From positions 290,001-354,000 of the forward strand of contig JAIGNY010002015.1 of assembly GCA_020152595.1 (NCBI GenBank): 64,000 nucleotides of DNA, given 5' to 3'. This DNA comes from Chiridota heheva. Lineage: Eukaryota; Echinodermata; Holothuroidea; Apodida; Chiridotidae. A program made the translations under genes and the position numbers. The notes under the pieces are model-generated. The model searched no databases. It saw nothing but the letters and a program-made list of their open reading frames with translations, and was not told the DNA's origin. Shown here piece by piece: positions 1 through 64,000 of the stretch (position 1 is the stretch's first letter; every line of letters begins with the position of its first letter).

Positions 1-1029
<1,029 letters not shown>

Positions 1030-1273
1030 CAGCTGTACCAGGTGCAACCCAGAAAATACTGGGTACTTCAAAGTATCCTAAAAATAAAGGAAATGGTCAG
1101 GTGACGTCATTCGAACATGCAGTAAAGCTTATAGAATTTTTACAATTTCCGCTCTGGATTGTTCGAACCTCCATTGGCTAGTGTGAAATTTTGACTACTG
1201 GCAAGAAATTTTCACCGCTTTTGAAATTCATCGTCGCCTTTTTTATCCTATTTATTTGGATGCTTCCGGACTG
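1030..1273. mobile_element. Diverged CAGTTCGGGAGC-family foldback element (MITE)
   Basis: The left part resembles the left arm of the 11569-12091 element (GCAACCC, CTGGGTACTT, the ACGTCATT block, then CCGCTCTGGATTGT and GAAATTCATCGTCGCC). The right end is GCTTCCGGACTG, close to the family end GCTCCCGGACTG. Flanks are ACATA on the left and ACATT on the right, a 4/5 match to a 5-bp target duplication. The copy is diverged and shortened. It ends about 245 bp upstream of the SLC5 start codon, so it may lie in that gene's promoter or 5' leader. Confidence 0.65.
1102..1109. promoter_or_regulatory. Candidate CRE site (TGACGTCA)
   Basis: A perfect palindromic cAMP-response element lies about 410 bp upstream of the SLC5 start codon, inside the foldback remnant. 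The 11569-12091 copy has only TTACGTCA at the equivalent place in its left arm. Function is inference. Confidence 0.35.
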
Positions 1274-1518
1274 ACATTTGACTTATCGAAAGAAAAAAAG
1301 CCTGAAAGTAGGCCTAAGTGAAATACAAATGCTTCACCACGGGAGTAATCACTCAATAGGCTTGAACGGGTTGCAGAACAAACTGTTGAATAAGCTGCTC
1401 AGTATTATTTTGTTTCTGAATCAAGGAGTACGTAATGATCCATTAAATAGAATGCCCTCCCGGTTGATATACTCAAGACGGTATCTTTGTCATTATTTTT
1501 CTTCACTAGATCAGAAAG

Positions 1519-4357
1519 ATGGCGGTCTTAAAAGTATTGGACTATATCATCATCATAACTATGCTTTTGATCTCTGCTGGAATAGGGATCTATTTTGGTT
1601 TCTTTGGCAGTAAACAAAAGGCATCTCTAGAGTATTTCAGGGGGAGTAAGCAGCTGGGCGTTCTTCCTGTCGCTGCATCAATCGTTGTAACGGTCCAGTC
1701 AGCAATTGCCTATGTTGGACAACCAGCAGAAGTTTATATTTACGGCCCTTACTATGGACTTTTCTTCGTAGCTAGGATAGTTGCATCATTGGTAGTAACG
1801 ATCAGCATTTTACCGGTTTTCTATCGCCTCGGTGTTACGAGTATCTTTGAATACCTCAATCTGCGGTTTAATAAGCCCGTTCGATATTGCGTAGTTATTT
1901 TGCAATTGTTTAGCGCTTCTATTTATATGGGAGTCGTTGTTTATATACCAGCACTTGCGCTGAGCACTATCACCGAGATAAGTCTCACAACGTCGATTTT
2001 GACTGTTGGAATCACCTGTACTTTTTACACCAGTATTGGGGGAATGAAAGCTATTGTTTGGACCGACGTGTTTCAGGTTAGTTAAAGCAGACTTTGAGAT
2101 TATTAAAACATTATAGACAGAGGATGGGAGGTCATACTTGCAGGAGAAGAAATTCACATGGGCGTAGAATGGGTTCCTTGAAATTGAAAACATACAAATA
2201 TTGGCATAGGCGTTTGGGCTCAAATTGACATATTTTAAGATCTGCATGCTGGAGACTTGTTTGTAGTTTTTAACTTCTAATGATTTCTTATCAGAATTCA
2301 TTGCTGTTACAGGTACAATTACCAATATAGATTTACATTTTCGCCAAATATCTCAATTTTTCGGATATATACCGATTATTGTTTTTCGAAAGAAGGTACT
2401 AAATTTTCCTAATTATCTGATCATAATGCAAATTTTCCGGTTTCGTAGCCATCACAAAAAACTGTTCATTAACAATTGTTTCTTTGTATTGAACAAAATG
2501 TTGTTTTACGTTCTTCCGGGCTAATCCCTCCTGTTTAATATAACGCATTTTGATTGAACAAGAAACTTGTCTTCTATTTAGTCACATAATCCAGTGATAA
2601 ACATGCCTAAATCATTCTCCGAAGATGAAAATAAGCGAAATAATATATATTTTTGGTTTTATAAGTACACATTGTGCATAAGCGATGACGAAATTTCGGA
2701 AAATATTTTTATTGATAGTTCAATAAATTTATTTCAAGGATATTATTCAAGCGAAAGAAGCTACCCTGGACATTGATACCCGTAATGTACCATGCTTCCC
2801 ATATTCTATTACTGTGTAGACGAAATTCAAATGGATGTAGAAAATTAGAAATCACCCAACCTTTAATTTGATACAAAAAATACAAATGCCAGGTTGAATC
2901 AAGAATATCATGAATATATGTTATCCTGTAACTGTTATGTAATCATTAGCATTATTGATCATAATAAGAACAATTCAATTTGAGATGAACATAACCTGGT
3001 TTCAGCTCTAAGATAAACCTTTGATCCTAAGGGTAAGGACTACTTACTGATATTTACAATTTTAGGCAAATTCTGGAGTGCTACTTATTTGTATTTCAAT
3101 ATTTGTCTTATCTTTAAATCTTAGGCGTTCATTATGACTGCCGGTATGCTTGTAATGATTATTGTTGGCTCGGCTATGACTGGCGGGCCAGCCGAGGGAT
3201 GGAAACGTGCAGTAGAAGGAGAACGAGGCACCCTTGTAAACTTCGATCCTGATATAACAATAGTTTACAGTTTTTGGTCAATAATGATAGGTTATTCGCT
3301 TGTAGTTACTTCGGTTTCTTCGAAACAACAATTTGTCCAGCGTTACAACTCATGCAAAACGGAAGTGCAGGCTAAAGCAGCTGCTTGGATTGGTATATGT
3401 ACTGCTGGAGTTGTTGATTTACTTTCCGTTGCCATGGGAATGACCATTTTTGCGTACTACGCGTATTGTGACCCACTCACAAGTGGAAGCATAGATCGTC
3501 CTGATCAGTTGGTCCCTTATTTTATTGTTGATGTTTTTAAAGACATCCCCGGGTTACCTGGGTTTTTGATTGCGGGCGCATTTGCAGCATCTATGTCATC
3601 TATGTCTTCGCTTGTGAACGGAATAGCAGCGGTAATAGGTCAGGATTTTATCAAGCCCATTTGGAAGGATATAAGCGACACCAATTATACATACTGGGTT
3701 AAAGCAATGTCTTTGCTTTTGGGAGGTGTCGCTATAGCAGTTGCATTCCTTGCTTCATCCTTTGGTGGAGTGCTGCAAGCAGTGATAAGCTACAGTGCAA
3801 TTTTTGATGGTCCAGGCTTTGCCATATTTTGTCTTGGAATGTTCTTTCCAAGAGCAAATTCCATTGGAAGTATATTTGGGTTAGTGTCAGGTGTGAGCAT
3901 TGGGTTGATAATTAAGATTGGCTCAGGTTTTTATGAAGCACCACACTCAAGACCTCCTTTAACGGCTTGTCCAGTAACTAACTACACCACAATATCCGAC
4001 ATTGACTATGTACAACCAGTGTCCACTGTAGTCAGTGAAATAACATTTGCCTTGAACGAGGAACCTGCACCTCAGTCAAAATTCTTCAGTATGAGCTTCC
4101 TTTATTATTACGTACTGACAGTATTTTCTACAATTTTGATAGGTTACGTTGTTAGTCTGCTCACTAAAAACAGTGAAAAACACCACACGGACACCAAATT
4201 GTTTACTCCAGTTGCTAGGTATTACCCAAAGCGATTGATTCCCAGTGACATTGATTTCGCAAATTATTTTTCAAACCAAAAAACTGTTCAGATTGATGAG
4301 AAGGTCGACAAAGGTTCTTATGCATTTGATAATCAAGTTACAGAAACGGGCATATAA
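1519..4357 (+). CDS. SLC5-family sodium:solute symporter (SMCT/SMVT-like), two coding exons
   Basis: Predicted plasma-membrane sodium-coupled transporter of the SLC5A8/A12/A6 group, which in vertebrates carries monocarboxylates or vitamins; the substrate here is not readable. Coding exons are 1519-2076 and 3125-4357, joined in phase 0 across a 1048-bp intron (donor CAG|GTTAGT, acceptor CTTAG|GCG), giving 596 aa. Family features in order: first membrane helix with ISAGIGIY, LPVFYRLGVTSIFEYLNLRF (about residues 96-115), GGMKAIVWTDVFQ at the splice junction, QFVQRYNSCK, DQLVPYFIVD and PGLPGFLIAGAFAASMSSMS. Length fits the family (about 600-635 aa). The start is chosen because AAAGATGG is a good context and the following helix aligns with the family N-terminus. 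The C-terminus, ETGI, fits a class I PDZ ligand. The intron content is unusually low for this family. A decayed inverted copy lies at 22272-26700. Confidence 0.93.
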
Positions 4358-4453
4358 ATGTTTACCGTCTGAAATTAAGTGAACTAAAAGCGTGTTTTGT
4401 GCAATTATTGTAGCTTAATTCAACCATACAAAGATTCAAATACTTTCAAAAGG

Positions 4454-4546
4454 CAGTTCGGGAGCAACCCATACATAAAATACATAAAAGTATCCAATTT
4501 TGGGGGTATTTCAAAGTACCCAGTTTTTTGGGTTGCTCCCGGACTG
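4454..4546. mobile_element. Minimal 93-bp CAGTTCGGGAGC foldback element in the SLC5 3' region
   Basis: Inverted ends CAGTTCGGGAGCAACCC and GGGTTGCTCCCGGACTG bound a 93-bp element, with a perfect 5-bp target duplication AAAGG at 4449-4453 and 4547-4551. It appears to be an internally deleted copy of the 523-bp element at 11569. It lies between the SLC5 stop codon and the candidate poly(A) signal, so it is probably transcribed as part of the 3' UTR and could form a hairpin. Confidence 0.85.
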
Positions 4547-4764
4547 AAAGGTCCTGTCTTTAAACCCATGACAACACTTGGACACGCTCTTATCTAACAA
4601 GCACATTGCTAATGATAAACATGCTCTTCGTCTAATAACCGTTTTGGAGTTATTGCAATTTCGAGGATATCCCAAGTATGTTAATAAGTTATACCTGTTC
4701 TCAAAAATTAAACAAAAAAAAGTTGTCAATAAATTAGAAAAAGAAAACTTTTTTTTTAAAGAAA

Positions 4765-4770
4765 AATAAA
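4765..4770 (+). terminator. Candidate poly(A) signal of the SLC5 gene
   Basis: An AATAAA hexamer about 410 bp downstream of the SLC5 stop codon is the first canonical signal I found after the gene. Cleavage site and use are not provable from sequence. Confidence 0.45.
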
Positions 4771-5310
4771 TATAAATGTTTTGGAAGTGCAGCTATGACA
4801 TGACATGAATAACTTTGGCATGACATGCAAACTTACTGTCCCGGTCATTTTGAACAAACTTTGTGGAAATCTTTCAAACTTCTAACGGAACAAGTTATCA
4901 ATTGGTCAGGTAGAAATCTCTATGTGTGTTATAAATGGAGAGTGCGAATACTGTATTTCTTAAACACCTTTAAACAGTCACAGTCTGCTCATGTGCACAA
5001 GGACGTGTTACATTCAAGTTGCGAGTAAACAAACCAACTAGCTTGAGCCACACCAAAATGCGCTCATGGTTTGCGTAGTATTAACGCGCGTCGTTTAGAA
5101 ATTACGCACATTTTAAGGTTATAAAATTTCACTTTCTGTTTTAGGACGACATAAGTTTTTCCCGATGACCTAATATTTCCTAGAATACTCAAAGTTACAT
5201 AACATATGTTAAGAAAAGAACAAAATCGAAGTGTTAACATGTCTATTATTAGTTCTTTATTTCCGGTTTCTTTTCTTCTTCGTGTAAGTTTTTTACCCAG
5301 CAAGATATTG
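4771..5310. other. No gene seen
   Basis: Short open frames only, none with recognisable similarity; no repeat structure noticed. Confidence 0.4.
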
Positions 5311-5583
5311 CCCTTACAAAAAACAAGATATAAATCTCAGATGTATTCCAGATCTGAAATTTATATCAAATTTAGACCTGACTTTGACATTGAACCAAAT
5401 AAAGAAATAGGCAACTATAACTTGATGTAGCTTGATACACCTTGATATAAATTGTATTTGTATATCAAATAAACATTTAATCAAGTGTATATCTGCCTTG
5501 ATCAGGCAAAGTCAAACTTCATTATCCCATATATCAGCCAGATATAAATTTGATATAATCCAGATCTGGTATTTTTGTAAGGG
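5311..5583. mobile_element. 273-bp inverted-terminal-repeat element (MITE)
   Basis: Bounded by CCCTTACAAAAA and its reverse complement TTTTTGTAAGGG. The interior is AT-rich with inverted segments (ATTCCAGATCTGAAATTTAT near the left end, CCAGATCTGG near the right). No coding capacity. No clear target duplication, so the superfamily is unassigned. Confidence 0.65.
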
Positions 5584-6139
5584 TGCTTAAATTATGTCTA
5601 ATATTTATTCGAATGAACTGTCTGTTATAATTTGTGTGTGTTTATTTTCTACACCGAATGAAAGATGCTTAATACATAAATGAAAAAACCCCATCTAGTG
5701 CCTGACTAAAAGTTGATTGTTAAATACATTGATCAATCAAGTTCGATACTCGACAATGGAGTTCGACGATGGATGTGACAGAAAACTGGCTATTTGTATG
5801 GACACCTGAAACGGTATTGTAAGAGGTCAATAAACTCCATTCTTTAAGAACATATTAAAATTCACTTTCCACCAAAATAATTATAAACTGATAAACAATA
5901 AAACTAGTTTCTAAAAAATTGGCGCCCCATTGCAATCTTAAAGAATGATAATATGATAAGTTTTACATGTTTTTTAGATTAAGTTGTAGTCCGAGGCAGA
6001 CAGGTTTCTTAACAGGTCCTTACATTGATACAACACATCAAGCTGCTCCTTAATTAATCGAAGGTCCGGTAACAAGTATAAAAAGACGCATGCCAGCGAA
6101 GCTCCTTGTAGTGATACAAATCCACAGACAGTAACCAAA
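5584..6139. other. No gene seen
   Basis: AT-rich sequence without a supported exon or repeat. Confidence 0.4.
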
Positions 6140-6550
6140 CAGGGCCCGTGTACTCTTTAGGGTCCATTTTCATATCAAGGATGGGCCCTTGCAATGTCAT
6201 AGATATCGGGACACAATATTGGCATTCCCTTCATTCGTATGTCGGGCCCACCAAAAAAGATAAATGTATTGGGCCTTCCTTGCTGTTTCTTGTTATATTG
6301 ATGGGCCCTTCAATCATACGTCGGATTCATTGAAAACTAAAAAGAAAAATAGATTGGCCCGTCCTGGGGCCCGTCATGATAACAGGAACATAACTTGGAC
6401 CCACCGAAAAAGATAGATTTAATAGTTAATATTCAACGGAGAAAATTGTATGTGAATGGAATCTCATTGGGCCGTCTTTATTCTTAATCTAGACAACAAA
6501 TTTGGCCCTTTCAATCTGAAGGCGCGCCCACCAAAGTAAGCTCAAACTTG
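6140..6550. repeat. Imperfect tandem repeat rich in GGGCCC
   Basis: About four diverged units of roughly 100-120 bp sharing ATTGGGCC, ATGGGCCCTT, CATACGTCGG and CCCACCAAAAAAGATA. Unit lengths drift and the copies are old. Confidence 0.55.
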
Positions 6551-7230
6551 ATTGGAAAGGGAGGTGAGGAGCAGCAACAACAAAAACATATTGGGTGAGG
6601 GAGGAAGCGGGGAAAAGCATTTTGGACTGGAGAGGCTGAGGGATTCCCATTTTTACGCTTACTCGCCTTCTTCTCGGGTGTAGCGTCTCACATTCACGAT
6701 GTAACTTCGAGTGAGCATGGTAATGATCAAAGAAAGCATGACGTCGTGGTGACTTAATAATGTAATATCATAATTTGGAAACAGACTATCAACAATAAGA
6801 AATCATTCAAACCGTCAATGCTCACCAAGCACAGAATGAATGGTGTCTCCATCATGTCCAACGGGAAACTAGACGAAATACATAACAATTGATGACACAA
6901 ACGTTGATATTCTTTTCACAAGACCCCCTCCATCCACACTGAGCCCTGAGAGGAAACGTGGTTGTATTAGCGGGTGTGACGCTATTTTTAAAGAAATTTT
7001 AAATATGCTAATAATCATACCTTCGTGGCATATGTTATAGTCTTAGTTTCGTAATGTTTCTCTACAGATATCCAAAGCAATTTCCAACACTTTTCTAAGA
7101 AAAATGAAAATATTCTGGTGACTCAGACTAACGCGTTATACATCGCCCTTTTCTTGAAATATTGTCATTCATAAGTTGAAATATGCTTGACGGATGCCGG
7201 TTTACAGTTTTTTAATGAAATTACTGTATT
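6551..7230. other. No gene seen
   Basis: No supported exon, RNA gene or repeat in this stretch before the minisatellite. Confidence 0.4.
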
Positions 7231-8255
7231 CAGTTCAGCCGTACTGCCCTCAGTTCAGCTGTACTGCCCTCAGCCCAGCCATACTGCTCAGTACAGCCGT
7301 ACTGCCCTCAGTCCTGCCGTACTGCCCTTAGTGCTGCCCTCAGTGCAGCCGTACTGCCCTCAGTGCAACCGTACTGCCCTCAGTGCAGCCGTACTGCCCT
7401 CAGTGCTGCCGCACTGCCCTCAGTGCAGCCGTACTGCCCTCAGTGCAGCCGTACTGCCCTCAGTACAGCCGTACTGCCCTCAGTGCAGCCGTACTGCCCT
7501 CAGTACAACCGTACTGCCCTCAGTACAGCCGTACTGCCCTCAGCGCAGCCGTACTGCCCTCAGTACAGCCGTACTGCCCTCAGTGCAACCGTACTGCCCT
7601 CAGTGTAGCCGTACTGCCCTCAGTACAACCGTACTGCCCTCAGTGCAACCGTACTGCCCTCAGTGCAGCCGTACTGCCCTCAGTGCAGTCGTACCGCCCT
7701 CAGTGCAGCCGTACTGCCCTTAGAACAGCCGCACTGTCCTCAGTACAGCCGCACTGCCCTCAGTTCAGCCGCCCTGCCCTCAGTACAGCCGCACTGCCCT
7801 CAGTACAGCCGCACTGCCCTCAGTTCCGCCGCACTGCCCTCAGTACAGCCGCACTGCCCTCAGTTCAGCCGCACTGCCCTCAGTTCAGCCGCACTGCCCT
7901 CAGTTCAGCCGCACTGCCCTCAGTACAGCCGCACTGCCCTCAGTACAGCCGCACTGCCCTCAGTACAGCCGCACTGCCCTCAGTACAGCCGCACTGCCCT
8001 CAGTACAGCTGCACTGCCCTCAGTGCAGCCGCACTGCCCTCAGTACAGCCGTACTGCCCTCAGTGCAGCCGTACTGCCCTCAGTGCAGCCGTACTGCCCT
8101 CAGTACAGCCGTACTGCCCTCAGTACAGCCGTACTGCCCTCAGTACAGCCGTACTGCCCTCAGTACAGCCGTACTGCCCTCAGTACAGCCGTACTGCCCT
8201 CAGTACAGCCGTATTGCCCTCAGTACAGCCGTATTGCCCTCAGACAGCCCTCAGT
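7231..8255. repeat. 20-bp minisatellite, about 51 units
   Basis: Head-to-tail units of CAGTACAGCCGTACTGCCCT with point variants (TAC/TGC/TTC in the first half, GTACTG/GCACTG in the second). The unit holds an inverted pair CAGTAC-AGCC-GTACTG that can form a 6-bp hairpin. Units at about 7721-8040 mostly carry GCACTG and the flanking blocks mostly GTACTG, so variants are zoned. Three 20-bp units equal 20 codons and no frame meets a stop; the long reading frames here follow from unit length and are not evidence of a protein. Confidence 0.97.
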
Positions 8256-9140
<885 letters not shown>

Positions 9141-9249
9141 TATTTTTATTTTATTGCAATACAAGCCATCCCCCCTCCATCTCCCTCCTCAACCTGACCC
9201 CTAGTTGGCCTGACACAGATCTTAGTTCGCCAGAGATGTAAAGGGTTGG

Positions 9250-9530
9250 ATGTACTGTTTAAATAAGAAATATACATCATGCCCGAATCTGCTAGATATC
9301 AGAATCATGTACTCGGCCTCCCGAGCATGATGCTGACAACATCATATATGGGATACTGTTTAAATCAGAGACATCAATCATGCCTGACTCATCTACATAT
9401 CAGAATCATGTCCTCCCGATTTGGCATGATGCTGACAACATGATTCTCTGGTCACCAATACTGTTTAAATCAGAAATATACATCATGCGCGATTCTTTTA
9501 TATATCAGAGTCATGTCGGGTCATACAATA
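9250..9530. repeat. Tandem repeat of about 100-106 bp, nearly three copies
   Basis: ACTGTTTAAAT recurs at 9254, 9354 and 9460. Each copy continues with AGAAATATACATCATGC-type sequence, ATATCAGAATCATGT and GCATGATGCTGACAACAT. Related sequence (TGTACTGTTTAAATCA, TATCAGAATCATGCC) recurs at 58800-58990. Confidence 0.75.
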
Positions 9531-10410
9531 AATAGCATAGCCAGGCTCTTAAATCTTCGGTGGTTTTGGAGCTGTGAATACTGACAATTTGGTGTCAACG
9601 TCCAAAACGCAGGGGACGGTGAGGGACCAATGATAACATTGTTTTTGAAAAATGAGGGAGGGCTCACTTGTCGGAGGTACTATTATCTATTAGGATCATC
9701 TCCACTCGACACGGCAGGATGCTGATTCTCAGATTGAGCAACATTGACGTATATAAAATACCTGCATTTTAAAGTACCGTAATATAAGGGATGCTCCCGA
9801 ATTGATTTTTGGGTATCAAAAAGAAGAAATCTTTAGGTCTTCTGGTTGTCTGGGGGCTTCGTCCAGGAATCCTCTGCTGTTCTGCCTGTTTAGAAATGGA
9901 AACCCTGCAATGCTTTTATGAGTAGGTTTTAACATGCTTATTGAAAATGTTCTTCTTTTTATCAATTACATTTTGGAACTTTGTTTTAATCTTAAGCCAT
10001 TTTGGATCACTACCCAAGAACCACTATTTTTCCCGAATTTTCAGAGGATTTTTGTTCTCGTCCAGTCGTCTGTTTAGAAATGGCAGTGGCCTGTTTATAT
10101 AAGGGAGATATTGGGGTTTAGCTCCCTTAAGTATGCCGCAGCCCCTTCCCGCACCAGTCAAGTTTTGTAAGATAGCAGTGTAGATCTCTGTAGATATACG
10201 TACAAGTATTTCACTAACTGTGAATCAAATGTAAGGGTCACGGCAACCAATATAACTTCCTGGTATTGAAAAAAAAAGTGTGAAAGCCATTAATATAATT
10301 AACTGATTAAGTGAACTATCAAATAAATCATTGAAAACAGAGATGTTGGCATCTCTTGTATAGACTGGTTTATCATTAATTTTGGATCAAAAATTCTCAA
10401 TGTTTTTTTA
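9531..10410. other. No gene seen
   Basis: No supported exon or repeat. Confidence 0.4.
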
Positions 10411-11262
<852 letters not shown>

Positions 11263-11568
11263 TTTCATTTTCTATTTTTTGTTGGGAGGGGGGGGGCTTA
11301 AGCGAAAACGAAAAGGTACACACGCCCCTGAAGTTTAAACTTGAAATCCTCAATTTTTCGACTAAGCGTTACAGTTGAGTGCCAACAATCTTGAAGTTTG
11401 GACCAAAGCTTAGAACTAAGGATCAACAATCTTTCATTTTGGACCAAGTGAGGGAGGTGGAGGTCTAAATAAGATGTGTTTTAAGAGACTTAAGCCTCGC
11501 CAAAAAAGAAACGCTAGATACGCCTCTGATAAGCTTATCTGAGTAGATTGTAACATGAGAGCTTCATA

Positions 11569-12091
11569 CAGTTCGGGAGCAACCCAAAAAGCTGGGTACT
11601 TTGAAATACCCAAAAAACTAGGTACTTTTATGTATTACGTCATTGCATGAGCCTACACATTTGACTAGCCCACACTAAACATATAGGGTTTCTCATTTTC
11701 CGCTCCAGATTGTCCAAAATTTCAATGGTTATCCTGAAATTTTGGAGACGGATAGTAAATAGATATTTAAAACATTTTGCCGCTGCTTTTTGAAATTTAT
11801 TGTCGCCTTTTTGAGAAAATATACAAAACAGACTGCCCATAATCTGTTTTATTGTTTTTCTCAAAAAGGCAACCGTGAATTTCAAAAAGCAGCGGCAAAA
11901 AGTTTTGAATATTTCCAAAATTTCAGGATATCCATTGAAATTTTGGATAATCCAGAGCGAAAAATGAGAAACCCCATAAGTTTAGTGTGGGCTAGGCAAA
12001 TGTGCAAGCTCATGCGATGACGTAATACACAAAAGCACCCAATTTTTGGGGTATTTCAAAGTACCTAGTTTCTCGGGCTGCTCCCGAACTG
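11569..12091. mobile_element. 523-bp foldback element with long inverted arms (CAGTTCGGGAGC family)
   Basis: Starts CAGTTCGGGAGCAACCC and ends GGGCTGCTCCCGAACTG. The arms are inverted for roughly 230 bp each: GGGTACTTTGAAATACCC, TACGTCAT, CCCACACTAAAC and CGCTCCAGATTGTCCAAAAT on the left are mirrored on the right. The 5-bp flanks TCATA (11564-11568 and 12092-12096) match. There is no transposase. CAG ends and a 5-bp duplication would fit the hAT5-type group, which is inference. Other copies are at 1030-1273 and 4454-4546. Confidence 0.88.
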
Positions 12092-12599
12092 TCATATAGT
12101 CTTCTTTTCATGAATAAAATTGTCAAACTGGCTTTGCGTTACTTCAGCCATTTTGGGCAGTTTGTACACCAAAGGCAATACATTTTCAGAGCTTCCGGAG
12201 GTTTGAACACTATGCCACCAAGCCAAAATCTCCCACAACGCCACTTGTAGAGAAGGCGGTGTCTGTTCCCAATTGTTCTATATTGTGTGCTTGTATAAAC
12301 ATGTATATCGTTAATAGATAAGTCAAATTATGAATATTGCGATATTTTTTCCTATGGTGCAAAAATGTGAAAGTGCGTGATTCAGCATTTCAGTGAATTA
12401 ACATATCGAAAATCGCAACAATTACACGTGAAATGGAAAGCATGCCCGACTTAGTAATGTAATTAACATTTTTATTACCATTTTCCTATCTTTCATATTT
12501 GGTCTTGACCTTTTTGACATTAATATTGCCCTAAATTTCTTCTTCTTTTTCGCTGGCAGAATTAACAGTTTATATATGCTATGCTGTGCAGTGCCATCA

Positions 12600-13140
12600 G
12601 AAGGTATTTATCAATTGGCGGGGCTGGACTTACATTCGCTGGTGTTTATTGCGCGTTAGCTCATCCGAGCGCAAAGCACGATATTTCGGCGTGGGTGTCT
12701 AGGGTGCGAAGTTCCCGGAAGCTGGCGTATTTTAAAGCTTTTGAGGGTCAAAAATTATCTAACTTCAGCCTTTTTGGGGAGTAGTAAGACAAGACTTTTT
12801 AAAAGAAATTTCACTGGTGGGTCAATGGATGGCAAAAATTGTAAAGGTACATGAGTCAGGAGGCAAAGTTTCCGGAAACTGGTGCATTGTAACCCTTTTG
12901 AGGGTTAAAAATAATCTAATTTCAGCCCATTTTGGGGAGTAGTGAGACAGGACTTTGGGAATTTGCACTGGTGGGCCAATTGATGCCAAAAATGGTAGGG
13001 GACCAGGGACGAAGCATTTAAGCCCTTTTGAGGGTCTAAAATAATCTAACTGCAGCCTATTTAAAGGAATATTGAGACAAGACTTTTGAAACTTGAAGGA
13101 ATTTATACTGGTGGGCCAATTTATGGCAAACATGGGAGGG
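12600..13140. repeat. Three diverged direct repeats of about 130-155 bp
   Basis: TTTTGAGGGT followed by AAAATAATCTAAC-type sequence recurs near 12743, 12896 and 13028. Each is followed by CAGCCTTTTTGGGGAGTA-type sequence, a GAGACA(A/G)GACTTT block and ACTGGTGGGCCAAT. Origin unknown. Confidence 0.65.
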
Positions 13141-13489
13141 ATCCAGAGGCCCGGCGAAGCCTCGTGAAGGCTGGAAGTGCATTTAGCAAGTTGGAAGAGT
13201 AGTGAAACTGAGAGGTTCTTTTCCTTCAAAGAAATTGTCACTGGTGATGGCAAAAATGGCACGATAGACAATAAATTCCTAAAGCAGAAGCGACAGTACC
13301 GTGATGAGAGGAGGGTAGTCACCATACTAGCCCATGAGAGACTAGCCACGTTAAGAAAATAATGAAAATAGGATTGCATGAAAGTACCATTTGAAAGTAA
13401 GTTTTACCTCCAAATCATAGCTAATGAGCCTTAATTACTTTTCATTTTGCTCGCTAGGCCCCCTTTTAGTCAGTGCTTATACTCGGTTT

Positions 13490-13790
13490 CCATTGGCTAA
13501 GCGGATAAGACTTATTGACTCCCCTGGATAGGACACCAGTCTATGGCATGTGTAATTCCTTAGTCAAACCATGGAGTTAAAAAAGATTTAACTCCTGGTC
13601 AAACCAAGGAGCTTCTCCTTGGTCAAACCTGGTACTCATCTCAAAGCCGTGTGAACTGGAGCAAGTGGGATAAAGTGTCATGCTAGCTCAAGGACACAGC
13701 ACAGCACCCTGTCGTGAGATTTGACCCATGCACCTTTGAGTGTGAAATTGTTTCCAGTCTCCTAATTTGTTTCTTCAAAAATAGATTTGG
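13490..13790 (-). mobile_element. Diverged tRNA-derived SINE (same family as 33.8, 40.6 and 54.0 kb)
   Basis: On the minus strand it shows a B-box-like GGGTCAAATCTC, then GTGTCCTTGAGC, CACTTTATCCC, GAGTACCAGG and ACTGGTGTCCTATCCAGGGG, in the order of the better preserved copies. A roughly 70-bp segment with TTTGACCAAGGAG-type inverted pieces is inserted between GAGTACCAGG and the GTCCTATCC tail. Confidence 0.6.
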
Positions 13791-16092
13791 AAGAAACGAC
13801 TTCTAATGAGGAAGAAAGAAGCGTAAACTGCTTTGTCATCATAGCAGGGACCTGCTATTTAAATAGCAGGTCTCTGATTATAGCATCAAAATTGAACAGA
13901 AACCAGAATACTTCATCATTGGCACAATGTAGATGACACAATGTACATGGTGTGTAGAAGCTCTTTGATGGTACAAAGCATTTTGCAAAGTATCTGTGTA
14001 TTTACTCGAAAGAGAAATATAGCAGCAGACGACATGCTCTATTGTTAGATGCAGTTTCTAGTTTGTTACACTGCTGGATGATTATATTGTTCTAGATGGA
14101 TCATATTTCCCCCTTACACTCCATAAAAAATAAAAAAAAGGTTTCATGCACTCTTTAAGATTCCTATATGTTTTTGTGAACCCTTGCTTTGTGGTCTAGA
14201 TCTGTTATGGGTGTTTCTGGTTTACCATCGAAACTGATTTCCAACTTCAAATGTTGGACATTGATTTTGTTGAACTTCTTATCAATATTTAGACTTATTA
14301 GTTGACACTCACTCAACAAGCTATTGAATCGATTGAATATTGCGTTTTCGTTTATTCCGTTCATAAATACCATCAGATAAGAATGTTATTGTAGATCTGG
14401 AAAATGCTCAATATTATAACTATCAAAATGTATACACCACTGGCATTTTAACTTTAAATTATGTTTTGTCGGTCACATTGGTATTTTGGATATATTTAAG
14501 TTAAACAGTTAAAACAAGTAACTTTGGTTATCATACCTTTACAAACCACGAGGCCCCGGGTTCAAAACACGCCAGTGCACCACAACTGGTTACCAAAGGC
14601 CGTGGACATTGACTTGGTTGTCGATGTTAACGTCGTACCTGTGTTCTCGTCCGGGTCGTATTAAGCGTTTTGATAGCATTTGTACTATCATAACCGAATA
14701 CGCAGGCGAAAAATTGTGTGTTCAATCCAAGTAACTAAACCCATTTTGTGAAGGAAAAATATCCATAGCAATATGAGACATGAAACGATTATGTAAGCAT
14801 ATGAACACAAGATAAAACACAAGATGTTGGTATTTCATTTTCATCCTTTTGCAAAGGGGAGGAAGTAATTGAAAGGACCGAATTAAAACACATGTTAATA
14901 ATTTCCACTTTAAAAACCTGATCCACTTCAAGATATGTGGACAGTCAAGACATTGGGTATACCTCTCTCATTTCTTTTGTAAATGCTTTGTTGTTTAACC
15001 ATGTGCCTCTTGTTACAAAGAGATGAGTTGATTTTGATAATGAGTTGTAGGATCTACCAAACCTACAATGAACAATTAGAACTAAATAAAAGGTAAAAGA
15101 GAAAATGTATGTAACTATCCATATACCTTAAAGAGGCGATATCGTCATATGTGCACAATATTAAGAATTCCTTTCAAATTTGTTTGATTGGCTGAAATTT
15201 TGCTGCGCGATTCGTTGTCTCGTATTGCAAGGTATATAGTTATCTTAAACGTTTATAAAGGTCACCACACGAGATGGCAGAGATCCTTGCGTCGATCGCC
15301 AATCCATCTTTTTTTTTCAAATCATGTCGTGAGTTCGAGCCCCGGTAGAATCCTTTATTTTGACTTTGCTTTCATCTTCTTCTTCTTTTTTTCTCAGTAA
15401 TTTTCATTTGGTGACTATTATTGTAGAATTATAATACTAATATTTTACTTTCGCTTTCTGACAAAAACGCATTGAAGAAAAGAAATAAGTTTCTCGTTAC
15501 AGTAACGTAATGCGCTGTGTATGTAATTCTGCACACACAACGTACATGCTAGTGTCTGGTTGTACTGTGTGGTACAAACAGACAGAGGATCGGATCTTGC
15601 CTCCACAACCGGAAGTTACGTCAAAATATAGTATCCCCCATTTTTACCGTATTTTACTGAGACGAGCCTCCCTCTTTAAGTTAAGTATGCGAGTACAGTC
15701 TATGTTGCAATTAAAAATAAGTTGTATCATATTGTTTTATTTTGGCTCCAGAAGATATTATGAGATCATCACATTCTTTCTTTTATTTGCGACATGGCTG
15801 CAAGATTTAGCTTGGATGGCATACATTTTAGTGTGATGTTAATTTATGGCCAAACACTTAAAAATTGGGTTTATAATTGTTAAATATTTGTTAGTTGCAT
15901 AATGCATTGTGAAAAGGGTTCTTATGATTGCATTTTGTGAAAGAAAAGTTTTTCAAGTCAGACAGATACAGGCTTAATCACCTGTAATCACCTATTTCAT
16001 ATTTGACTTTTGAAAGCACACTCAACCACTGCATATGTTAATAATTTTATGAAATGTCTTTGTGTTGTGTTATTATTAAGAAAATTGCATTC
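13791..16092. other. No gene supported
   Basis: Several short open frames exist, the largest 108 codons at 15510-15836 (+), but none shows recognisable domains or splice context. B-box-like sequences at about 14567 (CGGGTTCAAAAC) and 15331 (GAGTTCGAGCCCC) look like tRNA-derived repeat fossils without an intact partner. Confidence 0.4.
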
Positions 16093-16444
16093 ACAAATGC
16101 AGAATTTAACCTTATGCTTATTAAGTTTATTGCTTAAGTTCCTTCTCAGATTCAGTTTTAATTTATACAGTACAGTATGTCTCTTTTGATATAATGACTA
16201 ATTTGTAATCATTAAACATTGGTTAAAGGATTAGTTCAGTGGTCAAAAACGTTATTCTTATATGAAAAACAAATGCAAAATTTCACCTTATGCTTATTAA
16301 GTTTATTGCTTAAGTTCCTTCCCAGATTCATTTAAGTTATACAGTACAGTATGTCTCTTTTGACAAAATGAACAATTTGTAATCATCAAACATTGGTTAA
16401 AGGATCAGTTCAGTGGTCAAAAAAGTTATTCTTATATGAAAGAG
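16093..16444. repeat. 176-bp tandem duplication at the edge of a foldback element
   Basis: The block CTTATGCTTATTAAGTTTAT recurs at 16111 and 16287, an offset of 176 bp. The unit runs from an ACAAATGCA motif through TTAAAGGAT(C/T)AGTTCAGTGG into the first ~45 bp of the foldback element that follows. The element's left end is therefore present twice. Confidence 0.8.
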
Positions 16445-16939
16445 GACTTCAATATAAACAAAATGGTGAAGACAATACTTCAAAACTTATTCCATTAAGA
16501 AGATATTCAAGTTTGAAGTTCTTCTTATCTGCATAGAAATGACTGGTGTAGCCTACTATGGTTTCTTCATCCTCACTTTTTAACAATTTTTATGTATTCT
16601 AAAGAACATTTATTTAACTTTTCTGCTGTTTGAATTGTTTTTACAGGTGGTAAATCATAAAAACCTTTCTTAGATTCTGTTTTTATACTTGCCTGACATA
16701 TCCCATGTCACAAACTTGCATGAAAAAATGTGATAGAATACATAAAGAATTTGAGGACTCTGACATCACAAGTAGTCTGATTTCAGTCGTTTTTACACAA
16801 CTTATGATACAGAACTTGAAACTTAAATTCTCCTTAACAGAATAAGATATTTGGATGTTTTTTTTTTCTCTCACCATTTTGTTTCTTTTGAAGTCTTCTT
16901 TCATATTACATTAATTTACTCCACCACCGAAATATTCCT
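16401..16939. mobile_element. 539-bp TTAA-flanked foldback element (family A)
   Basis: Flanked by TTAA on both sides (16397-16400, 16940-16943), with ends AGGATCAGTTCAGTGGTC and CACCGAAATATTCCT. The arms are inverted over most of the length: GAGGACTTCAATATAAACAA on the left pairs with TTTGTTTCTTTTGAAGTC on the right. There is no coding sequence. TTAA target duplications are typical of piggyBac and Kolobok transposons, so a non-autonomous derivative of one of these is likely. Related copies are at 47382 and 61852. Confidence 0.85.
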
Positions 16940-16943
16940 TTAA

Positions 16944-17323
16944 GTTAGAAATACTTTATTTCATGGGGAAAATACTTACATCCCAATGTCTTTCAGGCTA
17001 CACCTTGAATGTGAAGAAGCGCTGTGCGAATAAGGATTCAAAGCAACTAACCATGAACAAATACGTAAGGGGTATGAGAATAACAAAATGGAAGCGGTTC
17101 AGGATGAAAAAAGACACCCACATCCAAACAAACAAAGAGAAAATTATCCTTCACTTTGGCTCAATTGTCCCTCTTGATGATTTGATTGTCAAGGTTTCAA
17201 AATTAGCTTTAAGGATTGTCTTAATGCTTTAATTATAGAACACATCAATCGTTCTGCAGCAGGGTTCATCAATACAAATAGAAAACAATAGTTAATTTAT
17301 TTTGATATGTTTAAAAAAGATTT
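16944..17323. other. No gene recognised; 89-codon open frame
   Basis: A Lys/Arg-rich open frame at 16963-17232 (+) matches nothing I recognise, and no splice or start context supports it. Probably chance. Confidence 0.3.
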
Positions 17324-17408
17324 GTATTTCCTGGGATTCGAACCCGGTCCCTCCGGACCATAGTGTTGTGTAATTACCAGTGATCTCTTGTTAAGTCATA
17401 TGAAATGC
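17324..17408 (-). pseudogene. tRNA-like fossil (class II-like) or SINE head
   Basis: The minus strand carries a T-arm/B-box GGGTTCGAATCCC, preceded by a GGTCCGGAGGGACC hairpin in the position of a long variable arm. The outer ends GCATTTC and GAAATAC can pair at 6 of 7 positions, giving an 85-nt tRNA-like outline. The D arm and anticodon arm do not fold convincingly, so I do not call a functional tRNA. Confidence 0.35.
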
Positions 17409-18269
17409 AGTGTCATTTCAATACCGTGTAGTTTCCACGTAATACAATTCCAGGGTTATTTATTATATCAAAAGAAACATATGTTTAAAAATGTTATTGA
17501 TTTAGTTAATGGGTTGAGAGAAATATAATATGTTATTCTATAATTATTGCAGTAAAATATCACGCTTAATGTGAATTTATATTCATGTTTATCATGCATA
17601 TCATTATATGTTTTGTTATTATTGAGCGGGAATATGTTGGCGGGAAATGCCTTATTTGAAATGAAGAATGTGTAAATAAATCAGCTGATATAAAGGAACC
17701 GAAGAGTTCGGAACTAATTATTTTTGTTTACCTTGGGAACATCAATTATCAGACCAATAATGTGATAAGTAGGTGATTGGGTAAGTACCCCATTCCTACC
17801 CCTATAGCCATACCACTGCAACTTGCAGTTGGTAAACTATGATTGATATAGAGTTTTATATACGAAAAGATTATAAGCATATATAATATGAATATGTTGA
17901 TACAGTACATGTTTTCATTGATATTTTTCTTTCGAAATACCTGTTTATAAATGTTTCCTGATATCTTCAATGAAATTTAAAATAGTTTTTAGCAATCTGA
18001 AGATGAGAAGAGTTTCTCTTAATATTAAACATGTTTGTGTGCAAAAGGTTTGTATCCCATTATTCCTAAAAAGAGCACAAAGTTCCATAACAATCTTTGT
18101 TCACCAATAAACAACATAATGATGGTGACATGGAGGTAAGGAGGGGGGTGGTACGGTGTGCAGGGATGGGTTTCACATAGAAGGGGATGTATATTGTATC
18201 TATAGCGAAAGCTAGTTTCATACACTAATGTGCAGCTTTCAGTTTTCAGTAACATGCTGCCCACAAACG
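17409..18269. other. No gene seen
   Basis: AT-rich sequence; the short open frames have no recognisable content. Confidence 0.4.
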
Positions 18270-19060
18270 GTAGCACAGTACTAATACAGTATTACTCCGC
18301 CAGCCCAAAGGAAACACCCACCCGGCCAGAGAAAAGGCTAAGATATTTTCGAGAGGTCCCATTTCATGGGAAGCTGAGAAAATGCAAATTTCAAGAATGG
18401 TAGAGAAAGGATAGGTCTTTAATATGCATATCCAACCTTGACAAGATCTGTTTCAAAAAAAGTTTCATTGGGAACTATTTTACCATGAACCCATACCACA
18501 ATTTGAGTGATTAGGTGATGGTGTATAACAACGCTTCACTTTAGCCTAAAAAAAGGGCCGAAACCTCAAGTCAACCCCTATAGAACATACCATTATCCAA
18601 ACGATATTAGATGGTACTTTTGGAAAACATCGCAAAAGTTTGCGAAACTTCCCCTTTCTGGTACAAAAAAAGACCCGAAACTTAACTCTTACATAATAAG
18701 CTTTAATAGGGAAAATAATTAGCTCCGTGCTACCTAACGTGGTCATCTTTTTAGGCAGCACAGAACTAATTGGGTATTACTCTGCAAACCCAAAATGTGA
18801 ACGCCCAGAAAAAAGGCTACTCAAACTATTTTTGAGAGGGAGCTAAAATTCCAGTAACGGTAGAGAATGGATATGTCTTGACTATAAGTTTGACCAAACT
18901 TGACGAGATGTTCTTCAAAATAGTTTCATGGGGAGCTATTTCTTGCACTTTTGGTACAAAAAAAAAAAAACCTTACTTGATAAGATTCAATAGTGCAATG
19001 AATAGCTCCATGCCACCTTCAGCCGAAACCAAAGCCTACTTACAGTTAGCACAGAACTAT
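18270..19060. repeat. Diverged direct repeat, two partial units of about 480 bp and 290 bp
   Basis: AGCACAG(T/A)ACTAAT followed by GTATTACTC recurs at about 18271 and 18758. Later shared blocks are GGTAGAGAA(A/T)GGATA, CTTGAC(A/G)AGAT and a TTTCAT.GGGA.CTATTT block. A third start, TTAGCACAGAACTA, is at about 19045. Confidence 0.6.
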
Positions 19061-19149
19061 GACAAATAAAAACAAATCAAACTCGGTTGCTTAAACCAGC
19101 TCTCAACTTCCCGCTACCCCCTGTCCAAAAATACTTGCCGATACCAAAC

Positions 19150-19530
19150 TGCTTCTTGTTTTCACATGTTCGGTACAGATGACAATCAAATTGGGACACT
19201 TACACGGATAACAACTCTACAACATCCAACCAGGCGTACATCTAGCTGTCCATTCCTGTCATCCCCATAACTTGTCCCGTAAAGATCATGTCTGTATACA
19301 TCACCCGCTTCCGAGTACGCCATCCGCCTCACGCATTCATACCTCCGTAAAGACTCATCTCCACCCTTCTGCAATTGATTATATCGGGCCCTTAACTGAA
19401 ACACATCTTTATTGATTGTCCACTCTTCGCCCACCCCAGAGCTTCCCAAATCGCTTTAATTCCATTGCCGAACTCCGTCCGTAAGAACTCCCCAGAAACA
19501 ATCATCTCCTTCCTAAGTTATACCTGTTGA
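19150..19530 (+). pseudogene. Decayed non-LTR retrotransposon (LINE) ORF2 C-terminus
   Basis: Broken frames read LYNIQPGVHL, then IRLTHSYLRKDSSPPFCN, then LKHIFIDCPLFAHPR and ETIISFLS. This is the usual C-terminal order in jockey/CR1-type LINE proteins (a RLTHSYLL-type block, a cysteine cluster, then an EHILLDCP-type block). At least two frame changes and several stops separate the pieces. No upstream reverse transcriptase domain is visible nearby, so this is a truncated fossil. Confidence 0.6.
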
Positions 19531-22271
19531 TACAACTATACCTAAGTTGTCTTACCCAAACCCTTTCCACCCTATATCTACCTATTACACTCTGTTCGAC
19601 TTCTTCTACCATTTTCTCAACTGATATAATTCAATTTGACCATCGTTGTCTTCTTGCAAAAAAACCAAAACATATAATAGTATAACCATATTGATTATCC
19701 TGCCATTGTTTTCATTACCAAGTTTTTACTAAAAAATACTAACACAGTACCTTCTTAATCTATTTTAACTCTTTGTATCTATTTATAACAACTTTTATTG
19801 GAATGAAGAAAGCAAAATCCCAAACCATGATAACATAATATTAGGTAATCTAACAGGGGCGGCTAAAAGGGGGAAATAGGTTGGTAGTCGAGGACAGGGG
19901 TCTGCTTAAGGCGGGGCATCAGTGAGGCTTAAGTGGCGATGCCCCTTTTTAAGAACATATTTAAGAGCATTTAATTGCTTATATGTCTTTAATTCTTTAA
20001 AATCGCTCCATTCTTCGTTGATTATATTTTTTAAATCGGAATAATACATTTGAGTTAAAGAGAGTCCTATCATTATCTAATTACAAAAAACAAACCCGCC
20101 CTTCCCTCTTAATTGTGGTTCTGTATTAGGCCAGCAGGAGAGGGGAGGGTGAGGGGGGTGATCGCCCCTCAATATCTTAATCCGTCGGTTCAGATTTTCA
20201 GATTCGGTAATAATATTTTTAAGATTTGTGCGATTTTGTATTAAGATACATGAAGTAAGACAGAGAGAGAGAAGGGATGGGGAGGTGGGTGTCGGAGTGC
20301 ACGTGATGCAGAGCAGGCTCATGCTAAAAGTTTGACAATATTTACACAAGTTTGTAGTAAATTATTGAATTTTTTTTTTGTCAGACAACCCATATTTTTC
20401 AAAGAGTGACGATAAACCTAACCATGTACAAACGTAAACAAAAAAACATTATATTTCCACATTATGCGTTTTCATGATTTTGTGTTTTGTATATGGTGTA
20501 TTATAGCTCTCTTTGACATAAATTTTGACTTGTATAATGCACCTTCTTACTATGCGTTGTGACATACTTTTTGACCTTGAAATGTCAATTTTGCGAGAGT
20601 TTCCTACCGGGGCCCACGCCGACAATTCAATCGTTTTGTGCTCGAAGGTGTCTCCTCAACTACACCACTAGATATTGTGTTGGTTCAACTCACCCCCTTC
20701 CTCTCTCTTTCTCCACCCTCAACATGAAAATCCTGGCTACGCCATTGATTAGGCCTATCCTATTAAGACGATCTGTACTAAGGGCTATATAGTAAGTAAC
20801 TCTTTTCACGTCGATTTGGGTGATTATATTTTCTGAAATTTAAAATTCTGTTTCCCATATATATAACTTTTATCTCTCAGTGACTAGTACAACGGAATGA
20901 GGTTAAAAGCATTGGGAAAATGCTATACCGTGGGCACACAATTATTTTGATTTTGAAAACCTTCAGTGGAAATCTAGCGTCAACTAATGCAGGGAGCAGA
21001 AAACTCCCTGGTGCAACGTACTAATGCAAAAGATGTACGTTTATATCGTGTTCTAGTGCGAATCTCAAATTAATGGCATTTATTTCTGAAATCTAAATAT
21101 GAGTTTTTCTTGATTAGAAATGCACGAGCGCCAGCTTAGCATGCATATACAGACTCTACTCTTGAGTATTCTTATTCTCAAATGTTATTTGAACACAACG
21201 CCCCTTGAAACACGGACGGTGTGAAACTACCACTGTCATTTTCGTCCCGTTTCCAAGGACATTCTCTCAACGAACTTGACTGTGTATTACGCAATCATTT
21301 AACCACAAATTTTGTAATAATACGAAGTGGAAAATAGCAAACTCGAAACTATTCAGTGACCTCATATCAATTTCACGTAATCGTTCATACGGTTACTAGA
21401 ATGCCACAGACACAGACAAACAGGATGGGATAGTTAAATGTTCAAGGGGCGGATTCTGTAATGTACTACCTTAAGTATAGAGGAGATGAGAAAGAAAAAA
21501 AACTGTTAATGAATACCATGAATACCCACCCGCGCCACCACTGCCATCTAAGAAATATTTTAGGTTAATAAATGGGAGGATAGCTTATAAAAAAAAAAAA
21601 GCGATTTCCCTTTAATTTCTTGCCGGGAGTGTTAGAGGCTGCTACTTCAAAACAAAGTTTGTAATTTTCACAAATATGGAATTTTACTGTTAAATTACAT
21701 CTGTTAACTTCTATAATTATAAAAGAACCAGTCAATTTTTTTTCTTCTCCTGAATAACGTCTAGTCTAAGCATCGGAATTGACAAAACATTGACTCAAAA
21801 TAGAAATAATTTGATCATTAGGTTTGTATGACAAAAATTCTCCTCCACCATTCCACTTTAAATTTACGTACAGCATACAGAATTTTAGGAAAGAAAAAAT
21901 GATGACTGCTAAAAGTCTCATCGTGCGGTCTCACAATCAAAACAAATTGTGTGAAGTTTTTAAAGCTCTTTGGTTTTTGACAATCATTATTTCATATATG
22001 ATTAGAGAAATACTATAATTATCGCTATAATTATTAGTTCTTTTCATAGAAATACATCAAACACCGTTTTGGAAAAGTAAACACGTTATTACACAGGATA
22101 CTGCATACACCAGTCACTTTTCAACACACTGGCGAAGTGTTGATATTGAAGTAACTCCCAGACGGATCATTAAAATGAGAAAAATAATTATTTTCAAAAA
22201 ATAGTTTGTTTAACATATAGACCACGTCCTCTTTAATTTAAGATACTACTAGACAAGCTTTGTATACCTGT
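19531..22271. other. No gene seen
   Basis: AT-rich sequence without supported exons. The end GGCTACGCCATTG near 20737-20749 looks like a hAT-type terminus, but I could not find its partner. G-rich and C-rich patches occur near 20120-20170. Confidence 0.4.
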
Positions 22272-23414
22272 TTATGAGTCTTTGATATCAAAGGAATAAG
22301 TGCCCTCATCGGTCTTTTCATCAATTTAAAAAGTTTTTTGGTGTGAAGCATGATTTGCGAAACCAAGTTCTAAGGAATCAGTTGCTATAGTACCCAACAA
22401 ATGGGGAAAACAGTTTGGGGTCTGTGTGGTGTTATTCACTGTTTTGAGTGAGCAGACAAGTAAGGTAACCTATCACAATTGTAGGAAATATTGTCAATGG
22501 GTAATAATACAAAAAACTCATACTGAAGAATTTTGATTGAGGTGCAGCTTCCAATGTTATCTCAGTGACTACAGTGAACACTGTTTGTACAGGGTCAATG
22601 TCGGATATTGTGGTGTAGTTAGGTATTGGACAAGCCGTTAATGGAGGTCTTGCGTGTGGTGCTTCATAAAAACCTGAGCCAATCTTTACAAGCAGCCCTA
22701 CGCCCACACCAAAAACTAATCCAAATATGTTCCAATGGAATCTACTCTTGGAAAAAACATTCCAAGATAAAACACGGCGATGGTTGGACCATCGAAAATT
22801 GAACTGTAGCTTACCACTGCTTGAAACACACCCTTAAAGGATAAAGCAAGGAGTCCAATTGATATAGCGACACCCCCTAAAGGCAAAGAAATCACTTTTA
22901 CCCAGTAGGTATAGTGGGTGTCGATCATGTCCTTCCAAATGGGTCTGTTAAAATCCTGACCTATTACCGCCGCTATTCCGTTTATAAGCGAAGACATGGA
23001 TGACAGTGATGCTGCAAATGCCCCCCGGAATCAAAAATCCAGGTACCCCTGGGATGCCGTTAAACACGTCAACAATAAAATTAGGGACCAGTTGATCAGC
23101 TCGATTTATCTTGCCACTTGTAAGTGGACCACAATACGCGTAGTACCCAAAGATGGTCATTCCCATAGCAACGGAAAGTAAATCAACAACCCAGTAGCGC
23201 ATATGCCAACCCAAGCAGCTGCTTTAGCCTGCGCTTCCGTTTTGCATGAGTTGTAGCGCTGGACAAATTGCTGTTTTGAAAAAGTCGTGCAAAAAAACAA
23301 TTGAAACCCCTACATGGGCGTAGGAGCCCAATTTGATTTTTGGGGGCTGTAACGACTTGCCCGAAAGATATAACCCCCCAATTTTCAACATGTTCAATGT
23401 ACATATCATAATAG

Positions 23415-23854
23415 CAGTGGCGTAACTAGGGTTCTCCGGGCCGGGGGCGAGAGGGATACTGCGGGCCCCGTGGTATCAAGTGGGTAAAATTATTATAAAA
23501 ACAACAACGACGCTACGCGCGGTTGGCGCGTAGCGTATGAAGAAAAATTTGGAAAAAAGCCTCCCAGACTGCAGGAAATGGCTTTAAAAATATAAAAAAA
23601 GTTAAATATTTTTCCTTGATTTTATATGTATTGCTCAAATTGTTATCAATTTACAAAAATGGAACAAAAATGTTTTTACAAGCTGATTCTGGCCCAGACA
23701 ATAATTTTTCAACTCATTGGAACCAAAGGTGCAGGAGTCGGAGTCTACATATTTTTTCGCGGCCTGCTGCCTGCGGGCACCCTTGGGCCTGTCCCGGGCG
23801 GTTTCTCCCTGCCACACCTCCCCCCCCCCCTCTCCCCCCGTAGTTACGCCACTG
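23415..23854. mobile_element. 440-bp non-autonomous hAT-like element nested in the larger hAT element
   Basis: Ends CAGTGGCGTAACTAGGG and CCGTAGTTACGCCACTG are inverted repeats with one mismatch over about 16 bp. The flanks TCATAATAG and TCATATAG differ by one base of length, consistent with an 8-bp target duplication plus a small indel. The interior has no transposase. It sits 102 bp inside the left end of the host transposon, so it inserted later. Confidence 0.85.
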
Positions 23855-24129
23855 TCATATAGGCGTTTACACATCGCATGCTAATTACATACAATCATTT
23901 TGCCGTGTTACCCTTCCATATTGGTTATAATTTTTGTGGAAGTCGTTACAATAATAATGATGATAATAATAATATAAATCTAAACATTGAAAAACACACT
24001 GGTGAATTACCAAATATATAGGCGCTGGTGCAATTCAAATCACCAGGCATTTCATTCACGAAAAAAACCCTCAAACAGTTGTGCATATTATGCATGACTG
24101 GTTGAATCGTTTAGCTGTAAAAAAAGTTC

Positions 24130-25096
24130 TCAATGTAAGTAACAATTTCTAACCCGCCTGCTTCCAAAAATATTTATAATGCCTTCCATTTGTTCTTGCA
24201 TTATTCTGTTCGTAAACTCTCGTTCAATGTTCATAATTGCAAGGTTATGGAGTCTTTGTTGCCCATAGTCTTTCGTAAATATGTTTTTAATCTGCGTAGG
24301 CCGCTGAAGGCCCTCTCGGCAGAACACGTCGTTGCTGGGATGTTGCAAGAATGCATGCACACTTATAATATGTACACAAAATGTTATGTTGGTCGTACGC
24401 GTATACCGGTATATATTCCACAACATTTGCTGCAGAATGATTAGGATCCAGAGAAAAGATTTGCTTAGTTTGTTTTCTACAATTAATAAAACTCTTCTGT
24501 TCAGCTTCGAGAATGTCTCGATAATATCCTGCTACTTTATCATAAGTACTTGCAGTTGTAGCTTCATTTAATACAATGTCACTGATGGCACAGCTACGCT
24601 CGGGTCATCCACATCAAATCTCGATTCCATCTCGGAAACCATTTTATCTATGCTACAAAAACAAGCATCAATACGATGATAATCTCGTGGACAGTGGAGT
24701 GGTGTACTGCTGTGCTTCGCCAGCTCCTGATGTCCCCATGAGAACCTCAAGTCGACGAGGTGGCTTACGTGCTCTTGGAAGCTTTGGTTCCTTGAATTCA
24801 TAGTCTGTATCCGCTATACATTCTTTGATGTTGTTACCGAGGAGTTCAGCTTGTTTCCAAACAAGCTCAAACATTTCATCATTTCTACTATCTTTGAGTG
24901 TTTGTCTTGTTGCATCTGCAATCCTTTTTGCCGATATTACATCCACCGTCTTTTCCTGGAGGTACTGACTAAGGCTGCTAGTATTCGATAGTATTAACTT
25001 TAATACATAAAAACCAAAAACAAACTCAAAATCCAAGTACCCTTTTCTGCTAATTCGCGGTCCGCGTTTGTTGTGAAAATTTCCCCCTTTTTCCAC
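24130..25096 (-). pseudogene. hAT transposase fragment (ZMYM1-like group)
   Basis: Read on the minus strand, the first segment (25096-24668) contains YLDFEFVFGFYVLKLILSNT, then SLSQYLQEKTVDVISAK and ELVWKQAELLGNNIKECI, a helical region seen in ZMYM1-like hAT proteins. It continues with RIDACFCSIDKMVSEMESRF. Near 24345-24245 the C-terminal dimerisation motif reads CSAERAFSGLRRLKTYLRKT, and after a frame change RLHNLAIMNIEREF. The N-terminal zinc finger and most of the catalytic domain are absent and the frames are broken, so it cannot make an active enzyme. The host element is 23313-25263. Confidence 0.8.
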
Positions 25097-26859
25097 GATT
25101 TTTATAACGCGGATACGTACCAGCGATTTTGTTAAGTGCCACCGCCAGGGTAGGTGCCCGAAAAGTTATCAGATTATTGCTCGAATTTTCACAGAAATGT
25201 TTTGTTGGGGAGCTGCAGCCCCCCCCCCCCTCCCCCTCTACCCCTCCGCCTTCTACGCCTATGAATCCCTATCATTATTGACCAAAAGCTATCCACTGTT
25301 GTGATGTCGGTTTTGAAGTGTACAAGGTTGCCGCGTTCTCCTCCTACTGCACGTTTCTATCCCTCTGCTGGCCCGCAGTCATAACCAAACCGTCAATGAT
25401 TATTACAAGCATACCGGCAGTCATAACGATCGCCTAATATGAAAAGATAAGACAATATTGAAAGATGAATAAACATCATTCCAGAGAGTAGGTATCCCTA
25501 AGTATTTCTTACCCTTAGGGGTTCTCTGGACCAAAATATAACATTGGCGCGGAAATAAGATTTTGTTTGGTCTTAAGTTGAAAAATATCATTATTATCAA
25601 TAATGCTAATCATTATACAACAATTACAGAACAACATATTTTCAAATTCCTAATAATCGTGATAAAAGTATTAGAACAGAAATCTTCAGAAAAAGTTGAA
25701 AAACAACTTTCCTTGAAAATCTGGTGTTTCGTATCAAACGAAATTAACCTTAAAATTTCCGCTTTTGGTGTTTTCTAATGTATATACAATTTTCTACAAC
25801 CATTGTCAATTCGTATACACAGTATAATATACACAGTGCAAGAATACGGTAATCATTGTGTATTGTGTGTAATGATGGTTGATAGATGCACTATTTTGCT
25901 TTAGATTTCCTAGATTTGATACCTGAGAGATCATAAAATTAAGGTTTCTCCAGGACTAAATAAAACAAATTTCCGATATAGTATTACAACATATTTTATT
26001 TATGTAACTTCATCATCGGTTAATGGTTAAGATATGTATACATGTATCCCCGGATCAATATATTGAGGGCCACACAGTAACTTCATAATGAATTAGTTTC
26101 TTGGGCCATTCTCTGCGACATAATGATGAACACAAAGAACAGACTGGCAGACGGACGAATAAAAGGAATAACTTATGGCCACGAAAATCGGAAAAAAAGT
26201 ATTAAAACTGGGAATATTTAGCATTATATCTCGGAAAATGTAAAACTTTAATTGAAAAAAATATATTTATATATTTCGAAACAAATCGACAATTAGTCAA
26301 AATGTAAATGTTGTTTTGCAAATCTATCTGTAAGAGCAATCATGAATTATGACAAGAAAGCAGAAGAAGCCTCCTGGATGTATATCTTGTCACATGCAAC
26401 CCAGACCTCCCTTCCTCTGTCTAAATTATTCTCATACTTTAATAGTCTCTGCTGGTACTAACCTGAAAATAATCCGTCCAAACGATAGCCTTCATTCTCC
26501 CAATGGTAGTATAAAATGTACAGGTGATTCCTACAGTCAAAATCGACGTTGTAAGACTTATCTCAGCGATGGTGCTCAGGGCAAGTGCCGGTATACAAAC
26601 AACAACTCCCATCTGCCCATGTAAATAGAAGTACTAAACAATTGCAAAATAATCACACAATATCGAACGGACTTATTAAATCGCAGATTGAGATATTCGA
26701 ACTTGTTAAACTATACCTCCTTTTAACTCGTGATTTTGCTGTTTTTTGGCTCTTTGTTTCCCGGAAATTGACCTTAACTTGTTCAAGTTAATACAGAATT
26801 AAGGAGTAATAACATGGCAGGGGAGGAGTGGTAGGAAGAAATTTTAATAATATTAGAAA

Positions 26860-27075
26860 TTTCGGGGAAAATTAGCTTGATTGTCCAAAAATTGAAGAAC
26901 ATTTTCCGAAAATGAAGCAAATTATTCGAAAATTGAAGCACATTTTACAAAAATGAAGGAAATTTCCCGAAAATTATCCTTTTGGAAAAAGATAAGATGT
27001 GAATTAAATCTGACTCTTCAAAATCAATTGCCCGACCTTCATTATTCCCCCACCCCCACCCCTTCCCCTCTCCTG
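26860..27075. repeat. Degenerate GAAAATTGAAGGAAATTTTCC-like short tandem motif with C-rich tail
   Basis: Repeated pieces TCCAAAAATTGAAGAACAT, TTCCGAAAATGAAGCAAAT, TTCGAAAATTGAAGCACAT and AATGAAGGAAATTTCCCG give a period of about 18-22 bp, followed by a CCCCCACCCCCACCCC run. Similar blocks occur at 48050-48180 and 59020-59335. Confidence 0.6.
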
Positions 27076-30000
27076 ATAAAATTATTTTATCAAAATGTCC
27101 ACAGCAAGTTCTTAAAACAGTCCATTCTTTACTGAATTTGATGGTATTTTTGCTATTTTTATGATTGGTTTGATTTTAAAACAAGATTTCAATGTTGCCT
27201 TTTTCTGTATGTTGGTATGTGTGGCTTTAAAAAAAGGTTTCTCTCTTATTTAACATTTTATCTAGAGAAAGATACAAAATTAGCATTTGCTCATTGTTGG
27301 GCACAATTGATAGAAACACCGGGTCCCAAAATTTATGTCTGGAATTGGTTCCACCGAAGAGCTGAAGAGAGGAAGGTTAATTTAGGTGTCATTGATCTGT
27401 TGATTCGGAAGATACAAAGCAAAGGTCATGTAACAAAAATGTTCTGAGCTTATGACAGGAACAAACGTAAGATCGATGGGCGTTTTAGATTGATTAACTT
27501 ATAAACTAGTTCTGTCAAGAATTATTCTCCATTGAAATTAGACGTCTTTTGTGTCAGTTTTTAAATTAAATTGTAAGATTTGTGTTAATTGTTTACAGAT
27601 TATTGTACACATTTAAACAAATTATATTTACTGGTGTGTGGACATAAATGCAAACCAAGAAGGTCCAAAATTCCAGCACGACAAAATTTCAAGGAAGAAA
27701 ATGTCAAGCTGAGTCGAAACATGGTACTCTCTGTAACGTCACATTATGAGTCACACATGTCACGCCACTCTTAGAAATAATTGGGAACGCATGGACTGAT
27801 GGACGTCGCATGGTGGCAGCGCTGATGAGAAATGGCACTTTTAATGACCAAAACATCCACTACTTTACAGCATAAACAGATTCATGAGTAGCACAAGTTA
27901 CACAACATGTATGTTTATAGCCAGCCTGGGGCGTAAATAACGCTTAGAAAATCTACAAAGAGAAGACCTACTTCTTGTCCCCGTTTCCTCCGTGCGGTGA
28001 AGGAAGGGAAAGATCGTTTCGTTGAGCAGGCATTCTCGGACATAACCAGCCATTTTAAGGTTTTTCATAACAAAAAAAATATTTAAACAAATTCATCATC
28101 AGTCTTTTTGTGTTTGTTTTAACATTTACTGATTAAAATTGCTACCTAAAAACTGGTGTTTAATCTACTCGCTTTTTAGAAGCAGATTGCCACTCGAGGG
28201 GGTCATCCAACTCTCTATTAAAAATTTAAATGTCACAACAAGCCTTTTTTTTTTAAGGTTTGTTTGGTTAACTCAAGGAACATAATCAGCCATCAAGTAA
28301 CAAACAAATGTGTGGATCCATAGGCGGCAAAACCTGGGGATCACAGGAGGGCGTTCCCCCCCCCCCACACTTTTCTCAAAAGATTAAAAAGAGCCCTTTT
28401 CAGAGAGGAAAAGCGCCCTTTCAAAGAGGACAAGTGCCTTTTGAAGAAAAAAAATATCCCCTTTCAAACATTGAAAAGATTTTTCTTCAAATATTAAAAA
28501 ATCTGATCTTTTCAATAAAGAAATACCACAAACATTGAACCAAAAAGGCTAAAATTGTGACATTCCACACGCTTTGCGCGCATACACTATTCTGAATTCT
28601 TCTCAAAATAAAGTTTAGGGCCCAAAAAGCCCTATATTAGACTTCTTTATACTTAAAAAACCTCCCCTCTTCCTACCTTTGTTCTTCCAGCTTATAATTT
28701 GTAAAAACTGTTTATAATAGGGCATTTGTGTCGTGTGCTAGCCACCCCAAATTTCAATAGTCCGGCCATCTTGAAATGGGCCATGAAGGGCAACACTATT
28801 TGGACCCGGGCTATTGTTATGACATAAAGTGAAGTTCACTTGTTTATCTTTTTATTGATAAATTACAGAAATTAACACACACATCAAGCGAAAAGAAGAA
28901 AAAACATCACTCGTGGAGCATTAGCTGTTAATTTGGGTTCAGGAAAAGCATAGTACAATGAGGACCCTTGCTGCTGACTCCCTGAAGACTGGGTGTGAAT
29001 TTGGGCCATATGGTCTAGTTCATACTGATATACCGAGTTACACTTATTATCCCAAAGAAAATGATGACCTCCTGAAAAACTCTCAGGACCCCTTATTTGC
29101 TTTTCACGGTATTTTAGACATTAAATATAATCCAATTCGTGACCAATACAATGGCTTATCATGATCCAATAGTCTAAATCCTTCAATTTCAAGTTTTGTA
29201 GATTTGAGTAAAATATTGTATCATTTTACGGAATTTTGGACCGAAAATCTTAAATCTTTGAAGCGAATGAAAAAAAGAAAGAAGGAAAAATGGATCACCA
29301 ATAAGTCACCAATAAGTAATCAAATGGATCACCAATAAGTAATCAAAGTGCGTTTTTCGGTGGGGAGGGGGGGGGCTATAAAATTGTACTGTTGTGCAAC
29401 GTGTTTTAAAAATACAACAGTATGGAAAGTGCCACTCAGATCCTGTGCTCTCCCCTCCCCCCTCCTTTTTTATCAGATTAAAACTTCTTCCGCCGCCTCT
29501 GTGTGGATCTATACATGTGTGGATCGATGCTACTGTACATACAGAATAACCGAATGCGATGGAAAAAAGTATATTTCAACGGGACGGCATTAAGAAAATC
29601 TTGAAAGTTGGACGGCCAACCATTTTGGCTAAAATCAAATATGTTTTTTGGAAAACCGTACTTTTATATGATCATGTAGCAACAATCTGACAATAAGAAA
29701 AAAGGGTATTAATATTTCCTTTTTAGGTGATTAACTTTATCTAAATGGTATTAGAAGATGATTATCTGAAAAAATCGCAAACATTCCCATTCTTTCCCTT
29801 TGTGCTACAACAAACACCCGGACTTAATCTTTTTATCAGAGGCTTCAGTATTGGCAAATATAAGCACTGGTGTAGTCAGGCTTTTAGCTTTCACTTGAAG
29901 GCCGAGAGTCACGAATTACTTGATACTTCCAGGTCTGGAATCTCAGGCTACTAGCCTTTTGTCCAGGAAACATCATAGGTATCATACTATAGATATGTAA

Positions 30001-30344
30001 TTGTTAAGTTTCGTGCTACCTTGGGGTTTTCTGCACTCTCTTGTTGTTAGAAGTTTGCGTCTTTGAAAAGTCGGAAATATTTGAAGTTGAGGCTCTTTTA
30101 TCTGGTAAACGAATGATAAATTATTCAAATATAAACATAGCAGATTGTTATTTGTCATTATTATATTTTTAGTTGCTACTTTTTGACGCATATGCTCTAG
30201 CTCAAATTACGCAATAAATTTGTAATACACTTTCCAGCTTACTAGTTGCGCGATATTTAAGTGAGCCACAGCAAAAGTTTAAGTTCGGTAGTTACTACAG
30301 TAGCTTAGTTATTGTCACAACCCATGTATACGTATGTTCTCACT
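27076..30344. other. No gene supported; several unrecognised short open frames
   Basis: Open frames at 27217-27447, 27589-27774, 28958-29164 and 29745-29954 (+) match no family I know. The 27217 frame (IYVWNWFHRRAEERKVNLG) looks less like random sequence than the others, but I see no clear flanking splice sites or partner exon. C-rich patches lie at 28359 and 29455. Confidence 0.35.
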
Positions 30345-30776
30345 GGGACGTTTTGTTTGTTTGTACATGATCCCCCCTTGCGGGAACTCGGCAATACTCC
30401 TATATGGAGCATAGACGCCAAGCTATAACCTGCATAGCAGATGCCAGTCTCATGCGACCGGGATGGAGGTGGTTGAACACTGGGTTTTCACCCTACTCTT
30501 TTTCAAAAAGTATTCAGAGAACCAGGTAGGGTGTGGCTGTCCTACCATCGCAACCGACAGCTTAACGTCACCTCCGAAGGACAGCGAGACCATTTAACCA
30601 TTGCCACTTTTCTCAATAGCTGAATGAGGAGCAGGAGCTGCAAACGACGTACTTCCACACGATCGGCGTATCTGTCTGCATAGCTGTGGAAAAACTGTTA
30701 AACCTGCCTGAGGCTTGAATCGGGTACCTCCAGCATCTCAGTCATGTGCTCTACTAACTGAGCTACCTGACTCCTA
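30345..30776 (-). mobile_element. tRNA-derived SINE, second family
   Basis: The minus strand starts with a tRNA-like head: A box TAGCTCAGTTAG (30764-30753) and B box GATTCAAGCC (30721-30712). A body of roughly 350 bp follows without coding capacity. The head differs from the SINE family at 33.8, 40.6 and 54.0 kb. The distal end near 30345 is approximate because I found no clear target duplication. Confidence 0.65.
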
Positions 30777-30978
30777 AATTTTTTTAATTTGTTTTGTGTA
30801 CTAGGGTTGTTGCAGATACGCTGTTTCCAATTACACTTACAGTCACACTTAAGCAACCCATATTTTCATAAATGCGACAAACTTACGTTCTTCTGAATCT
30901 GAATAGGTTAAGTCGGCAAAAATCCTTTTAGAGGACATGAACGCCAACCAAGCGTAGCAAAAGTATGAGAGAAAAAAA

Positions 30979-31390
30979 TCAATTGACAAGCTTAGCAAGT
31001 TTAGCTTTGAAACAGTTTAGACTTGGTGCATGTACAATGTCTGATGGTAAAGCATTCCAATCTTTTGGTGATTGAGGAAAGAATGAGTATTTATAATAAT
31101 TCTTTTTAGCATAAGGAACATGGAAATTCAGATCATTATTATTTTTAGTATTAATTCTTGCGTTTGGGATTAGGTTATCATTATCAATGGAGAAAAGATT
31201 GTTATTGATTTTATATAGCATTTGTAGACAGGCATTCCTTCTTCTTGTTATTAGCAGGGGCCAATCTAATTTATGGAGCATACTAGTGACACTAGATTTA
31301 TAAGAGCAGTCTGCCATACAGAACCTGGCTGCTCTCTGTTGAATTAAATCAAGTTTATCTACATCGCACTGGTGATGGGGGTCCCAGACT
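30979..31390 (-). pseudogene. LINE reverse-transcriptase C-terminal fragment (CR1/L2-like)
   Basis: A minus-strand frame reads LEYASAVWDPHHQCDVDKLD, then LIQQRAARFCMADCSY, SSVTSMLHKLDWPLLITRR, LQMLYKINNNL and SFFPQSPKDWNALPSDIV, ending in a stop at KLAKLVN. This is the standard C-terminal region of CR1/L2-type non-LTR elements. The frame is open over about 410 bp. The reverse transcriptase core is absent upstream, so the copy is 5'-truncated, as is usual for LINE insertions. Confidence 0.85.
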
Positions 31391-33052
31391 GCTGATGCCT
31401 ACTCAAGTATGCTCAAGCATACTTATTTCCACAGTGTGATGGGTTTTCACCTCTTCTATGAGTTAGCTGTGGAACAGCTTTTAATCAGCAACTTTTAACG
31501 GGAGAATCTTATTTGGGTATTTTTGTTGAGTGTCACTCCTGCACATTTGTACTCGGGGCTTCTTCATTGTACTAACGGGTAGAAATAATTTGGGTTTGCT
31601 GTATCTATGTGTTGTCTATAAAATCAGCAAATAGTTATTAAATCTTTTCCTGTTTTAGAGCTTTTTAATGAAAGTGAATGATAAGTACTTGCATTTCTTT
31701 CCATAATTCAAATTATTTATCTACTTGTATTTCCATGATCTGATTCAAATCTAAAATGGATCCTGCGTAGAAATTACAAAGGCCATTGCAATTATTATCA
31801 GGTGGTAGTCACATGTCTATCATTTTTGAACTTCGACATCTTCAGTACAAACTTAACACTGTAGAGTGCGAAGAAGGGACAGAGAAAGTATGCCAAGATT
31901 CATCTGATTTTGGTGCTAAAGGAATATATTTTACACTTTTTAGCTGAAAAAAACATAAAAAGGAAGCCATAGATCTGTGCCCCTTCATGCACGTACAGCT
32001 ACTGCAATGTGCAATCATAGAAACCTATGGGAAAGTAACTGCAAAATCCAACGCACTTCTGAAGGTTAGCTCGAGATTCCTCTAGCTTTGAAAGTCTTGG
32101 TGAAAATGATATCCTTCAAACGCAGTCAAAACGTTGTTTAGATTTGCATGTTTTGAATTGACACCATCCACAGCTAGAGGTATAAGCAAATATCATAACT
32201 CACTTTTACATTATAAAAAGAACATGCATTAATTTGAATTATTTTGGTAATAGAGATTCATCTTAGATATCACATACTTTCAACTCAATTTTACCTTAAA
32301 ATGAGAATCTTCACCAAAAACCTATGACAATCTGTTGAACAAAAACCAAAGTATTTTAGAAACTATGGTAACTCGAAATAGACTCACATTGTTCATGAAT
32401 TAATTTCATATTACTCGTAGTGATGTATATTCAACACCTTATATACATGCACAGTATGCCATAGAAAGTTACCATAGACACTGTATAAACTTCCTGGTTC
32501 CTTTAATATTCGCTATTGTCTCATTATGTTGTTGCAAGTTTTGATAAACTACATAAGATCACTTACGAAAATTTCTCGAAGAACTTGATGTGAGTTGGTA
32601 ACAAATTACTTTGTTTTTCAAAAATTTACTTTTATTATACAATTGTTTTTGTGTGGATTTATAGGAAGTAAACTTTTCTAAGCAGACATTCATACGATTT
32701 CCATGTGATTAGAGAATTTCCAATGTGAGTATTTTGTTGTTACGAAAAATGCCTCTCATCTCAGGTCGATGTTGACCTGCGACTATGTACATTTACCATT
32801 AGTATACAGTATGTTGACAAACGTATATATGTTAAGATACTAGTAGTGTCCTGTGTGGTAAGGGCCTATAAAAAAAATATATATAAAAAAAAAAAATGTC
32901 AAAAAATGCCAAAATTGAATGAAAGTGGATTCTAACCCACTGTCAGAAGAATCTTGGGACTATTCTAAAGGTATACCTCTATCATGATCTCGAAAGCGGA
33001 GTTGTACTTGGTTTTGAGGGGACAGAAGTCTTATTTTTTTCTCTAAGTGCTT
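31391..33052. other. No gene seen
   Basis: Unique AT-rich sequence. A tRNA-like minus-strand B-box fossil (GGATTCTAACCCACT) lies near 32930. Confidence 0.4.
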
Positions 33053-33249
33053 TATAGGCCACGCTTTAAATGGCATCCATATGGGTCATTAATGTTAGGC
33101 TGCATAGGAAAAACCTCAAATTTCACCGTTGCTAATTTTTTATTCTTATTTAAAAACTCACAAAAAAAATTGACAAAATTTGAGATTTTTCCTATGCAGC
33201 CTGTAAGCACTAATAATCCCTACGGTTGCCATTTCAAGTGTGGCCTATA
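33053..33249. mobile_element. 197-bp foldback element (MITE)
   Basis: TATAGGCCACGCTTTAAATG at the left is mirrored by CATTTCAAGTGTGGCCTATA at the right. Internally, GGCTGCATAGGAAAAACCTC is mirrored by GAGATTTTTCCTATGCAGCC, so the arms span most of the element. No coding sequence; a TA target duplication is possible but not distinguishable. Confidence 0.8.
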
Positions 33250-33293
33250 TTTTCCTCTTAAAAACTTTCAACTCCTGGTCATGGAACTCTTAA

Positions 33294-34295
33294 AGGGGAC
33301 ATAAAGTCTGACATCATCCTTATATTATATGATAGAATTGAAAATAACTAATTTTCCTGACCAACTTTCTTAACTCCGAAGCAATCTAACACACTCCTAA
33401 CTTTAATACTGCTACTAAGGGAGTCACCATTTTGATTTTAGAACATACAGAAAATGATGTCATCAACCCAACAGGATGTTGGAATGAATTGTATAATCTA
33501 ATCATTGCTTAATAATCTAACTCAAGTTTTCTAGCTGATGACAATTTTTTTTTTGTAAGGGCCAAGGACATTTTTGTGTAGTATTATTATACATGAAATA
33601 ATTAAAATATTCTGTTAAAGCTTTGTGTCACATATTTGTGGTATAACAACTTTAATACAATTTATAAAATGAATACATTAGAATTCTTGTCCTTGTTGAG
33701 AAAATAGTTTCATCATGCACAAGATATTAATACAAAATTGAACAAAATGGCAGCCTCCATGTGTTGACTTCAAACATGAACCAAAATTATAGTACTCTAA
33801 AGAGGTGCAGTGGCTCAGTGGTTAAGGAGTCATGCTCGTTTTCGAAAGGTACCGGGTTTGATTTCTGTTGTGAGCTCTGCATTGTGTCCTTGAGCAAGAC
33901 TCTTTACTTTACTTACTTCAATCCACTCAGCTGTAAAAAAAAAATGTGTACCAGCACTGCTGGGAAGTTAATCTGCCCTTCGTCTATTCCAATAAGTCCA
34001 AATTTTAATCACTTCTTCCTGAAACAGTAACAAAACCACACATCAAATTGAATCAAAATCCAATCATCAGTTAGTAAGATATCTTGACAGACAAACAAAC
34101 AAACAAACAAACAAACAGAGGTGTAAACATATTCATCCATCCAACTTTGCTGGGGGAGGTACAGTACCATCTTTGCTGGGGAAGGTAATAACTTGAGATA
34201 GGAATAAGATTTTTACTTGCTGATTTTGGTAGTCTGTTTAGATTTCAATCCTCTATAGTATGAAATAAGAATTGTGTTAGACTTTAATGTCTCCT
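33294..34295. mobile_element. TTAA-flanked foldback element (family B), 1002 bp with a nested SINE
   Basis: TTAA at 33290-33293 and 34296-34299 flank ends AGGGGACATAAAGTCTGAC and GTTAGACTTTAATGTCTCCT. The 627-bp copy at 41504-42130 shares both ends and the interior. The extra ~400 bp here is a SINE with flanking sequence inserted after AACATGAAC (about 33783) and before AATAACTTGAG (about 34186). Confidence 0.85.
33801..34120 (+). mobile_element. tRNA-derived SINE inserted in the family B foldback element
   Basis: A box TGGCTCAGTGG (33811-33821) and B-box-like GGTTTGATTTC (33855-33865) are followed by CTGCATTGTGTCCTTGAGCA, the shared body motif of the family, then ACCAGCACTGCTGGGAAGTT and an (ACAA)n-like run at 34092-34118. 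The 3' limit is approximate. Confidence 0.8.
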
Positions 34296-34299
34296 TTAA

Positions 34300-35174
34300 A
34301 TATTTCAAGAAAAATTATTTTCAAATCTGTTTCTGGGCACTGAAAAACTTCCTGTACGAGTGAGAAAAGGGAAAATTTGAAGTAATTTTGAGCCTTGTTA
34401 GACTTGAAAACAGCTGTTTCTTTGCAAGCTATTTATAATTCATTGACATAACTAATTAAATAATAAGTAAATAACAATCAATATATATCTCTGATGTGTA
34501 CAGTATTGTGACATCAAGTTTCAGTTATAGTGATGATAAAATGTAAATAGCTGGATTGAACTTGATTTTATTAGTACAAATTGACTGGAATATCATTTTT
34601 AAGGCCTTCTGAATCTTCAAAAACATATTTAATATATGTTTCTGTTATTCAATGATTCATTTATTACTTTCCTTCTGAAAAATCTCACTCTCTGATACTT
34701 AGAAATCGAGCTGAAAAACAAGCAGGTGAATGGAGGAGTTGTCGGCCATCAAAAAAATGAGTGAAAATATATTAATATTCATGAGTTAAACAAATTTAGT
34801 TCGATCAGTGATTTTATTCATTTGCAAATGGAAAAATATAATTGCGCAATCTGCACTGTGGATGAAAAGACCGAAATAATTATATTATAAGCATGGAAGT
34901 TCTTCTTAATACTCATAACATGGATTCATTTAGAGCACATCTGAACATGAAACCTTCTTTTCAAGGATATTTTTAGGGGTAAATTGCTTTTTTGTGTCGG
35001 TTTTCATGATATATGCATGGGAGGAGGTTTAAAAGTGGATTTCGGAAACATTTTCAAAAAATTGTTATTTTGAATACGTGGTTTTTCCATTGAGTTTACA
35101 CGTTAAGTTTCCTAACTTTGCAAGTGACCCCTCCAAGAAGGAAAACATACTGTGGCCTATAGGCATATGGTTGA
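34300..35174. other. No gene seen
   Basis: Unique AT-rich sequence between two mobile elements. Confidence 0.4.
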
Positions 35175-35182
35175 CCGTCATA

Positions 35183-36270
35183 TAAGCTTGGGCGATATAT
35201 TGATATTTCAATATTGACCCATATCGATATGGCCGATATTGATTTCCAGGTTCATATCGATATATGTATTTTATTGATATTGATATGACCCTGAAGATTG
35301 TGTCAAGGCTCAGGAGGTATGCATTTGATACAAGCACCAGGGGGTATACATGTGATGCAATCACCAGGGTGTATATATGTGATACAAGCACCAGGGGGTA
35401 TAGATGTGATACAAGCACCAGGGGGTATATATGTGATACAAGCACCAGGGGTATATATGTGATGCAATCACCAGGGGGTATATATGTGATACAAGCACCA
35501 GGGGTATACATGTGATACAAGCACCAGGGGGTATACATGTACACGTGATACAAGCACCAGGGGGTATAGATGTGATACAAGCACCAGGGGGTATACATGT
35601 GATACAAGCACCAGGGGGTATACATGTACATGTGATACAAGTACCAGGGGGTATACATGTGATACAAGCACCAGGGGGTATATATGTACATGTGATATAA
35701 GCACCAGGGGGTATACATGTGATACAAGCACCAGGGGGTATTCACATACATGTGATGCAAGCACCAGGGGTATACATGTGATACCAGCACCAGGGGGTAT
35801 ACATGTGATGCAATCACCAGGGGGTATACATGTGATACAAGCATTAGGGGGTATACACGTAATGCAACCACCAGGGGTATATATGTGATACAAGCACCAG
35901 GGGGTATACATGTGATGCAATCACCAGGGGGTATACATGTGATACAAGGGGGTATACATGTAATGCAACCACCAGGGGGTATATATGTGATACAAGCACC
36001 AGGGGGTATACATGTGATACCAGCACCAAAATGAAAAGAAAGCATGTAAACATATTTTTTAAGCATAATGGATGTTTATTTAAAGATTTTTGTTGATTTA
36101 CACCAAAAAAATTATTTAAATTTGTTTGTACTAAGATGAGATGATCTGGTACAGAACAGTAACTATAAATGAAGTATGAAGTCATATGATTTACATATTG
36201 ATATTTTGATTATATCGATATTTTTCAGGCGATATATCGATATACAGTACTATAGTGCCGCCCAAGCTTA
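35183..36270. mobile_element. 1088-bp hAT-like element carrying an internal minisatellite
   Basis: Inverted ends TAAGCTTGGGCG and CGCCCAAGCTTA. The 8-bp flanks CCGTCATA (35175-35182) and CCATCATA (36271-36278) match at 7 of 8, as expected for hAT. Both subterminal regions are rich in ATCGATAT. No transposase is present. About 700 bp of the interior is a 27-bp minisatellite. Confidence 0.82.
35330..36030. repeat. 27-bp minisatellite, about 26 units
   Basis: Units contain GTGATACAAGCACCAGGG followed by GGTATACAT. Variants are GATGCAATCACC, and units lengthened by 6 bp with an extra GTACAT or GTACAC. Because 27 is a multiple of 3, each frame encodes a 9-residue repeat (for example TPWCLYHMY on the minus strand). 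This explains the 333-codon open frame without implying a gene. Confidence 0.95.
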
Positions 36271-36862
36271 CCATCATAATTACAACCATAGAGACACTTA
36301 ATGTTGGGGTTGGTAGGAGCGTTCGTACAAAAATACCCCGGCCTAGCCTGTCTATGTTTTTAAGCCCTCAACTCCCGAGATAAATAACTTTGACATTCGA
36401 TTTTCAATAAAAAACCTACAGATGTTTGCTCCATAATGGTGAAAAACCCCAGGAAATTTGGTGCTTTATTGTCAGTATCCTTCCTTCTCATAACTGCGAT
36501 GTGTTGTGCAATTTGCATCTCATTATGCACACTATGAAATCATCGTCAAATGTCTTAAATTGGTACGATTGAGTAACTGGTTTGTCATTTCTATAAAAAA
36601 ATTGTTCATTTGGTGTTAAGGAATCAAGCCTTAGTAAAATTGTGATGTTCATATTTCACGTCACATCTGGTTGTGGATCGTTTCTAATTAAGTATGTACT
36701 GTGTGCATTGTGTTTGTGTACATTGTGGAAGTCACTTCTCTGGCGGTTATTGATTGGTTGTCAGTATTTGTGTATGACCAATCAGAAACGTTTGACAGGA
36801 TGAAGAGACAGTGGCCATCCTGTCGTCGGCGTCGGAACCCACAAATGCTTAACATGAGCTCA

Positions 36863-37175
36863 TAACTTAAGTTATGAATGGTGTACATTCATGTAGATTT
36901 GTACAAGAGTAGAGGACATTAGTACTGTTCAAATGAGCATGATTGGGGTTGTGTGTGCATACTAATTAGCTTATTTGCATAACAATGAAAATATTTGTAT
37001 CTATATATCTCTTAAATTATAGTGGGTGTAGGGAATTTGTTCACGCGAATGATCATATATACGAAGAGCATTGTATACACTTAATGGTGATGTGAAGTGT
37101 GCATATTAATTCGGTTATTTGCATAACAATAGACTTTTGTACAAAATGTTTAACATGAGCTCATTACTTAAGTTA
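36863..37175. repeat. Single unit of the about 310-bp satellite found at 48675-50170
   Basis: Contains ATAACTTAAGTTATGAATGG, GTACATTCATGTA, TTCAAATGAGCATGATTGGG, GTGTGCATACTAATTAGC, GATCATATATACGAAGAGCA and TGTGCATATTAATTCGG, in the same order as the array downstream of LYRM1. Further right, ACTTACTAACTTCACATTTC (about 37597) recurs at about 50205, so both loci share an outer boundary sequence. Confidence 0.85.
36973..36987. promoter_or_regulatory. Exact SOX-OCT composite motif (one of five in the satellite family)
   Basis: ATTTGCATAACAATG is the reverse complement of CATTGTTATGCAAAT, the canonical adjacent SOX (CATTGTT) and POU/octamer (ATGCAAAT) site. Exact copies also lie at 48717-48731, 49054-49068, 49361-49375 and 49636-49650. 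The other half of each unit holds near-matches such as ATTTGCATAACAATA. Binding is not shown by sequence alone. Confidence 0.4.
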
Positions 37176-37862
37176 TTGCCAACCATGGCCCTAAAACTCT
37201 TAACACTTTTATAATATATGCTACTTGTAATGCACTTGTCAGTGGTATGACTTACCCCTACTACCCCCGGCAATGCCAGTCAAAAGTGAGTCATTGACAT
37301 ATGAAATACTGACTCACATGTGCGTCATTGTACCAAATTGTCAATCACCAGAGTGACTCTGGGATGGGTCAATTTACTTCAGACCCATTGACTTTGTACA
37401 GAGGTGATTGAGTTGGGGTAAGTCATTTCATAAAAGATGTCAGTCACCTACATGACTGAGGGTTGCGTCAATGTACATGTTTTGTCCACCCACTTTGGTG
37501 CAATGACTCACCTTATCACACAATTGACAAGTGCATAAAAACATACTTGTCACTAATTGTAAAATGAGAAAATCAAAAATATATGGCAGGCAAGACTTAC
37601 TAACTTCACATTTCTAGTATTGTTTATGACTGTGCTGTCCCAGCCTTTAAGTTAAGTGCTTTTATTAAAGGAGAGAAGAATGGAGTAATATTAGGATAAA
37701 TATTTTGTGAGATATTGTAAATACATTTACACCAAACTCTGATACACACAACAAATATGTTATGACATTTTTCAATTTTCAGCTTGAAGTTTCTGACAAC
37801 AAGCAAAGGAGCATGTTTGGATATCAACAGGGACATTTGCATTTAAAAAAAAAAGGGGGACT

Positions 37863-40800
37863 ATGACTGGAACCAGGCAATTCAGTGCTGACAATTTATC
37901 GAACGATTCTGAGAACAGCCCAGAAATGGGAAGCAGCATCTGGCAAAATACAAGATACTCGAGAAGAAAGAGAATTTATCCAACAGGAGACTAGAACTCT
38001 GTTTAAGAAGAACATGCAACTCTCAGACCCATCAGAGATTAAAATTTGTCTGAAGGAGGCAGAAAGCAGATTTGAATTGGGTAGGTCCATGAAGATGGGT
38101 GGTTTATGGATTACAAAGTTTTCATTGTCATATCATGATTTGGGTATGTCTTACTGACAAGTGATTTGCCTCAATCCAGGGTGTAACCAGCCTCTTGCAT
38201 TGCAGTGGGGAAGCAGTTGTCAAAGAGGAAATGCTTCTGACCTAAAATAGTTTCCCAAATAAAAAAATGTATTTTTCTCAAAATTTGAATCTTTTAGCAT
38301 ATTTTGTACTGTACCTTTTATCTTATTTTGCTATTGTCCTTTTTTTTAGGGTATGGTGGGGGTACTATGACTCCAGAGGGTATTTTGATACCGAACACTT
38401 TATTTTTTGGAAGTTGTGTTTGATGGATAATTTCACCATTGGCTTCATCAGAAACTTGGGTGTATATGGAGGGAAATTTAGGGAGCACTTTAATAATGAA
38501 AAGATAGTTGGTAAATATCATATGAAGGTATATGCAGAGAGGCATGATGAGTTTTATGGAGCATCCCATCCCTCATAACAATGACTCTTAACTTGTCAAA
38601 CTGGCAGTAATATATGTTTGCAAAGTGAAGGTAAAATATGGCCCATTAAGTAAGGTAGGATGTTTGTAAGGGTGGAGAAGACAAATAATATTACCATGCA
38701 AACTGAATAAAACTCACACTTCCAAGTTACCCTTTTAGGGGATGGGGCATGTCTGAAATCTCTCCCATATGATCACTGCTTATGCTGATGTATTTTTCTT
38801 ATTATTTTCTCATCATGATGAAATATTCTGGCTATGAATCAGTCAATTGCACCCAAACTCATCATAGTTTTCATAACTCACTGATGAAGGATCCTTTAGA
38901 AGTCCAAATGAAACCTCAGCCCAACATTACATGCATGGTATGGCCCATGCAGTAACCCTATCCACAATACCTGGTTCTTCACACAGTAAGTTCCATTGTG
39001 TGCATATAGATGATTTGGAGTGTAATAACTGATGCATAAAATCACTGAACTATCTGTAGTGGGTTTCTTAAATGCTACCAGCAGAGTCTAAAAGTTATAC
39101 CTGCTGAAATGGAGGTTTTTGCAGGTGAAAAGACTGAAAATATGTAGCGAGGATTGTTTGTAATGTTGAGTAAAGGAGGCTTAATCAAAATGGAGGCTGT
39201 ATGAAAACTCACATCTGTAGACTAGAGCAATATTCTAAAAACACTTTTTTTGACTTACAAATATTGAAACCTTATGTCAAAGATTCTTAATTAAATTTTT
39301 CAAAGGACCATCATTTCACAACAGCTTCAGGACATGGGCCAATCGTGTGGCAAAACCAGCGTCATGTGATAAAAAAAAAATCCTATTAAAACAATCCCAT
39401 GAATGTTACATCGATGTATAGTGAGCTAATAGGAAAAAATTTTATTGATCTCATTTGAAAAACCTTACAGTACATCATCAAATTATGGAGGAATTATTTT
39501 TGTTACATCCTATTTTTATTTCAAAATGCAAATTTAGGTTTTGTATCAATCATATCATCTTTCTAGTAACAATTAAATCTCAATTACCTGCAAATAATAC
39601 TACTGTACATCATGGAGTGATGAAAATTTTGTAGCTTTTGGCAAGAATGAAATTTTGCTCTCTGATTATTTTCTAAAAAGGATGAGTGCCACCTTATGCA
39701 CCACTTTCATAGTTGCACATGATCAGGTTTCATTTTTGGTGAAAGCACGGCATCAAATGTCATAACTGGGTAATTTGCAGCATATGATTAGTTTACACAG
39801 ACAGCACATATGGGGCTGTGGAGAAGGGGGGGCTTACTGGACAAAATAAAAGTAACTGATAACAAAGGAACTAAAATTGGAGCTGTTCCCCAAGTCCCCC
39901 AAAAAGATTTTAATAGTGTCTTCAATATAGTTATTACCCTATTTGCACATTCACCCTCCCCCTCCCCCTCCCTCACACTCACAAATTCGCTGCCTTTACT
40001 GATTTCAAGTTGTACTGTAGGTGTACAGATTTTCCCCACAATGTCCCAGTGCCCCTCTCAAAAAGAACCATAGTGACTAGTTGTTGGTCATTTCTTTATT
40101 AACATATATCCAATGTTGGTATGTAAATTTAGATTAAAAAAGTTGATTCAAAATTTGAGATCTCATGCTGCATTAGTGTATACACAACCATTCAAGTGGG
40201 CTTGTGAACAGAATATGCTTGAATCTTTCTTCCAAATTATTATTTTTACAAAGTTATGATGGATAGTCCACCATGGTCAGAAAGATCTTCTTGCTATTGT
40301 GGTGTACTCATGTCATGACTCTCACATTCCTTTACTGAAATTTTCATCGTGAGAATAAATGCAGGGGATCACACCTTGAAGATTTGAGAATATTTAGACT
40401 TTGATAACTTTTTAGAAAGGGTTTAAAATTTTGGGTAAACAAGACTGAATTTTGGATATATATGTACTTCTTCTAGTTTCTGAATTATGGGTAATCAAAG
40501 TACCAAAATTTATTCTGACCAACATTTAGACAATCCAGGCCACTTATTCCAAACTGGTGGCCCGTTCTTTGATGCCCAATTTAAGTTGGGCCTGAGGTAC
40601 AGTGGCCCAGTGGTCAAGAGGCTATTTTCCTATGCGAATGATTCTGGGTTCGATTCCCATTGCGAGGGCTGCATTGTGTCCTTGAGCAAACACTTAACTC
40701 TATTCGCTCCAAGTCCACTGTAAATGAGTACCAGCACTGCTTGGGAGTTGACCTGCGATGGGCGTCCTGTTCAGGGGGAGTCATGTGCTCTGATCTTCCA

Positions 40801-43800
40801 ACTCCAAGAAAAACGGGAAAATAAAGCACCCGCCTGATGGGCCTGCAATTAAGGCTCAAGTATTGGTTTTTATAGCCCCCCTTCTTTTTCTTTGATACCC
40901 AATTCAATTTAGGCCTATACAAAATCCTGGTAACAGTTATTGAAAGCAAGTCAATGAGCTCAAAAGTATTACAAAGGTCATTGGGTCGATTGCTGAAATT
41001 TTCCTAACCTGACTTGTCGCTCGACCGTGATAAATTATTCTCATATAGCTTGCAGTAGTACATGAATGTTGAAAATGAAACAATAGATCCTTGCACCTAA
41101 ATCAAACAGTGAAAGGAAATGTAGTATTGAATAACAAATAAGCTCCGTTCAGTGGCCTTTGTTGAAATGAAACAAGGAAAAATTATGGTGCCTAGGATTT
41201 TGAATTTTCCTTATACAGTACAATGTATGTGAAATAAATGTGTTAGGAAATTTGGCCTTTGATTTGGTATTTTTTTGTCATTTTATGGATTTTTTTTTTG
41301 TGGGAATTTCCCCTCCCCACCCCCTTCATTTATTTTTTAGCGGGAATTTGATAATATGTGCAGGAATCCCGCACTTCAGTGTGAACACTGCAAGGCTCAA
41401 AGTGCTGAACCTTTTGTTCAATATCTTAAAAACTGAAAACATTCTCAAGTTCCCTGGGATAGTCTTCAACCAAGTGGCCATCACAATGCAGTATATTCGT
41501 TAAAGGAGACATAAAGTCTGATAATCATTATTTAATATGGTAGAGGATTAACATCTTAACCAACTGCCAAAAACAGCAAGTTGAAATCTTATTCCTATTC
41601 AAGTTATTCATGTTTGAAATTGACACATATGTGACACATATTGACACACATCCCCATATGGGGCTGCCATTTTGTTCAATTCTGTATTTAAATATTGTGC
41701 ATGATGACATAATTTCCCCAATAGGGACATAAGGGTTGTAATGTATTTCTTTATAAATGTGATTAAAGTTTTTATTCCAAAATGATGTGACACAAAGTTT
41801 TAACAGCATGTTTTGATAATTTCATGTGTACATTAAAAAAACTCCTTGACCCTTTACAAAAGAAAAACCATTTTTCATCAGCTAGAAAACTTGAGGTAGA
41901 TTATAAAAAATACAAAGCATTCCAACATCCTGCTGGGCTGATGACATCATGTTCTTCATGTTTTGAAATCAAAATGGCAGCCCCATGGTACTATTAATTA
42001 GTAGCTTAAAGTTTTTAATAATTACAAAGAATGTGTTAGATTACTTCGGTAGGTTTAAAACTTGTCAGTACATTTGTTATTTTTAATTCTATTATATGAA
42101 ATAAGGATTATGTCAGACTTTGTGTCTCCTTTAAACACATCAAGTATCTCATTTTAAATTTTTGGTATGACCCGGCTGGGAAAGGAACCCATGAACTAAC
42201 GGCTGAAAGCTGCAGGGGATCTACCAAGAGCTAGTTAATCTGTAGTAGTATTACCAAGATATATGCGCTGTAATAACTATAACAATTTAAGATTTTATAT
42301 CTTTATTTCTTAGAAAAGTTATACAAACTTTAGAAGAGAACATGGCACCAACCTCTTCCACCACATATAATCTCCTCCTCCCCTTCTACACCTAACCTTA
42401 CACACCCCTTTCTTTTCACCTAAATTTTTCTCCCACATTTAGCTTTTCCTCTTTATCTCCCTTACAAACCTTCCATCTCCTCACTATCCTTACTCTTACA
42501 CCATTATTTATTAGTACCCTCTTGGCACATTTGACTCTGACTGTTGCGGTGCCGTTAAACATCAACAAACCAAACAAACTAAATGTTAAAATGGGGAATT
42601 TACAAGATTTTGGGTCACTTGAAATGTAAAATATAGAGAGGAATCAATGCAATATGTAGTGCATTTGCATCTTTCTAAACTAGGAAGATGTTAACAGCAT
42701 GACAAGAATATGTAATGCAAATTCTAAAATGATGTTTTTGGGAACAAAATGTAAATTCAAGTTGTATTGGAAAATAGATTGAGCAAATTACATTTGAACA
42801 TTGTTGAACAAATGCCAAAACAAAATTAAGCGCATCATATTTCAAATCTCTTCAAGAACAATCCCTCCTCCAACATCACCTTCCTCCTCATTAGCAAGTT
42901 ATCCCACCTGATCTAATCCTTACCCACACTCCCCTCCCCTTTTTCTACCCTACCATCTTATCCCCCTTTTCCTTTTATACCTTTTTACACCTTTGTTATT
43001 CATCCTATTGTCCCTCCTTCCTATCCCCTCTCCCTCTCCCATTCATCTCCAACCTACTCTAGCACCTTAAATTCCTAACACCCTCTTCCTCCAACATTAT
43101 CAACTTCCTCCGCAACAACAACCTTTTCCACCATATCTAATCTACCTTTCTCCTCCCTTCTACACCTTACCTCACTTACCCCTTTCTTTTCCTCTTATTT
43201 TTTCCTCTCCCAAATTTACCCTATTTTCCCCCTTTTCTTCCTCTCAATCCTTCATCTCCTCTCTGCCCTAACTCTTACACCCTAATTTTTTAACCCCCTA
43301 TTGGCATATTTGACTGTGACTGTCACGGTGCCGTTAAACTTCAACAAACCAAACCTATTGGCACATTTGACTGTGACTGTCACGGTTCCGGCAAACTTCA
43401 ACAAACCAAACCAATGTATCATACAGTTGAGTGTAGCCTATAGGCTATAGCTAGATTATTGACAGATGGAAACAAATAGTCTTGTCTAATCTGGCTTTGG
43501 AGAACATATAGCCTATTATAATGTATAATGATAATAATATCATAATAGATGCCCTCCCTATTATAATGTATAATGATAATATATGCCCTCCCTATTAGGT
43601 ATAATGATAATAATATCATGATATATGCCCTCCCTATTATAATGTATAATGATCATAATATAATATATGCCCTCCCTATTATAATGTATAATATCATAAT
43701 ATATGCCCTCCTATTATAATGATAATATAATATATGCCCTCCCTATAATGTATAATGATAGTAATATAATATATGCCCTCCTATTATAATGTATAATGAT

Positions 43801-46800
43801 CATATAATATATGCCTTCTCTATTATAATGTATATAATGTATATATTATAATATAATATGATATATTTACCCTCCCTATTATGTATAATGATAATAATAT
43901 TATAATGCCCTCCCTATTATAATGTAAATGATATGCCCTCCCTAATATAATTTAATGCCCTCCCTAATATATGATAATATATATATGCCCTCCCTATTAT
44001 GATAATATCATAATATATGCCCTCTATAATAATGTATAATATTATAGTATATGCCCTCCCTATTATAATGTATAATGATGATATGATTTATGCCCACCCT
44101 ATTTATAATGATAAAATGATCACATTATAATGTAAATAATATATGCCCTCCCTAATATAATGTATAATATCATAATATATGCCCTCCCTATTATAATGAT
44201 AATATAATATATGCCCTCCCTATAATGTATAATGATAATAATATAATATATGCCCTCCCTATTATGATGTGTAATGATCATAATATAATATATGCCCTCT
44301 CTATAATAATGTATAATATTATAGTATATGCCCTCCTATTATAATGTATAATGATGATATGATTTATGCCCTCCCTATTATGTATAATGATAATAATATC
44401 ATAATATATGCCCTCCCTATTATAATGTAAAATGAGCACAATATAATATATGCTCTCCCTAATATAATGTATAATATCATAATATATGCCCTCCCTAATA
44501 TAATGATAATATAATATATGCCCTCCCTATTAGGTATAATGATAATAATATATGCCTCCCTATTATAATGTATAATGATCAAAATATAATATATGCCCTC
44601 CCTATTATAATGTATAATATATAATATATGCCCTCCCTATTATAATGGATAATAATCATAATATAATATATGCCCTCCTATTATAATGTATAATATCATA
44701 ATATATGCCCACCCTATTTTAATGATAATAATAACATAATATATGCCCTCTCTATTATGTATAATGATAATATATGCCCTCCCTATTATGTATAATTATA
44801 ATATATGCCCTTCCTATTATGTATAATGATAATGTATGCCCTCCCTTTTATAATGTATAATGATGAATAATAACATAATATATGCCCTCCCTATTATGAA
44901 CGTCTTTAATGGACATGTACAGTAGCAGTGTCAATAATTTCTAGTAGACTTTCAGTTTCGATCCTGACCAGAGTCAAGACTAATAAAAGATTTTCAACAT
45001 CAATGTTCCTTTTTCAAGATGTCCCCTAGGCCTAAAATGCCACTTGCAGATATTACACCATGCACTGGGATATGCATAAATTACCATTAAATACATGACT
45101 TTTGTATTGTTTACTATTCACGTGTAATGTTTGGATCAATAAGCTCATAATTTGACTCATGAATGGTAATTACAGTATGTTAACCCTAACCCAGCACTTT
45201 TTTGAAAACGTGCTTGGGAGGCGGGGTCAAAGTTAGGGCAGCCACGATAATATCGCCGTGTGGTAGAGTAAGGGAAGCACAGGCTGATTATTGAATAGTC
45301 CTCTTGTCTTCCTAGCAGCAGAGTTGGGCTCGTTCCGCTTAAGTGGGCCACCCACAGGGACCATACTGCATATATTCTTGAGTTGGCACACTTGTCGCGG
45401 GCTGATTAACCATTACTCTACTAGCACTTTTTTGAACATGCGCTTGGAGGCAGGCTTAAAGATGGGGCACCCAAAACGGCGATAATATAACCGCGTGGTA
45501 GAGTAAAGGTGAAGCACAGGCTGATTATTGAATGGTCTTCTGTTTTCCGAGCAGCAGAGTCGGGATCATTTTGCTTCAGTGACCCAATGGGCTGCCCTCA
45601 TGCTGCATATATTTTTTAGTTGGCACACTTGTCGCAGGCTGATTAAACCTTACTCTACCTGCACTTTTTTGAAAATGCGCTTGGGAGGCGGGATCAAAGA
45701 TGGGGCACCTAAAACAGCGATAATATTACCACGTGGTAGAGTAAGGGTTAAGCACAGGCTGATTATTGAAGGGTCCTCTGTCTTCCAAGCAGACATATTA
45801 GGACAGATACACTGTACGTGATGTGCCCTTCAAGATTTTCTTGACCCTGAAAAGTTGGCTACCATAGCTCCAAAAGAACATATCATAGATTGTGTAAGGT
45901 TTATAGGATGAACTAAAAACAATTAAATAAAGAACGCAAAAGTGAAATTCTACCTTCCTCTTTTTGTATTTTCAGCTCTGCACTACAAAAGTCCATATCC
46001 TCGTGCGGTAAGTCAATTGAATGAATATGCATACGTGATAATGACAACTTCTGTACTTTTTTAATGTTTTATGGATGAATAAAGGCAACATTTATTACCT
46101 TAATTGCCTTCAAATTCTATAAAACACCATCATGGCAAACATTTCATTAAAACCGGTTAAACATTGACCAGCGGCTTTAAATCTCAGGCTTAATTTGCAT
46201 ATTTTATGCAAATTTTGTGTTGTACAGTATTACACGGCAACCTTGGTATTTTCTTTTGTGAATCCTTTGTTTTATAAATTATAATTCTTTGAATTGGTGC
46301 AGCAAGTTCTGACCAAAGGTTTTTTGAGTCTTTATTTTCCATGCCTCCAATAAAATTCTATCAGAATAGACTTTCCTATTATTTTCTGTGACCAAGATTA
46401 AGAAATTAATTTAAAGAATTATGTAAAGATTTTGAGGTGTCCACTCAGTTTAACACTACAAAAGTGATCAAAAGCATGGTTTGGAACTGACGCTATTTTA
46501 CTATTCCGAGAATAGTAAAATCTCAAATGGAATACCAAGTTATTCTTTTTCAGTATTCTGCTAAAATAGTGCACAAAAATCTGTTGCAATTGCCTTCTAT
46601 CATGGCTGCCAGATAGTTGTGACAGTATACGGCCAATTTTTGGGTGTTTTATGGCCAAATTTTCTCAATCTGCACAATTGTTGTGATAGTATATAGGTAT
46701 CCGTCAAGTTTTGGGTGTTTCACGGCCAAATTTTTTTGATCTGCATAATGTGTCTTGGCCCAGTAAACTTATATAAAAAATAATAATCGTCATATGTTGC

Positions 46801-48005
46801 GTGTTAAAATTGGCACAACACAGCATATGAAAAAAACTTAATACATAAAAGTATATAATGCTGCACGTGTAGTGTAATATGATTAAATGAATCGGGACCG
46901 ATTCTTTTCATATCTTTTTTTTCTCCTCAAAATTATGCTTTTACAGCCGGTAAATCAGTGTTCCCTTTACTTTTGAGTGGTTGGTAACATCCCTCTGTTT
47001 TGGTTGGTTCCATGTGTGGTCACTAAGAAAAAAATATTAACGAAGCAGAAGGCACTGCTATGGTGGCCATTTTGAAATGGTTGTGCTATAAATAAAGTTA
47101 AGCACATAATGTCAATGTTTTTTCCGTCGTATATGATTACACTCTTTTATCTGTTATTTATCGTTGGTTTTCAGAATGAAAATGAAAGGAATAGTGAAAC
47201 ATGAGATTGACTAGTAGATGTAAAAATCTAGTGGCAATTATTTTAAATTTCGACCCCTGAATAGTGATCAGCCATCATTCAAAAGTTAAAAGTTTTTTTT
47301 TTAACCAATATAGAAATTGCTACATGTCCATATAGACCAAAGAGAGTCACATGATATCCAAGTACTTTACTTTACACTTAGATGATAAGTTCAGGGGTCA
47401 AGCAAATTTATCTTGAACAAGGATTTTAAAAGAAACAAAATAGTGAAGAAACCATTCAAAAATTTTATTCTGTGAGGGAGCTATCGAAGTTCAAAGTTTG
47501 GTATAATTTGTGTAGAAATGACTTGAATCAGACTAGTTGTGCTGTCATAACCTCAGATTCCTCTAAGTCTTTATGTATTCTATCATATTTTGTCCTGCGA
47601 TTTGAGGCGTAAACACCATGGGATATGTCAAAAAAGTAGTAAAACTGAATCTAGTAAGGGTATTTATAATGTACCACCTGAAGAAAGTTCGAGGAAAATT
47701 AATTTAAATAGTAAAAAATTTAAATAATCTTTCTTTGAGTATATTTGAATGCTTTCTTCACCATTTTGTTTCTTTTGAAGTCCTCTTTCATATAAGATGG
47801 ACATACTTGACCCCTGAACTTATCCTTTCACTTGTGAGACTTTACATATTTGCAAGTTGATCTTATTTTTATTGATTTCATTTTCCTGCAGGTGAATATT
47901 CCACCAATGGGTCTCCCTCCGACCAAGAGCCAGGGTAAGAAAGCGCAAGACAGGCTACGAAAACAAGCCAAACCCATTTATCTACACTCCCAAGATGACA
48001 CGTGA
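37863..48005 (+). CDS. LYRM1: LYR motif-containing protein 1 (LYRM1), three coding exons, apparent +1 frameshift after codon 6
   Basis: LYR-motif protein; the family binds mitochondrial acyl carrier protein through a three-helix LYR domain. Coding exons: 37863-38080 (donor G|GTAGGT), 45976-46007 (acceptor TTCAG, donor GTAAGT) and 47892-48005 (acceptor TGCAG, stop TGA). Phases agree at both junctions. Readable blocks are LTIYRTILRTAQKWEAASG (LYR degenerate as IYR), FIQQETRTLFKKNMQLSDP, ALHYKSPYPRA, IPPMGLPPTK and KPIYLHSQDDT, matching vertebrate LYRM1 to its end; about 120 aa against 122 in human. The ATG at 37863 gives MTGTRQ, like the vertebrate N-terminus, but four bases (TTCA) instead of three separate it from GTGCTGACA, so the frame is broken as written. 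A one-base sequence error, a real mutation, or a start on an unseen upstream exon could explain this. Introns hold a SINE, foldback elements and satellites. Confidence 0.9.
38081..40566. other. LYRM1 intron 1, left part: nothing recognised
   Basis: A 103-codon frame at 38267-38578 (+) is hydrophobic at its start but unrecognised and lies in the intron. A short C-rich patch (CCCTCCCCCTCCCCCTCCC) is at about 39954. No repeats of note. Confidence 0.45.
40594..40889 (+). mobile_element. tRNA-derived SINE with long target duplication, in LYRM1 intron 1
   Basis: A box TGGCCCAGTGG (40603-40613) and B box GGTTCGATTCC (40647-40657), then CTGCATTGTGTCCTTGAGCA, GAGTACCAGCACTGCTTGGG and GGCGTCCTGTTCAGGGGGAG. 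Imperfect 27-bp direct repeats flank it (40567-40593 and 40890-40916, both beginning CTTTGAT and ending GGCCT), which fixes the borders. It is the best preserved copy of this family in the window. Confidence 0.9.
41504..42130. mobile_element. 627-bp TTAA-flanked foldback element (family B), in LYRM1 intron 1
   Basis: TTAA at 41500-41503 and 42131-42134. Ends are AGGAGACATAAAGTCTGA and TCAGACTTTGTGTCTCCT. The arms are inverted: GGGGCTGCCATTTTG on the left is mirrored by CAAAATGGCAGCCCC on the right. No coding sequence. Uninterrupted relative of the 33294-34295 copy. Confidence 0.88.
42330..43415. repeat. Pyrimidine-rich repeats ending in a GCCGTTAAAC-AACAAACCAAAC tail
   Basis: Two related C/T-rich blocks (about 42330-42585 and 43080-43415) share CTTCTACACCT, CCTTTCTTTTC and CTTACACC, then TTGGCA(C/T)ATTTGACT, CGGTGCCGTTAAAC and TCAACAAACCAAAC. 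The last tail is duplicated at 43356-43413. The tail resembles LINE/SINE 3' ends, which is inference. A third C/T-rich block lies between them. Confidence 0.6.
43510..44897. repeat. AT-rich minisatellite with CCCTCCCT core, about 1.4 kb, in LYRM1 intron 1
   Basis: More than 30 units of variable length (about 25-50 bp) with core ATATGCCCTCCCTATTATAA followed by TGTATAATGATAATAATAT. Unit length varies by gain and loss of TAATA pieces. Confidence 0.92.
45188..45790. repeat. Tandem repeat of about 230-237 bp, 2.6 copies, in LYRM1 intron 1
   Basis: CACTTTTTTGAA recurs at 45195, 45425 and about 45662. Each copy carries a GCTTGG(G)AGGC block, GGGGCACC-type sequence, TGGTAGAGTAA, GAAGCACAGGCTGATTATTG and AGTTGGCACACTTGTCGC. 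The array ends about 185 bp before LYRM1 exon 2. Confidence 0.88.
46615..46750. repeat. Two-copy direct repeat of about 71 bp in LYRM1 intron 2
   Basis: TTTTGGGTGTTTTATGGCCA and TTTTGGGTGTTTCACGGCCA, each preceded by TTGTGA(C/T)AGTATA and followed by AAATTTT....ATCTGCA, give two adjacent copies. Confidence 0.7.
47382..47826. mobile_element. 445-bp family A-like foldback element in LYRM1 intron 2
   Basis: GATAAGTTCAGGGGTCAAG at the left and CTTGACCCCTGAACTTATC at the right are perfect 19-bp inverted repeats. AAACAAAATAGTGAAGAA is mirrored by TTCTTCACCATTTTGTTT. The interior (CATGGGATATGTCA) matches the copies at 16401 and 61852. The flanks TTAG and TTCA look like decayed TTAA. It ends 65 bp before LYRM1 exon 3. 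Confidence 0.8.
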
Positions 48006-48049
48006 CACCTACAATAACTGAAATGAGATAGAAATTTTGTTACAATTTG

Positions 48050-48180
48050 GCAACATTTTCTTCAAGTTGTAAGAAATTTCCCAGAATTTAAAGGAAATTT
48101 CCCCCAAATGAAGGAAATGTCCAGAAAGTTGAAGGAGATTTCCTGAAAATTATTAAGTTTGGATTTACTAAAAATTGAAG
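48050..48180. repeat. Degenerate GAAGGAAATTTCC short tandem motif
   Basis: AAATTTCCCAGAATTTAAAG, GAAATTTCCCCCAAATGAAG, GAAATGTCCAGAAAGTTGAA and GGAGATTTCCTGAAAATTAT repeat at about 20-22 bp. Similar to 26860-27075 and 59020-59335. It begins 45 bp after the LYRM1 stop, so it is probably in the 3' UTR. Confidence 0.6.
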
Positions 48181-48674
48181 GAGAATTTGCGATTAGCAGC
48201 AATCTTTGGTGGAACTTAATTAATCAGTACAAAGTTTATGTAATTTCCTGTTTCTTAACAGCAATTATTGGAGAATTTTCGCACCTTGCGCTGTTTGATG
48301 TGAAATTACATGTAGCAAAGGTTATAATCTCACTTAATATTGACATTAAAATTTTAAGTCAATTAGCAACAATAATTTGTTTTGTATTAATTTCAAAGAA
48401 CACATTCTGATTCGAATGTTGATGCATGTTGAGATTCATTGGCTACACGTGAGAGATAAAGTTAACATTTCTAAGGCAAGTTGAGAAAGTTTGGTATACT
48501 GTGATTGTAGTCAGAAACATTACAAAAGGGCAAATCAGTTTATTTTCACCATAGGTCGTTCTATTTACATATTTCAATTTTGGGCCCCCCACTTTTTTGG
48601 GCAAACCCAGTTTACTTTCCAGCAAAATGATGACAAAAAATATCCAAAAGGCAGAAACTGAAAATCCCAAATAT

Positions 48675-50170
48675 CAAATGAGCATGATTGGAGGGTTGTG
48701 TGTGCATACTTTGCTTATTTGCATAACAATGAAAATATTTGTCAGGTTCAAGTTTTGGTTAAAGTTTTTGGTTAAACTTTTCATAACTTATGAATGGTGT
48801 ACATTCATGTGACTTGGCATAGGGGTAGAGGACATGGGTACTGTTCAAATGAGCATGATTTGGGGGTTGTGTGTGCATACTAATTAGCTTATTTCCATTA
48901 CAATGAAAAGTTTTGTCAGGTTGAAGTTTTGGTTAATGTTTTTGGTAAGTTTTCATAACTTAAGTTATTAATGGTGTACATTCATGTAACATGGCGTAGG
49001 GGTACTGTTCAAGTGAACATGATTAGGGGTTGTGTGTGCATACTAATTAGCTAATTTGCATAACAATGAAAATATTTGTATCAATGATATCGTCTGAATT
49101 AAATTAGATATGGGGATTTTGTTTGCACAAATGATCATATATATAAAGAGCATTGTCTACACTTAATGTTGAGGTGAAGTGTGCATATCAATTAGTTTAT
49201 TGGCATAACAATAGACTTTCGTACAAAATGTTTAAATTTATTAGTGCATAACGTAAGTTATGAAAGATGTACATTAATGTAACTTGGCACAGGGGTAGAC
49301 AACATGGGCACTGTTCAAATAAGCATGATTGGGGGGTTGTGTGTGCATACTAATTAGCTTATTTGCATAACAATGAAAATACTTGTATCTATGGTATCTC
49401 TTAAATTAAAGTGTGAGTGGAGATTTTGTTTACACATGACCATATATGTGAAGACCATTGTCTACACTTAATGGTGAGGTTTAATGTGCATGTTAATAAG
49501 GTTATTTGCACAACAATAGACTTGCATAAAATATTTAACCTTAGAAAATAACTTGTTACTTTTTACAGGGGTAGAGGACATGGCTACTGTTCAAATGAGC
49601 ATGATTTGGGATTGTGTATGCATACTGATTAACTTATTTGCATAACAATGAAAATGTTTGTATCTATGATATCTCTTAAATTAAAGTGGGAGTGTGGAAT
49701 TTGTTTTACACAAATGATCATATATGTGAAGAGCATTGTCTACACTCGATGGTGAGGTGTAGTGTGCATATTAAGTAGGTTATTTGCATAATTATAGACT
49801 TGCATACAAAATATTTAACCTGAGATAATAACTTGCTATTTGGTTCAGTGGTAGAGCGCATTGGTACTGTTCAGTTGAGCATGGTTGGGGGGATTGTGTG
49901 TGAATACTAATAAGCCTATATGCATAGTAATTAAAATATTTGTATATGTGGTATTTCTTGAATTAAAGTTGTTCAGTTGAGCATGGTTGGGGGGATTGTG
50001 TGTGAATACTAATAAGCCTATATGCATAGTAATTAAAATATTTGTATATGTGGTATTTCTTGAATTAAAGTTTGTATGCATGATTTTGCCCAAACAAATG
50101 ATCGTACAGTATATGTGAAGAGCTTTGTTCACACTTGATGGTGAGGTATAGTGTGTATTTGCTGCAATAT
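48675..50170. repeat. Satellite array of about 310-bp units, downstream of LYRM1
   Basis: About five units, some partial, built of two related halves of about 155 bp. Recurrent blocks are GAGCATGATTGGGG, TTGTGTGTGCATACTAATTA, TTATTTGCATAACAATGAAA, AAATGATCATATAT, AGAGCATTGTCTACACTTAA and TGCATAACAATAGAC. The region 49869-50072 is a perfect 102-bp tandem duplication. One more unit of the family is upstream of LYRM1 at 36863-37175. Confidence 0.9.
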
Positions 50171-50404
50171 GTTTGATCTGAGATCAAAAATATATGGCTT
50201 ATGACTTACTAACTTCACATTTCTAGTTTTGTTAAGATATTGATATTTCTAACATGAATAGCATTCAAAATGTTTTTTTTCCCATAAATAAAGAAGCAAA
50301 TAAAAGTTTCCTCCTTCTAAAGAATGTTAAATTAGGGGTTTGGGGAAATATAAATAATAAGCAGAATGTGGGTGTGTGTGATGACATGATGATAAAGTCG
50401 CTAA

Positions 50405-50720
50405 AGGAATTAAGATGAGGTCATGTGGGACAGGGTGGAATTGTATGTAGGGCAGGGTGCGGTGGGATGTTGGTCAGGACATATTGGCATGTCAGACAGG
50501 GTGGATTGACATGTAGAACAGGATGGGTTGGCATGTGGAACAGGATGGGTTGGCATGTGGAATAGGATGGGTTGGTATGTGGAACAGGGCGGAATGGCAT
50601 GTGGTGGGATGTCATCTGGATTTCAGTTGTGATGGCATGTGGATCATAGTAGTGGTGGAATGCCATACAGTATCTGGTTTTCAGCTGCGATTGCATGGAG
50701 TATAGACATGGGATGACATT
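50405..50720. repeat. Short minisatellite, about 20-22-bp units (GGCATGTGGAACAGGATGGG)
   Basis: Consecutive units GGCATGTGGAACAGGATGGG and GGCATGTGGAATAGGATGGG with more diverged copies on each side. The motif resembles the 57.1-57.8 kb minisatellite. Open frames through it are repeat by-products. Confidence 0.85.
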
Positions 50721-52484
50721 TGGGACAGGTTGGATGGAATGTGGGACAGTCTGAAATATGCATTATTTGTGGTGAGGGGATTTGTATTGTTTCCAATGTC
50801 TAGTTTGTCATACGTTAAGCAATATTGTTTCGCATAATTTTGCTTTAATGTTGTTGTACATTTTTCATGCTGCTTGACTTTGCTTGACACATATTTTTTG
50901 AATTGGAAATTTGATTACAATCCAGGATGTTGTTTTGGGAATGCGTAGGGGCTGGGGGAGGGTACAGGCTGGAAAGAGGGTTGAATGACATTCTTTTATT
51001 GACATTGACAAGTCAATGCCTCGCCTTTCTTTGTTATTCAATTGATAGAACTAAATGAGGTGTTGTAGTTATAAAGACTGCTAGGTTTTGTATGTGCTCT
51101 GATTTACTGGGTGAGGTAAACTTGACTTTGTCTTAAAATATCCCGGAAAACTCAAAAGATATTTTGAAGCTTGTAGTGCAATGAAAATGTAAGTGCATCT
51201 TTCAAAGCTCAAGTAATTTGATATAATCTGCCCCTGCTACCCTTGTTCTGTATACACTTCCCTCTATTAGGCCAATCTCTATACTAGCTTAGAATAGTTG
51301 AGCATACTGTCCTTCTGACAGTACTAGTTTGGATATTAGTGACTAATATATAGTAGCTGTGGTCTGGGGGCTTGAATTGAATAGGCTTATACCCCCAACC
51401 TTAATATTTTTTCTGGAAAATATAAGTTTGGACCCACAAAATAGTAAATGTTGATATGAAAAGCTTGTAAAGGAAAAAAGGCCATCAACATGATTATACC
51501 GTAATTGGTTAAAGATAGTTGGTTAATCATAACTAATGTTATCCCGTGTCCCCCTCCCCTCCCCTCCCCAGTATCCCCACCCCTACCAGCAATCGTGAAC
51601 AATGATAACTTCTATTGCAGTACTTGTCTTTTTCACTGTAAGTCGGTTTTGTAGACATCTCTTATTCTTCCAAGAAGGCTATATTGCAAAATCTTTTGTA
51701 CAATTTTCCACTGTGACCGGAAAAAATATCTTGAATTTTGTAATAAAATTATAATTTCACTGCAATGTATTAATAATAATTATTCAGAAAAGTGAGGATC
51801 TGACATCACTCTTCTGCACTGAACTTTCTGCATCACTTATTTTCATTCAAACTTTGTTACAACTGTAAGATATCACAATTTTTCTGTTTTATTGTTAAAA
51901 ATCGCATATATTTGCATATCATTTGTCACATTGTAACTGATGTAGTGAAGTAGTAAATCTTCTACCATGAATGAGATTGTCAAATTATGGTAATTTAAAG
52001 TATGATACCTACAGTGGGTGAGGGCTTGCCAATTTTGTCTTATTTGCCCTTTATGAGCTTGTATATGTTTTATTACTCAAAACTTAAAATTGTATAAATT
52101 TGCATCTCATTAGTAAATTTCCATTCTTTTCAGAATTGTGCAAGTTTTCTTTTTGGGGACAACCACATTTTTCATCATCTCCAACAACCAAATTTCATGT
52201 AGATCTAACAAAACTCAAATTTTAAAGGCTTCTTTGCATCTTGGCCCATAAGTAGTTTAATCACAGTTCTGGGTATATATTTGCCCTCTGTCATACAAAA
52301 TAAACTTTTCTGACTAACGAATTAATCCATTAAGTTTAGCTCTTTTGAAGCAGAATCTCATTTCCGTAGCTTAAGAGTTAATAAGTTTCTTGTCAAAGCA
52401 ACCATATACATCACATTTGAAAATATATACTTTCAGTTTTTGTTTTTATTCTGTTCTGTTGCACAAGAACTAAGGTGTTGATAA
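50721..52484. other. No gene seen
   Basis: AT-rich sequence with a C-rich run near 51550-51570; no supported exon. Confidence 0.4.
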
Positions 52485-52565
52485 TCCTTTAACCTTTGGT
52501 ATGATATATTATTCCTTAACCTTTGGTATGATATATTATCCCTTAACCTTTGGTATGTTATATTA
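52485..52565. repeat. Three copies of a 28-30-bp direct repeat
   Basis: CCTTTAACCTTTGGTATGAT, CCTTAACCTTTGGTATGATA and CCTTAACCTTTGGTATGTTA, each followed by ATATTAT-type sequence. Confidence 0.8.
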
Positions 52566-52589
52566 TTTATCCTTATGCTTAAGGTAATT

Positions 52590-52950
52590 AGGGTTGTGAA
52601 GACCGGAATATATCTTACAGGTTTGATCTTACTCCCAACAGTGATTTCAATTGAATCCAGAAGAGGGAGGGGGTGGCTACAATATCCATTAGTGACTTCT
52701 AGCACCCCCTCTCCCTCCTCCTCCAATTAAGATTCTGAAGACTGGTATATATCTTATAGGTTTAATCCTTCTCCCAACAGTGATAGCAATGATATGGGTG
52801 GTTTTAGCTGGATGTGTACCAGAAGGAGGGTAAGGGGGGGCTACAGTATCCACCAGGGACCTCTAATATTACAATGTTTTGGGTGAATTTAGCTGGAGAT
52901 TGCTAGAAGGGGGAGGGTGGCTTAAATATCTATCAGAGCCCTCTATCAAT
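52590..52950. repeat. Diverged direct repeat of about 130-140 bp, two to three copies
   Basis: GTGAAGACCGGAATATATCT and CTGAAGACTGGTATATATCT start two copies. Both continue with ACAGGTTT or ATAGGTTTAATC, CTCCCAACAGTGAT, a G-rich block and CTACA(A/G)TATCCA. A third partial copy starts near 52875 (TGGGTGAATTTAGCTGG). Confidence 0.65.
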
Positions 52951-53264
52951 CTGTAGGGAAGTGACAGGAACATTTTGTTTGTTCGAAAAACATTTTCAAA
53001 TGTTAGCCCCTTTGTCATGTAGCCTAGCCCCCTCAGTGGGGAAATCCTTATGCCACCCATGGTATCCATATTCTGGCAATTTAAAAAGAGTTAGGGCATT
53101 GGGAAGAAGATAATTATGTTAAACAATCCAAGTATTCATTTAAGAGACATATACAGCAAACAATATTCCCCATGAAGTAAGTTTTTGCATTCATGTCAAT
53201 TGCTTTATCACAAAAATTTCACCAATCTATTTACACAGACTATAACCAATGAGACTGACAATGA

Positions 53265-53650
53265 GAAATTGGATATCTACATGTTGAAATGCATGAGAAT
53301 AATTTTGAAGATTTGATGGCCATATGTTGTTTCAAATGATGAATTATTGAGATTTAAGCAAAGGAGAATTAGCAACGAAGTCGAAATGAGAAAATGGAGG
53401 TGGATCAGGCATGTATTAAGAATGAAAGAGGACAGCCACTGCATGACAGCATTGACATGGAAGCCAGAAGGGAGAAGGAAAGTAGGACGCCCAAGAACGA
53501 CATGGAGAAGAACGGTAGTGAAAGAAAGAGAGGAGGTAGGGTGGAATTCTTGGAATGAAGCCAGACATGTTGCCAGAGACAGGATACATTGGAGAGAGTA
53601 CACTGCAGCCTTATGGGACACATGGCCAGAAGAGGACAGTGAGCAAGTGA
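53265..53650 (+). pseudogene. LINE ORF2 C-terminal fragment (RTE/L1-like 'WIRHVLRM' type)
   Basis: The frame reads MLKCMRIILKI, a TGA stop, WPYVVSNDELLRFK, ISNEVEMRKWRWIRHVLRMK, ALTWKPEGRRKVGRPRTTWR, RTVVKEREEVGWNSWNEARH and RDRIHWREYTAALW. This block order is the common C-terminus of a widespread group of animal LINE proteins. Reverse transcriptase and endonuclease domains are absent upstream, so it is a 5'-truncated, inactive copy. Confidence 0.88.
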
Positions 53651-54044
53651 TAACCATGAAAGTTATTTATCACATGATAAGTACTCGCATCTCATGATAA
53701 AATAATCATCCTTACTAGGAATGGTCCATCCAATCATTCATGGGTTTTGCACAAGACCTTCCAAGCATATGATGTATATTTTTTATTTAGGCTCCACCGA
53801 GGACTAATCTGATTCGCATCAGTGAACAGCAACTATGTGTCTTGAGCCCAAGATAAATGACCTATTGTGTACAGTGTAACAGTAGCTGGTTGCTAACAAG
53901 TGAACTGTGAATAGACTATGAAGATGTTGTCAGTTAAGAAGGTATACATTACTTCTGTGTTGTGTATGGTGTAAAAATAGCTGGATGCTAGTCAATAAAT
54001 TGTGAAGAGTCTCTGAGGTTGAATGGTGTGGATTACAATGAGCC

Positions 54045-54330
54045 TTTGTAGTGGCTCAGTGGTTAAGGAGTCATGCTCGTATTTGAAAGAAACCGGGCTC
54101 AATTCCTGTCGTAAGCACTGCATTGTGTCCTTGACACTTTACTTGCTTCAGTCCACTCAGCTGTAAAATAAGTACCAGCACTGCTGGGGAGTTAATCTGC
54201 AATGGACTGGCGTCCCATCCAGGGGGAGTCATCTCTCATCCGCTTGCGCCATGGAAACCAGGGATAAGCACCAGCCCTATGAGCCTAATGGCTCAGTTGG
54301 ATTTAGCGTTCACTTTATGTTGATCAACAT
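54045..54330 (+). mobile_element. tRNA-derived SINE (same family as 33.8 and 40.6 kb)
   Basis: A box TGGCTCAGTGG (54052-54062), B-box-like GGCTCAATTCC (54096-54106), then CTGCATTGTGTCCTTGACAC, AAGTACCAGCACTGCTGGGG, GGCGTCCCATCCAGGGGGAG and a body shared with the 40594 copy. Borders are approximate. Confidence 0.82.
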
Positions 54331-55315
54331 AGGTAAAAAGAGGGCCTCCAATACATATAATATCATTTATTTTATTTGTAAGGATTTGAGCGATCTTAAA
54401 ATGAAAGTTTCTTCCTTTTCTTGACCAAAGCAATCAAACAAATTTCCAGTACGATTCCAACACATACAGTACATAGTATAGTGTTGATAACCCTTAATAT
54501 CTTTTAGAATAACCTGCAAGCTAAAATTAGGTAAAATATTTTAAATCCAAAGTTTTTATTAGCTTATTACTTTCATTTTGTGAATTGTGCAGCATACTCT
54601 GACGACACGGACATTTGAAAGCAACCTTTCACTTCAATTTCGCCCTCCCCTAGTCATAAAAAATGCATATTTGATCATTTTTTTTACTTCTGGTATTGTA
54701 ATAGGACTGAATCACTTTCCTGCTTTTACTTTCTTATGTAAGTTTGAATAATTCAAACCTATTTTAGCCTCCGACCAGTTAATACGCTGATGGATACGAA
54801 ATGTATGTAATATGTGTGTTCTTTTGTACAGTGGAGTAGATATGCATTGTACGTGTAAATTAACATTTAAATAAAAGTTGTGACTTCATCACTTTCCTTT
54901 AATTTTGAAGTAATTTGGATAGAATTTTAAAGGTTCGTTAGTGGAAGGAACATCTATGGATTGATGGAACATTTGCATTATTCAAATTCAAATTATAAAC
55001 ATTTGTGAGATGAAGGTTGTTCAGCACTGTTGTACTTCTTTGTGTCGTAAGACAATATTTGAGGATTAAAAATGGTATTTATATGTTATGTGTATTCTTT
55101 ATATTTGGATTCTTTCAGTTTGGGATAAATCTTAATTTAGGATCATTAAGTTTCCTTTACTTTGGAAGATTTTCGAAGTGTACAATGAATGAAGTAAAAA
55201 ATCATACCAAATGTTATTCTTCAATTGAAGCCATTAATGAGGCCCAACATTATCTTGTAGCAAACACAGGGTTAAATCTACAAAATCCATTGGTTTTTCT
55301 TAAAGTTCAAGTGTA
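54331..55315. other. No gene supported
   Basis: A 114-codon frame at 55017-55361 (+) starts with a hydrophobic stretch, but runs into the foldback element and is not recognised. Confidence 0.4.
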
Positions 55316-56173
55316 CATGCCGAAAAGTTTCTCTTTAAGCCTACCTGCACTCGGCACCTGAGTTTATTCTGAAAACTCAGGTATGACAATTACCAACTCG
55401 ACTTTCTGTTTAGTGTATTGTGTTTCCATTCAAACAATGATTGTTTGTCTGCCATTCCCATGCACACCACAGCCAAGTAGCCCAAGGCTATTTGTGTATG
55501 ATATTACAGAAATCTAGTGCTGAATACACAGGGCTTTTTTGTGAATGAAATCACTTATCCGTGTTAGGTGTCTTAGTGGGAGAAATTTGTTTTCAAACTG
55601 GTGATAAAATTAGCTGTGTATCATGTGTCGGAGTGATTTGTGAAGAAACTGTGAATGATTGAAGGACCATTTCTCTTAAGGAAAGATTTTGCTTCATGTA
55701 GAAACATCCAGGCCAAAAAGGGATTTCACTTAACTAGTTTAGCCTCTTAATTTCTTAAAATACTGCCGTAAAACTTTTCTCAGACCCCTACCCTGTTTTG
55801 AACATTTTATTCTCCATTTTTTTTTTGTCAACATGTGCAAAATTTGTACAACCTTTTGACATGAAGCGATATCTTTCCTTAGGAGAAATGGTCTGTCAAT
55901 CATTCACACTTAATGCACACCTCACCTCAGGCACATAATACACAGCTATTTATCACCAGTTTGAAAACAATCTTCTCCACTAAGACACCTAAGACAGATG
56001 AGTGACTTCAATCACAAAAGTGCCTTGATTATTCAGCTCTGGCTTTGTGTAATCTTATACACACAAATAGCCTTGGGCTACTTGGCTGTGGCGTGGTAAT
56101 TGTCATACCTGAATTTGCAGGATTAACTCAGATGTTGGGTGCAGGTAGGCTTAAAGAGAAACTTTTCAGCATG
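55316..56173. mobile_element. 858-bp foldback element with arms of about 320-395 bp
   Basis: The left arm (55316-about 55710) is mirrored by the right arm (about 55851-56173). AAAAGTTTCTCTTTAAGCCT pairs with AGGCTTAAAGAGAAACTTTT. AGCCAAGTAGCCCAAGGCTA, TAGGTGTCTTAGTGG, TTTTCAAACTGGTGATAAA and GTGAATGATTGA are also mirrored. The left arm has about 75 bp extra. The central loop of about 140 bp is unrelated. No coding sequence; no obvious target duplication, so the superfamily is unassigned. Confidence 0.88.
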
Positions 56174-57099
56174 GAAGTTTAGATTCATATGTTATATAGG
56201 ATAATGTGGTGTACTATGGGTAATTTTGCTCAATGGAAGCCTATTTTGCATTCAATGCCTTAAATTTAAGTGATCCTTAATTTCAAGGAAGTTAAGTGAT
56301 CCTTAATGTTAAGGTTTTTTCGGACTGTTTATAGTACTCTGCCTATTAGCACCTACAATCAGCGACAAAATAACTTGGCACTTTTTCCCCTCCCCGCTCT
56401 AATGATGGCACGATTATCACTTTAAAAACGAAGAGCTTAAGAAATTTATTCTAAACTTTTTGCCAACATTGAAGAGGGGCAATAGAGGGAGGAAAATCTC
56501 AAATAATGTTGTCAGTGATTGTCTGAGTTTCGGATAGAAAAACATACAATATTAAGAGGTGTAAGTGATGGATATGTGCCTTTATTGGTGAGCATGCGAA
56601 GCATAATGCGAACCTATGTAATGGCGATTCTGTCTGTCCGGCCATCGACAGTTTTTCCTGATATTTTCTTCAGAAATGTTAAAAAAAATTGAGAATTCCT
56701 CAGACAATATTAAAGTTTCTTCAGAGTTCATTCAGAAAGAGTTAAAAGTTTCTTCAGATATCCTTATGGAAGGTTAGAATTTCCTTACAAAATGTTAGTT
56801 TTTCAGAGATACTTAAGACAAGTTTGAAGACTAGTTTCCTTGAAAAGTATACAAAACATTTGATATATCCTTAGAAGATAACTCTAAAATGATATAATTT
56901 TTCAATATTCTTCAGAGATCTTCAAGCGTCTCTCTCGTAGCACTGGAGATTTAAAATCCTTAAAATTCTTCAAAATATTTGGGCACCAACGGTTGTATCA
57001 GGCATGATTATTAAACTCTGCCTTTATTATTGTGGTTATTTGCATAAAGTTCTTACAGTATACGACTTTTATTCAGTAAGCTTAGTCAGGGAGTGTGAC
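56174..57099. other. No gene seen
   Basis: Contains the motif CAGCGACAAAATAACTTGGC at about 56360, shared with 58765. A stretch of TTCTTCAGA-type repeats lies near 56660-56760. Confidence 0.4.
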
Positions 57100-57785
57100 A
57101 GGATATGACTGCATATGGACATAGGAAGGGATGCCATGTGGGACATGAATGGGGGCCATGCGGTGCATGATTTAATATATACCATGTGGTATACACCAAG
57201 GGCTATATCAGGCATAATCTATTGACTCCACTTTTTTTTTCTTATTCAACAATTCGTTTGCATATAAGTTATTATATGAACTGACACTTTCATACATAGT
57301 ATGCTCAATCAGGGACTGATAGCTGGGATGAGACTTCTTAAGGAGCCTATTGGATGTCATGTGGGACATGGGGTGGGATGCCATGTGAAACAGGGTGGAA
57401 TGCCATGTAGGATATATGGTGAAATGCCGTGCAGGACATAGGGTGGAATGCCATGGGATGGGGTGTCATGTGGGACATGGGATGTCACTTGAGACATGGG
57501 TGGGATGCCATGTGGGACATGGGGTGGGATGCCATGTGGGACATGGGGTAGGATGCCATGTGGGACATACATGTAGGATGGGATTAATGTGGGATATAGG
57601 GTGTGATGCCATGTGGGTCATAGGGTGGGATGCCATATGAGACATACTGTATGGTGAAATGCCATGTGGGAGATATGGTAGAATGCCATGTGGGAGATAT
57701 GGTAGAATGCCATGTGGGACATGGGATGGGATGCCATGTAGGACATGGGATACCATGTGGGACTTAGTGTGAGATGCCATTTTTA
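57100..57785. repeat. Minisatellite, about 20-26-bp units (GGGATGCCATGTGGGACATG)
   Basis: Dense array from about 57350 to 57785 with units such as GGGATGCCATGTGGGACATG, AATGCCATGTGGGAGATATG and variants; scattered older units from 57120. Open frames (for example HVPHGIPP repeats on the minus strand) follow from the repeat. Confidence 0.9.
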
Positions 57786-57824
57786 TAAATGAAAGAAATA
57801 GCATTGATTGCCATCTTAATTGGG

Positions 57825-58130
57825 GGCAGGGGGCAAATATTCCTGGGCGCTAAAACCACGGCGTGGCAGGGGCGCAGAAATATAAAAAAATATTCCCGGC
57901 CGTCGGTGGTGCTTTCTATGCCATTGGAAATCAGGCGATACGCATTACATTCCGAACTCATTAGCCTCACCCCCAATATAACTCTCTGCCGCCCCTGAAT
58001 AATTCAAGTCAGGGCCGTCTTCATTGGGGACAGGGAGAAAATATTCCCAGGCACAGCAATTAAAGGGCGCCAAAACCCAGGGGTGCCAACATATAAGTTT
58101 TTCCCCGGCCGTCAGTAGTGCTTGCTATCA
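57825..58130. repeat. Two-copy direct repeat of about 195 bp
   Basis: ATATTCCTGGGCGC and ATATTCCCAGGCAC are each followed by AAAACC, the GGGGCGC/GGGGTGCC block, ATATAA, CCCGGCCGTC(G/A)GT and GTGCTT(T/G)CTAT. TCTGCCGCCCCTGA between the copies resembles a hAT-type terminus but no partner was confirmed. Confidence 0.6.
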
Positions 58131-58799
58131 TCTTTGTAAATCAAGTAATCAGCATCGACACATTTCCAAAATATTGAAAATCCTACGTAATCCTGCTGTG
58201 TACCTTTCAACAATATACATGGTACACAGCTGAAAATATCAAGAGAATCATAATTCTTTTATATCTTAGTTGTGCCCCGTTGACTGCGTCATCTAAATAG
58301 ATATGTTCAATGTCCTTTCAAGGGATCTAATATGTTAATTATGTATCTAAACATAAACTACATTTGTCAGACCTCCATTTGATTACCATTGATATATTTC
58401 ACAAATTATAATACGGATTCTTCATAATAACAATGAACTTGTGATGTGATGCAAAGAAAATCAATTATAAATAAGTAATTAGTGTAAGTTGTTTATTTCC
58501 AATTACTCCTAAACTCGTGTGTAATATGATTCCCACCTCTAAGCCAAATCTCATGCAATCCCCGACATTATTTTGTATTGCTTGCTTTGATTATTATAAA
58601 AGACGCATATAATTTAAAGGAAACACAACTGTCTGTAGATATGTCTCATTTGAATTGACGAATTCTGCATATTATCAGAATGAAATACATAAATTAAAAC
58701 ACATAACCATCATTTATACCTCCTAAAACCTTAATGTTTTTATGCTGTCTGAAACTCAGACAATCAGCGACAAAATACTTGGCACCCGTCGGCTGGATA
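58131..58799. other. No gene seen
   Basis: AT-rich sequence. CAGCGACAAAATACTTGGCA at about 58766 is shared with 56360. Confidence 0.4.
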
Positions 58800-58990
58800 C
58801 CGATCAAAGTCGGGCAGAGAATCATGTCTGACTCGGCTAGATATCGGGTCATGCCCCCCTCCCCCCACCCCCTCCTTCTCCCTTCCAACTCGTCATGATG
58901 ATGATGACAATATGATACTTGGGAACCGATTTTATATCAGCAGAAATATCAGATGTACTGTTTAAATCAATGATTTATCAGAATCATGCC
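58800..58990. repeat. Dispersed relative of the 9250-9530 repeat
   Basis: GACTCGGCTAGATATC, ATGATGATGACAATATGATA, TGTACTGTTTAAATCA and TATCAGAATCATGCC match blocks of the tandem repeat at 9.25-9.53 kb. A C-rich run interrupts this copy. Confidence 0.65.
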
Positions 58991-59019
58991 CGTCTCGGTT
59001 AGGTTTCCCGAAAGAAATT

Positions 59020-59335
59020 TTAAAAAGAAATTTTAAAAAGAAATTTTCCGAAAATCGAAAAGGGCAGAAAATGTTTCGAAAATTGGCCGGAACTTAAGGA
59101 AATTTTCCTAATCTTGAGAGAAATTTTCATCAAACTGCCCGAAAATGAAAGAAATTCCCTGATAATTGTAGAAAATTGCCTGGAAATTTAGAACTTGAAG
59201 GAAATTTTCCGAAAATGGAAGAATATTTTGCAAGAATACGCCGTTGCGCATACCCTATACTTGCGCAATACTGCCTTTGGCTATTGTGCAACCACCACCT
59301 CCCTCCCCCTTCCCCACCTTACCCCCGCCTTAGCC
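59020..59335. repeat. Degenerate GAAATTTTCCGAAAAT short tandem motif with C-rich tail
   Basis: AGAAATTTTAAAA in tandem, then TTCCGAAAATCG, GAAATTTTCCTAAT, GAAATTTTCATC, CCCGAAAATGAAAGAAAT and GAAATTTTCCGAAAATGGAA, ending in a CCCTCCCCCTTCCCC-type stretch. Same organisation as 26860-27075. Confidence 0.6.
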
Positions 59336-59999
59336 AACCCTGGTGAAGCCGTTGCTCAAAATTAATGGTTTATTCACAAATTCATTGCGTTTCTCCCTTT
59401 GTAATCGGCTTTCGAGTCGGACAAGCAGTCACCCACCCCTCTGAGTAAGATGGTCCCGTACGGCATGATGTAAGTCAAGTTGTGACTGAACAAAAATTTG
59501 AATTTTTTATGAAAATGCTCAACATAATTCGTGATGTATTATAAGACAGCTTGAAATCTTAACGTAGTTTTTTACATTTCTCTGATTTTCATCTTTTCCT
59601 GTTGGACCTTGATCAAGGACTTAGCAAAGATCCAAATACTCTTTGTCAGATCATGGACTTGCCGTTTATAGCTTCATAGATTTAGCTCTTTTCTGCAAAG
59701 TGCAAGGACTTTCGCATAAGAGTAAAACAACAAAAGTAGATTGGAATAGTCATTGCAAATTTGCATAAAGATTTGAAATAAATACATTCTGATTTTATTT
59801 CCCACTTGGTTGATTAGATTCTTATATTTTACACAGTTCACAATTATTACATGAAACACTATCAAAGTGTTGTTTAGCCTACTTGCAGACAGGGATAAGT
59901 AAGCTGGTAATGGCGATCAGGATAGACCCATGCACGTTTTTTTTTTTTTTTGCAGGTCTGAATTGTGAGGGTTGGTAGATCGAGTGACTAAATTTACCC
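59336..59999. other. No gene seen
   Basis: AT-rich sequence with a 13-14-base T run near 59938-59951; no exon supported. Confidence 0.4.
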
Positions 60000-60940
60000 C
60001 AAATTTACCAGGTTATTGACCGCATTACCTGATTACTAGCAGTGACTACATTTCCATGTGTCTGCATTTCAGCCAGTGTCTACATTCCCTTCAGTGACTG
60101 CATTTCCCCAAATAACTGCATTTCCCAGAATACCGGCAGTAACTACATTTTCCCCAGCAGTCTGGCAGCATGCCTATTAATGGGAACATCTTTCTACATG
60201 GAAGCCGCCATTTTGTGATATTTCCCATGATCCTTTGCTATCCTACCGTATTGCCTTATGCAATGTAACAAATTTGAAATACGTCTGAGAAAAATATCTT
60301 TGCTTGGGGAAACTTAAAACGTGTGAAAATACCTTTATTACTATCATGGCTAAAACTTTTCCACTCCCATTTGATATGTTCACCAAGCCGTTTTCGAAAT
60401 AATAGAGGTAGGCTTTTTGACGCGAAGCAGCCATTTTGAAAATTCAAATGTTTTTCAACACAATGATTTTTAATATTTTAAGTACATAAATTAGAAACTG
60501 ATATTTTATCGCAACATCTAAACAATATGGCTGCATGACTTCAATATTCTCGTGTGTTATAAATGTTCCTACTACAGGCATGCTGCCGGACTCAGTCAGC
60601 CAGTGACTCCGCTTCCCACCAGTGACTCAATTTTCCCCTGACTAAATTTCCCTACAGTTGCTCCATTTCCCTGAGTAACTGCACTCCTGGCAGTAACTAC
60701 ATTTCCCCGTGATTGCATTCCAGCCACTGCCCCAAGGAACTGCATTTCCCCAGTGACTGCATTCCAGCCACTGCCCCCAAGTGACTGCATTTCTCCAGTG
60801 ACTGCATTTCCTCCTGAGTGATTGCATATCCTCCGATTAACTACATTACGACAGTGACTGCATTCCCTCCACTGACAGAATTTCCTCCGAGTGACTGCAT
60901 TCCTCCAGTGACTGCGCTTCCCCCGAGCCTGATTGAAGGC
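60000..60940. repeat. Minisatellite (CAGTGACTGCATTTCC), split into two blocks
   Basis: Units of about 17-24 bp with core CAGTGACTGCATTTCC and variants (CAGTAACTACATTTCC, CAGTGACTCAATTTTCC) occur at about 60040-60157 and 60594-60940. They are separated by a 436-bp inverted-repeat element. Confidence 0.88.
60158..60593. mobile_element. 436-bp inverted-repeat element inserted in the minisatellite
   Basis: CAGTCTGGCAGCATGCCTAT at the left is mirrored by TACAGGCATGCTGCCGGACT at the right, with GGAACAT and ATGTTCC following inward. No coding capacity and no clear target duplication, perhaps because the target is itself repetitive. Confidence 0.7.
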
Positions 60941-61851
60941 TGCATGTGACTACCCCCTCCCCCTTTCTTCCATCCCCACACACATTTTCCTGGGGGAAGA
61001 GACATTTAAGTGATCTGAGCGTGATATCACGGATATGTCGATATCATAACCCACACAATTTTAGAGATGCATGTGTGTGTGCATACTTTTATTTTTGGGA
61101 TGATTGATAGTTTATATCCCCTTTTGGGCCCAAAGGGACTCAAAAACTTGACCAAACGGGAACATTGAAAATCGTTGTAGGCTTATTTCGATCATATACG
61201 TCGTCAAAATTGTGACCTATAAAATATTTTGGGGCACGGGACACGGAGTGAAATTCATGAAGGGCACTTTGTAGTACAGTATGACGTCACTTTGGTGAGC
61301 ATAGTGCAAAACAATCTTAAGTAACGCATTAAAAAAAAAAAAAAAAAAACTTCACTGACATAAAGGGGCACTTCTGGTCCCACTTTCACGTGCAATCAGT
61401 CAGTACAATGACAGGGGCGTCGGAAGAGGTTTCAGATTGATCAGGCAGGGGTCTCCCGGCGAATATTTTTTTGGTTTGAAAATTGGTGCCAGGAAATGCA
61501 ATTCCCGGCTTTAAGCACTCAGTAATATGGCATGTATGGGGCATTTCGTGGAGAAAATCAGCATCGCTTCAAGTCTTGTCATACACTGACATTTGTCATA
61601 GATATGGCTTTTTGACATAATTAAAGCTAATAGATCATTTTTCAAATTACACTGAATTATAATTGTAACTATATATATTACGGAGATCGCGCAGGCAACA
61701 TTGTTATTTGTAAACAAACTGGATTTTATGTGCAAGAGTGATATAGACTATACTTTAGCATTTGACGGTGGTATAAACTACAATTTTGACTTGGAAAATA
61801 CATCAATGGGATTGAAAATAGATTCTTGAGTATAAATCAACTAGAAATTAA
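60941..61851. other. No gene seen
   Basis: Includes a 20-base A run at about 61331-61350 and a hAT-like start CAGGGGCGTCGGAAG near 61411 without a confirmed partner. Confidence 0.4.
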
Positions 61852-62451
61852 TGATTAGTTCAGTGGTCAAGCAAGTATATCTTATATGAAAGAGGACTTT
61901 AATAGAAACAACATGATGAAGAACTGAAGAAACTATTTCAATATCTTATTCCGTTAACTGGTTAAGGGGATATTCAAGTTTGAAGCTCGGTCTGATCTGT
62001 GTAGAAACGACTGGTGTAGTAAGTCTACTATGGAAAGTTGACTGTCTTTATCCTCACATTCTTAACAATTGTTAATGTATTTTAAAGAAAGTTTATTTAA
62101 TTGTGTCACTATTTTAATTATTTTTTCCTCAACCTTTCTTTTTAAGTATATTATAAATAATCTTCCCAGATTCAGCTTTGCTACTTTTTGACATATCCCA
62201 TGGTTTTTAAGCCACAAAGTCGCAGGACAAAATATAATAGAATACATAAAGACTGAGGAATCTGAGGCTATGACATCCCAACTAGCTTACTAGTGTGATT
62301 CAGTCGTTCATTTTTACACGAATGATACCAAACTTTAAACTTAGATATCTCCTTCACGGAATAAGATTTTTGAAAGCTTTCTGCACACTTTTGTTTATTT
62401 TGAAGTTCTCTTTCATATTAGATAAACTTCTTCAACCACCGAACTATTCCT
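61852..62451. mobile_element. 600-bp TTAA-flanked foldback element (family A)
   Basis: TTAA at 61848-61851 and 62452-62455. Ends are TGATTAGTTCAGTGGTC and ACCACCGAACTATTCCT. ATATGAAAGAGGACTTTAAT is mirrored by a TTTTGAAGTTCTCTTTCATAT-like arm. The interior CATATCCCATGG matches the 16401 and 47382 copies. It directly abuts the LINE remnant that follows. Confidence 0.85.
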
Positions 62452-62455
62452 TTAA

Positions 62456-63900
62456 GTTATAAATTCTTCATTTTTATCAATGATTTGCCCAATGAGATTA
62501 AAGAAGCAAAATTAGATATATATGCAGATGATACAACTATTCACACTGCGGCAAACGATATTCAAATTACTTCTGATAGACTTAACATGACAACAACCAA
62601 ACTTACAACATGGTTAAGGAAAAACAAACTCGTTCTCAAAGTCAAAAAGACTTAAATATTGATGATTGGGTCATCACAAAAAATGAATGGATTAAATAGT
62701 AAGCCAAATGTAAGATTAATAGTAGAAATTGTCGAATCAGCTAAAACCTTGGGTGCTGAAATTGACTGTAATCTTAACTGTAAAAAACATGTTGTCTGTA
62801 TCTTTAAACTTTCAAGCAGCAAGTCGTCACTTATCAGGCGGTTCAAATTTAACGTATATACCCCTAAAAGAATTATCGCTATTATTCAACGCTTTTCTCA
62901 TGCCCCATTTAAAGGCCATTTATCGTGATTGAAATATGGCGGCGTTCAATTTATTCCAAAACGACACTGATTGACCTATCAATGTACGTGCACATTGTAC
63001 CATTGTGTTTCGACCAATCAAAACACAGATTGAATTGCATTTACCTCGTACGTTAGAGACGACAGCTGGTCTTTAAATTCTTTTTCTCCTGTATGGAATC
63101 ATAGGAGTAATACAAACGTGTAAAAATTATTTAAGGTTCAGAAGAGAGCAGCTAGATTGATTACTGGATCGAGGTGGGACTCCAATTCATCAGAATTATT
63201 ACGTGTATTAAATTGGACCCCATTGCTAGAGAAGCTTCTGTGTAACGATCTTATAATGTTATATAAATGTAGAAATAATCTGTCCTGCTTGTCTATTAAA
63301 CAGTATTACCGTATTTGATGAAAGTAATGGCCACCATACAAGACAAAGTAAAAACGGGCATTTTGAAACTCCCAAAATGCAGAACTGAAATGTACGAACG
63401 ACCCTTCTTTTTTATGGCACCCAAATTATGGAATATCCTGGTTAATGAAATTAAAGCATGCAAAACCCTTAAATTCTTCAAATGTCATCTTCGTCGTATC
63501 AATATTATTGAAATTATTACCAGGTCAACTAGTTTTTAATTCCTTGCATAATTACCGTTTTAAAGCGCCTTTTTTTTATTATTAAGATACTTTTGTCATT
63601 TCACTCATTATCAATTATATTCTTGTTTAAGTATCTTGCTTTCTACTTTTATATTATTATGCTTTAAATCATTTTAGCAATTTTTAAAATGATTCGTATT
63701 TATTTCTTTTTAATTTATTTTGACTGTCACTTTCATTATTTTATTCATACCAAGTATTATGCTTACTCGTTTTTAAGTTCAATGTTTTATACTTTCTGTA
63801 CTTTAATAATCTTTTTTGTATACAAGAGGGCCTTGTGGAAGACCAGCACTGTTGCTGAACAGTTCACCCTGTATAAATTTGTGAAATAAATAAATATAAT
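62456..63900 (+). pseudogene. 5'-truncated, decayed LINE (CR1/L2-like reverse transcriptase to 3' tail)
   Basis: Starts inside the reverse transcriptase: FFIFINDLPNEIKEAKLDI, then the catalytic YADD box (YADDTTIH, 62521-62544), LTTWLRKNKLVLKV, a stop, AKTLGAEIDCNLN, IAIIQRFSHAPFK, VQKRAARLITGSRWDS, LLRVLNWTPLLEKLLCNDLI and LPKCRTEMYERPFFFMAPKL. Stops and frame changes break it into at least four pieces, so it is inactive. The 3' end has CTTGTGGAAGACCAGCACTG, a CCTGTATAAATTTGTGAAAT stretch and a short AAATAAATA tail near 63885-63895, as in CR1/L2-type elements. The 5' part is absent, or was displaced by the adjacent foldback element. Confidence 0.88.
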
Positions 63901-64000
63901 CAAATACAATATCTCCAATTCTCAGACAATCATGGACAAAAGCCTTGGCCCGTTTCCCCTTTTCTGCCATAACTCGTTTCCCCTTCTGCCATAACTCGTT
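63901..64000. other. Right edge: start of another repeat
   Basis: CTCAGACAATCATGGACAAA resembles the motif at 58755 (CTCAGACAATCAGCGACAAA). CCCCTTTTCTGCCATAACTC and CCCCTTCTGCCATAACTC are two adjacent copies of a short repeat cut by the window end. Confidence 0.45.

Follow-up and report, generated by a model that had tools for sequence, protein, structure and literature searches.

Tandem repeats carrying a SOX-OCT-like string recur in the genome of the holothurian Chiridota heheva, and from their ends and layout they are very probably the central repeats of non-autonomous Helentron-type (HINE) elements. We examined them in a stretch of 64,000 nucleotides of contig JAIGNY010002015.1 (hereafter the window, meaning the whole stretch analysed) and at loci sampled from the rest of the genome. 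Two element types with different ends bear the same repeats, the two halves of which, A and B, are otherwise unalignable apart from a common 34-bp core. This core is kept moderately better than the rest of the unit, and element-level constraint on it is likely; we infer that it is retained by a sequence-specific role in the life cycle of the element itself. The abundance of the SOX-OCT-like 15-mer follows from its place in the core, which occurs twice per dimer and is copied with the element.

The A+B repeat and its 15-mer

The repeat unit, about 300 bp long, is a dimer of halves A and B; the only sequence that these have in common is the 34-bp core, which holds nearly all of the 15-mer. The similarity between A and B cores has a score reached by none of 300 shuffles in each of four dimers, and outside the core the flanks of A and B match at chance level. 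Across the fetched loci there are 180 matches to A and 129 to B half-units, and in 42 oriented stretches all 227 core matches are on the + strand and none on the - strand; none of the 227 is an orphan core (above 22 bits) outside A/B units. Folding of two cores gave no stem-loop beyond that of shuffles. The window contains one copy of each element type, with the following features:

36795..36848, + strand: left flank LF1 of the probable type-1 HINE element, 5′ truncated, with the GATGAAGAGACAG inverted-repeat region and GTCGTCGGCGTCGG microsatellite
36843..37176, + strand: lone A+B dimer of type 1, with a period near 301 bp and an edge repeat of 31/33
36953..36986, + strand: 34-bp core of the A half, overlapping the exact 15-mer at 36973-36987 by 14 bases
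37097..37130, + strand: 34-bp core of the B half, whose 15-mer ends in A
37230..37539, no strand: MITE-like insertion with inverted ends ATGCACTTGTCA (26-nt arms, 81% complementary), between the type-1 dimer and right flank
37549..37617, + strand: type-1 right flank RF1, with inverted subTIR GGCAGGCAAGAC at 37585-37596, ending CTAG, then T
48674..50182, + strand: central tandem array of the probable type-2 HINE element, of A and A+B units, without left flank
48697..48730, + strand: core with a 3-bp deletion and the exact 15-mer at 48717, recognised by eye, under the profile threshold
48871..48904, + strand: A core changed at two positions, its 15-mer at 48891 having 2 mismatches
49034..49067, + strand: A core, exact 15-mer at 49054
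49179..49212, + strand: B core, 15-mer at 49199 with 2 mismatches
49341..49374, + strand: A core, exact 15-mer at 49361
49484..49517, + strand: B core, 15-mer at 49504 with 2 mismatches
49616..49649, + strand: A core, exact 15-mer at 49636
49762..49795, + strand: B core, 15-mer at 49782 with 3 mismatches
49868..50072, + strand: decayed A unit in two identical 102-bp copies (~49920 and ~50022), motif lost
50183..50226, + strand: RF1-like segment within the type-2 right part, ending CTAG and running on into sequence common to other type-2 loci
50227..51291, + strand: type-2 right part, with a minisatellite at 50422-50604
51292..51327, + strand: type-2 right end, with subTIR GAATAGTTGAGC, palindrome ACTGTC-CTTCT-GACAGT and CTAG

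The original prediction placed five exact copies of ATTTGCATAACAATG at 36973, 48717, 49054, 49361 and 49636, and all five are present, each on the + strand, as are the near-matches it saw in other half-units (37117 with one mismatch; 48891, 49199 and 49504 with two; 49782 with three). At up to three mismatches the window has 20 matches, against a mean of 8.03 and a largest value of 14 in 100 dinucleotide shuffles. Of the two companion motifs attributed to the same units, the palindrome ATAACTTAAGTTAT is exact at 36862 and 48955 and has one mismatch at 37163 and 49248 (chance mean 0.04), so that some units lack an exact copy; TAATTAG does occur in four A cores, and its window-wide count of 18 shows no enrichment over the shuffle mean of 20.9. 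The window copies of the 15-mer are kin by descent and therefore amount to about one independent event. The two element copies flank a LYR-domain gene on either side.

The 15-mer is the canonical SoxOct string as it is published (PMC4576985, PMC8257633). In the 1.10-Gb genome it occurs, dispersed, in 4,788 exact copies (2,421 + 2,367 on the two strands), about 100-fold over the 45 (26 + 19) of the reversed pattern, so that about 99% of the copies are excess over this control; the 34-bp core at up to three mismatches is found 13,739 times and its reversed pattern not at all. Among 40 distinct 15-mer loci, drawn from the first contigs among the matches listed, 39 belong to one repeat family and a single one (L031) is a background copy. 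The exact 15-mer never arose when one 301-bp unit was dinucleotide-shuffled 20,000 times (a match with at most one mismatch did in 12, with at most two in 145), and these shuffles together with the reversed control rule out chance 15-mers as the source of the genome excess. Viral, prokaryote and phage collections gave no exact-pattern match and no blastn match to the repeat, Rfam gave 0 matches at the gathering threshold, and a search of full-text literature with core and end strings found no related paper.

Element ends and the HINE assignment

Where ends can be recognised, the arrays are bounded by two conserved kinds of them; left flanks precede the + oriented arrays and right flanks follow. 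In type 1, LF1 has TTGTCTCGCCTGC..GAGACA and a GTC microsatellite, and RF1 contains GCAGGCGAGAC, the reverse complement of GTCTCGCCTGC. In type 2, LF2 has AGCTCGACTATTC..GAATAGTAGAGCT and a GGCGTC microsatellite, and RF2 contains GAATAGTCGAGC, which is the reverse complement of GCTCGACTATTC, the palindrome ACTGTC..GACAGT and CTAG (some type-2 ends read CTTG). HINE elements are described with a left flank of subTIR, inverted repeat and microsatellite (PMC4067079, PMC7492417), and three of the features by which they are recognised are found here: a 5′ subterminal inverted repeat with an adjacent complementary inverted repeat, a matching 3′ subterminal inverted repeat, and a left-flank microsatellite (GTC or GGCGTC before the first repeat, judged by eye) with central satellite-like repeats. 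By fixed thresholds, 41 loci (39 from the genome and 2 from the window) have left flanks LF2 in 19, LF1 in 7 and neither in 15, and right flanks RF2 in 14, RF1 in 8 and neither in 19, where many stretches are short and several of 3 kb stop before the right flank; one LF1 call, at L035, is probably a chance match, the flank being LF2-like by eye. At up to three mismatches the genome has 1,515 copies of RF2 and 353 of RF1, the latter including that of the window (C2005:327585-327617), with no match to either reversed pattern. Candidates for an autonomous Helentron partner are the 11 matches to Helitron_like_N (PF14214) in the genome, 10 with internal stops and one without.

Within the window neither copy has a complete left flank. 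The LF1 at 36795..36848 resembles those of L001, L002, L003, L005, L044 and L048, which bear a TTGTCTCGCCTGCGAAGC-like subTIR, and such a subTIR was not found there. A left flank common to both window copies was tried and rejected, as 9 of 100 shuffles score as well; its absence is due to the different element types and to truncation.

The original prediction regarded the repeats as a satellite family. Head-to-tail units with an A+B higher-order period would suit a classical heterochromatic satellite scattered in fragments, which is nevertheless very improbable: the arrays are short, with 1 to 8 A half-units in the fetched stretches, and of constant orientation, and at the sampled assembled loci many have conserved ends that bear transposon features, instead of being long, homogeneous and devoid of such ends. 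The repeats are better described as short central repeats of Helentron-type elements than as a classical satellite. A canonical Helitron in place of a Helentron-type element is quite unlikely as well. Its CTAG followed by T is seen in four of five type-1 right ends (that of the window copy, win_u1, and those of L001, L002 and L003, not L005), but the conserved left ends read as a T-run followed by GTCTC or AGCTC, apparently with no TC start. By eye, four or more consecutive T stand immediately, or one base, ahead of 17 of the 19 recognised LF2 and 5 of 6 clear LF1, making the left junctions T-rich, and subTIR, inverted repeat and microsatellite form the layout described for HINE (PMC4067079).

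The Helentron-type assignment brings the elements close to Cg_HINE of the Pacific oyster as described in PMC7492417, with which they have in common a subTIR, an inverted repeat and a microsatellite in the left flank, satellite-like repeats in the centre, a constant array orientation, an apparently T-rich target and a right flank of about 60 bp with subTIR and, in type 2, palindrome. The oyster cluster CL4 likewise has dissimilar monomers with common short motifs. Compared by that description, the repeat here differs in being a dimer, A+B and about 300 bp long, each half of which holds one 34-bp core, and, whereas each Cg_HINE repeat cluster is said to be consistently paired with its flanks (PMC7492417), here two end types carry the same repeats. 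DINE-1/HINE elements of flies and mites, according to PMC4067079, are alike in subTIRs, apparently T-rich insertion, non-coding nature, a 3′ palindrome (here in type 2) and central repeats in some copies. The palindrome of type 2 reads ACTGTC-CTTCC-GACAGT; the single type-1 right end that was folded showed none, unlike DINE-1/HINE. The distance from 3′ subTIR to end is about 24 bp in type 2 and 21 bp in type 1, against 38-60 bp given for mite families (PMC4067079).

Conservation of the core

Conservation was assessed at loci found without the core, the best 40 of 543 candidates by match to the window copy (39 besides the window were fetched), a sample that over-represents relatives of that copy, being its best matches. 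At these 39 loci an intact A 15-mer is seen in 47%, against 24% for the median sliding segment, which ranks it 4 of 195, and the B 15-mer ranks 20 of 195; after base adjustment, 9 of 195 segments equal A and 40 of 195 equal B. The excess is largest over the octamer in A (+0.072), is +0.027 over the SOX half in A, and spans the whole 34-bp core. By rank, the 15-mer lies in a better kept part of the unit, while the excess belongs to the whole core, is strongest over the A octamer rather than the SOX half and is modest once base-adjusted. An earlier sample was biased for A because its loci were ascertained by the 15-mer itself; corrected for ascertainment, A reaches 0.236-0.295, where the median is about 0.22, and ranks 70 of 166. 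Evidence from the window only is mixed and ambiguous: the A 15-mer is equalled by 6 of 303 segments in four dimers, 13 of 101 in six A copies and 37 of 101 in all eight, the figures for the B 15-mer are 106 of 303 (dimers) and 30 of 121 (B halves), and 31 of 317 shifts do as well as the pair of 34-bp cores.

The SoxOct match may also have been carried passively, as a coincidence in an AT-rich transposon repeat whose core has no SOX or POU role and is kept for replication, bending or homogeneity of source copies. This stands only a little short of an even chance. The SOX half in A is barely above the expectation from base composition and the excess extends over the whole core, no more than 44 of 75 A and 27 of 52 B ungapped copies retain the two half-sites intact, and, going by PMC9240670, the composite lacks an established user in an animal without class V POU. 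Against coincidence are the failure of the exact 15-mer to appear in any of the 20,000 shuffled units and the octamer being the best kept part in A, as expected of a POU site.

Candidate roles of the core

If the core has a sequence-specific role in the life cycle of the element, it would most simply be a docking site for a host DNA-binding protein. A POU-type protein would be the best candidate, because within A it is the octamer that is kept best. The genome search gave six matches to POU domains, read as four loci (lower bounds), and one marginal C1-set match, numbers that point to an invertebrate. Among POU proteins, those of class V are described from jawed vertebrates alone, and the factors of other classes as preferring homodimers (PMC9240670). 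The label "pluripotency-type" given to the sites by the original prediction is therefore doubtful: the counts fit an invertebrate and, on that description, class V is confined to jawed vertebrates. The small number of POU loci, four as a lower bound, weakens the pluripotency reading.

It is unlikely that the arrays work as SOX-POU binding arrays in embryos, serving as dispersed enhancers or a sponge, a proposal made from the sequence. The string is canonical and present in thousands of copies, POU domains are encoded in the genome, and the window copies stand on either side of the LYR-domain gene, but one half-site has been lost in a large part of the copies, the search placed POU domains at just four loci, as a lower bound, and non-class-V POU factors are described as homodimer-preferring (PMC9240670). 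Slightly more speculative still is the idea that the transposon keeps a core of POU octamer and SOX site twice per repeat since it is bound by host POU and SoxB proteins active in the germ line or early embryo, whose binding promotes transposition, and has seeded canonical SOX-POU sites in this way. If this were true, thousands of such sites would have been seeded in an animal without Oct4, some of them beside genes.

In mammals, transposon-borne Oct4/Sox2 sites were reportedly described by Kunarso in 2010 with measured binding. There as here a mobile element spreads the canonical SoxOct string; binding is reported to have been measured in that case and is predicted from sequence in ours, in an animal that seems not to be a vertebrate. 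The CENP-B box is a short conserved box common to otherwise diverged monomers of alpha satellite higher-order repeats, and the core is likewise short, conserved and common to diverged monomers. Unlike those of the CENP-B box, the arrays here are transposon-borne, and the protein that would bind the 34-bp core is hypothetical.

A core common to two otherwise unalignable half-units and to two element types, and kept somewhat better than its surroundings, offers a concrete candidate for the purpose of the central tandem repeats of HINE elements. It also carries a warning that motif counts in such genomes may be dominated by transposons.

Repeat unit and composite motif

A pattern search found the exact 15-mer, a SOX-OCT-like string, on the forward strand at all five positions given by the original prediction (36973, 48717, 49054, 49361 and 49636), and the near-matches it described in the other half-units are present. 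The string is rightly called textbook: its reverse complement, CATTGTTATGCAAAT, is the published canonical SoxOct motif, so named in a passage of PMC8257633 and given as the top SoxOct motif in Oct4 and Sox2 ChIP data in a passage of PMC4576985. It arose in 0 of 20,000 shuffles of one unit; the window copies share descent and count as about one event. The window's repeat unit, about 300 bp long, is a dimer whose two halves are designated A and B.

Repeat copies in the window
36843-37176: single A+B dimer (tandem repeat analysis)
48674-50182: tandem array (tandem repeat analysis)
48697: twelfth core copy, with a 3-bp deletion, below the profile cut-off and recognised through its exact 15-mer

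A and B can be aligned solely over a 34-bp core, GTGTGCATAYTAATTAGSTTATTTGCATAACAAT, where their consensus bases agree at 32 of 34 positions. In each of four dimers the A-versus-B core score was reached by 0 of 300 shuffles, and similarity of the flanks 5′ and 3′ of the core was at chance. A core profile detected nine strong and two decayed copies, and no other window sequence rose above the maxima of six shuffles. At 49868-50072, a 102-bp decayed A unit stands in two identical tandem copies, indicating a recent local duplication.

The genome-wide count suggested as a check (1,100,099,931 bases, 3,744 contigs) yielded 2,421 + 2,367 exact 15-mers, the reversed pattern giving 26 + 19, and the core matched 6,830 + 6,909 times at ≤3 mismatches (control 0). 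Sampling with the 15-mer, entirely from the first contigs listed, gave 40 distinct loci, of which 39 belong to the repeat family; the sole exception, L031, is a background 15-mer copy.

Element types and their neighbourhood

Alignment of the flanks resolved two element types. Type 1 starts with TTGTCTCGCCTGCGAAGCAGGATGAAGAGACA plus a GTC microsatellite, type 2 with AGCTCGACTATTCGAAGAATAGTAGAGCT plus a GGCGTC microsatellite; T-runs mostly precede both starts. Type 1 ends with GGCAGGCGAGACTTACTAACTTCACATTTCTAG, beyond which the next base is T in 4 of 5 ends, followed by unrelated sequences; in the right part of type 2, a segment like the type-1 right flank is joined by an extension and by a minisatellite whose unit is 22 bp long, and type 2 ends with GAATAGTCGAGCATACTGTCCTTCCGACAGTTCTAG, with CTTG in some copies. 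At ≤3 mismatches these right ends have 353 (type 1) and 1,515 (type 2) genome matches, with 0 for either control. Among 41 loci (39 genome loci and two window copies), fixed thresholds assigned left flanks of type 2 to 19, of type 1 to 7 (one doubtful) and none to 15, and right flanks of type 2 to 14, of type 1 to 8 and none to 19, several short stretches stopping before the right flank. Repeat orientation relative to the ends is constant, with 227 core matches on + and 0 on − in 42 stretches.

Window elements by flank comparison
36.8-37.6 kb: 5′-truncated type 1 with a MITE-like insertion
48.7-51.3 kb: type 2 without left flank

The layout of both types is, as read from sequence, that of HINE elements, non-autonomous Helentrons, as described in PMC4067079 and, for oyster elements, in PMC7492417; the oyster elements likewise have constant repeat orientation, a likeness of described layout. 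Core and end strings retrieved nothing relevant from the full texts searched, and the family could still be described, for example in repeat databases. The type-1 terminus region also occurs within the type-2 right part, with the sequence continuing, at 50183-50226 and at sampled loci L004, L006, L008, L009, L014, L019, L022 and L025. The type-2 right part resembles the outcome of a bypassed type-1 terminator or of a module exchange between the elements. The MITE-like insertion (37230-37539, about 305 bp, inverted ends ATGCACTTGTCA) interrupts the type-1 element, and a blastn search of the window turned up no other copy.

Genes in the window
1510-4357, +: SLC5-type transporter gene (Pfam SSF)
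37867-38157: LYR-family exon (domain match)

Window repeat copies flank the LYR-domain gene on either side. We take this gene to resemble LYRM1, a resemblance that presumably places its last exon at about 47893-48005. In its exon at 37780-38180 the likely start codon is in another frame than the exon body, by true change or assembly error, and upstream of the gene lies a 27-bp minisatellite, CAGGGGGTATACATGTGATACAAGCAC (35311-36028, about 26 copies). For the SLC5-type gene, the best relative with a solved structure is sodium-coupled monocarboxylate transporter 1, with an identity judged moderate by eye; also by eye, a second SLC5-type copy at 22432-23223 (−) is in pieces in differing frames. 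At 7230-8249 another minisatellite repeats a 20-bp unit, which holds an internal palindrome (CAGTACAGCCGTACTG), about 51 times. The minisatellites at 50422-50604 and 57352-57751 are related (about 66% alike over 50422-50667 versus 57382-57637), and the core profile of the window showed no core beside the latter.

Conservation of the 15-mer and the core

Comparison of the 15-mer with the rest of the unit, also suggested as a check, revealed a modest conservation excess that extends over the whole core, with the A octamer best kept. In the four window dimers the A 15-mer is invariant (0 of 60 cells deviating versus 105 of 1,088 in the rest), and the B 15-mer, with 4 of 60, is not special. When shifted around the window unit, the 15-mer pair had 7 of 317 equally good positions and the core pair 31 of 317. 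By window means, windows that equalled the A 15-mer numbered 6 of 303 across the four dimers, 13 of 101 when six A copies were used and 37 of 101 for all eight; those that equalled the B 15-mer numbered 106 of 303 across the dimers and 30 of 121 within B halves.

In 129 B copies drawn from loci recovered through the A 15-mer, none of 108 windows was intact more often than TTATTTGCATAACAA (0.58, against a median of 0.19); the B 15-mer ranked 5 (0.383), equalled after base adjustment by 8 of 99 windows. The ascertainment-corrected A 15-mer at 15-mer-found loci was near the median, at 0.236 (rank 70 of 166) or 0.295 versus about 0.22. A second sample consisted of 39 loci retrieved with the 97-bp stretch that separates the two cores. 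There the 15-mer was exact in a fraction of 0.474 among 76 A copies, ranking 4 of 195 windows, and of 0.411 among 56 B copies, ranking 20 of 195, the median window being 0.238; base-adjusted column scores of 9 of 195 windows equalled A and of 40 of 195 equalled B. Excess over base expectation was +0.072 (octamer), +0.027 (ACAAT) and +0.042 (core 5′ part) in A, +0.041, +0.042 and +0.021 in B, and −0.005 and −0.043 in two flanks. Of the ungapped copies, 44 of 75 in A and 27 of 52 in B retain both half-sites; divergence from the majority sequence has a median of 10.1% (range 2.8 to 22.4%, 64 copies).

Possible role of the core

A six-frame genome search gave at least six POU domain matches, read as at least four loci, and one marginal immunoglobulin C1 match. 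One POU match (G000:C2343:380717-380926) lies inside an open frame with a reported length of 2,165 codons, which we assume to be long for a POU gene. The pluripotency-type site of the original prediction is a weak reading of the core, because these domain matches and the relative of the SLC5-type gene point to an invertebrate, whose lineage would lack class V POU proteins: PMC9240670 describes them as confined to jawed vertebrates, while leaving room for SOX-POU partnerships of older origin. Most economically, the core is read as transposon-borne and would serve a role for the element itself; since the octamer is best kept in A, a host POU-type protein is the best candidate for its partner.
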